A stretch of DNA of 29,048 nucleotides, taken from positions 1 to 29,048 of the IMG/VR virus record IMGVR_UViG_3300042923_000278; one strand, given 5' to 3'. Numbering within the stretch: the stretch's first letter is position 1; every line of letters begins with the position of its first letter. A model generated the notes under the pieces. It had not been told where the DNA came from, ran no database searches, and saw only the letters and a program-made list of their open reading frames with translations. Positions 1 through 29,048 of this stretch are shown piece by piece. This DNA is from a virus. The translations under genes and the position numbers were made by a program.

Positions 1-378
1 AGAGCGACCGCGAAACAAGCGGGTACGAAGTTCGAGTCCGACGTGGTCCGGTACCTGCGGGAACGTCTCGGAGATGACCGGATCGAACGACGCGCGAAGT
101 CCGGGGCGAAAGACCGTGGCGACATCGCCGGGGTCCGCACCGCACTAGGCGAACGCGTCGTCATCGAGTGCAAGGACGTTGCCCGCATGGACCTGTCGGG
201 GTGGGTGAACGAAGCCGACATTGAACGCGGCAACGACGACGCCGCGGTGAGCATGGTGGCACACAAACGCCGGGGTTACGGCCCCGCACAGATGGGTGGG
301 ACGTACGTGACCATGACACTCGACGACGTAGCCGCACTACTCGCCGGAACCAACCACACGGATAGGAGCGAACAGTGA
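1..378 (+). CDS. Holliday junction resolvase-like nuclease, 5' truncated
   Basis: The frame is open from the first base, so the true start lies upstream of the window; an internal GTG at 43 is not the likely start. The visible 125 residues carry a PD-(D/E)XK nuclease signature: a basic segment ERRAKSGAKDRGDIAG, in which the Asp of GDIAG fits the first catalytic acid, followed by VIECKD (the E-x-K pair). This layout matches the Hjc-like resolvases found among phage replication genes, which cut branched DNA before packaging. Family assignment is from motif recognition. The stop overlaps the next start by four bases (GTGA), making this the first visible gene of a coupled operon. Confidence 0.7.
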   Translation, partial: RATAKQAGTKFESDVVRYLRERLGDDRIERRAKSGAKDRGDIAGVRTALGERVVIECKDVARMDLSGWVNEADIERGNDDAAVSMVAHKRRGYGPAQMGGTYVTMTLDDVAALLAGTNHTDRSEQ

Positions 379-512
379 TCGGCAACCTGCTACAGCTCTG
401 GATCATGCAGCTGTGCGAATGCTGCTGGAACGACTGCGACTGTGGCTGTGTCCTGGATTGTCCCCGCCATCGGCGCGAGGCGCTGGCGCACGCGAATGCG
501 AGTGGAGCATGA
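375..512 (+). CDS. Cysteine-rich 45-residue microprotein
   Basis: The GTG start overlaps the upstream stop (GTGA) and the stop overlaps the next ATG (ATGA). The gene therefore fits exactly between two neighbours, which is the main argument that it is real. The product starts with a short hydrophobic stretch, then has seven cysteines between residues 14 and 29 (C14, C16, C17, C21, C23, C25, C29), then a basic His/Arg tail. The cysteine spacing suggests metal binding or a redox knot. No family was recognised. It is too short for most automatic gene calls. Confidence 0.6.
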   Translation: MIGNLLQLWIMQLCECCWNDCDCGCVLDCPRHRREALAHANASGA

Positions 513-775
513 GCGAGGCGAGCACAGAGGCCGCGAGGCGATACCCGCCCGAGTGGTTCTACACGGAGGGCTCGACAGACCCGAGCTTCACGCCACGACG
601 CATCCCCATCCATGACGGCCGGGAAGATGCCTTCCTCGCGGGTGCGATGTGGGCCGCTGACCGCGCGGCGACTGAGGCTGACCGAGGCTACCTCGCAAGC
701 GAGAGGTGTGACGACATCGCCGCTCGCATCCGCGATCTTGTCGCCCCCGAACCGACCGAACCGGAGTCGACGTGA
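509..775 (+). CDS. Hypothetical protein, 88 residues
   Basis: The ATG at 509 overlaps the stop of the Cys-rich gene (ATGA). The frame is open further upstream, but that extension would run through the whole previous gene, so 509 is preferred. The product is soluble and acidic, with an Ala/Arg/Asp-rich helical middle (AFLAGAMWAADRAATEADRG) and a Pro/Glu-rich C-terminus. The AxWAAD-type helix is common in small actinophage proteins of unknown role. No function can be assigned. The stop overlaps the next GTG start. Confidence 0.65.
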   Translation: MSEASTEAARRYPPEWFYTEGSTDPSFTPRRIPIHDGREDAFLAGAMWAADRAATEADRGYLASERCDDIAARIRDLVAPEPTEPEST

Positions 776-927
776 GCCCGGTACTTGCCGGGTTGCTCCC
801 ACTTATCATCACCGCCGCCCTAACCGGGGTGGCGTTTCTGTTGGCGGTCGTGGTTGTGGCCGTCATGCTTCTCCGCCAAGCACGCGGGGAATTCGAACCA
901 GACAACGAAACAGGAGACGACGACTAA
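772..927 (+). CDS. Small single-pass membrane protein, 51 residues
   Basis: The GTG at 772 overlaps the upstream stop and the stop (TAATG) overlaps the next ATG, so the gene sits tightly in the operon. Residues about 4-31 are almost entirely hydrophobic (Leu, Ile, Ala, Val), forming one transmembrane helix. It is followed by a basic residue pair and an acidic tail ending in three Asp. The charge pattern suggests N-out, C-in topology. A holin-like role is conceivable, but the position among replication-type genes gives no support for it. Function unknown. Confidence 0.65.
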   Translation: MSPVLAGLLPLIITAALTGVAFLLAVVVVAVMLLRQARGEFEPDNETGDDD

Positions 928-1250
928 TGGCAACGACAACCGTGCAGGGCACTGTGAGCCGCATCTACGCATCCCGCGGGTTCTCACTCAAGGAAACCTG
1001 GAACAAGCGCGACGGGGGCACCGGAACCCGCTACTGGTCCGTGTTCGTCCCGGACGGTCAGCCCGTGACCGCCGTCATCGACTCCCGGGTGAAGGTGTCG
1101 GGGATGCTCGCCGCTGAGGTGTCGTCGAAGGACGCCCGCTACGTGGATTACAAGGTGTCGAACGCCACGGTCGAGACCATCGGCGCCCCGGCACCTGCTG
1201 CTGACCCCGTGGACGCATGGCCCACCGAAGATCCCAACCTCCCCTTTTAG
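927..1250 (+). CDS. SSB-like single-stranded DNA-binding protein
   Basis: The ATG at 927 overlaps the upstream TAA. The 107-residue product has a beta-rich body (VQGTVSRIYASRGFSLKE, then SVFVPDGQPVTAVID and VKVSGML) compatible with one OB fold. It ends in a Pro/Ala linker and the tail EDPNLPF. Bacterial SSBs typically end in an acidic DDDIPF-like peptide that recruits replication and repair partners, and this tail resembles it. It is shorter than cellular SSBs (about 160-180 residues). Together with the resolvase upstream this marks a replication/recombination operon. The assignment rests on tail and fold pattern and is fairly likely, not proven. Confidence 0.6.
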   Translation: MATTTVQGTVSRIYASRGFSLKETWNKRDGGTGTRYWSVFVPDGQPVTAVIDSRVKVSGMLAAEVSSKDARYVDYKVSNATVETIGAPAPAADPVDAWPTEDPNLPF

Positions 1251-1260
1251 GCGGCGACTC

Positions 1261-1425
1261 ATGGCTAAGAAGCATTGGTCTCGTCCCACGAAGGAGGAGC
1301 GGGTTTGGTTGGCGGCGGTGTTGAACCCTCCACCCGAACCACCCACCCACAAGTGCGGGCGCTGCTACGGCCCGTACGGGAAGTCAGCCATCCCCTGCCG
1401 CAACGACCCAGGAGTGCCGACATGA
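1261..1425 (+). CDS. Hypothetical 54-residue protein with a CxxC pair
   Basis: The ATG at 1261 follows the SSB-like gene by 10 bases, and the stop overlaps the next ATG (ATGA). The product has a basic, Trp-containing N-terminal half, a proline run, and then KCGRCYGPYGKSAIPCR, a CxxC with a third Cys that may bind a metal. The length and cysteine layout resemble other tiny zinc-knuckle proteins in phage early operons. No function is proposed. Confidence 0.6.
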   Translation: MAKKHWSRPTKEERVWLAAVLNPPPEPPTHKCGRCYGPYGKSAIPCRNDPGVPT

Positions 1426-1592
1426 GCAAGAAGCCGAAGAAGACACCGATCAGTGATGCGGTCCGCGATATGGCGTTCACTACGTACACGTGTGCGTGGT
1501 GTGCTGTGCAGCCGATGCGGGGTACAGCGAGGGATGTTGACGGAGCGATCCTGCCGTCGTGTGGGTTGAAGGGCCACGGGAAACCCCTATGA
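1422..1592 (+). CDS. Hypothetical 56-residue protein with Cys pairs
   Basis: The start at 1422 overlaps the upstream stop and the stop at 1590 overlaps the next start, both as ATGA. The N-terminus is Lys-rich (MSKKPKKTP). The middle contains YTCAWCAVQP, a CxxC pair, and a later Cys follows in LPSCGLKGHGKPL with a nearby His. This could be a small treble-clef or zinc-ribbon protein. The family is not recognised, and the evidence for coding is the exact translational coupling on both sides. Confidence 0.65.
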   Translation: MSKKPKKTPISDAVRDMAFTTYTCAWCAVQPMRGTARDVDGAILPSCGLKGHGKPL

Positions 1593-2227
1593 CCGGACTC
1601 ACCGAACTCCTCGACGCCGTTGACAGTCTGACGAAGCCGGGGGTCCTGCATCACACGATTCAGGATTCCCGGTTCACGTGTGTCGTGTTCGACACACCCC
1701 TGTTGGACCGGTTGGAGAACGAGATCCGGTTCTCCCTCAGCCGGGAGGGCAGTAAGTCGCTCCCGAATCAGCGGGTACCGATCAACTCCGGCGCCCTCAT
1801 GTTGTTCATGCGGATCAGTTCACAGATCACGGACTGGGCGCATGACGCGAAAGCGACTGTACATAAGGGGGATCCGGGGCGGACGTTGCGGGCGTGGTAT
1901 GTGACATGGACGCAGACGGAACGCGAGGCCGGGACCGTAGCCGGGCGGGTTCGCCTCCTCACAGGGTGGGAAGCGTCCATCCGCAGGGAGATTGAACCAC
2001 CCCGACAGAAAGACCTCCCCGACCCGTGTCCTACGTGTGGGGCGTCGGAATGGTGGAGGGACGGGGAACGATACCCGCGCCCCCTCGTCGTCGAATCACC
2101 CCGCAACCCGGACAAGTCGCTGATTGACGAGTCCACTGCTCATTGCCGCGCCTGCGACAAGAGGTGGGGCGCACGAGAACTCGCCTACGAACTCGAACAA
2201 GTACCTAACCGAACAGGGAGTGAATGA
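1589..2227 (+). CDS. Conserved phage protein with C-terminal zinc ribbon (DUF7341-like)
   Basis: The start at 1589 overlaps the upstream stop. The 212-residue product has an alpha-helical N-terminal part (residues 1-135) with the segments LLDRLENEIRFSLSREG and SLPNQRVPINSGALMLFM. A C-terminal zinc ribbon follows: CPTCG near residue 150 and CRACDKRWG near residue 197. This matches my memory of a widespread actinophage family annotated DUF7341, of unknown role; that name should be verified. The zinc ribbon suggests nucleic-acid or protein binding. The stop overlaps the next ATG. Confidence 0.75.
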   Translation: MTGLTELLDAVDSLTKPGVLHHTIQDSRFTCVVFDTPLLDRLENEIRFSLSREGSKSLPNQRVPINSGALMLFMRISSQITDWAHDAKATVHKGDPGRTLRAWYVTWTQTEREAGTVAGRVRLLTGWEASIRREIEPPRQKDLPDPCPTCGASEWWRDGERYPRPLVVESPRNPDKSLIDESTAHCRACDKRWGARELAYELEQVPNRTGSE

Positions 2228-2493
2228 TGAGAGATCCGTTCAAGCCGGTGGTCGATCGAGTTCTGGAGCTCGGAGCGTACGACGGCCCGGATGATGTCAC
2301 ATCGGTGATCGCGGACATCTACCGAGTCGCGGCGACGCTCCTGCAAGGATCGGGAGGCGACTACTGCGCGTGCCAGATGTTCCCGTGCGAATGCGTTGAG
2401 GTCTTCATGGGTGACCTTGCAGCCTGCGTAGCGGTTAGGCACCCCCATGCTGTGCCCACTCCCGTAGGCCACGCGTACGAGAGCACGACGTGA
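2224..2493 (+). CDS. Hypothetical 89-residue protein, Cys-containing
   Basis: The ATG at 2224 overlaps the upstream TGA; a second ATG follows directly at 2227. The N-terminal half is helical and acidic (DDVTSVIADIYRVAATLLQG). The middle is a cysteine cluster, YCACQMFPCECVEV, that may bind metal. It is translationally coupled to both neighbours (ATGA upstream, GTGA downstream). No family or function recognised. Confidence 0.6.
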   Translation: MMRDPFKPVVDRVLELGAYDGPDDVTSVIADIYRVAATLLQGSGGDYCACQMFPCECVEVFMGDLAACVAVRHPHAVPTPVGHAYESTT

Positions 2494-2717
2494 GCACCGC
2501 CCCCGCGTACGAGCCGTGGGCAGTATACGAGAGCGCGACGGGCACGGTGTGGTCTGTTACGCCACCGACAGAGGCGAACGCCCGCCATGAGTCCGAACTT
2601 GCGGGAATAGGGCACGAGCCACACCCCATGACCGTCGCGCGCGCTTTAGCGAACGCATGGGCGCACGGCCGTCACGCGGCACTCTCACAGAGAAAAGCTT
2701 GCCGCACTAACGATTAG
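2490..2717 (+). CDS. Hypothetical 75-residue protein, last gene of the first operon
   Basis: The GTG at 2490 overlaps the upstream stop. The product is a small soluble protein. A helical C-terminal half contains TVARALANAWAHGRHAA, which looks amphipathic. Its stop lies inside a short inverted repeat and is followed by a stronger stem-loop at 2735-2765, so transcription probably ends or attenuates here. No function is proposed. Confidence 0.6.
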   Translation: MSTAPAYEPWAVYESATGTVWSVTPPTEANARHESELAGIGHEPHPMTVARALANAWAHGRHAALSQRKACRTND

Positions 2718-2765
2718 TGTGCTAACCTTCTCTCAGGTCGCTTCCGCATGCCCGGAAAGCGACCT
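2704..2765 (+). terminator. Stem-loops closing the first operon
   Basis: Two inverted repeats follow one another. The first (2704-2722) pairs GCACTAA with TTAGTG plus GC around a three-base loop and overlaps the stop codon of the last gene. The second (2735-2765) pairs AGGTCGCTT with AAGCGACCT, with additional pairing of CCG and CGG inside, and is followed by TTTCGCG. The T-run is short, so termination efficiency is uncertain. Confidence 0.5.
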
Positions 2766-2995
2766 TTCGCGTTCTCCCGGCAGCGGCGACCCCGTAGATC
2801 GGTAGAGGAAGGCCGCAGCCCAGGAGCCGGCCACCATACCCAAACACGGTCCCAAAGTCGCGCCTTCGCTAAGCGCGTGACCGTCACAGCCGGAGCCAGC
2901 ACCCCATGGGTGGCTGTGGTCGGCGCTCTTTCACTTTCCCGTGCACGCTCCCCGCGTATACCGGGGGAGTGGCACCCAACCCGTTGGGAGCGACC
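2766..2995. other. Non-coding gap before the HTH gene
   Basis: No convincing gene is seen on either strand; open frames here have Arg/Ser/Pro-rich, shadow-like translations. A small hairpin (2948-2969, CTCCCC with GGGGAG) lies just upstream of the HTH gene. A promoter for the next operon is expected in this gap, but no clear -35/-10 pair can be defended. Confidence 0.4.
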
Positions 2996-3232
2996 GTGGG
3001 ACTCATCGATCGTCTCGCTGCACCGCCAGCGAAGTACCGCCCGGGCCGGTCCGTCATGGACGTGTGGCTCGAATCCCGCCCCGAAGCGGAACAGACCATC
3101 ATCCTTGACGCCGCAACCAACCGGGAGTGGGGTCACGTCGCACTGTTGAAGGAGCTTGTGGCTGAGGGTGCCCCGGAGATTTCGGACAACTCGTTCCGTC
3201 AGTGGCGGATGAAGCGGGGGCTGATCGTATGA
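2996..3232 (+). CDS. Small helix-turn-helix DNA-binding protein
   Basis: The start is chosen at GTG 2996, which has GGGAG five bases upstream; an in-frame ATG at 2906 would add a low-quality, Gly/Thr-rich leader. The 78-residue product starts VGLIDRLAAPP and ends in a helical segment, SDNSFRQWRMKRGL, that resembles a recognition helix. Its stop overlaps the start of the metallophosphoesterase (ATGA). The same HTH-plus-phosphoesterase pairing occurs in actinophages, from memory. It may regulate the following genes or act in packaging, but neither is shown. Confidence 0.65.
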   Translation: MGLIDRLAAPPAKYRPGRSVMDVWLESRPEAEQTIILDAATNREWGHVALLKELVAEGAPEISDNSFRQWRMKRGLIV

Positions 3233-4380
3233 GCCTCGCGGACCGCCTCAACGACGTACCCCTGCCGACACCGCCCGCCCAGTACCAGAAGCAGAAGCAC
3301 TTCGACCCATCCACGGGCCAGGGTGAAGCTGCTACCGGTCCGGTGCGGGGAATGCTCACCGATGAGCGCGACATCCTCACCGCGGCGGGCATCGACGCTG
3401 ACAAGTTCCGCATCGTCGGGAAGATCAGCCAGTGGACGAAGACCCACCACGATCGTGAAGACACCTACAGTTTCTTCTTCGCCTTTGAAGCCCTCACAGC
3501 TGGCGATGAAGCTATCGACCTCCCTGCCCTCTACGCCGAAGCGAGACGCAAACCGAGAACCCCCGTCAGGGGTACGGCTGACAGCCGAGTTACTGTCGTC
3601 GCTCTATCGGACGTTCAAGCGGGCAAGGTTGACCACAGGGGCGGCACGCCGGAACTCATCGACCGCTTGGCGGGGATGAGGGAACGGCTTGCCGCCCACC
3701 TCAAAGTGCGGAAGCCGCAAGCAACCGTGCTCGCTGAGGTGGGCGACCTGTTCGAGGGGTTCGAGTCGGGTGGGAACCCGATGTTCACCAACGACCTTTC
3801 GTTGGCGCAGCAGATGGACCTTGCCGGTACCGAGGTGTACCGGTTCATCGAGGTCATGCAACGCCACGGGCGCGTCGATGTCGTGTCGATCCCGTCGAAC
3901 CACACACAGTGGCGGTCCGGTAAGCAGCAGCTCGGACGCCCCGGCGACGACCTCGGCATCTTCGTCCACCGGCAGGTTGAGAAACTGGCCAACGCGGCTG
4001 GTATCGACGCCCACTGGACGTTCCCCGACATGTACAACGAGTCCGTCGTCATCGACGTCCTCGGAACCGGTCTGGGTGTGGTCCACGGAAACCAGTTCAA
4101 CACTGGTCAGGCGGTCACATGGTGGCAGAAGCAGCAGCACGGTGGCATGCCCACCGCAACCGCTGACATCCTCCTCACCGGCCACTACCACCACCTCACC
4201 GTGATCCCCTCGGGCCGTAACCCGGTCACAGGGAAACCGAAGTGGTGGCTCCAAGCACCAACGACGGATAACGGGTCGTCATGGTTCCGGAACATTGGTG
4301 CCGGCGACAGTGACGCCGGGCTACTCGTGTTCGACATCACGGAGGACGGTTTCGACCTTTCCTCACTCACGGTCCTCTAG
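3229..4380 (+). CDS. Calcineurin-like metallophosphoesterase
   Basis: The ATG at 3229 overlaps the upstream stop. The 383-residue product shows the metallophosphoesterase motifs in order: LSDVQAGKVD (near residue 127; a D-x-Q variant of the usual DxH), VGDLFEG (near 171; GDxxE), PSNHTQW (near 222; replaces GNHD/E) and a GHYHH motif in ILLTGHYHHL (near 318; GHxH). These place two metal ions for phosphodiester hydrolysis. The substrate is unknown; phage members are usually suspected of nucleic-acid processing. The N-terminal 100 residues are outside the core and unassigned. Confidence 0.85.
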   Translation: MSLADRLNDVPLPTPPAQYQKQKHFDPSTGQGEAATGPVRGMLTDERDILTAAGIDADKFRIVGKISQWTKTHHDREDTYSFFFAFEALTAGDEAIDLPALYAEARRKPRTPVRGTADSRVTVVALSDVQAGKVDHRGGTPELIDRLAGMRERLAAHLKVRKPQATVLAEVGDLFEGFESGGNPMFTNDLSLAQQMDLAGTEVYRFIEVMQRHGRVDVVSIPSNHTQWRSGKQQLGRPGDDLGIFVHRQVEKLANAAGIDAHWTFPDMYNESVVIDVLGTGLGVVHGNQFNTGQAVTWWQKQQHGGMPTATADILLTGHYHHLTVIPSGRNPVTGKPKWWLQAPTTDNGSSWFRNIGAGDSDAGLLVFDITEDGFDLSSLTVL

Positions 4381-4396
4381 GACGGGCGGTGTCGCC

Positions 4397-4579
4397 ATGC
4401 TTGACGCGACCAGACGGTGTGACGGGAAAGACTGCGGTGCCCAGGTGTACGTATTCGTGGAGATCGGTGACCACGAGCTCGGATATTGCGGCCACCATGG
4501 CACGAAGTATTGGAAGCGGCTCCATGAGGTCGCGGATCGGGTGTTCGATTTCCGGTACCTCATCGCTGAGGAGTCCTGA
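4397..4579 (+). CDS. DUF7455-like small zinc-binding protein
   Basis: The start is the ATG at 4397, 16 bases after the phosphoesterase. The 60-residue product has RRCDGKDCGAQVYVFVEI, then LGYCGHHGTKYW, then a helical acidic tail. A Cys pair, a beta hairpin and C-x-HH with a following helix is the pattern of the small actinobacterial DUF7455 family found in both hosts and phages (family name from memory). A zinc-bound structural role is likely; function unknown. The TGATG overlap couples it to the next gene. Confidence 0.7.
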   Translation: MLDATRRCDGKDCGAQVYVFVEIGDHELGYCGHHGTKYWKRLHEVADRVFDFRYLIAEES

Positions 4580-4764
4580 TGTGCCGGTGTGACACGGACT
4601 CGTGCGGTGACTTGCGGGCTGAGTACATCGACTCGCGTATCGGCCGGCTCGTGGCGGAACAGGCAGATCCCACGCCGGGCACCTGGGCCCACACGGCACA
4701 GGTCATCAAGGCCATGCCCATCGAAGAGTTGCGCGCCGAAATCGCTGAGCGCGTGGACAGGTGA
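4579..4764 (+). CDS. Hypothetical 61-residue protein
   Basis: The ATG at 4579 overlaps the upstream TGA (TGATG). The N-terminus, MCRCDTDSCGDLRAEY, has three Cys that might bind a metal. The rest is helical and acidic, with PIEELRAEIAERVD at the end. No family recognised. About 90 bases of non-coding sequence with small hairpins follow. Confidence 0.55.
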   Translation: MCRCDTDSCGDLRAEYIDSRIGRLVAEQADPTPGTWAHTAQVIKAMPIEELRAEIAERVDR

Positions 4765-4857
4765 ACAAGGGTTCGTAGTAGCCGGTTCTCCAAACCAGGA
4801 ACCCCGAGAGACCCACGACGCCTGAGGGCGCGGTTGTAGCTGTTAGGGAGAACCACC

Positions 4858-5103
4858 ATGACGGCTTACGAGGATCTGTGTGCTGCTGTTCGCACCTACT
4901 ACGAGAAGGTGGAGCCCGACTCGTACGTGGAAGCCTGGTGCCTCATCTCGCACCGACTCAGTCCCGAGCTCGAGCAGGACGGGCAATCCACGGTTGGTGT
5001 GTTGTCGTCCCCCGAAATGTCGTGGGTGATGAAACGTGGCCTGTTGGATGTGGCGCTCACTGAGGACCGGGCATCAGCAACAGTCCCGGAAGATGACGAC
5101 TGA
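4858..5103 (+). CDS. Hypothetical acidic 81-residue protein
   Basis: The ATG at 4858 is preceded by GGGAG at a good distance. The product is acidic and mostly helical, with the segments LCAAVRTYYEKVEPDSY and SPEMSWVMKRGLLDVAL, ending PEDDD. It resembles small actinophage proteins of unknown role in this position. The upstream 93-base gap contains only minor hairpins (for example CGCC-TGAG-GGCG). Confidence 0.6.
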   Translation: MTAYEDLCAAVRTYYEKVEPDSYVEAWCLISHRLSPELEQDGQSTVGVLSSPEMSWVMKRGLLDVALTEDRASATVPEDDD

Positions 5104-5155
5104 TCTGAGGGGGTTTTCGTCTATCTCGTCGCGGTGACGACGCAAACCACACCAC

Positions 5156-5240
5156 GGGGCTGACATGGAAAGCCCGGGGTGCATGGCCGTAACTTGCCAT
5201 GCGACCGGATACACGCGGTTCGACTCCGCGCAGCTCCACA
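5156..5240 (+). other. tRNA/tmRNA-end-like element
   Basis: The 3' part (5214-5230) folds as a perfect T arm, with stem CGCGG/CCGCG and loop TTCGACT. It is followed by CAGCTCC and A (5231-5238). GGGGCTG at 5156-5162 pairs with CAGCTCC (one G-U), giving a seven-pair acceptor stem. These ends match the known GGGGCUG/CAGCUCC ends of bacterial tmRNA. Between them is a 51-base insert dominated by a long hairpin, GCATGGC/GCCATGC, with an eight-base loop. No normal D arm or anticodon loop can be drawn, so a functional tRNA is not called. It could be a degenerate tRNA, a mimic or chance. Confidence 0.3.
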
Positions 5241-5274
5241 CATTCCCTTCGACACTGAACCTCCGAGGTACACC

Positions 5275-5622
5275 ATGCGCGTGTGCTCACAACCTGGATG
5301 CCCAACCATCTACCCCTCCACCGAGGGGTCACGTTGCGCACAGCACAGGCGTGCAGCAGACAGGGCCAGGCGCCCAGACGGCAACCCGTACTCCACGCCA
5401 GGACACAGACGCTTCCGTGAAGCCGTCCTACGTCGCGACCCTCTATGCGTTCTGTGCGGTGTGAACTTCAGCACCGTCGCCGACCACTACCCACTCAGCC
5501 GCAAAGAGCTAGGAGAGCGCGGTCTAGACCCAAACGACCCACAGTACGGACGCGGCCTAGACAAGCGCTGCCACGACCGCGAGACAGCTCGCAACCAACC
5601 AGGCGGATTCAACGCCAGATAG
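5275..5622 (+). CDS. HNH endonuclease
   Basis: The ATG at 5275 has GAGG nine bases upstream. The 115-residue product has an N-terminal zinc knuckle (VCSQPGCPTIY, then CAQH) and an HNH core: LCVLCG near residue 58, ADHYPLSRKEL near residue 69 (the first catalytic His) and RCHDRETARNQPGG near residue 100. HNH proteins just upstream of the terminase genes are common in cos-type siphoviruses and assist the large terminase in end cleavage; that role here is inferred from motif and position. Confidence 0.85.
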   Translation: MRVCSQPGCPTIYPSTEGSRCAQHRRAADRARRPDGNPYSTPGHRRFREAVLRRDPLCVLCGVNFSTVADHYPLSRKELGERGLDPNDPQYGRGLDKRCHDRETARNQPGGFNAR

Positions 5623-5647
5623 AACCACGGACTAATTACCCGTGTCA

Positions 5648-5684
5648 GGAAGCCCCGGCTCACTCCCTTGAGTCCGGGGCTTCC
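5648..5684 (+). terminator. Strong hairpin upstream of second HNH gene
   Basis: An 11-base perfect inverted repeat (GGAAGCCCCGG with CCGGGGCTTCC) surrounds a 15-base loop that can pair further (CTCA with TGAG). No T-run follows. Instead the sequence CAGTTAAGGGAG continues into the ribosome site of the next gene. The same hairpin-plus-CAGTTAAGG arrangement occurs at 14727-14770, so it may act as a leader or attenuator and not a plain terminator. Confidence 0.55.
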
Positions 5685-5702
5685 GCAGTTAAGGGAGAAC
5701 CA

Positions 5703-6467
5703 ATGCGTACCTGCACCATCGAAGGATGCGACCGCAAGCTCGCCTGCAAGGGCATGTGTCAAATGCACTACGTTCGTACCCGACCCCGGACGCCCGACAA
5801 GCCCGTCATCATCGAGTGCGTCGCCTGCGGCAAGACCGCGCAACGCATGACCGGTGGCCATACACCGAAGTACGGGCGCACCTGCTCCAACGAGTGCCGC
5901 AAATCCCTCACATGGGGGCTCAGGAGCACTCTCCCAGACGATCACTGGGCGCGCTGGTACGGGGCAACCAGCGCATGGACACCACCAGCACAGAAGCCCG
6001 CACGGTTCATCGCCTCCCGGTGTGACGAATGCGACACCCCCTTCATCACCCAACGCAACGGTGACCCCGGTGTGTACTGCTCACCCCAATGCGCCGCACG
6101 TGTAGGTAGACGCGCACGCAGGGCGCGTGAGCACAACGCGCCTGGCACGTTCCGGTACTCACAGGTCATGCGGCAGTACGCCGCACAGGGCCATGCCTGC
6201 GCCTACTGCCACCTACCGGCCAAGGGACTACCCGACCCTGAGCACGTGACACCGCTGTCACGAGGTGGACGCAACGACATGTCCAACATCGTGGCCGCAT
6301 GCCGACCCTGCAACACAGACAAGGGTGACCTCACGCTCGAGGAATGGCAAGCCGAACGTGAACGCAGACACCTGCCACACGTAGACACCACACTCGCTGG
6401 CTCCGCCTACATGCATCTGTATAGGACCGCGCCCACTGCTGAAGCGTGGAGATTCCGAGCGGCCTGA
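5703..6467 (+). CDS. Multi-zinc-finger HNH endonuclease
   Basis: The ATG at 5703 has AAGGGAG six bases upstream. The 254-residue product carries several Cys/His knuckles: CTIEGCDRKL with CKGMCQMHY (residues 4-22), VACGK with CSNEC (40-65), CDECDTPF with CSPQC (110-138). A C-terminal HNH domain follows: CAYCHLPA, PDPEHVTPLSRGG (catalytic His), NIVAACRPCNTDKGD (residues about 165-205). It may be a homing-type or packaging-associated nuclease. The two consecutive HNH genes share only the domain class, so they are not a recent duplication. Confidence 0.85.
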   Translation: MRTCTIEGCDRKLACKGMCQMHYVRTRPRTPDKPVIIECVACGKTAQRMTGGHTPKYGRTCSNECRKSLTWGLRSTLPDDHWARWYGATSAWTPPAQKPARFIASRCDECDTPFITQRNGDPGVYCSPQCAARVGRRARRAREHNAPGTFRYSQVMRQYAAQGHACAYCHLPAKGLPDPEHVTPLSRGGRNDMSNIVAACRPCNTDKGDLTLEEWQAERERRHLPHVDTTLAGSAYMHLYRTAPTAEAWRFRAA

Positions 6468-6611
6468 ACACATGTTCGAACCTACCTCCGTGCATGGAGG
6501 GGGAGGCCCCACTTCGACCCGCGGCCAGATGTCCGTCGGGGAGGGCGCTCCGAGGTTTTCCAGGTTCAAGATGTTCCGACCCGCACTTTTGTTCGACTGA
6601 TCCGTGGTGGC

Positions 6612-7121
6612 GTGATGCTGCCCAGCGTGATGCTGAGGGATGTGATTGATGTGCCTAGTGGTGGTGCGCGTGCGCGGTCTGGTCCGGCGCCTGATCCGAA
6701 TGCTTTGAGGCGTGACCGTGCTGGTGATGCCGGGTGGACCGTGCTTCCCGTCGAGGGTTTCCAGGGTGATGTCCCAGTCTTCCCGCTTCCTGATGCCTTG
6801 GGTGTCGAGGTGGAACTGTGGGGGAAGTTGTGGCGGAAGCCGCAGGCGTTCATGTGGGCGAAGCTGGGCCTCGAGTTTGAGGTGGCGGCGTACGTTCGTG
6901 CGTTCATTGAGTCGACTGAGGCGAAGGCGTCCGCTGGGCTGAAGACTGCCGTTCTGCGGATGGCCGCTGAGCTCGGTCTGTCGCTTCCTGGGATGCACTC
7001 TCTGCGGTGGAAGTTCTCTGAGGATGAGTTGTCTGTGAAGCGTGCTGCGGCGACGGCTCCGGTTCGTACGGGTCCGACTGCTGCGGAGCGTTGGGCGGCG
7101 GCTGTTGGCGATGAAGGCTGA
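6612..7121 (+). CDS. Terminase small subunit
   Basis: This 169-residue protein overlaps the large terminase gene by 11 bases. It has the usual N-terminal basic segment (SGPAPDPNALRRDR), a Trp-rich middle (ELWGKLWRKPQAFMWAKLG) and helical body (EVAAYVRAFIES), as in actinophage small terminases that recognise the packaging site. The first possible start is GTG 6612; GTG 6642 or 6651 are alternatives, and no start has a convincing ribosome site. The preceding 144-base gap holds a small hairpin (CCTCC-GTGCAT-GGAGG near 6491) and no gene. Codon use switches here to T/G-ending codons. Confidence 0.8.
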   Translation: MMLPSVMLRDVIDVPSGGARARSGPAPDPNALRRDRAGDAGWTVLPVEGFQGDVPVFPLPDALGVEVELWGKLWRKPQAFMWAKLGLEFEVAAYVRAFIESTEAKASAGLKTAVLRMAAELGLSLPGMHSLRWKFSEDELSVKRAAATAPVRTGPTAAERWAAAVGDEG

Positions 7122-8802
7122 TCGTCCGCTTCTGGTTGTTCCGGAGTGGATTGAGGCGCATTGTGTGATCCCTGATCGGGGTCACCGGGGTATGCCGTTC
7201 ACGCTTGCCGCGGAGCAGTACCGGTTCGTTGGCAATCACTACATGGTGAAGGCTTCGGCGCGGTTTGATCCGGCTGCTGAGCTTGACCCGGAACTGCCTG
7301 CTAACCCTTTGGCCGGCGCTTTTGTCTACCGTCGTTCGCAGCTTGTGCGGGCTCAGAAGTGGGGCAAGTCTCCGCTGATTTCAGCGTTTGTGTGTGCGGA
7401 GGGTGTCGGCCCGGTGTTGTTTGCCGGGTGGGCGTCAGACGGTGACGTTTACGACTGTGCCGAGCATGGGTGCGGTTGCGGGTTCGTTCACGAGTATGCC
7501 GATGGCGAGCCGATGGGCCGTCAGTGGTCGACGCCGCTTATTCAGATCACGGCGACGTCGGAAGATCAGACGTCGAACACGTATGACGCGCTGCGTCCGA
7601 TGATTGAACTCGGCCCGCTGTCGGACATCATCCCGAGGACGGGTGAGGAGTTCATCCGCCTGCCGGGTGACGGTCGTATCGACGTGGTGACGGCTAAGGG
7701 CAACTCGCGGCTCGGTCAGCGTGTCACGTTCGTGGTTCAGGATGAGACCGGGCTGTGGGTGAAGTCCAACGGTGGGCACAACCTGGCGAAGAAGCAGCGT
7801 CAGGGTCTCGCCGGTATGGGTGGGCGCGCGATTGAGACCACGAACGCGTGGGACCCCGCCGCCGATTCCGTCGCACAGCGTACCTACGAGTCTCAGGCGA
7901 AGGACGTCAACCGCGACTTCCGCCATCCGCCGGCCAACCTGTCCTTCAAGAACAAGAAGGAACGCCGCAAGATTTTCGCGTTCAACTACGAGGGTGCCCC
8001 GTGGGTGTCGATTGACGTAGTTGAGGGCGAAGCCGCCGAGATGATGGAGAAGGACCCGGCAGACGCCGAACGGTTCTTCGGTAACCGTCTGGTGGCGGGC
8101 GCTGGCAAGTGGATCACGCCTGAGGAGTGGGACGCGAAGCGGTCTCCTATTGAGGTTAGGCAGCGTACGGCTGTTGCGATGGGTATGGACCTGTCGAACA
8201 ACAACGACTGGACCGGTATTCGGCTTGAGACGCGGGATCTGTACCAGTTCACGCCGACCTACGACGTCGGTGGCGACAAGCGCCTGACTGTGTGGGATCC
8301 CGCGAACTTCGGGGGGTTCATCCCTCGTGGTGAGGTGCGTGCTGCTGTCGATTTCATCGCTTCGGAGTTCCGCATTGTCCGGGCGTACATCGACCCGGCG
8401 GGTTCCGCGATGGGTGCGATTGACGAGTCTGCGTTGAACGATGACGACTCGTGGCGTACTGAGCTTGCGGAGTGGGCGGCGAAGTATGGGGCGAAGGTCT
8501 TCATCCCGTGGCAGACGAACTCGATCACGGCGATGCATAAGTCGCTTGAGCAGTTCCGGTCGGCTATCCGTAATCCGGACTCGCGGTTCACTCACGACGG
8601 TGACACGGTGACCCGTACGCATGTGACGAACGCCGTGATGATCGCGAAGACGATGCAGCGGTACGTGCTCGGGAAGCCTCATGGTGCCGATCACCAGAAG
8701 ATCGACCAGGCGATGAGTTCGGACCTGGCGCATGAGGCCGCGATGGACGCGCTCAAGGACGGCCAGTTCGACGACGCCGCTGACAACTACGTATTTTTCT
8801 GA
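7111..8802 (+). CDS. Terminase large subunit
   Basis: The ATG at 7111 lies within the end of the small subunit gene; the open frame extends further upstream but that part is shadow. The 563-residue product has a Walker A-like motif RAQKWGKS (residues 80-87), a Walker B VTFVVQDET (D211, E212) and a C-terminal nuclease half with GMDLSNNNDW (near 360; first metal-binding Asp) and YIDPAGS. It is the ATP-driven DNA packaging motor that cuts phage DNA and docks on the portal. Length and motif order are normal for actinophage siphoviruses. Confidence 0.95.
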   Translation: MKADRPLLVVPEWIEAHCVIPDRGHRGMPFTLAAEQYRFVGNHYMVKASARFDPAAELDPELPANPLAGAFVYRRSQLVRAQKWGKSPLISAFVCAEGVGPVLFAGWASDGDVYDCAEHGCGCGFVHEYADGEPMGRQWSTPLIQITATSEDQTSNTYDALRPMIELGPLSDIIPRTGEEFIRLPGDGRIDVVTAKGNSRLGQRVTFVVQDETGLWVKSNGGHNLAKKQRQGLAGMGGRAIETTNAWDPAADSVAQRTYESQAKDVNRDFRHPPANLSFKNKKERRKIFAFNYEGAPWVSIDVVEGEAAEMMEKDPADAERFFGNRLVAGAGKWITPEEWDAKRSPIEVRQRTAVAMGMDLSNNNDWTGIRLETRDLYQFTPTYDVGGDKRLTVWDPANFGGFIPRGEVRAAVDFIASEFRIVRAYIDPAGSAMGAIDESALNDDDSWRTELAEWAAKYGAKVFIPWQTNSITAMHKSLEQFRSAIRNPDSRFTHDGDTVTRTHVTNAVMIAKTMQRYVLGKPHGADHQKIDQAMSSDLAHEAAMDALKDGQFDDAADNYVFF

Positions 8803-8818
8803 CCCCTGAGGAGGGCGC

Positions 8819-10279
8819 ATGGACGCGGATGACGCCCGGAAACTGACTCAGCGGATCTACACCCGCCTGAACAATCGTCGCCCTGACATTGAGAAGGCGG
8901 AGAACTACTACGAGGGTGATCAGCCTCTCAGTTTCGCCACGGAGGAGTGGCGGAAGGAGAACGCTGAGCGTTACGTCGGGTTCTCGGACAACTGGTGTGG
9001 GACGGTCGTGAATGCTGAGGCTGAGCGTCTGAAGCCGATCGGTGTGACGAACATGCCGAAGACTGCGGCGTCGAAGTTGTGGGACGCGTTGCAGATGAAC
9101 GAGTTCGATGCGCAGTTCTCGCAGGGCGCTGTGACGGCGTTGACGGCGAAGCGTTGCTACGTGATTGTCTGGGGCGACTCAAACGGTGAGCCGATCGTCA
9201 CGTTCGAGCACCCGTCGTCGGTGGAGATCGAGTACGACTGGGAGAACCCGCGCCTGCGGACCGCCGCGTTGAAGACGTGGGTGGACGAGTCGGACGAGTA
9301 CGCGACTCTGTACACGGCGGATCATCTGTGGAAGTGGATTCGTCCGCGTGTGACGCCTGTGAACGAGCTCGATTCGATGACGGAGCAGCAGCGTCAGGAG
9401 TTTGCGGCTTCGGGTGGTTGGGTGCCTCGTGAGGGTGCTGCGGATGACACATGGCCGATCGTCAACGACCTTGGTGTGGTTCCCGTGGTGGAGATCGCGA
9501 ACCGTCCGACCCTCAAGGGTGACCCGCTGTCGGAGATCCAGGGTGTCATGCCTATGCAGGATGCGATCAACCTGCTGTGGGCGTACCTGTTCCTCGCTGC
9601 TGACTATGCGTCGATGGATGCCCGAGTCATGCTTGGGTCAACGCCCCCGAAGATCCCGGTCCTGGACAAGGACGGAAAGATCATCGGTGAGCGGCCGGTC
9701 GATATGAAGGATCTTCGGTCGAAGCGTCTCATCAACATCACTGGCGAGAATGCGCGGATCGATTCCTGGAAGGCCGCGTCGCTCGACATCTTCACGGACA
9801 CGATTGAGATTGCGGTTGGGCATATTGCGGCGCAGACCCGCACACCCCCTCATTACCTTGTCGCAAACAAGGGCATCTCGAACCTGTCTGGTGATGCGTT
9901 GAAGTCGGCTGAGATCGGTCTGAATAAGAAGGCCGGGGAGTTCATCACGTTCACTGACCCGCAGTTGCGGGAGGTGCTGCGTCTGGTGGCGCTCGTGAAG
10001 GGTGACACAAAGGCCGCTGAGGCTACACGGCTGGCGAAGATCGTGTGGGAGTCGCCGGAGATCCGGTCCGAGGCGCAGCTTGCGGATGCTCTGCTGAAGA
10101 AGTCTCAGATGGGTTACCCGTTTGAGTATCTGCTGGAGTTGGATGGGCGTTCGCCGGCTGAGATCCGTCGCATTATGAAGATGCGTGAGAAGGAGCTCGA
10201 CGACGCTCTGGGTGCTGGGGTTCAGGCGGCGGTGCAGGGCGAAATGGGTCTGGTTGATCCTGATGTCGACGCTGCGTGA
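8819..10279 (+). CDS. Portal protein
   Basis: The ATG at 8819 has GAGGAGGG upstream. The 486-residue product has the SPP1 gp6-type portal layout: an N-terminal YYEGDQPLSF segment, a stem/wing region with YLFLAADYASMDARVMLG and a C-terminal crown region (EIRRIMKMREKELDDAL). Twelve copies would form the DNA channel at the capsid vertex, connected to terminase and neck proteins. Position directly after the large terminase supports the call. Confidence 0.93.
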   Translation: MDADDARKLTQRIYTRLNNRRPDIEKAENYYEGDQPLSFATEEWRKENAERYVGFSDNWCGTVVNAEAERLKPIGVTNMPKTAASKLWDALQMNEFDAQFSQGAVTALTAKRCYVIVWGDSNGEPIVTFEHPSSVEIEYDWENPRLRTAALKTWVDESDEYATLYTADHLWKWIRPRVTPVNELDSMTEQQRQEFAASGGWVPREGAADDTWPIVNDLGVVPVVEIANRPTLKGDPLSEIQGVMPMQDAINLLWAYLFLAADYASMDARVMLGSTPPKIPVLDKDGKIIGERPVDMKDLRSKRLINITGENARIDSWKAASLDIFTDTIEIAVGHIAAQTRTPPHYLVANKGISNLSGDALKSAEIGLNKKAGEFITFTDPQLREVLRLVALVKGDTKAAEATRLAKIVWESPEIRSEAQLADALLKKSQMGYPFEYLLELDGRSPAEIRRIMKMREKELDDALGAGVQAAVQGEMGLVDPDVDAA

Positions 10280-11297
10280 TGTTGCGGTTGAGCATCAGCG
10301 GCGTCGTGACGCTCTAGCGGACAAGACTTCTCGTCAGGCGTTGCGGTTGTGGCGGTCGATTGACCCTGCTGCGTTGGATGCCGGGTGGGATCGTGTCGCA
10401 CCGCTTCTGACCGGGGTTGTTTCGGCTGCGCAGGTCACTGCGGCCCGCCAGGCTGTCCCGTACACGAACGCTGTCATGGATGCCACCGATGTCGCCCGTG
10501 GTGGGCCGTTGCTGGTGCCGGAGGCGTTCGGTGGGGTGTCGCGTGAGGGGCGTTCTGTGGCCCCGGAAATGTTCGCGGCGGTAACGACAACCAAACGTCT
10601 GGTATCGCACGGCAGCGGGATTCCTGCGGCGTTTCGTGTGGGCGCGACGGTCATGTCGATCATCGCCAAGACGCTCGTGACGGATGCCGGTCGGTCGGCT
10701 GACAAGACTCTCTCCACGGGCAAGGGTTACACCCTCTCCGTGCGGGTCGTGTCGGCGGGTGCGTGCTCGAGGTGCGCGATCCTCGCGGGGGTCACCGGGT
10801 ATCGGACTGACTTTGATCGTCACCCGAATTGCCGGTGCACGTCTATGCCGATCCTGGACGGGAATGTTCCTGCTGGGTTTCATGACTCGCCTGACTCGTA
10901 CTTTCACTCGCTAACTGCTGCTGAGCAGGAGCGGGTGTTCACGAAGGCGGGCGCGGAGGCGATCAGGTCTGGTGCTGACCCGGTCAAGGTGGTCAACGCA
11001 CGCCGCGGTGCGCTCACGTCCACGAAACGTCTTGACGGGTCGTATTCGCGGGCGAGTCTGCAACCCACGGTGATTGGCCGGAAGGCTGACGGGTCTCCGC
11101 TGACGGTGTATGCGACGCGTGAGGGTACGACGGCGCGGTCGTCGTGGGCTCGTGCGCAGAACAACCTCATGAAGAACGGCGACGAACGGTACCGCCGCAC
11201 TCAAACTCTGCGTCTGATGCCTGAGCAGATCATGTCGATGGCGTCTACGCCTGAGCGTGCTGTCGAACTGCTCGAGCGGTACGGCTACCTGTACTGA
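10263..11297 (+). CDS. MuF-like minor capsid protein
   Basis: The start is ATG 10263, inside the end of the portal gene; upstream in-frame codons translate portal shadow. The 344-residue product shows the MuF signature near residue 170-195: SAGACSRCAILAG, then DFDRHPNCRCTSMPI, with paired Cys and HPxCRC. MuF-type proteins bind the portal or inner capsid and are often fused to toxins or maturation functions. Here the C-terminal part (SSWARAQNNLMKNGDERYRR) is the usual tail and no toxin domain is obvious. An intrinsic terminator follows. Confidence 0.85.
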   Translation: MSTLRDVAVEHQRRRDALADKTSRQALRLWRSIDPAALDAGWDRVAPLLTGVVSAAQVTAARQAVPYTNAVMDATDVARGGPLLVPEAFGGVSREGRSVAPEMFAAVTTTKRLVSHGSGIPAAFRVGATVMSIIAKTLVTDAGRSADKTLSTGKGYTLSVRVVSAGACSRCAILAGVTGYRTDFDRHPNCRCTSMPILDGNVPAGFHDSPDSYFHSLTAAEQERVFTKAGAEAIRSGADPVKVVNARRGALTSTKRLDGSYSRASLQPTVIGRKADGSPLTVYATREGTTARSSWARAQNNLMKNGDERYRRTQTLRLMPEQIMSMASTPERAVELLERYGYLY

Positions 11298-11340
11298 AGT
11301 TTCCCGCGTGAAGCGGTGAATCACCCCGCATGGGGTGGCA

Positions 11341-11367
11341 AGGAGTCCCGTGATGGGGCTCCTTTTT
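11341..11367 (+). terminator. Intrinsic terminator between MuF and scaffold genes
   Basis: AGGAGTCCC pairs with GGGGCTCCT (nine pairs, one G-T) around GTGAT, followed by five T and CT. A second small hairpin (CACCCC-GCAT-GGGGTG, about 11322-11337) lies just upstream. This is the clearest Rho-independent terminator in the window, and it sits within the structural operon, before the scaffold and capsid genes. Confidence 0.8.
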
Positions 11368-11395
11368 CTATCCCATCAATAGGAGTGATTCCAAC

Positions 11396-12001
11396 ATGAC
11401 CGAAGCCGAGACCGTTGAGACGACGGACGAGGAAATCACAGACACCGACGTCGTCGATGACACCACTGATGAGGTGGTTGACGAAGATCCGTCGGCGGGT
11501 CTGAAGAAGGCTCTTGCGGCTGAACGGAAGGCGCGTCGGGAGGCTGAGCGTAAGGAACGTGAAGCAGCCCAGCGTCTCGCTGACCGCGATAAGGAGCCGG
11601 CTGAGCAGGCTATTGAGCAGGCCCGACGTGAGGCACGTGAGGAAGCGCAGACCGCTTTCAATCAGCGTCTCGTGCAGGCCGAACTGAAGGCCGCTCTTGC
11701 GGGCAAGGTCTCGAACCTTGGTCTCGCATTGAAGGTCATCGACTCGTCAGTGATTGACGTCGATGCGACCGGTGAGGTTGATCCGCTGTCCGTGACGGAC
11801 GCGATCGAAGCCGCCCTGAGGGAGTACCCGGAGTTGAAGCCCGCCGAGGCGAAGAAGTTCGCAGGCACGGCGGATCAGGGGACCAAGGGCAAGGCGACAC
11901 GACCTCAGCAACTCACCCGAGAAGAACTCAAGTCCCTCACCCCTGAGCAGGTCGTGGCCGCTGAAGCAGCAGGCCAGCTCGATCAGATCATGGGCCGTTA
12001 G
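11396..12001 (+). CDS. Capsid scaffolding protein
   Basis: The 201-residue product starts with a very acidic, Thr-rich segment (residues 1-35). A long Lys/Arg/Glu/Ala coiled coil follows (about 36-90). The C-terminus carries the motif QLTREELKSLTPEQVV followed by AAGQLDQIMGR. Coiled coil plus a basic or helical capsid-binding C-terminus directly upstream of the major capsid gene is the standard scaffold arrangement. It guides capsid assembly and leaves before packaging. AGGAG precedes the ATG. The C-terminal motif recurs in the protein at 25295-25663. Confidence 0.88.
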   Translation: MTEAETVETTDEEITDTDVVDDTTDEVVDEDPSAGLKKALAAERKARREAERKEREAAQRLADRDKEPAEQAIEQARREAREEAQTAFNQRLVQAELKAALAGKVSNLGLALKVIDSSVIDVDATGEVDPLSVTDAIEAALREYPELKPAEAKKFAGTADQGTKGKATRPQQLTREELKSLTPEQVVAAEAAGQLDQIMGR

Positions 12002-12026
12002 GGCACCTACCTAGAAAGAGGCTGAA

Positions 12027-12887
12027 ATGGCTATTGCCAACTTCATCCCGGAGATTTGGACTCCGAAGATCCTCGTCGCCCTTCGCAAGAAGGCTGTGGC
12101 GGGCAACCTCGTCAACCGTGACTACGAGGGTGAGATCAAGCGGGCCGGTGATCAGGTGAACATCACCTCGATCAACGACGTGACGATCGGCACCTACACG
12201 AAGCACACTGACATCACGGTCGAGGACATCGATGACGCCACCCGTGCGCTCATCATCGACCAGCAGAAGTACTTCGCGTTCGAGCTCGACGACGTTGAGC
12301 GTGCGCAGGCTGTCAACGGTGGTGCGGTGCTGAACCAGGCACTGGACAACGCCACCTACCAGCTCCGTGACGTGTCGGACGCGTTCCTGTTCGCTGCGAT
12401 GAACACGGCGACTCAGGGTGGCGCGAACGACCTGGGTACTCGTGCGATCCACACGACCGCACAGAACCTGTACGACGCGTTCGTTGACCTTGCGGTCACG
12501 CTCGACGAGGACAACGTTCCCGAAGAGGGTCGCTGGGCTGTCGTGTCGCCGTCGCTTCACGGTCGCCTGCTGAAGCTCGACACGTTCATCAAGCCTGGTG
12601 ACGACGCGGCCCCGGCTGCTCGCCGCAACGGCTTCATCGGTTCCATCGCGGGCCTCGAACTGTACAAGTCGAACAACCTTCCGGCTGTCACCGACGTTGC
12701 TGCGACCGGTGGCATTGCCATCGCCGGTCACAACATCGCGACCACTTTCGCTGAGCAGATCGTTTCCGTCGAGGCGTTCCGTCTCGAGAAGCGGTTCGCT
12801 GACGGCGTCAAGGGTCTCCACGTCTACGGCGCGAAGGTGGTCCGTCCGACCGCTCTCGCCGTGGTCGAGTTCGACGCCACCCCGTAA
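12027..12887 (+). CDS. Major capsid protein
   Basis: The ATG at 12027 is preceded by GAAAGAGG. The 286-residue product begins MAIANFIPEIWTPKILVAL and contains VNITSINDVTIGTY, typical of HK97-fold coat proteins of the P22/actinophage type that start with an ANFIPEIW motif. It lacks an N-terminal delta domain, consistent with a separate scaffold gene. It forms the icosahedral shell. Codon use is strongly biased to C- and G-ending codons (for example ATC, GTC, AAC), as expected of the most expressed gene here. Confidence 0.93.
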   Translation: MAIANFIPEIWTPKILVALRKKAVAGNLVNRDYEGEIKRAGDQVNITSINDVTIGTYTKHTDITVEDIDDATRALIIDQQKYFAFELDDVERAQAVNGGAVLNQALDNATYQLRDVSDAFLFAAMNTATQGGANDLGTRAIHTTAQNLYDAFVDLAVTLDEDNVPEEGRWAVVSPSLHGRLLKLDTFIKPGDDAAPAARRNGFIGSIAGLELYKSNNLPAVTDVAATGGIAIAGHNIATTFAEQIVSVEAFRLEKRFADGVKGLHVYGAKVVRPTALAVVEFDATP

Positions 12888-12905
12888 GTCATCTAGGAGG
12901 TCATC

Positions 12906-13466
12906 GTGGTTGCGTTCACCAACTCTGACGCTGTCGCTACTCGTCTGAACCGTACTTTTACGAGTGCGGAGGATGAGTGGGTCACCACACTGTTGGTGGA
13001 CGCTTCCGCGTACCTTCGGTCGGTTATCGGGCAGGACGTTTACCCGACGACGACTTCGACGTTCACGGCATGGCCGGATGCTGGGCGGGTTGATCTGCCT
13101 CAGTATCCGGTCGTGTCCGTGGACGCGGTCGAACGGGATGACGTGGCTGTGGACTACACGTACCGGCCCGGGTATCTGACGGTGTCGTGTGATGACCCGG
13201 TGGATGTGACGTTCACGTGGGGTGTTGCTACGACGCCTCCCATCCTGGTTTCGTTTGCCGCTGTTCTTGTGTCGCAGGCGATCCTTGCCGTTGAGACGGG
13301 GACGGGGCTCACGTTCGGGGGGCTGTCGTCGGTCGCTCTCGACGACTTCAAGGCCGCGTTCGCTGACGGTGGCGCACAGTCCGGGATGGTGCTCCCTGAG
13401 CCGCAACAGGCGCTCATTCGGCGTCAGTTCGGGCGTGGGGACGTGACGGTGGTGGAGACCCGGTGA
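12906..13466 (+). CDS. Head-tail adaptor (connector) protein
   Basis: The GTG at 12906 has a perfect AGGAGG upstream. The 186-residue protein begins with a helical region (VATRLNRTFTSAEDEWVTTLLVDASAYLRSVIG) and then a beta-rich part with LPQYPVVSVDAV, the pattern of gp6/gp15-type adaptors that sit below the portal. The C-terminus is LPEPQQALIRRQFGRGD. Position immediately after the capsid gene supports it. The stop overlaps the next GTG. Confidence 0.8.
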   Translation: MVAFTNSDAVATRLNRTFTSAEDEWVTTLLVDASAYLRSVIGQDVYPTTTSTFTAWPDAGRVDLPQYPVVSVDAVERDDVAVDYTYRPGYLTVSCDDPVDVTFTWGVATTPPILVSFAAVLVSQAILAVETGTGLTFGGLSSVALDDFKAAFADGGAQSGMVLPEPQQALIRRQFGRGDVTVVETR

Positions 13467-13861
13467 GCATCCTTAGCGGGGCGCTCGGCATGGGTCGCGC
13501 GCAGGCTGAAGCACGGTTCACGGAGACCTTCAAGGCGTACACGATCAGTCGTACCGGGCCGGATGCCGATGGGCTGTACGCCGACACCGAGGTGACGGTC
13601 TACGCGGACGTGCGGGGTCGGGTGAAGTACCCGACGATGACGGTGTCCGAACGGGAACAGGGATCACAAGTCCCGGCTGTTCAGGATGTGCAGATCCATG
13701 TCGCGGTGGGCGCCACCCCGAACGTGGTGGTGAACGTGCTGTGGCGAGTGATTGCCTCCACCGTTGACCCATCGCTGGAGGGTCGCCTGTTTCGCACCAA
13801 GGGTGAGGCGCAGGCCGGTCAGGTCACCGCGTCACGCTACCCGGTTGAACGGGTCACGTGA
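13463..13861 (+). CDS. Head-tail stopper (head closure) protein
   Basis: The GTG at 13463 overlaps the upstream stop. The 132-residue protein is beta-rich (FKAYTISRT, VYADVRGRVKYP, VQIHVAVGA, LWRVIASTVDP, GRLFRTKG), the expected fold of the small barrel proteins that plug the portal until the tail attaches (gp16/DUF6093-like). The assignment is from position (second after capsid) and pattern. Confidence 0.75.
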   Translation: MSILSGALGMGRAQAEARFTETFKAYTISRTGPDADGLYADTEVTVYADVRGRVKYPTMTVSEREQGSQVPAVQDVQIHVAVGATPNVVVNVLWRVIASTVDPSLEGRLFRTKGEAQAGQVTASRYPVERVT

Positions 13862-14286
13862 TGGCGGACGGGATCACCTTCAACTTTGATGACCTGGACC
13901 GTCTGGCGGCTGACCTTGAGTCGGTTCCGAAGAACATTGGGCCGTTCCTTGAGTCTGCAATCAAGTTCACGTCGGTGCGTATCAAGCGTGGTGCGGCGCG
14001 GAAGGTTGGCCGGCGTCGGCACTTCAAGCAGGCGGCGGCTGCGATCGACTTCGACGTGAAGCATTTCAAGGGATTCGGGGTGGAGATTGTCCAGTCCGAG
14101 ATTGGCTACAACAAGGACAAGGATGTTGGCCAGCTCGGCAACCTTGTGGAGTTCGGCGCCCCCGGTTCCCCGAATGCGCTGACGCCCGGTAACGAGCTCG
14201 TCACGACCCTCCATGAGGAGGAAGCGGACTTCATCCGTGGCATTGAGCGGGCTGTGGATGACGCGCACAAGAAGGCGGGTCTCTGA
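13861..14286 (+). CDS. HK97 gp10-like tail completion protein
   Basis: The start is ATG 13861; a GTG three bases earlier overlaps the upstream stop and is equally possible. The 141-residue product has FNFDDLDRLAADLE, a basic core (IKRGAARKVGRRRHF) and ends VDDAHKKAGL. This is the layout of the HK97-gp10-like proteins that link neck and tail tube. The stop overlaps the next ATG. Confidence 0.75.
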   Translation: MADGITFNFDDLDRLAADLESVPKNIGPFLESAIKFTSVRIKRGAARKVGRRRHFKQAAAAIDFDVKHFKGFGVEIVQSEIGYNKDKDVGQLGNLVEFGAPGSPNALTPGNELVTTLHEEEADFIRGIERAVDDAHKKAGL

Positions 14287-14711
14287 TGTCGAAGAAGCAC
14301 ACCGACGCGCTGAAGGCGAAAACGCAGGAGCTCGTTGCCTTCGCTACCAAGACGTTCATCACTCTCGCGCAGTACCCGAACAGCACGACGAAACCGGCGC
14401 CGCCCTACATGGTGTGGCACCCGGCGCAGGGGGCCAACGAGCAGACAGGTGTGACAGGTCCACGCTCGCGAAAGAACCCACGCTTCACTGGTCATCTCGT
14501 GGGCCGGGACGCAGAGGAAGTCCAGACCCTTCTGGATCTGCTCGAGGCGAAGCTGTACCCGGGCGGTCGGGGGATCACCCTCACTGTTGCGGGGGAGCGA
14601 TCGAAGCCGCTCTGGTTCTCGTCTCCGCTGCCCATTCAGGTGCAGACCGATCCTCAGCCGACGATCGTTTACGCGGTTGTTGAAGTGGGTTGGTCGGCAG
14701 ACCCCGAATAA
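14286..14711 (+). CDS. Tail terminator protein
   Basis: The ATG at 14286 overlaps the upstream stop. The 141-residue product has an alpha/beta layout with TQELVAFATKTFI, APPYMVWHPA, then GGRGITLTVAG and a C-terminal strand TIVYAVVEVGW. Length and position, between the gp10-like protein and the tail tube, fit the terminator ring that caps the tube at the correct length. No residue-level signature is known to me, so the call rests on gene order. Confidence 0.7.
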   Translation: MSKKHTDALKAKTQELVAFATKTFITLAQYPNSTTKPAPPYMVWHPAQGANEQTGVTGPRSRKNPRFTGHLVGRDAEEVQTLLDLLEAKLYPGGRGITLTVAGERSKPLWFSSPLPIQVQTDPQPTIVYAVVEVGWSADPE

Positions 14712-14726
14712 CCCATCCCAGTCGTA

Positions 14727-14753
14727 GGAGCCCTCGCCATGTGCGGGGGCTTC
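14727..14753 (+). promoter_or_regulatory. Hairpin leader with CAGTTAAGG ribosome-site element
   Basis: GGAGCCCTCGC pairs with GCGGGGGCTTC (11 pairs including G-T) around CATGT, followed by GCCAGTTAAGGGGG and the ATG at 14773. The 3' arm and following bases closely match those at 5676-5695 (GGGGCTTC then CAGTTAAGGG). It lacks a T-run. Confidence 0.5.
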
Positions 14754-14772
14754 GCCAGTTAAGGGGGTCCGC

Positions 14773-14976
14773 ATGGCGAAGCGAAAGCAGCCCGCGAAAC
14801 CGATCGACCCGAGCCACATCGAGCTTGAGGACGCGAACGGGAACCGGGTCACGGTGACCGTCGCGCATTGGCGGCGTTGGCCGCAACTCTCACAGACCTT
14901 CCGCCCCGTGGCGGAGACACCGGACACATCCGTGTCCATTGAGCCGCCCACGGGCGACAAGACAGAGGAGAACTGA
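14773..14976 (+). CDS. Hypothetical 67-residue protein between neck and tail tube
   Basis: The ATG at 14773 has AAGGGGG upstream. The N-terminus is Lys-rich (MAKRKQPAKP), followed by a short beta hairpin (IELEDANGNRVTVTVAHW) and a disordered Pro/Thr/Glu tail. Small proteins of this kind often precede the tail tube gene in actinophages. Function unknown. It ends two bases before the tail tube start. Confidence 0.65.
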   Translation: MAKRKQPAKPIDPSHIELEDANGNRVTVTVAHWRRWPQLSQTFRPVAETPDTSVSIEPPTGDKTEEN

Positions 14977-14977
14977 C

Positions 14978-15460
14978 ATGGCAGCAGAAGCCGTTCCCCA
15001 GTCCGTGAACTGGGACGACAACCTGCGCATCACTTGGACTGCGGAGGCTGACGACCCGAAGTCCGCCGCGGACCTCATTGCGGGCGTCGACCTGACGTAC
15101 TCGCTGAAGACGCTTACGCGCACGATCAACGAGGCCCGCATCGAGGACCCGCGTCTGACGCTGAAGCAGATCCTTGAGCGTCCCGGCAAGGTCACGGAGC
15201 AGGTTGAGGTGCAGTACGTGTTCGGTGACGACGCGGATGTTGCCGCGGCGACCCTGATTCAGGGCACGAAGGGTCACCTGACTCTCCGCTACTCGATTCC
15301 GAACTCGACGGCTTGGACTGCGGCTCAGGTTGTCGACGTGGTGACCGTTGAGTGCGGCAAGCAGCGTAAGGACTCGCCGGTCGAGAACGGTGTGCAGACG
15401 ATCACTCAGACGCTGTTCGTGATCTCGACCACTGAGGACGACGTCGCGATCGCTGCGTAA
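14978..15460 (+). CDS. Major tail protein (tail tube)
   Basis: The ATG at 14978 is preceded by GAGGAG. The 160-residue product is beta-rich with QVEVQYVFGDDADVAAATL and GHLTLRYSIPN and a long helix (LKTLTRTINEARIEDPRL), consistent with the tube fold of siphoviruses. It is highly C/G-codon biased like the capsid gene, suggesting high expression. Position before the chaperones and tape measure supports it. It is rather short for a tube protein (often 180-250), so some doubt remains. Confidence 0.75.
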   Translation: MAAEAVPQSVNWDDNLRITWTAEADDPKSAADLIAGVDLTYSLKTLTRTINEARIEDPRLTLKQILERPGKVTEQVEVQYVFGDDADVAAATLIQGTKGHLTLRYSIPNSTAWTAAQVVDVVTVECGKQRKDSPVENGVQTITQTLFVISTTEDDVAIAA

Positions 15461-15466
15461 CAAGCC

Positions 15467-15504
15467 CCGGGCTGGGTGGTTCCTCCACCGTCCATCCAGC
15501 CCGG
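15467..15504 (+). terminator. Long hairpin between tail tube and chaperone genes
   Basis: CCGGGCTGGGTGG pairs with CCATCCAGCCCGG (13 pairs, one G-T) with a 12-base loop that itself contains CCTCCACC, able to pair with a downstream GGTGG. No T-run follows. Such a hairpin after a highly expressed tube gene would stabilise upstream mRNA or reduce read-through into the chaperones. Confidence 0.5.
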
Positions 15505-15534
15505 TTCCCTCCACGGTGGAGACAGGTGGAGAAC

Positions 15535-15951
15535 ATGAGCATTCAGGATCTGATTGAGAAGGCTCGAGCGGAGGCGGCTACACCCGTCACTGACTCGGCG
15601 AACGTGGTTGTCGGCGGCGAAATGGTGGCGCTGACGTTCACGAAACTGCTAGGCGCGGAATGGTCGGCTATCACCGCGATCAACCCGCCGCGCAAGGGTG
15701 CGCAGCTCGACTCGAATCTGGGCTACAACCTTGACGCTGCGGCTGGGGCGTACCCGGTCGACAAGCTCACGGTCGCCGGCGAGCACCCCACCGCAGACGA
15801 GTGGGTCGAACTGTACGGGCTGCTGGATTCCCCGTGGCGGGAGACCATCGCCCTGAAACTGTGGGGACTGAATCAGCAGGGGCCTGCGGCGAGGATTCTC
15901 GCACTGGGAAAAGCTTCCTCGGGGGCCGGTTCCAGGAAGAAGCGGAACTAG
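15535..15951 (+). CDS. Tail assembly chaperone, short form
   Basis: The ATG at 15535 has GGTGGAG upstream; an in-frame GTG at 15526 is less likely. The 138-residue product starts MSIQDLIEKARAEA, has a beta-rich core and ends in a short tail GAGSRKKRN. It is the G-type chaperone that coats the tape measure during tail assembly. It holds a slip site at 15906-15912 through which a fraction of ribosomes continue in the -1 frame. Position between tube and tape measure is diagnostic. Confidence 0.85.
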   Translation: MSIQDLIEKARAEAATPVTDSANVVVGGEMVALTFTKLLGAEWSAITAINPPRKGAQLDSNLGYNLDAAAGAYPVDKLTVAGEHPTADEWVELYGLLDSPWRETIALKLWGLNQQGPAARILALGKASSGAGSRKKRN

Positions 15952-16310
15952 CCCTCGAGATAGGTGTCTCACCACGGCGGCTTTCTGGTTGGGAACCGGC
16001 TGAGGTGACGACGTTCGAGTATGACGGTGACCGTCTGGTGAGCTCGGTGACGATCCGTGAGGCGGAGTTCTCGCCGTTGGATGTTGCCGCGCTGCTGGAG
16101 GCGCGTCGTCGTGCGCGGGTTCGGCGCGGGCCGCACGGGTACACGATCGCGGAGGCGACCGACCCGGATAACCAGTTCAACTTTGTGGCTAAGCCGCGCC
16201 AGGACTGGGCTATGCGGGCGCTGAACCAGGCGCAAGAGGCGTACAGGGCAGAGAACCCTAAGGCGACCGATCTGCATTCGTTGGTGTGGGACGTGCAGAA
16301 ACGATCGTGA
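15535..16310 (+). CDS. Tail assembly chaperone, frameshifted long form
   Basis: Translation from 15535 through codon AAA at 15910-15912, then a -1 slip, continues at 15912 with SFLGGRFQEEAELALEIG and ends at 16310, giving about 258 residues. The second frame has no good start of its own and translates sensibly only from the slip site: EVTTFEYDGDRL, AALLEARRRARVRRGPH, AMRALNQAQEAYRAENP. This is the GT-type fusion that recruits tube subunits to the tape measure. The -1 geometry agrees exactly between the two frames. Confidence 0.85.
15906..15912 (+). promoter_or_regulatory. -1 ribosomal slippery site GGGAAAA
   Basis: In the chaperone frame the codons read CTG GGA AAA, so the heptamer G GGA AAA fits the X XXY YYZ rule. 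After slipping, both tRNAs re-pair with GGG and AAA. The -1 frame is open for another 133 codons. This is one of the common slip sequences in siphovirus chaperone genes. Confidence 0.88.
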
Positions 16311-16458
16311 ACACCCCGCAGATCAGCAGCACCCATGAGGGCGCGTAGAGCCAGAGGGTTCGCAGCAGGTCCAGTCCGAGGGTCATGTAGACCGTCACGC
16401 CGGCGAGCAGCACAGCAGCCGCTATTAGCACTGCCCCGGTGATGGTCTTCGCCCTCAT
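16258..16458 (-). CDS. Reverse-strand small membrane protein, two TM segments
   Basis: Read on the minus strand from the ATG at 16458, the 66-residue product has a short basic start (MRAKTIT) and two hydrophobic segments, about residues 7-28 (GAVLIAAAVLLAGVTVYM) and 32-53 (TLWLYAPSWVLLICGVF), then a polar tail. It occupies the 199-base gap between the chaperones and the tape measure and overlaps the end of the chaperone gene by 53 bases on the other strand. No strong ribosome site is seen. Coding is supported by the clean two-helix pattern only. Function unknown. Confidence 0.5.
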   Translation of the reverse strand: MRAKTITGAVLIAAAVLLAGVTVYMTLGLDLLRTLWLYAPSWVLLICGVFTIVSARPTPTNADRSP

Positions 16459-16509
16459 GCAACCGAACAGTACCGGACTGCCGGTCGAGATACATCCCTT
16501 GGAGGGTGC

Positions 16510-19263
16510 ATGACTAGGCAGGTCAAGGCAGAACTGGCCATCGGCTACCAGCAGTACGTCGAGGGGATGAAGAAGGCTGCTGCTGCTACCCGCGAGACGG
16601 CCACTGAGGCGCAGAATCTCGCGGATCAGCGCGAGGCGTTCACTCTCCTTGGTCGCACGGCGCTTGCGTCGGGTGCGGTCATCGCGGCGGGGCTGACTGT
16701 CGCGGTCGCGAAGTTTGCCGAGTTCGACCAGGCGATGTCGAATGTTGCGGCGACTGGTGAGGATGCCCGCGACAACATCGAGGGGCTGCGGGACGCGGCT
16801 CTTGAGGCCGGCGCTACGACGGTGTTCTCTGCCACGGAGTCGGCCAACGCGATCGAGGAACTGGCGAAGGCGGGGCTGGACGCTTCGGAGATCCTGGGCG
16901 GCGCCCTGAAGGGGTCGCTGGACCTCGCCGCTGCCGCTGGTATCGGTGTGGCGGAGGCGGCGGGTATTGCCGCGACCACGCTTCAGCAGTTCAAGCTTGA
17001 CGGTAGTGACGCGACGCATGTCGCTGACCTTCTGGCTGCCGGTGCGGGCAAGGCCATGGGTGACGTGGGCGACATGTCGCAGGCGCTTGCGCAGGCGGGG
17101 CTCGTCTCTGACCAGTTCGGTGTGTCCGTTGAGGAGACGGTCGGGACTCTGTCGGCTTTTGCGTCGGCTGGTCTGCTGGGTTCGGACGCTGGTACGTCGT
17201 TCCGGACGATGCTTCTGCGTCTCGCGAACCCCACTGGTGAGGTCCGCGACCTCATGAAGGAGATCGGGTTCGAGGCTTACAACGCTCAGGGCCAGTTCAT
17301 CGGGCTCTCGGGTCTGGCGGGCGAGCTCGAGACGTCCCTCGCAGGGATGACGGATGAGCAGAAGCAGACGACTCTGGCGATGATCTTCGGTCAGGACGCG
17401 ATCCGTGGTGCAACAGTCCTTTACGAAGAGGGCGCGTCAGGCATCAACGACTGGACTGACAAGGTCGACGACGCCGGCTACGCGGCTGAGACCGCGGCGA
17501 CCAAACTGGACAACTTCAAGGGCGACTGGGAGGCGCTGTCTGGTGCCGTTGACACTGCCCTGATCTCGATGGGTGAGGCCGCGGATGGACCGCTGCGGTT
17601 CTTCACGCAGGGTCTCACGACGCTGGTCGACAAGTTCAACGAGATCCCTGCGGCGGGGCAGCAGGCCGTGTTCTGGATTGGCGCCGTGGCGGGCGCGACG
17701 GGCCTCGCTTACGGGGCATATCTGCTGCTGATCCCGAAGGTAGCTGAGTTCAACGCGGCTCTCGAACTGATGAGCCCGCGCACCCAGTCTGTGGCCAAGG
17801 GTCTCGGCATGATCGCGAAGATTGGTGGCGGCGCTATTGCAGGCCTGGCAGTCGGCGTGGTTGCGCTGGACGCTCTCACCCAGGCGCTGAAGGACATCGG
17901 TCCCGAGGCTGAGGAAGTCGCGAACAAGGTAGTGTCAGCGCGCACTGCGGTGGATCTTCTGGCGTCCTCGGCTGGCAAGTTCGGCGGCTCTGGGATCGAG
18001 CTTGCCACTAAGCAGCTCGAAGAGTTGGGCGCCGTGCTGGATCGGGGCGGCGCTACCGGAGCCGGTGACATCATCGGCAATTCGACGATCTCGAACCTGC
18101 AACTGCTCGGTACCGAGCTGGGGAAGATCGCTGAGTCGGACCTGCCCGCGGCGCAGCGTCAGTTCCGCCTGCTTGCTGAGGCGGGGAATCTGACCGAGAA
18201 GCAGCAGTTGCTTCTTTTGGATCAGATGCCGGCGTACAAATCGGCTCTGACTGAGCAGGCGACCGCTTCGGGTGTTGCCGCAACTGGTCAGGAACTTCTT
18301 GACCTGGCGTTCGGCAAGTCCGAGGAGTCCACCAAGGACAACGAGGATGCGCTGCGCGCGCTGGCCGGGCAAGCGTCGATTACCGGCGAGGGAATCGACG
18401 ACCTGGCCAACCAGATCCGCAACTTCGGGTCCGCAACACTGAGCGTCCGTGACGCGCAGCGTCAGTTCGAGCAGGCTACCGACGATGTGTCGGATGCGGT
18501 TCAGCGTCAGATCGAGGAGTTCATCAAGCCGCAGGAGGATGCCTACCTCGCGGCGAACGGCAGCCTTGACGGGTTTGTGGCTTCGATGGAGGGGTTCATC
18601 CCGACGTTGGACACGACGACCCAGTTGGGGCGTGACGCTGAGGCGTCGCTGGATGACCTCGCTGAGTCGACTCTCGAACTGTCGGCCGCAACGATCGAGC
18701 AGACGGGTTCGCAGGAGGACGCCAACGCGATCATCGCGGACGGCCGTCAACGTCTGATCGACATGTTGGCTCAGTTCGGTATCACGGGGCAGGCTGCGGA
18801 GGACTATGCGGACGACCTGGGCTTGATCCCGGCCAACGTGGAGACTGCGGTTGAACTTACTGGTGTCGAGACGGCCGAGAAGGAGCTCGCGTGGCTTACG
18901 CGTCGGCGTGAGGCGCAGATCGCGGTGTCTACGTCGGAGCCTCGGCTGCGTGATGGTGCCGCGTCTGGTGGTCGTGCCTATGGTGGCGAGATTTCCGGCC
19001 CGGGTGGGCCTACTGATGACTCTGCTGGCCTGTATCGGCTGTCAGACGGTGAGCATGTTCTGACCGCCGCGGATGTGGACGCGATGGGTGGCCAGCATGC
19101 GGTGTACGCGTTCCGTGACGCTCTGCACTCTGGTGGCGGGGGTGGGGCGGGGCCGGCTGTCTATCTCACACAGAACATTTACCCGACGCCAGGCATGAGC
19201 GAGGAACACATCGGCCGTATCGCGGCTGAGCGGACTGCTTTCGCGGCAAGGGGGAACGGATGA
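16510..19263 (+). CDS. Tape measure protein (TMP1)
   Basis: The ATG at 16510 has GGAGGG upstream. The 917-residue product has a helical N-terminus, hydrophobic segments near residues 50-70 and 378-402 (AVFWIGAVAGATGLAYGAY), and the TP901-type core between them (KFAEFDQAMSNVAATGED, FRTMLLRLANPTGEV, LAMIFGQDAIRG). A long Ala/Glu/Gln-rich helical region follows. The C-terminus is Gly-rich (GGRAYGGEISGPGGPTDD) with a Tyr/His end. It sets tail length and helps DNA entry. At about 0.15 nm per residue it would give a tail near 135 nm (inference). It is homologous to TMP2. Confidence 0.95.
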   Translation: MTRQVKAELAIGYQQYVEGMKKAAAATRETATEAQNLADQREAFTLLGRTALASGAVIAAGLTVAVAKFAEFDQAMSNVAATGEDARDNIEGLRDAALEAGATTVFSATESANAIEELAKAGLDASEILGGALKGSLDLAAAAGIGVAEAAGIAATTLQQFKLDGSDATHVADLLAAGAGKAMGDVGDMSQALAQAGLVSDQFGVSVEETVGTLSAFASAGLLGSDAGTSFRTMLLRLANPTGEVRDLMKEIGFEAYNAQGQFIGLSGLAGELETSLAGMTDEQKQTTLAMIFGQDAIRGATVLYEEGASGINDWTDKVDDAGYAAETAATKLDNFKGDWEALSGAVDTALISMGEAADGPLRFFTQGLTTLVDKFNEIPAAGQQAVFWIGAVAGATGLAYGAYLLLIPKVAEFNAALELMSPRTQSVAKGLGMIAKIGGGAIAGLAVGVVALDALTQALKDIGPEAEEVANKVVSARTAVDLLASSAGKFGGSGIELATKQLEELGAVLDRGGATGAGDIIGNSTISNLQLLGTELGKIAESDLPAAQRQFRLLAEAGNLTEKQQLLLLDQMPAYKSALTEQATASGVAATGQELLDLAFGKSEESTKDNEDALRALAGQASITGEGIDDLANQIRNFGSATLSVRDAQRQFEQATDDVSDAVQRQIEEFIKPQEDAYLAANGSLDGFVASMEGFIPTLDTTTQLGRDAEASLDDLAESTLELSAATIEQTGSQEDANAIIADGRQRLIDMLAQFGITGQAAEDYADDLGLIPANVETAVELTGVETAEKELAWLTRRREAQIAVSTSEPRLRDGAASGGRAYGGEISGPGGPTDDSAGLYRLSDGEHVLTAADVDAMGGQHAVYAFRDALHSGGGGGAGPAVYLTQNIYPTPGMSEEHIGRIAAERTAFAARGNG
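18564..18690 (+). repeat. 127-bp exact direct repeat, copy 1 (inside TMP1)
   Basis: These 127 bases are identical, base for base, to 28922-29048 at the very end of the window; the preceding base differs (G here, C there). Both copies lie in the same reading frame of a tape measure gene. The offset is 10,358 bases. Identity stays high for another 116 bases upstream with only three differences in total. Confidence 0.97.
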
Positions 19264-19442
19264 ACGCGACTCTTGGCGGGCTGACGTTCGTCGACCTCGA
19301 GGGCGCGCACGTTGCCGGCATCGTTGCCGTCACGTTCGCGCAGCTCTACATCGCCGAAGCGCTCAAGACCATCTCACAGGACACACTCCTGCGGGCGGTC
19401 GAGGCGCAGATTGTCACGCTGGGGGGCAAAGATGATGACTGA
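19260..19442 (+). CDS. Hypothetical 60-residue protein after tape measure
   Basis: The ATG at 19260 overlaps the tape measure stop (ATGA). The product has a Gly/Ala/Val-rich middle with AGIVAVTFAQLYIAEALKTI, amphipathic more than clearly transmembrane, and an acidic end. It overlaps the next gene by 11 bases. In ordinary siphoviruses a distal tail protein would stand here, but this is far too small. Function unknown. Confidence 0.6.
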   Translation: MNATLGGLTFVDLEGAHVAGIVAVTFAQLYIAEALKTISQDTLLRAVEAQIVTLGGKDDD

Positions 19443-19635
19443 GAAAGACCCGAAGGACATGACAGACGCCGAGTGGCTCGAGTGGTACAGGGATCAACCC
19501 AAGGGGCCGAAGCTCTCACGGGAAGAGTCGATCAAGTGGCTGGCCGCGCGCGGACGCATGCTCAATCCGACGGAGAAGGAACGCATCGTCGATCAGCTTC
19601 TGCTAAACCTACCGATCGACGACAAGGAGACTTGA
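19432..19635 (+). CDS. Hypothetical 67-residue acidic protein
   Basis: Two adjacent ATG codons (19432, 19435) follow a GGGGGG run. The product has MTDAEWLEWYRDQPKGP, an acidic Trp-rich helix, then SREESIKWLAARGRML and EKERIVDQLLLNLP. It is compact and helical, and its type is unknown. It is the last + gene before a convergent reverse-strand gene; a GGCCG/CGGCC mini-hairpin lies between them. Confidence 0.6.
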   Translation: MMTEKDPKDMTDAEWLEWYRDQPKGPKLSREESIKWLAARGRMLNPTEKERIVDQLLLNLPIDDKET

Positions 19636-19642
19636 GGCCGGG

Positions 19643-19888
19643 TTAGCGGCCACCACCCCAGTCCGCGATAGGTCCACCCCCGGGGCCATGCGCGGCCAGG
19701 TACGCCGTGTGGACGCGGTAACAAGCTTCGCGGAGAGTCGTGGACCATCCGATGACCTCACCGCGCCAGATCGCCTTATAGCGCGTGTCCGTGCCGTTCA
19801 TGACACGACGGATCTCGACGCTTCCGTACTCGCGGCCCTGCGGGTCGATCAGCTTCCAGACACCGGTTGGACTTTCAACCGCAGCCAT
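19643..19888 (-). CDS. Reverse-strand hypothetical protein, 81 residues
   Basis: The frame is open up to 20023 on the minus strand, but that extension would cover the zinc-ribbon gene on the + strand, so the ATG at 19888 is chosen. The product has beta-rich WKLIDPQGREYGSVEIRRV, then YKAIWRGEVIGWSTTLREA and the helix CYRVHTAYLAAHG, with a Gly-rich end. The middle looks like a small single-domain protein. No ribosome site is clear. The gene is divergent from 19955, across a 66-base gap holding a GGCCGG/CCGGCC repeat that may be shared operator DNA. Confidence 0.55.
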   Translation of the reverse strand: MAAVESPTGVWKLIDPQGREYGSVEIRRVMNGTDTRYKAIWRGEVIGWSTTLREACYRVHTAYLAAHGPGGGPIADWGGGR

Positions 19889-19954
19889 GATCGGGTGCCA
19901 CGTGTCCACAGGCCGGATCCTCCAATCCCCGGCCGAGTGACTACGGTAGCGGGC

Positions 19955-20086
19955 ATGCCCGACGTCATCGACGACAGCGCACAACCCCACTGCCCCAAGT
20001 GTGGCACCGTGCTCCGCGACCATCTAGGCGGCTACCAGTGCGCCGGCTGTGAGTTGTTCTACCTCGCGAACCAGGTTCAGCGGTGA
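19955..20086 (+). CDS. Zinc-ribbon microprotein, 43 residues
   Basis: The ATG at 19955 starts a protein with CPKCG and CAGCE (Cys 13, 16, 29, 32), a complete four-cysteine zinc ribbon in a minimal scaffold. Its TGA overlaps the GTG at 20083 of the HTH gene. It is too short for most gene callers, but the ribbon is well formed. It may modulate the neighbouring HTH protein or integrase; that is speculation. Confidence 0.65.
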   Translation: MPDVIDDSAQPHCPKCGTVLRDHLGGYQCAGCELFYLANQVQR

Positions 20087-20100
20087 CCGAGGAGCAGCGC

Positions 20101-20514
20101 ATGACCGGCCCTGTGCTGACTTCCAAAGCCGCCGCGGAGTATTGCGGTATGGCAGTGCAGACGCTCTACAACCTGATCTCGCAGGGTGCCGGCCCGAAGC
20201 ATTACAAGCATGGAACGCTCAGTGCGTTCTACGCCGCTGATCTCGATGAATGGAATCGAGCGCGACTTCAACCCATTGCGGCCGGGCTGGTCGCGGGTCA
20301 TGAGCGGACCGTCGACGTGACGGATCTGGCGAGCATCCTCGGCGTCTCAACGGACACCGTCTACAGGATGGTGCGGTCTGGCGACCTCCCAGGTTTCAAG
20401 CTTGGGGGCGTCTGGCGGTTCTTCCCGTCGACAGTGAAGGCTCATCTCGAGCGCCCGAAGGACGCATGGCAGCAGTCGACGCGCTCGAGAGCAAGGAAGC
20501 GCATCACCGATTGA
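20101..20514 (+). CDS. Double helix-turn-helix protein, candidate excisionase
   Basis: The start ATG 20101 has GAGGAG six bases upstream; GTG 20083 overlapping the zinc-ribbon stop is the alternative. The 137 residues contain two MerR/excisionase-type winged HTH units: LTSKAAAEYCGMAVQTLYNL with AADLDEWNRARL (about residues 6-56), and VDVTDLASILGVSTDTVYRM with FKLGGVWRFF (about 71-115). Single units are usual for Xis or BldC-like proteins. Its place just upstream of the integrase suggests a recombination directionality factor or an integrase regulator. Confidence 0.75.
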   Translation: MTGPVLTSKAAAEYCGMAVQTLYNLISQGAGPKHYKHGTLSAFYAADLDEWNRARLQPIAAGLVAGHERTVDVTDLASILGVSTDTVYRMVRSGDLPGFKLGGVWRFFPSTVKAHLERPKDAWQQSTRSRARKRITD

Positions 20515-20586
20515 GCGTGCTTCGCGATCAATGCGGTTAGCGTGAACGTCTTGCGGATGTCGGACGTCCGGAGTAACGTCTATCGC

Positions 20587-21960
20587 GTGACCACCGTTCT
20601 GTATACCCGCATCAGCCAGGACAAGACCGGCGCCGAAGCCGGCGTCGAGCGGCAGGCGAAAGAGTGCCGCGAGCTTGCCGAGCGCCGGAACCTCTCAGTG
20701 GTTCGCGAGTTCTCCGACAACGACATCTCGGCGTACAGCGGGAAGCGCCGACCCGGCTTCGAAAGCCTGCTCCAGGCGGTTCGCGATGGTGCTACTGACA
20801 CGATCCTGGTGTGGCACCCCGATCGGTTGTACAGGCGCTCGTCGGATCTCGAACTACTCATTGATCTCGTAGAGAAACAGCGAATCAAGATCGTCTCCGT
20901 CACGGCGGGCGACTTCGACCTGAACACGGCAACGGGTCGAGCTGTCGCGAGGACGCTCGTCGCGTGGTCTGGCTTCGAAGTTGAGCAGAAGGCCGACCGG
21001 CAAAAGTCTGCGTACCGTCAGATGGCAGAGAACGGTGGTTGGCACTTCTCTCACAGGCCATTCGGCTACGAGCGAGTCGACGGGAGCATCACTCAGGTAC
21101 CGGATGAGATCGCGGTCTTGCGAGACATCCTGACGCGGTACTACGTGAACCTCGAGTCGCGGCACTCGTTGATGAGGGACCTCAACGCCCGCGGGATCGT
21201 GACGCCGAAGGGAAAGCCGTGGGGCATCATTCAACTTCGCGACGTGCTCACGAATGACCGATACGGCGGTGTGGTGACCCACAACGACCAGATCATCGAC
21301 GTGAAGCCCTCATGGGAACCGGTCATCGACAAGGGCACCTGGCTCGGTTGGAGGTCGGCAGCGGCTAAGCGTAAGCGCAAGTCCACGTTCTCGGCGGCAC
21401 GGTACCTACTCACAGGTGTCGCACGCTGCGGAGTCTGCGGCGCCGCCTGTTTCGTGAAGCACCGCGCAGACAAGGGCCTGTCGTACTTCTGCTCTGAGTT
21501 GGCCTGCGTTCAGCGTTCGGTACCCGCCGTGGACTCGCTCGTGGAGAGCATCGTGATCGCACGACTTGGGATGCCTGACGCTCGCGAGGCCCTGCGTCCG
21601 CCTGCCGAGTCGACCACTCACCTCGCACAAGAGCTTGAGGCGCTGGTATCTCGCTCTGATTCGCTAGCAATCCTCGTGGCTGATGGCACATTGAGTGCGG
21701 ACGCCGCACGCGATGCTGCGAAGCCGCTCCGCACCCGGGCCGATGCCCTTCGTGCACAGATCGACGCCCAGCAGTCACGCATGACGATTCCGGACGACCT
21801 CCTGACGGGGGATGTCGCAGAGAAGTGGACGGCGCTATCGCTCACGAAGAAGCGTGCGGTGATTCGCGCGCTTATGCGAGTCTCGATCGACCGGCAGGCA
21901 AACCCCCGACGTTTCGACCCGTCAGCCGTCCGCATCGAGTGGTTGTCGGGAGACGGATAG
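20587..21960 (+). CDS. Large serine integrase
   Basis: The family N-terminus (VLYTRISQD, catalytic Ser at residue 10) places the start at GTG 20587; the frame is open to GTG 20542, and neither has a strong ribosome site. The 457-residue product has the resolvase domain (DNDISAYSGKRRPGF; WHPDRLYRRSSDLE; ARTLVAWSGFEVEQKADRQK), a recombinase domain (HFSHRPFGYERV, LNARGIVTPKG), a zinc ribbon (CGVCGAACF then CSELAC) and a C-terminal coiled-coil portion. It integrates DNA at attP/attB without host factors. It makes the element temperate or satellite-like. Confidence 0.95.
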   Translation: MTTVLYTRISQDKTGAEAGVERQAKECRELAERRNLSVVREFSDNDISAYSGKRRPGFESLLQAVRDGATDTILVWHPDRLYRRSSDLELLIDLVEKQRIKIVSVTAGDFDLNTATGRAVARTLVAWSGFEVEQKADRQKSAYRQMAENGGWHFSHRPFGYERVDGSITQVPDEIAVLRDILTRYYVNLESRHSLMRDLNARGIVTPKGKPWGIIQLRDVLTNDRYGGVVTHNDQIIDVKPSWEPVIDKGTWLGWRSAAAKRKRKSTFSAARYLLTGVARCGVCGAACFVKHRADKGLSYFCSELACVQRSVPAVDSLVESIVIARLGMPDAREALRPPAESTTHLAQELEALVSRSDSLAILVADGTLSADAARDAAKPLRTRADALRAQIDAQQSRMTIPDDLLTGDVAEKWTALSLTKKRAVIRALMRVSIDRQANPRRFDPSAVRIEWLSGDG

Positions 21961-21965
21961 AGACT

Positions 21966-22007
21966 TGTCGGCAACCGCCGACATGAGGTGTTAGGGACCT
22001 AGCACCT
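21966..22007. promoter_or_regulatory. Paired palindromes beside integrase gene
   Basis: Immediately after the integrase stop, TGTCGGC pairs with GCCGACA across AACC (21966-21983). A 22-base near-palindrome follows (21986-22007; arms AGGTGTTAGG and CCTAGCACCT, one mismatch) with central GA. The first may act as a terminator. The second could be an operator or part of attP, which in serine-integrase elements lies next to the gene. A GCCCCCG/CGAGGGC hairpin follows near 22019-22047. Confidence 0.4.
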
Positions 22008-22072
22008 GAAAAGAAACGCCCCCGCCGTGGGTGAACACGACGAGGGCCCAGACACCGAAGGAAAGAGCAACG

Positions 22073-22402
22073 ATGTCCAACATTCAGGATACCGAGACGA
22101 CTCAGCTTGATACACCGACCTGGGCGGTCGAGCGTGAGACGCAAGATGGCTTCCCCGGCGCCGTCATGCACCGCGGGGACAAGCTCACGTGGGGCAGATC
22201 CAGCGTCTGGCTAGAACGACTCGACGTGAACGACCAGGCTGGCGAGGTCGACGTAATGATCACCACACGCACGGCCGACTACCCCGACGAGGAGTTCTCG
22301 ATGCCGCTCACATCGGCCGGCGAGGTGTGGCCACTGCTGGGCAAGCTGCTCGAGAGCATCACCACCGTCGACCTTGCCCGCGAGTGGCAGAAGCGCAACT
22401 AA
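22073..22402 (+). CDS. Hypothetical 109-residue protein
   Basis: The ATG at 22073 has GGAAAG upstream. The acidic product has beta-like segments (TWAVERETQDGFPGAVMHRGDK split by loops; VDVMITTRTADYPDEEF) and a C-terminal helix (VWPLLGKLLESITTVDLAREW). It resembles small soluble actinophage proteins without a known role. A strong hairpin follows. Confidence 0.6.
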   Translation: MSNIQDTETTQLDTPTWAVERETQDGFPGAVMHRGDKLTWGRSSVWLERLDVNDQAGEVDVMITTRTADYPDEEFSMPLTSAGEVWPLLGKLLESITTVDLAREWQKRN

Positions 22403-22412
22403 CCATGAGAGT

Positions 22413-22442
22413 CAGGGTGCCGGGTTTCAGCTCGGCACCCTG
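22413..22442 (+). terminator. Perfect 10-bp hairpin after the 109-residue gene
   Basis: CAGGGTGCCG pairs perfectly with CGGCACCCTG across a ten-base loop. No T-run follows. It ends 31 bases before the next ATG, so it might be a terminator or a leader structure. Confidence 0.5.
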
Positions 22443-22473
22443 CCAATCGCCTACGTGGATGAGGGGAGACGAA

Positions 22474-22857
22474 ATGACGACACTGCGCATCATCTGCGAC
22501 GGCGGGCGGGAACGCTCGCACACGGCTGCCGAACTCGCAGTCATCGAGTGGATGCCCGCCGACTTCGAGTCCAAAGGCCTAGCGATATGGGACGCCAAGG
22601 AGCGCCCAAAGGGCCTGACAATGTCGGTGAAGGGCGACTCGACCAGCCGATCCGGGCGATCGGACGCGCCGAGGCGGGTGATCCACCGCACCAAGGCAAC
22701 CATCACCACGCGATCCAATGGCGGTCTGACCGTCCACGTGCCAGCGTGCCCCCGATGCGCCACGCCAGCTCGAGCCATCCGCGACACCAAGCTCCGGGAG
22801 TACCTGGAGGCAAACCGCGACACGCCGGACATCGCTCTAAACATGGCACTTATGTAG
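22474..22857 (+). CDS. Hypothetical 127-residue protein with CPRC motif
   Basis: The ATG at 22474 has GGGGAG upstream. The product starts TTLRIICDGGRERSHTAAEL, has a basic middle (STSRSGRSDAPRRVIHRTKA) and a CPRC motif near residue 93, with an earlier Cys at 9, that could form a partial zinc site. The C-terminus (LREYLEANRDTPDIALN) is helical. A family role is not known. The stop lies within the first copy of a 12-base repeat (22845-22856). Confidence 0.6.
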   Translation: MTTLRIICDGGRERSHTAAELAVIEWMPADFESKGLAIWDAKERPKGLTMSVKGDSTSRSGRSDAPRRVIHRTKATITTRSNGGLTVHVPACPRCATPARAIRDTKLREYLEANRDTPDIALNMALM

Positions 22858-22887
22858 TAGGCTTTCGAACAAAGGTACTTATGTACC
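22845..22887. promoter_or_regulatory. Direct repeat GGYACTTATGTA, possible operators
   Basis: GGCACTTATGTA (22845-22856) and GGTACTTATGTA (22874-22885) differ at one base and start 29 bases apart, close to three helical turns. The second also forms the dyad GGTAC-TTAT-GTACC (22874-22887). The spacing on one face of the helix suggests a dimeric regulator binding ahead of the next operon. A possible weak promoter (TTGTCG 22930-22935, TAATCG 22954-22959) lies downstream. Confidence 0.4.
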
Positions 22888-22902
22888 CACGGGTCGTGAG
22901 CC

Positions 22903-22979
22903 GTAGCCTCACGAGCATCCATCCCGAACTTGTCGACTGGTCAAGGTAGGGGCTAATCGTGATGCTCGAAAGAGGCTAC
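22903..22979 (+). repeat. Interrupted inverted repeat covering a ribosome site
   Basis: GTAGCCTC and GAGCATC (22903-22919) are complementary to GATGCTC and GAGGCTAC (22961-22979), giving a 15-pair arm interrupted by an internal loop, with a 41-base central loop. The right arm contains AGAGG, the ribosome site of the gene at 22981. Folding would hide it, so translational control is possible. Confidence 0.5.
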
Positions 22980-22980
22980 G

Positions 22981-23190
22981 ATGCCCTCACCGGTCCAGTC
23001 ACTCAAGGGACGATTCGCCGTCGCTCACCGCGACCACGCGCCTGACTCCCCCGAAGTCACCAACCTTCGCCGCGAACTCGCTGCCGCGAAGATCGCCCAG
23101 TACGTCGAGAAGATCGTCTCGACGGCTCCCCCGCTAACGCCTGATCAGCGCTCGCGTCTCGCAGCTCTGCTGACGAGCGAGGCCGCGTGA
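22981..23190 (+). CDS. Hypothetical 69-residue helical protein
   Basis: The ATG at 22981 has AGAGG six bases upstream, inside a predicted hairpin. The product has a basic start (MPSPVQSLKGRFAVAHRDH) and two helices (LRRELAAAKIAQYVEKIV and TPDQRSRLAALLTSEAA). The C-terminal pattern TPDQRxRLAALL is common in small actinobacterial mobile-element proteins that precede replication genes. The stop overlaps the next GTG. Confidence 0.65.
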   Translation: MPSPVQSLKGRFAVAHRDHAPDSPEVTNLRRELAAAKIAQYVEKIVSTAPPLTPDQRSRLAALLTSEAA

Positions 23191-23498
23191 ATGCCGAAAC
23201 CCCCGCAGTGCGGGGGCTCGAGAACTCTGCTGGCGGGCGGGTTCAATACCAGGATATCGTCACCCGCTTTCTCGCGGGTGAACTGCAACCGCACGAACTC
23301 CCGTGGCCGCTTCCCCTCCTCTGGAACGACGCATTTCATGTCGGTCAGGCCCGAGCGCAAGCCCGTATCGATCGCGCTGAGCGTGCCGCAGACGTCTACT
23401 ACGACATGTGGGTGAACGGGGATGAGGCGCGTAAGCGTCACACCGAACTCCTCAAGCACTTCGACGTGGTGCAGGCGCGCAAGGCGGTGAGCGCATGA
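23187..23498 (+). CDS. Hypothetical 103-residue protein before the ATPase
   Basis: The GTG at 23187 overlaps the upstream stop. The product has LPWPLPLLWNDAFHVGQ then a charged helix (ARIDRAERAADVYYDMWV). It is coupled to the DUF3631 gene by ATGA overlap, so it may partner the ATPase. No family recognised. Confidence 0.6.
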   Translation: MNAETPAVRGLENSAGGRVQYQDIVTRFLAGELQPHELPWPLPLLWNDAFHVGQARAQARIDRAERAADVYYDMWVNGDEARKRHTELLKHFDVVQARKAVSA

Positions 23499-24667
23499 GC
23501 ATCGCTGTTCCGTATGTTCCGGATGTTCCGTACCTGGAAGAGAAGGCGGGCGCCGCTGTTCTCGATCAGATCCGGTGTTACCTCGAGCGGTTCGTCGCTT
23601 ACCCCACCGAGTGGGCATCGGCGGCTCACGCGCTGTGGATTGCCCACGCTCACGCAGTAGATGTCTTCGAGAACACACCGCGGATCGGCTTCATCTCACC
23701 TGAGCCCGGGTCGGGGAAGTCGCGTGCGCTCGAGATGACGGAGGCCCTTGTGCCTCGTGCGGTGTTGAGCGTGAACGCCTCGACCGCGTACATCTTCCGC
23801 AAGATCAGTGACGAGGCCGGCCTGCCGACGCTGCTACTCGACGAGGTGGATGCGATCTTCGCCAACGGCAAGAGCGACGCCTCAGAAGACCTTCGCGGGT
23901 TGCTGAACAGTGGCTATCGTCGCGGCGCGACTGCCGGGCGGGCGGCGATTCGGGGGAAGGAGATCGTCACCGAAGAATGGCCGTCGTACTGTGCCGTCGC
24001 ACTTGCCGGGCTGAACCAACTGCCCGACACCCTCATGACGCGGTCCGTCGTGATCCGCATGAAACGGCGACGCCCCGACCAGCGGGTAGAGCCATACCGA
24101 CGTCGCGTGAACGGTATCGAATCCGACCAGTTGCATATCGTCCTGGCCGAGTGGGTTGACACTGTCCGCTCGGAGCTCGAGACGGCGTGGCCGCAACTGC
24201 CCGATGAAATTCAAGACCGCGATGCGGATGTCTGGGAGCCGCTTCTCGCCATGGCGGACGCAGCGGGCGGGGACTGGCCCGGGGTCGCACGAGAGGCTGC
24301 TCTCGCCGCGGTTGCTGAGTCCAAGTCCAAGCCCTCATCGCTGGGCGTGCAGTTGCTTGCTGACATTCGGAAGCTGTTCTCCGACGTTGACCGGATGAGC
24401 ACGACGGAGATTCTCGACCGACTCCACGACATGGACACCGCCCCATGGTCGTCGGTGCGGGGTGAACCCATCGACGCGAGGTTCGTGGCCCGGATGCTCG
24501 GCAAGTACGAGATCGAGCCGACGAAGCTGCGTATCGGGACGCTAACAGTCCGCGGGTATCACCGGTCGTCGTTCGTCGATGCCTGGGAGCGCTACTGCCC
24601 CTCCTCCCCTGTTCCCCAGGAAGCGGAACATCCGGAACATCCGGAACAGGACGAGGAGCCGTGGTGA
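23495..24667 (+). CDS. DUF3631-type ATPase, probable replication helicase/primase partner
   Basis: The ATG at 23495 overlaps the upstream stop. The 390-residue protein has Walker A SPEPGSGKS (68-76) and Walker B LLLDEVDA (D116, E117), followed by SYCAVALAGLNQLPDTLMTRSVVIRMKRR, where the Arg residues fit an AAA-type sensor/arginine finger. The C-terminal half has a winged-helix-like section (MSTTEILDRLHDMD, FVARMLGKYEIEPTKLR). DUF3631 proteins accompany primases in phages, plasmids and satellites. The first and last codons carry a shared repeat sequence in opposite orientation. Confidence 0.85.
   Translation: MSIAVPYVPDVPYLEEKAGAAVLDQIRCYLERFVAYPTEWASAAHALWIAHAHAVDVFENTPRIGFISPEPGSGKSRALEMTEALVPRAVLSVNASTAYIFRKISDEAGLPTLLLDEVDAIFANGKSDASEDLRGLLNSGYRRGATAGRAAIRGKEIVTEEWPSYCAVALAGLNQLPDTLMTRSVVIRMKRRRPDQRVEPYRRRVNGIESDQLHIVLAEWVDTVRSELETAWPQLPDEIQDRDADVWEPLLAMADAAGGDWPGVAREAALAAVAESKSKPSSLGVQLLADIRKLFSDVDRMSTTEILDRLHDMDTAPWSSVRGEPIDARFVARMLGKYEIEPTKLRIGTLTVRGYHRSSFVDAWERYCPSSPVPQEAEHPEHPEQDEEPW
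23507..23530. repeat. Inverted repeat left copy at ATPase gene start
   Basis: This 24-base stretch is built of GTTCCGKAT-type units and encodes the VPYVPDVPY start of the ATPase. Its reverse complement occurs at 24624-24647 with one mismatch (23 of 24 identical). Confidence 0.9.
24624..24647. repeat. Inverted repeat right copy at ATPase gene end
   Basis: CGGAACATC units encode the EHPEHPEQ end of the ATPase. The stretch is the reverse complement of 23507-23530 except one base, so the coding region is bracketed by a 24-base inverted repeat about 1.1 kb apart. Confidence 0.9.
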
Positions 24668-24837
24668 CCGCGTTCCGGGTGTGGCTCGAGACCTGTAAGG
24701 GCTGCACCCCCTGGACCCGTGTCGTCAGTCACCCGACGACGAACGAACCGATAGTCCAGGCCCTCCACGAGGACGAATGTCATGTCTGGCCGAAGCAGCA
24801 GCGGTCTGACGGTCAGGAGGTTGACCGTGCGCTCTGA
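24664..24837 (+). CDS. Hypothetical 57-residue protein
   Basis: The GTG at 24664 overlaps the ATPase stop. The product has FRVWLETCKGCTPWTRVV with a CxxC, a later CHVW, and an acidic end. A Cys/His site for a metal is possible. The end of the gene overlaps the WhiB start by 11 bases and contains its AGGAGG site. Confidence 0.6.
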   Translation: MTAFRVWLETCKGCTPWTRVVSHPTTNEPIVQALHEDECHVWPKQQRSDGQEVDRAL

Positions 24838-25078
24838 CAAGGGAGAAGCCGAGTACGCCGTACTGGTCGAAGCGATGGAGACCGTTCGGCCCGCCTGCCG
24901 CGACTACGAACTGTTCACGGCAGACCAAACCGACGCCGCACAGCGCGAGCTCGCCCAACGCCTCTGCGCATCGTGCCCGCTGGTCGACGCATGCCGTGCG
25001 TATGCCGAAGCATCCAAACCCACTGTCGGCATCTGGGCCGGAATCCCCTACCCCCGACGCGGAAGGACAACACCGTGA
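24827..25078 (+). CDS. WhiB-family Fe-S transcriptional regulator
   Basis: The GTG at 24827 has a perfect AGGAGG six bases upstream; the frame is open earlier without such a site. The 83-residue product has the four WhiB cysteines (24, 47, 50, 56; C-x22-C-x2-C-x5-C), which would bind a 4Fe-4S cluster, and the GIWAGIPY turn (68-75) followed by a basic C-terminus (PRRGRTT). WhiB proteins bind the sigma factor and regulate actinobacterial genes; phage copies can repress host whiB or block superinfection (known for TM4 WhiB). It is strictly actinobacterial. Confidence 0.93.
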   Translation: MRSDKGEAEYAVLVEAMETVRPACRDYELFTADQTDAAQRELAQRLCASCPLVDACRAYAEASKPTVGIWAGIPYPRRGRTTP

Positions 25079-25152
25079 TGTCGATCGCCCGGTGGATGCA
25101 GTGGTGGCTCGACCGAATCTACGAATGGCACATCCGGAAGTGGGAACTATGA
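25078..25152 (+). CDS. Trp-rich 24-residue peptide
   Basis: The ATG at 25078 overlaps the WhiB stop (TGATG) and its stop overlaps the next ATG (ATGA). The 24-residue product has five Trp (6, 9, 10, 17, 22), with Arg, Lys, Asp and Glu spaced to make an amphipathic helix. The exact fit between genes supports translation. A membrane-surface helix is plausible. No family is known, and a purely coupling role cannot be excluded. Confidence 0.5.
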   Translation: MSIARWMQWWLDRIYEWHIRKWEL

Positions 25153-25298
25153 GCGAACAAGAGCGCATCGCCGCAATTCGACGCGGTACCCGCAAGACGG
25201 AACGGCGTGCGCGACGCTACGCAGCCCTCATCCGCAAAGCCATCGATGTACTCGACAACCTCGCCGAAGAACTCGAAACAGAACTGGAGAAGTCATGA
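25149..25298 (+). CDS. Coiled-coil 49-residue protein
   Basis: The ATG at 25149 overlaps the Trp-rich peptide stop, and the stop overlaps the next start (ATGA). The product is almost entirely one charged helix: a basic half (IAAIRRGTRKTERRARRYAA), then an acidic half (LDNLAEELETELEKS). It is likely a dimeric coiled coil. Function unknown. From here to 26391 the + strand is C- and A-rich and uses C-ending codons. Confidence 0.6.
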   Translation: MSEQERIAAIRRGTRKTERRARRYAALIRKAIDVLDNLAEELETELEKS

Positions 25299-25663
25299 AC
25301 GACAACGACCTTGAACGCCTCGCGTCATGGGTGGCCGATTACGACCGCAACACGAAGATGCTCGGGCGCATCGCAGAACTCAACAACCCCGCGCCAGCCG
25401 AAGAAACACCCGACTACCTGAAGACGCAGCTCACCCGTGAAGACATCCACGGCATGACACCCGAACAGATCGAAGCAGCACACGCAGCCGGCGACCTCGA
25501 CCAGATCCTCGGCCGCATCAACCCGGCAGACCGAGAACTCGTGCACCGCGCCACCAACGGCCAAACCATCACCCACGCCGAAGCGAAGCGACTCCACGAA
25601 ACGGGACACTCCGAGCTCGTCGCCAACCTCCCCGTTCACCTCATCACGAAGGACAACGCATGA
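25295..25663 (+). CDS. Protein with scaffold-type capsid-binding motif, 122 residues
   Basis: The ATG at 25295 overlaps the upstream stop. Residues about 46-75 read QLTREDIHGMTPEQIEAA then AAGDLDQILGR. This matches the last 30 residues of the scaffold (11396-12001) at 20 of 30 positions with the rest mostly conservative. In the scaffold this segment is terminal; here about 47 residues follow (NPADRELVHRATNGQTITH onward). The N-terminus is short and helical (DLERLASWVADYDRNTKM). Satellites such as SaPIs use scaffold mimics to alter capsid size. That role here is an inference from the motif. Confidence 0.6.
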   Translation: MNDNDLERLASWVADYDRNTKMLGRIAELNNPAPAEETPDYLKTQLTREDIHGMTPEQIEAAHAAGDLDQILGRINPADRELVHRATNGQTITHAEAKRLHETGHSELVANLPVHLITKDNA

Positions 25664-26391
25664 ACCTCACAAGCCTCACCTTCTTCTCCCGCTCCAGCAA
25701 GGTCAGCGAGCCCAGCGTCTCCGCGAACGTCAACCTCCTCCCCCGCGACGTGTTCAAGGGTGACAAGGAGACCCTCGCGCTCTACGACCAGTACATGAAC
25801 CTGCGAACCGCGATCGCCGACAACGATCGTGCGGCAGGACGGGCGAAGGTGCAGGCCGAAGAAGCGAAGACCGCATACGCCCGTGCCGTCCGCGAAGCAC
25901 TATCCAACGGCACCGACCCGTCCAAGGTGCAGAGTGACGTCGCACACTACGAAGCCACCGCCCAGGCACACGCAGACCTGTCCCGGCAGGCTCGCTCCGG
26001 CCTCGAACGAATCTCCCGCACGTTCGCTGAACGCATCGCCGCTGTCGCACCCGTCGTCATCCCCCGCAGCGAGGAACGCCTCACCAACACGGCAGACACC
26101 ATGCGCCACGCGATCGCAGCACTCACCGAAGCATGGCGGGACTACTCAGCCGCATGGTCCGAACGCCGCATCCTCGGAGACATCAACCTCAACGGTGGAG
26201 CACTCGGCGCCTACGACCCAGCAGGCACCTTCCCCCCAAGCGTGCGAGCAGCCCTCGACACACTCACCAACCACCTCGCTGACCTCGACGTACTCAAGGC
26301 AGACGAACAGCACGTCCGTGAGTGGAGAGCTACGAACGCACAGGCTGACGCGTACAACCGACGACCCGCTGTGAATGCTCCCGCACTCTGA
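25660..26391 (+). CDS. Hypothetical 243-residue helical protein
   Basis: The ATG at 25660 overlaps the upstream stop. After a short start (NVNLLPRDVFKGDKETL) the product is mostly coiled coil: AGRAKVQAEEAKTAYARAV, VAHYEATAQAHADLSRQA, LERISRTFAERIAAV, and a helical C-terminal part with LDTLTNHLADLDVLKADEQ. No catalytic motif is visible. The position directly after the scaffold-motif gene and before tail genes suggests a structural or assembly partner, but this is a guess. Confidence 0.6.
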   Translation: MNLTSLTFFSRSSKVSEPSVSANVNLLPRDVFKGDKETLALYDQYMNLRTAIADNDRAAGRAKVQAEEAKTAYARAVREALSNGTDPSKVQSDVAHYEATAQAHADLSRQARSGLERISRTFAERIAAVAPVVIPRSEERLTNTADTMRHAIAALTEAWRDYSAAWSERRILGDINLNGGALGAYDPAGTFPPSVRAALDTLTNHLADLDVLKADEQHVREWRATNAQADAYNRRPAVNAPAL

Positions 26392-26399
26392 CCTCAACC

Positions 26400-26496
26400 G
26401 GGGTGGGTTCAACCAACCCACCCCCCGTGCGGGGTGCCTCAACTCGAGCCTCCGTCAGGCGACCGCCGGGGAGGGCTCTAAAACCCGCGGCGGGTT
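26400..26496 (+). terminator. Two hairpins in gap before zinc-ribbon gene
   Basis: GGGGTGGGTT pairs with AACCCACCCC across five bases (26400-26424). Downstream, AACCCGC pairs with GCGGGTT around a single G (26482-26496), followed by AAAAGTTT. Both sit in the 132-base gap where base composition flips from C-rich to G/T-rich. They probably end the upstream operon. Confidence 0.55.
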
Positions 26497-26523
26497 CAAA
26501 AGTTTGGGAGAGGGGCAGTTCTG

Positions 26524-26871
26524 ATGCATGAGCCGTCACGTTCCAGGTGGGACATGTGGAGTCGTCACACGGACGACCCCCGGGGGTTCTTCTCGTGGCG
26601 CCTGCCGGCCGGTGCCGGTGCAGACGTGTTATCTGCGGGCGAGATCGACCGGTTGAAGGCGCTCCCGAATGAAGCGCTCATCGACCTTCTGGACCGGGTC
26701 GACGTCGCGGTGAAGGAACTGACGTCGCTGAAACAGCAGCTTGCGTCGCGGTGGGTGATTGAGCGGGTCTGCCCATCGTGCGCGGGCGCGGTGCACGGGC
26801 GCTCGGACAAGCGGTACTGCTCGCGTGCATGTCAGCAGCGGGCCTACATGGCACGGAAGAAGGAGAACTGA
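26524..26871 (+). CDS. Zinc-ribbon protein, 115 residues, upstream of second tape measure
   Basis: The ATG at 26524 has GAGAGGGG upstream. The protein has an N-terminal Trp-rich segment (SRWDMWSRHTDDPRGFFSW), a helical middle (IDRLKALPNEALIDLLDRV) and a C-terminal zinc ribbon CPSC then YCSRACQQRAYMARKK (Cys 83, 86, 99, 103). The CSRACQQRAYxxRKK end is common in actinobacterial small DNA-binding proteins. It sits where a siphovirus would have tail chaperones, and none is present here. Confidence 0.7.
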   Translation: MHEPSRSRWDMWSRHTDDPRGFFSWRLPAGAGADVLSAGEIDRLKALPNEALIDLLDRVDVAVKELTSLKQQLASRWVIERVCPSCAGAVHGRSDKRYCSRACQQRAYMARKKEN

Positions 26872-26873
26872 AT

Positions 26874-29048
26874 ATGACTAGGCAGGTCAAAGCTGAACTG
26901 GCTATCGGGTACCAGCAGTACGTCGATGGGATGAAGAAGGCCGCTGCGGCGACCCGGGAGACGGCTACTGAGGCTCAGAAGCTTGCGGAGCAGCGGGAGG
27001 CGTTCACGCTCCTGGGTCGTGGCATCGCTACCGCCGGCGGTCTTGCAGTCGTGGGCTTGGGTGTGGCTGTGGCGAAGTTTGCGGAGTTCGACCAAGCGAT
27101 GTCGAATGTTTCGGCGACTGGTGAGGATGCTCGGGACAACATTGAGGCGCTGCGTGATGCGGCGCTCGAGGCCGGCGCTACCACGGTGTTCTCTGCCACG
27201 GAGTCGGCCAACGCGATTGAGGAGCTGGCGAAGGCTGGCCTTGACGCGTCGGAGATCCTTGGCGGTGCACTGACGGGGTCTCTGGACCTTGCTGCGGCTG
27301 CTGGTATCGGTGTGGCGGAGGCGGCGGCGATTGCTGCGACCACCCTCCAGCAATTCAGCCTTGACGGTAGTGACGCCACGCATGTGGCTGACCTTCTGGC
27401 CGCGGGTGCGGGTAAGGCCATGGGTAACGTGGGCGACATCTCGCAGGCGCTTGGTCAGGCGGGTCTGGTTGCGGATCAGTTCGGCGTCTCAGTTGAGGAG
27501 ACGGTGGGTTCTCTGTCGGCGTTCGCGTCAGCTGGACTGCACGGTTCCGACGCTGGTACGTCATTCCGGACGATGCTTCTCCGGCTCGCCAACCCCACGG
27601 GCGAGGTGCGCGATCTCATGAAGGAGATCGGGTTCGAGGCGTACAACACTCAGGGCCAGTTCATTGGTCTGTCAGGTCTGGCGGGCGAGCTCGAGACGTC
27701 CCTTGAGGGGATGACGGACGAGCAGAAGCAGACCACTCTGGCGATGATCTTCGGTCAGGACGCCATTCGCGGCGCGACGGTTCTCTACGAAGAGGGCGCG
27801 GCCGGTATTGAGGACTGGACGAACAAGGTCGACCATGCGGGGTATGCGGCTGAGACTGCGGCGACGAAGCTGGACAACTTCAAGGGTGACTGGGAGGCGC
27901 TGTCTGGTGCCGTCGACACCGCCCTCATCTCGATGGGCGAGGCGGCGGATGGACCCCTCCGGTTCTTCACGCAGGGTCTCACGGATCTAGTCGACAAGTT
28001 CAACGAGATGCCTGCCGCGGGTCAGCAGGCCGTGTTCTGGATCGGTGCCGTTGCGGCAGCGGGGGCAACCGCGCTCGGGTCGTATCTGCTGCTGGTGCCC
28101 AAGGTTGCTGAGTTCAACGCTGCGCTGGATGTGCTGGGGCCTTCCGCTCAGCGTGCCGCCCGCGGCGTGGGGGCGCTGTCGCGCGTCGGGGCGCTTGGCG
28201 TCACGATTGGAGCCGCAGCAATCGGAGTCGACTGGCTCGCACAGGAGATCTCGCAGAAGCTCCTCCCGTCCGTGGATCAGGTCGATAACAAGATGCGATC
28301 GGCTAAGTCCGGCGTGGAGTTGTTTGGCGCCGCGCTCTACAAGGAGGGCATCACCAACACCCAGCAGGCGGGAACTCTTCTCGAGGATCTGGGAAAGAAC
28401 CTCGACGCCGTCGCGGACAGTGATTTCTGGCACCCGGCGGAGCTTTCGGGGACTGCGGTAACCGTCATCAAGTCGATAGCCGAAACGGCCAAGGCAGATC
28501 TGCCCGGCGCCATCGCTCAGTTCCGCCAGCTTGCCGAGGACGGGAACCTGACAGAGAAGCAGCTTCGCACGATGATCAAGACCGTCCCGGAGTTGCAAGA
28601 CGCGTTGCTCGGTTACGCGGACACCAGTAAGGGTGCGGCGGACGCGCAGGACCTCCTGAACATCATCATGGGCGATTCGGAGGAGACCACCGAGGACAAC
28701 ACGGACGCTCTGAGGGCGTTGGCGGGGCAGGCATCTATCACGGGCGAGGGCATCGATGCGCTGGCTGACCAGATCCGTAACTTCGGTTCGGCGACCCTGA
28801 GTGTTCGTGACGCGCAGCGTCAGTTCGAGCAGGCTACCGACGATGTGTCGGATGCGGTTCAGCGTCAGATCGAGGAGTTCATCAAGCCGCAGGAGGATGC
28901 CTACCTGGCTGCGAACGGCACCCTTGACGGGTTTGTGGCTTCGATGGAGGGGTTCATCCCGACGTTGGACACGACGACCCAGTTGGGGCGTGACGCTGAG
29001 GCGTCGCTGGATGACCTCGCTGAGTCGACTCTCGAACTGTCGGCCGCA
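26874..29048 (+). CDS. Second tape measure protein (TMP2), 3' truncated by window end
   Basis: The ATG at 26874 has AAGGAG upstream, and the frame is open through the last base (725 codons). The protein starts MTRQVKAELAIGYQQYV as in TMP1 and follows it closely through the TP901-type core and the hydrophobic segment VFWIGAVAAAGATALGSYLL. It diverges at about residues 408-600 and returns to near identity at residues 640-725. The last 127 bases are identical to TMP1. If joined to 18691 onward, it makes a complete 915-residue protein in frame. It lacks upstream chaperone genes. Confidence 0.9.
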   Translation, partial: MTRQVKAELAIGYQQYVDGMKKAAAATRETATEAQKLAEQREAFTLLGRGIATAGGLAVVGLGVAVAKFAEFDQAMSNVSATGEDARDNIEALRDAALEAGATTVFSATESANAIEELAKAGLDASEILGGALTGSLDLAAAAGIGVAEAAAIAATTLQQFSLDGSDATHVADLLAAGAGKAMGNVGDISQALGQAGLVADQFGVSVEETVGSLSAFASAGLHGSDAGTSFRTMLLRLANPTGEVRDLMKEIGFEAYNTQGQFIGLSGLAGELETSLEGMTDEQKQTTLAMIFGQDAIRGATVLYEEGAAGIEDWTNKVDHAGYAAETAATKLDNFKGDWEALSGAVDTALISMGEAADGPLRFFTQGLTDLVDKFNEMPAAGQQAVFWIGAVAAAGATALGSYLLLVPKVAEFNAALDVLGPSAQRAARGVGALSRVGALGVTIGAAAIGVDWLAQEISQKLLPSVDQVDNKMRSAKSGVELFGAALYKEGITNTQQAGTLLEDLGKNLDAVADSDFWHPAELSGTAVTVIKSIAETAKADLPGAIAQFRQLAEDGNLTEKQLRTMIKTVPELQDALLGYADTSKGAADAQDLLNIIMGDSEETTEDNTDALRALAGQASITGEGIDALADQIRNFGSATLSVRDAQRQFEQATDDVSDAVQRQIEEFIKPQEDAYLAANGTLDGFVASMEGFIPTLDTTTQLGRDAEASLDDLAESTLELSAA
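28922..29048 (+). repeat. 127-bp exact direct repeat, copy 2 (window end)
   Basis: Identical to 18564-18690 and ending exactly at the last base. From 28806 onward (243 bases) there are only three differences to TMP1 (28907, 28910, 28921). The exact length matches a common assembly k-mer, so this may be an assembly-graph junction. Confidence 0.97.

Follow-up and report, generated by a model that had tools for sequence, protein, structure and literature searches.

RepAM, the replication initiator of actinomycete integrative elements (AICEs, e.g. pMEA300), belongs to the DUF3631 family, is sometimes encoded next to Prim-Pol, and has been predicted to act as a rolling-circle initiator (PMC3218068). 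In the SCCmec helicase Cch2, which is a 3′-to-5′ helicase, the C-terminal domain binds three 5-nt iterons within a stretch of 23 bp beside the helicase's own gene; the iterons are needed for DNA unwinding, and inverted repeats are dispensable for binding (PMC7581432). Since three 5-nt iterons fill 23 bp as 5+4+5+4+5, their spacing is 9 bp, the same geometry as in the locus described here. The iterons of SaPI Rep/PriRep1 are also recognized by the C-terminal domain, and the protein is thought to bind as two hexamers (PMC7581432, citing Ubeda et al. 2007).

The analysis covered a 29,048-base virus record from IMG/VR (the window). This DNA encodes a protein of the same Pfam family as RepAM of pMEA300-type elements; for RepAM rolling-circle initiation is predicted in the literature, whereas the predicted fold of the window protein is an MCM-like AAA+ ATPase, which the rolling-circle prediction (PMC3218068) does not fit. 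The locus resembles that of Cch2 in its three short iterons, their 9-bp spacing and their association with the helicase's own gene, and the 3′-to-5′ polarity of Cch2 is like that of MCM. However, the Cch2 iterons are intergenic and form a single direct array with the core AAGTG, whereas the window contains two inverted, intragenic arrays with the core GTTCC. The structure of SaPI PriRep1 (7pds) matches the model of the window protein, but SaPI origins lie downstream of rep and the window arrays lie inside the gene. MCM replicative helicases share an AAA+ core and a C-terminal winged helix with the model, but they are loaded by other factors, and the window protein has no room for the N-terminal MCM domain. 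Among the traits of SaPI/SCC-type systems, short iterons (5 nt, three in 23 bp) in the helicase gene are present in the window and an AT-rich stretch next to them is absent. The locus is probably of a known kind, that of initiator-gene iterons of a self-loading helicase (SaPI/SCC/RepAM-type); its new features are the embedding of the arrays in the coding sequence and a readable code of two bases and two residues. The oriV of pMEA300 was reportedly placed within repAM by te Poele et al. in 2006. The papers that were consulted contain no account of the two-base code, the wide occurrence of the arrays or their altered positions.

Inverted 9-bp arrays within a DUF3631 gene

The gene and the two arrays within it are as follows:

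23495..24667, plus strand: DUF3631/RepAM-family initiator (390 aa), predicted MCM-like AAA+ ATPase with a C-terminal winged helix
23507..23529, plus strand: left putative iteron array, three GTTCC cores at 9-bp spacing, encoding VPYVPDVP
24625..24647, minus strand: right putative iteron array, three GTTCC cores at 9-bp spacing, encoding EHPEHPE on the plus strand

A first-pass annotation of the window had pointed to a 24-base inverted repeat here. The repeat exists at the positions given, both arms lying within the open reading frame, but its arms are 26 nt long: the left arm (23505–23530) is CTGTTCCGTATGTTCCGGATGTTCCG and the right arm (24624–24649) is CGGAACATCCGGAACATCCGGAACAG, with 25 of 26 positions complementary and 1093 nt between them. 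Chance alone would give about 3e-5 such arm pairs across the whole window. Tandem Repeats Finder detected a 9-nt tandem array of approximately three units in each arm, as the annotation had described. In the nearest relative (L005), which differs by 9.4% in DNA and is 96% identical in protein, six of six GTTCC cores are kept and changes in the arms are confined to the 4-nt spacers. The near-perfect match between the arms of the window is a by-product. Directly past the stop codon, at 24672–24676, there is a lone GTTCC followed by G, perhaps a remnant of a third ‘+’ array known from homologues.

The protein matched PF12307 (DUF3631) with E = 9e-58 and 195.9 bits (curated cut-off 24). Its AlphaFold model has a mean pLDDT of 91.8, falling to ∼60 at both ends, which are predicted to be disordered tails. 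Fold searches with the model retrieved MCM chains at VIA Z 15–17 (identity of 10–18% in aligned rows) and SaPI PriRep1 (7pds, E = 1e-5); model and searches together indicate an AAA+ helicase core and a C-terminal DNA-binding domain.

Other genes of the window encode a terminase, a tape measure protein, an excisionase-like protein and a serine recombinase of the phage serine integrase type (20542–21960). The tape-measure gene occurs twice (16510–19263 and 26763–29048, where the end of the contig truncates the second copy), with DNA 85–91% identical over long stretches; this may reflect a duplication or the joining of two related phages in one contig. A WhiB-like regulator gene at 24782–25078, after the DUF3631 gene, indicates an actinobacterial host. 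The lowest-GC stretch of the contig (22826–22887), ∼0.6 kb upstream of the DUF3631 gene, contains two 21-nt direct repeats (22836–22856 and 22865–22885) and the palindrome GGTACTTATGTACC at 22874–22887, and is probably the operator/promoter of an early operon.

GTNNC arrays in DUF3631 homologues

Relatives of the gene were collected from 4 and then 19 viral loci and from 53 bacterial loci, and 71 genes were scanned for 5-mers recurring every 9 bp. Searches of family and gamma-class genomes added few loci, and the class search of G003 gave the same genomes as that of G001. Three-residue units recur in tandem throughout the tails of the homologues, in pairs whose DNA sequences are reverse complements of each other: EHPEHPEQ is paired with VPLVPDVP (L011), SATSATSAT with VADVADVA (L077, L046), SVT with DVT (L017, L027), and a GTS frame with a VPD frame (L061). 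In 46 of the 71 genes, a GTNNC core was found in both orientations at 9-bp spacing. Each locus has a single NN dinucleotide, which varies from one locus to another (TC, AG, AA, TA, TG, GG, TT, GA, AC). With the orientation of NA classes (GTTAC/GTAAC) assigned from flanking bases, the oriented unit is TGTNNCGnn, in which the leading T is present in 84% and the G after the core in 80%.

The arrays occupy varying places. Usually a ‘+’ array lies at gene position ∼750, where it encodes a helix of the ATPase domain, and a ‘–’ array at ∼1075, in the C-terminal tail; a further ‘+’ array is often found at ∼1120–1200 or directly 3′ of the gene. The window, its nearest relatives (L005, L006, L009, L012) and L015 have an N-terminal ‘+’ array instead. 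The arms are about 46–130 nt apart in several homologues, versus 1.1 kb in the window. In two complete circular Streptomyces plasmids, which carry FtsK/TraB, Prim-Pol, DUF3631 and integrase genes together with GTNNC arrays, the ‘+’ array lies in the non-coding gap that separates the DUF3631 gene from the gene after it.

The 9-bp scan did not detect an array pair in 25 of the 71 homologues, some of which probably have degenerate arrays and others (e.g. L047–L056 and L066–L073) perhaps none. Streptomyces-type DUF3631 genes (L217, L220, L221, L224, L228, L225, L231) have Gln351 and GGGAC or GGTAC in TGNNNCGG units, and judging from these cores another base, besides the two N, may also be variable. 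Because this clade fits the GTNNC template poorly, it was excluded from the residue–base code described below.

Core bases covary with residues 344 and 351 of the predicted wing

The part of the gene that encodes the candidate DNA-binding domain contains these features:

24341..24595, plus strand: codons of the predicted C-terminal winged helix (residues 283–367, from model secondary structure), putative iteron-binding domain
24524..24526, plus strand: Lys344 codon, on the first wing strand; covariation with the GTNNC second N, where K is present if and only if that base is C
24545..24547, plus strand: Thr351 codon, on the second wing strand; covariation with the GTNNC first N, where A accompanies V/I and either T or G accompanies T/S

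When the identity of each alignment column was regressed on shared NN, with overall identity as a covariate, residues 351 and 344 came out on top, both above the permutation limit. The top column is residue 351 for the first N and residue 344 for the second. Positions 193, 271 and 274 also exceeded the permutation limit; 271 and 274 were rejected as code residues because they covary only through the internal array that encodes them. The association was evaluated in 131 proteins on a tree built without these regions. Valine or isoleucine at 351 occurs only with A as the first N (28/0), and 13 of 15 independent contrasts on the tree were concordant, none discordant and two tied (p = 1.2e-4). Lysine at 344 is found if and only if the second N is C (10/0 versus 0/52; contrasts 5/5), asparagine or aspartate only with G (21/0) and glutamine only with T (2/0). 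These pairings also held in nineteen loci fetched afterwards, several of them close relatives of one another: A accompanied V/I in 10 of 10 cases, C accompanied K in 2 of 2, G accompanied N/D in 8 of 8 and T accompanied Q in 1 of 1. A locus with same-direction arrays only (L264) also combines K344 and T351 with GTTCC.

In the model, residues 344 and 351 are located on the β-hairpin (strands 343–347 and 350–356) that forms the wing of the C-terminal winged helix, and are flanked by conserved R346 (80%) and K/R353 (93%); judged by the register of the strands, all of these should point to the same face. A lysine opposite the G that pairs with C is expected protein–DNA chemistry. By the residue–base covariation, the C-terminal domain is a candidate for sequence-specific recognition of the iterons.

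Inverted 9-bp arrays beyond DUF3631

A search of viral contigs with GTTCCnnnnGTTCCnnnnGTTCC alone was too unspecific (at least 120 matches, mainly unrelated repeats). A pattern defined by DNA only (three GGAAC at 9 bp, an interval of 65–95 bp, and two GTTCC) retrieved 67 viral loci, compared with five for a control with a 10-bp period, and the 67 loci mostly adjoin primase/helicase genes. The interval between the arrays averages 10.6 percentage points below the GC content of the locus and is lower in 56 of the 67 loci; lower GC is seen in most non-DUF3631 loci. Among the 34 genes that end at or over the arrays, the families matched were Toprim_3 (14), DUF7146 (11), DUF5906 (7), VapE-like (5), AAA_25 (2), Prim-Pol (2) and DUF927 (1). 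The paired 9-bp layout probably marks the origins of several initiator families. Proteins of ∼980 aa with intragenic GGAAC/GTTCC inverted arrays near the 3′ end of their genes were also observed (L291, L296, L302, L305, L310–L314, L322, L327); where scanned, they matched Toprim_3/DUF7146, and this family appears from its sequences to be another case of an origin within a gene.

Constraint on the arrays and alternative explanations

The arrays are conserved as DNA. At least five GTNNC units in inverted 9-bp arrays were present in 37 of the 71 genes, whereas shuffling of synonymous codons within each gene, which preserves the proteins, left a mean of 1.5 genes (200 trials, maximum six). When periods from 6 to 30 were compared, a period of 9 gave 37 genes, 18 gave six, and all others gave none. 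The same motif is read in differing frames (EHP, GTS, SAT and SVT; VPD, VAD and DVT) and also occurs outside open reading frames. These results refute a peptide-only explanation, to which we assign an extremely low probability and in which the protein would need VPD- or EHP-type tails and the DNA repeats would follow from low-complexity peptides; most arrays do fall in tails predicted to be disordered, a frequent setting for tandem peptides, but those of the window are filled with less-used codons (GTT, 18% of Val; TAT, 16% of Tyr). The first-pass annotation had considered the repeats hard to explain by protein needs, and this view is borne out: the homologues, rather than keeping the same peptides over diverged DNA, keep the DNA motif while peptide and frame change. 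Pairing of the arms in mRNA or as a cruciform, regulating expression or folding the DNA, would account for the complementarity in the window and for the short distance between arms in several homologues. Spacers in opposite arrays, however, match in 21% within a locus and 17.5% between loci, and none of 43 loci has identical spacer sets. Arm-to-arm identity is therefore not selected, which argues for a protein-binding motif and not for a hairpin; base–residue covariation is likewise not predicted by pairing, and we regard a hairpin as very unlikely. Overall, the arrays are consistent with a protein-binding site and not with a hairpin, cruciform or recombination arms.

An invertible segment, or recombination sites that mobilize the gene as a cassette, had also been suggested by the annotation, and the inverted repeats do flank the gene, with a phage serine integrase, the possible mediator, 1.5 kb upstream. 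We give this explanation almost no weight, because inversion between the arms would break the reading frame, the close relative L005 has the same orientation, and identity between arms extends no further than the 5-bp cores; the position of the arrays shifts along the gene among homologues, often into the ATPase core, so they bound no cassette. Matching arms around a fixed segment, as expected of an invertible element, were not found, since spacers are unmatched and array positions variable. Less easily dismissed, although still unlikely in our judgment, is that the arrays are bound by the gene's own protein for autoregulation or handcuffing, with the true origin elsewhere, e.g. in the AT-rich stretch 22826–22886. 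Intragenic sites could block transcription, and this lowest-GC stretch of the contig bears operator-like repeats. Moreover, an AT-rich stretch is absent between or beside the window arrays (GC of 0.58–0.73 across the gene), the GC skew of the window has no turn at the DUF3631 gene, and neither GC-skew nor low-GC scans of the window gave an origin signal there. On the other hand, paired arrays in other initiator families enclose an interval of lower GC immediately downstream of the helicase gene, which is the usual layout of an origin, and in Cch2, the best tested relative, unwinding requires the equivalent repeats, which form a putative origin (PMC7581432).

A predicted origin embedded in its initiator gene

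We consider it very likely that the repeats of the window are iterons of a replication origin that lies inside the coding sequence of the DUF3631/RepAM initiator that binds them. An iteron-like origin had been one of the options listed in the first-pass annotation, and it is strongly supported by DNA-level conservation, frame independence and covariation with wing residues. In the mechanism that we propose, the two inverted arrays of three 5-bp GTTCC cores would be bound by the initiator's own C-terminal winged helix, with the winged helices of neighboring subunits docking on the three cores of an array. On two arrays in opposite orientation, two hexamers would come to sit with opposite polarity, after which the helicase, a predicted MCM-like hexamer, would melt the DNA and start replication of the temperate actinophage. 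With the origin inside the coding sequence of the initiator, gene and origin would travel together.

We also lean, with less assurance, toward a single origin grammar, inverted arrays in which a 5-bp core recurs every 9 bp, common to DUF3631 and probably to D5/DUF5906, VapE-like, DUF927 and Toprim helicases. Specificity would be set by a wing code: base 3 of GTNNC would be read by residue 351, and base 4 by residue 344. With origins placed inside open reading frames, compatible replicons could diverge through paired changes in two residues and two bases. If this is true, pairings of origins and initiators would be predictable from sequence, and for many prophages and integrative elements the residue-to-base code could reveal the origin specificity and probably the incompatibility group. 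The VTSVTSVT, SATSAT, EHPEHP and VADVAD tails common on such proteins would be explained as DNA sites and not as peptide motifs. It would be a sign of the strength of the DNA element that it shapes the protein sequence of an ATPase helix (residues 266–276 in many homologues). An odd repeat would become a testable origin for a widespread family labeled as of ‘unknown function’.

Follow-up and report, generated by a model that had tools for sequence, protein, structure and literature searches.

A candidate scaffold mimic encoded in a family of ~10-kb phage satellites that carry their own tape measure gene

Introduction

Why should a viral protein encoded well away from the capsid gene carry the end of a head scaffold? 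The question arises in the window (the whole stretch of DNA that was analysed, 29,048 nucleotides, positions 1 to 29,048 of the IMG/VR record IMGVR_UViG_3300042923_000278) at the open reading frame 25295-25663 of the plus strand. Its 122-aa product, here called the mimic, had been proposed in a preliminary description to imitate, on behalf of a satellite, the C-terminus of the scaffold encoded at 11396-12001.

Results

The motif and its distribution

The comparison involves the following features.

25295-25663 (+): putative scaffold-mimic protein, 122 aa, with a predicted helix (residues 3-30), a linker, a scaffold-like hairpin (44-74) and a C-terminal helical hairpin (77-111)
25427-25516 (+): scaffold C-terminus motif in the mimic, codons of residues 45-74, sequence QLTREDIHGMTPEQIEAAHAAGDLDQILGR
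11396-12001 (+): helper scaffold, 201 aa, with the imitated part in its last 30 residues (phrog_4708, head scaffolding, E 1.4e-20)
11909-11998 (+): motif at the C-terminus of the helper scaffold, residues 172-201, the match to the mimic
12027-12887 (+): helper major capsid protein, HK97-type, presumed binding target (phrog_267, E 4e-70; PDB 8e16, E 4e-29)

Residues 45-74 of the mimic are identical to the last 30 residues of the window scaffold at 20 positions, Q45 included (19 of 29 for residues 46-74 against 173-201). The count given in the preliminary description was therefore right, and its placement at residues 46-75 is corrected to 45-74. The best ungapped BLOSUM62 score of the two proteins is 106, far above that of 1,000 shuffles (mean 30, maximum 47). 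When the mimic was compared with the window by tblastn, it matched itself and the scaffold C-terminus only (61%, residues 44-76, E 2.8e-9), and outside the motif no other similarity between the mimic and the scaffold is detectable. The motif lies at the extreme C-terminus in the scaffold, whereas in the mimic it is internal, with ~44 aa before and 48 aa after it.

A motif profile was built from scaffold C-termini only, leaving out the target protein, and searched against 1,938 called proteins. At E<=1e-5 it returned scaffolds and the mimic family (E 2.5e-14 for the mimic) and nothing else; the next matches were a weak one to a Microcystis phage ORF (1.6e-4) and one to a Methanosarcinales virus gene located 5' of the capsid gene (0.0025). 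With the motif as tblastn query against ~50,700 phage records, the matches were weak, and nearly all were annotated as scaffolds or lay between portal and capsid genes. Relatives in IMG/VR that do not belong to the satellites are scaffold genes immediately before a capsid gene, and motif-bearing scaffolds lie directly 5' of the major capsid gene wherever examined. In an Aeribacillus phage a recognisable form ends the product of the gene that precedes the capsid gene, and a faint form occupies the same place in the Methanosarcinales (methanogen) virus. By its distribution the motif is thus a capsid-assembly motif and not a general module, and the possibility raised beforehand of a widespread non-capsid module falls away: the motif is essentially confined to scaffold C-termini beside capsid genes and to the mimic family.

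The mimic motif agrees best with the scaffolds of helpers that occur in the same samples, at 20-21 of 30 positions (21 for L075, L082 and L085), while scaffolds from elsewhere share at most 17 of 30. In L110, which diverges most among the satellites, no part of the mimic is kept as well as the motif (18 of 31 residues identical to the window mimic, against 12 of 43 before the motif and 12 of 48 after it). A second, degenerate copy of the motif, considered for the C-terminal hairpin (residues 92-112), is not detected by the scaffold profile.

The mimic gene has dN/dS of ~0.2-0.4 relative to six close homologues, and is thus a real gene on which purifying selection acts. The AlphaFold2 model of the protein is weak, with a mean pLDDT of 63 and values of ~60 or below in the motif hairpin, while the C-terminal hairpin is separately folded at pLDDT 81-87. 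Foldseek found no similar solved structure for this model, and family searches recognised no enzymatic or DNA-binding domain; a match to Pfam Beta-lactamase2 (E 0.007) is below cut-off or due to chance.

Structure of the record

The gene for the mimic lies in the second of two elements, which meet inside a tape measure gene.

16510-18690 (+): helper tape measure gene, 5' part (family searches, repeat comparison)
18564-18690 (+): 127-bp repeat, first copy, join of helper contig and satellite circle (exact identity to 28922-29048)
18691-19263 (+): satellite tape measure gene, 3' part, in frame with 26874-29048 across the 127-bp repeat
26874-29048 (+): satellite tape measure gene, 5' part (the 3' part being 18691-19263 after circle closure; 915 aa)
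28922-29048 (+): 127-bp repeat, second copy, record end (exact identity to 18564-18690)

The window is a composite of two parts: positions 1-18690 are a contig of the helper phage and positions 18691-29048 a closed satellite of 10,358 bp. Up to the repeat it reads as an ordinary phage, with terminase, portal, scaffold, capsid, connectors, tail tube and tape measure; after the join the minor tail genes are absent with which related phage contigs continue behind the tape measure gene. When the ends are closed at the 127-bp repeat, a circle of 10,358 bp results, whose single tape measure gene is intact and encodes 915 aa.

The join is most likely an assembly product, since an exact 127-bp overlap recurs in several records and is typical of assembler k-mer overlap; the gene order across the join should consequently not be read as one genome. 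The alternative that phage and satellite truly recombined, fusing within the tape measure gene, concerns the structure of the window and is compatible with the explanation of the mimic preferred below. Recombination there is plausible, given that the two tape measure genes of the window are 98-100% identical just before the join (18448-18690 against 28806-29048; elsewhere 71-90%), and in L040, too, the tape measure gene is where the contig passes into a different sequence. We nevertheless regard a true recombinant as quite unlikely, as the repeat has a length of exactly 127 bp, which L038, L041 and L110 also show in their end repeats, and the window, unlike the phage contigs, has no minor tail genes behind its tape measure gene. 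The near-identical stretch itself suggests a recent exchange of the tape measure gene between helper and satellite. A tandem array of different satellites in a chromosome, which L039 and L042 had brought to mind, was dropped: the junctions in L039 are exact repeats of 127-146 bp, and L042 shares its units with L039.

The satellite units

Further satellite genes of the window outside the module of the mimic include these.

20149-20514 (+): excisionase/HTH protein (phrog_66, E 7.7e-14)
20542-21960 (+): large serine integrase (PF00239, PF07508; phrog_95, E 2.8e-91)
23495-24667 (+): DUF3631 ATPase, presumed satellite replication protein (PF12307, E 9e-58)
24782-25078 (+): WhiB-like regulator, start codon uncertain (PF02467, E 1.9e-10; frame kept in sister satellites)

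After the join the genes follow in the order excisionase, serine integrase, small genes, DUF3631 ATPase, WhiB-like regulator, mimic, partner, zinc-finger protein and the start of the tape measure gene. Seven satellite units are available, that of the window and six more of 9.8-11.0 kb in five contigs from two metagenomes. Three close through 127-bp direct end repeats (L038, 10,239 bp; L041, 10,977 bp; L110, 10,351 bp), L039 holds two units (9,872 and 9,816 bp), and L040 contains a repeated unit of 10,178 bp. The units other than the window's own come from the metagenome sets 3300042923 and 3300042934, where they occur alongside many candidate-helper contigs. L040 (3300042934_000247) is a 17.5-kb contig that crosses its satellite once and exits inside the tape measure gene into helper-like sequence.

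The integrase is either of the serine type, as in the window, L041 and L110, or of the tyrosine type; the replication gene is DUF3631 (in the window, and in L110 by similarity) or AAA_25. When 20 helper morphogenesis proteins of both capsid types were compared with the seven units by tblastn, counterparts emerged only for the tape measure protein and for the 30-residue end of the scaffold; in the seven closed units this search found none for the large terminase, the portal, the capsid, the connectors or the tail tube. Closed units of ~10 kb with an integrase and a replication gene and no head genes mark the carrier as a phage satellite, that is, a mobile element with an incomplete set of virion genes that needs a helper. 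The preliminary idea of a scaffold mimic in a satellite is borne out to this extent, by a closed ~10.4-kb satellite in the 3' part of the window and by sister units without head genes; it had missed the join of two elements, the fact that the satellite itself encodes a tape measure protein, and the small terminase found in related units.

Scanning of bacterial genome contigs with the partner and replication proteins gave no relative that would mark an integrated or host copy, and the satellite integrase as query gave no match among viral contigs. An 88-aa gene of the minus strand behind the tape measure gene (19643-19909 in the window) is called in five of the seven units at 85-91% identity and is found at 68% in one phage contig (L015); it is a putative candidate for helper interference. 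The WhiB-like regulator, immediately upstream of the mimic module, is conserved in the satellites and may control late expression. A further contig, L101 (3300025764_000108), encodes an integrase, a replication protein 51% identical to those of the satellites, and a capsid and protease gene, and looks like a capsid-forming satellite of another kind.

The mimic module

25149-25298 (+): basic helical ORF, 49 aa, immediately 5' of the mimic (kept in every satellite, L110 included)
25660-26391 (+): partner gene, 243 aa, long helices/coiled coil (overlaps the mimic stop codon; no known family)
26524-26871 (+): zinc-finger-like protein, 115 aa (occupies the slot of the small terminase in four sister satellites)

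All units keep the order 49-aa ORF, mimic, partner, terminase or zinc finger, and tape measure. The partner is always adjacent to the mimic, directly 3'; its identity is 91-96% between close satellites and falls to 39% in L110. Family searches gave no known relatives of the partner protein; matches to Pfam Tom22 (E 0.02) and PADLOC ZorA (E 0.003) are below cut-off or marginal, of the coiled-coil or chance kind, and its structure model is poor (pLDDT 60). Between the partner and the tape measure gene, four of the seven units (in L038, L039 and L040) carry a small terminase; the two that were scanned match phrog_1496 (E 2e-15 and 5e-20), and the other two are close homologues by sequence. The window unit, L041 and L110 have the zinc-finger protein in this slot, which is perhaps an alternative packaging factor.

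Tape measure genes and helpers

The satellite tape measure proteins (853-920 aa) are of about helper length and differ between satellites. That of S3 is ~90% identical to those of a group of helpers; wherever the contig of a member includes the head region, its scaffold bears the motif. That of the satellite type S2b is 82% identical to those of helpers with another scaffold type; the nearest helper genes (L111, L112) adjoin a different capsid module, whose scaffold is without the motif. As the two are nearest to different helper groups, the satellites seem to take the tape measure gene from different helpers. A supposed scar of capture, a satellite ORF derived from the first minor tail gene of a helper, was discarded, because the matching stretch of the L040 contig lies beyond its satellite part.

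Five contigs (L018, L019, L022, L111 and L112) have nearly the same tail genes with a different capsid and a different scaffold, which lacks the motif. Head modules are exchanged among phages, possibly to escape the mimic. Since helpers of the other capsid type lack the motif, the mimic should work on only part of the helpers. Helper-type records reach ~39-42 kb, so that a genome of 10 kb would suit a much smaller head.

Discussion

We consider the mimic to be, with fair probability, a competitor of the scaffold that redirects capsid size in the manner of CpmB, and its carriers to form a new satellite family that supplies its own tape measure. This reading is favoured by the specific motif match, the fact that the carrier is a satellite, the co-conservation of the partner, the preservation of the motif in L110 and the sample-matched helper scaffolds. 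The proposal that size is redirected rests on analogy with CpmB, which competes at the scaffold binding place: in the 80alpha system CpmB and the scaffold both bind the capsid protein by a C-terminal helix and hook that they have in common, and they compete for it; the N-terminal domain of CpmB dimerises (PMC5644958). From it we infer capsid-protein binding, competition, dimerisation and size change. In the proposed sequence of events, an integrative satellite of ~10.4 kb would encode the assembly-redirecting mimic, which would bind the helper major capsid protein through the copied scaffold C-terminal helix-turn-helix and compete with the genuine scaffold within the procapsid as it grows. The N-terminal helix, the partner (25660-26391) or both would hold the mimic together, and it would then impose a tighter shell curvature, giving small capsids that hold one satellite genome and not that of the helper. 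Against this reading stands the internal position of the motif in the mimic, as scaffolds and CpmB have theirs at the C-terminus. The weak structure model, for which Foldseek gave no solved counterpart, also counts against it, as do the motif-less scaffolds encoded beside the helper tape measure genes nearest to that of S2b and the scans of bacterial genomes, in which no integrated copy appeared.

The internal position would also suit a cargo tag, by which the motif brings the mimic, perhaps with the 243-aa partner, into the procapsid (for instance for DNA ejection or establishment) and leaves the size unaffected; the separately folded hairpin that follows the motif and the constant adjacency of the partner gene agree with it. 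We think this improbable, however, for a protein of 122 aa without a recognisable enzymatic or DNA-binding domain, and the closest precedents of the same layout act on size. There is a similarly small chance that the mimic inhibits assembly, blocking or misdirecting helper heads at the scaffold site with no ordered small heads, to the benefit of the host or the satellite. The same binding motif would serve for this, and satellite blockers of virion assembly are known (Rta of PLE, PMC12987554; the Tai systems, PMC11364771); but satellites without a capsid gene depend on helper heads, so that a pure poison would stop their own spread, and in four of them a packaging gene, the small terminase, is present. 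That the element is a defective phage or plasmid and the mimic a decaying scaffold remnant is very hard to credit, since, for all its phage-derived pieces (tape measure gene, scaffold C-terminus), the mimic is under purifying selection with its motif best kept in L110, and seven units repeat the same module within a narrow size range.

To return to size redirection, CpmB of SaPI1 (acting with CpmA, in Staphylococcus aureus) resembles the mimic in being a small helical satellite protein with a capsid-binding segment common with the helper scaffold C-terminus (predicted binding in our case), in its adjacent conserved partner gene and in the small terminase of the same module (here in four relatives). 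The segment homologous to the C-terminal end of the helper scaffold, on which CpmB-like mimicry depends, is present in the mimic. The motif itself is different (no RIIK helix-hook) and internal, with 48 aa behind it, the protein has 122 aa compared with 72, and the hosts of the present satellites are of a high-GC, actinophage-like type. No RIIK motif and no Pfam, PDB-sequence or fold match to CpmB were found, and the mimic is apparently not homologous to CpmB, no sequence homology being detected. Rcm of SaPIpT1028 (PMC12409344) is, like the mimic, a larger multi-helical protein similar in sequence to its cognate scaffold, and it switches capsid size, the role proposed for the mimic; its similarity is spread along the protein, whereas that of the mimic is a single 30-residue block of higher identity.

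Of the PICI features, an integrase and, in four units, TerS were observed; for replication the units have DUF3631 or AAA_25, and they also carry a tape measure gene. P4-like features (a Sid-type external scaffold, the P4 alpha primase) gave no family match among the satellite proteins scanned. MulchRoom/MiniFlayer and the cf-PICIs encode their own capsid, portal and terminase (PMC10690885). The former, satellites of Streptomyces phages, also parasitise actinobacterial phages, and some are integrative; unlike these and the cf-PICIs, the satellites described here encode neither capsid nor portal nor large terminase, with no counterpart by tblastn and no family match in the proteins scanned, and must take the helper head. 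In the open literature the actinobacterial phage satellites described are MulchRoom/MiniFlayer only, and the carriers of the mimic are best read as a new satellite family, of ~10-kb parasites of actinobacterial phages.

PLE11 of Vibrio cholerae has its own tape measure protein and forms chimeric tails; its authors knew of no other reported case and show putative ones (PMC12987554). The satellites described here likewise have their own tape measure, and the chimeric tails shown for PLE11 are predicted for them. PLE11 also encodes a tail chaperone and a baseplate hub, while the present satellites carry the tape measure only, at about helper length, and the PLE capsid remodeller TcaP is a protein different from the mimic. 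We see an even chance that the satellites reprogram both halves of the virion: the mimic and the partner would shrink the head, the small terminase or zinc finger would redirect packaging, and the full-length tape measure protein of the satellite, in place of the helper's, would yield chimeric tails, its gene being exchanged to match the tail type of the helper while the mimic stays constant.

For those who use virus catalogues, these contigs mean that the catalogues hold composite records, which pass from helper to satellite by way of a tape measure gene common to both. As natural satellites with their own tape measure gene, the present elements add to a feature that a 2026 paper called unreported before PLE11 (PMC12987554). 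Scaffold mimicry, known in staphylococcal satellites, would be extended to an unrelated motif with predicted capsid binding and to actinobacterial phages. This speaks for the view that the C-terminus of the scaffold is a target hard for helpers to alter.
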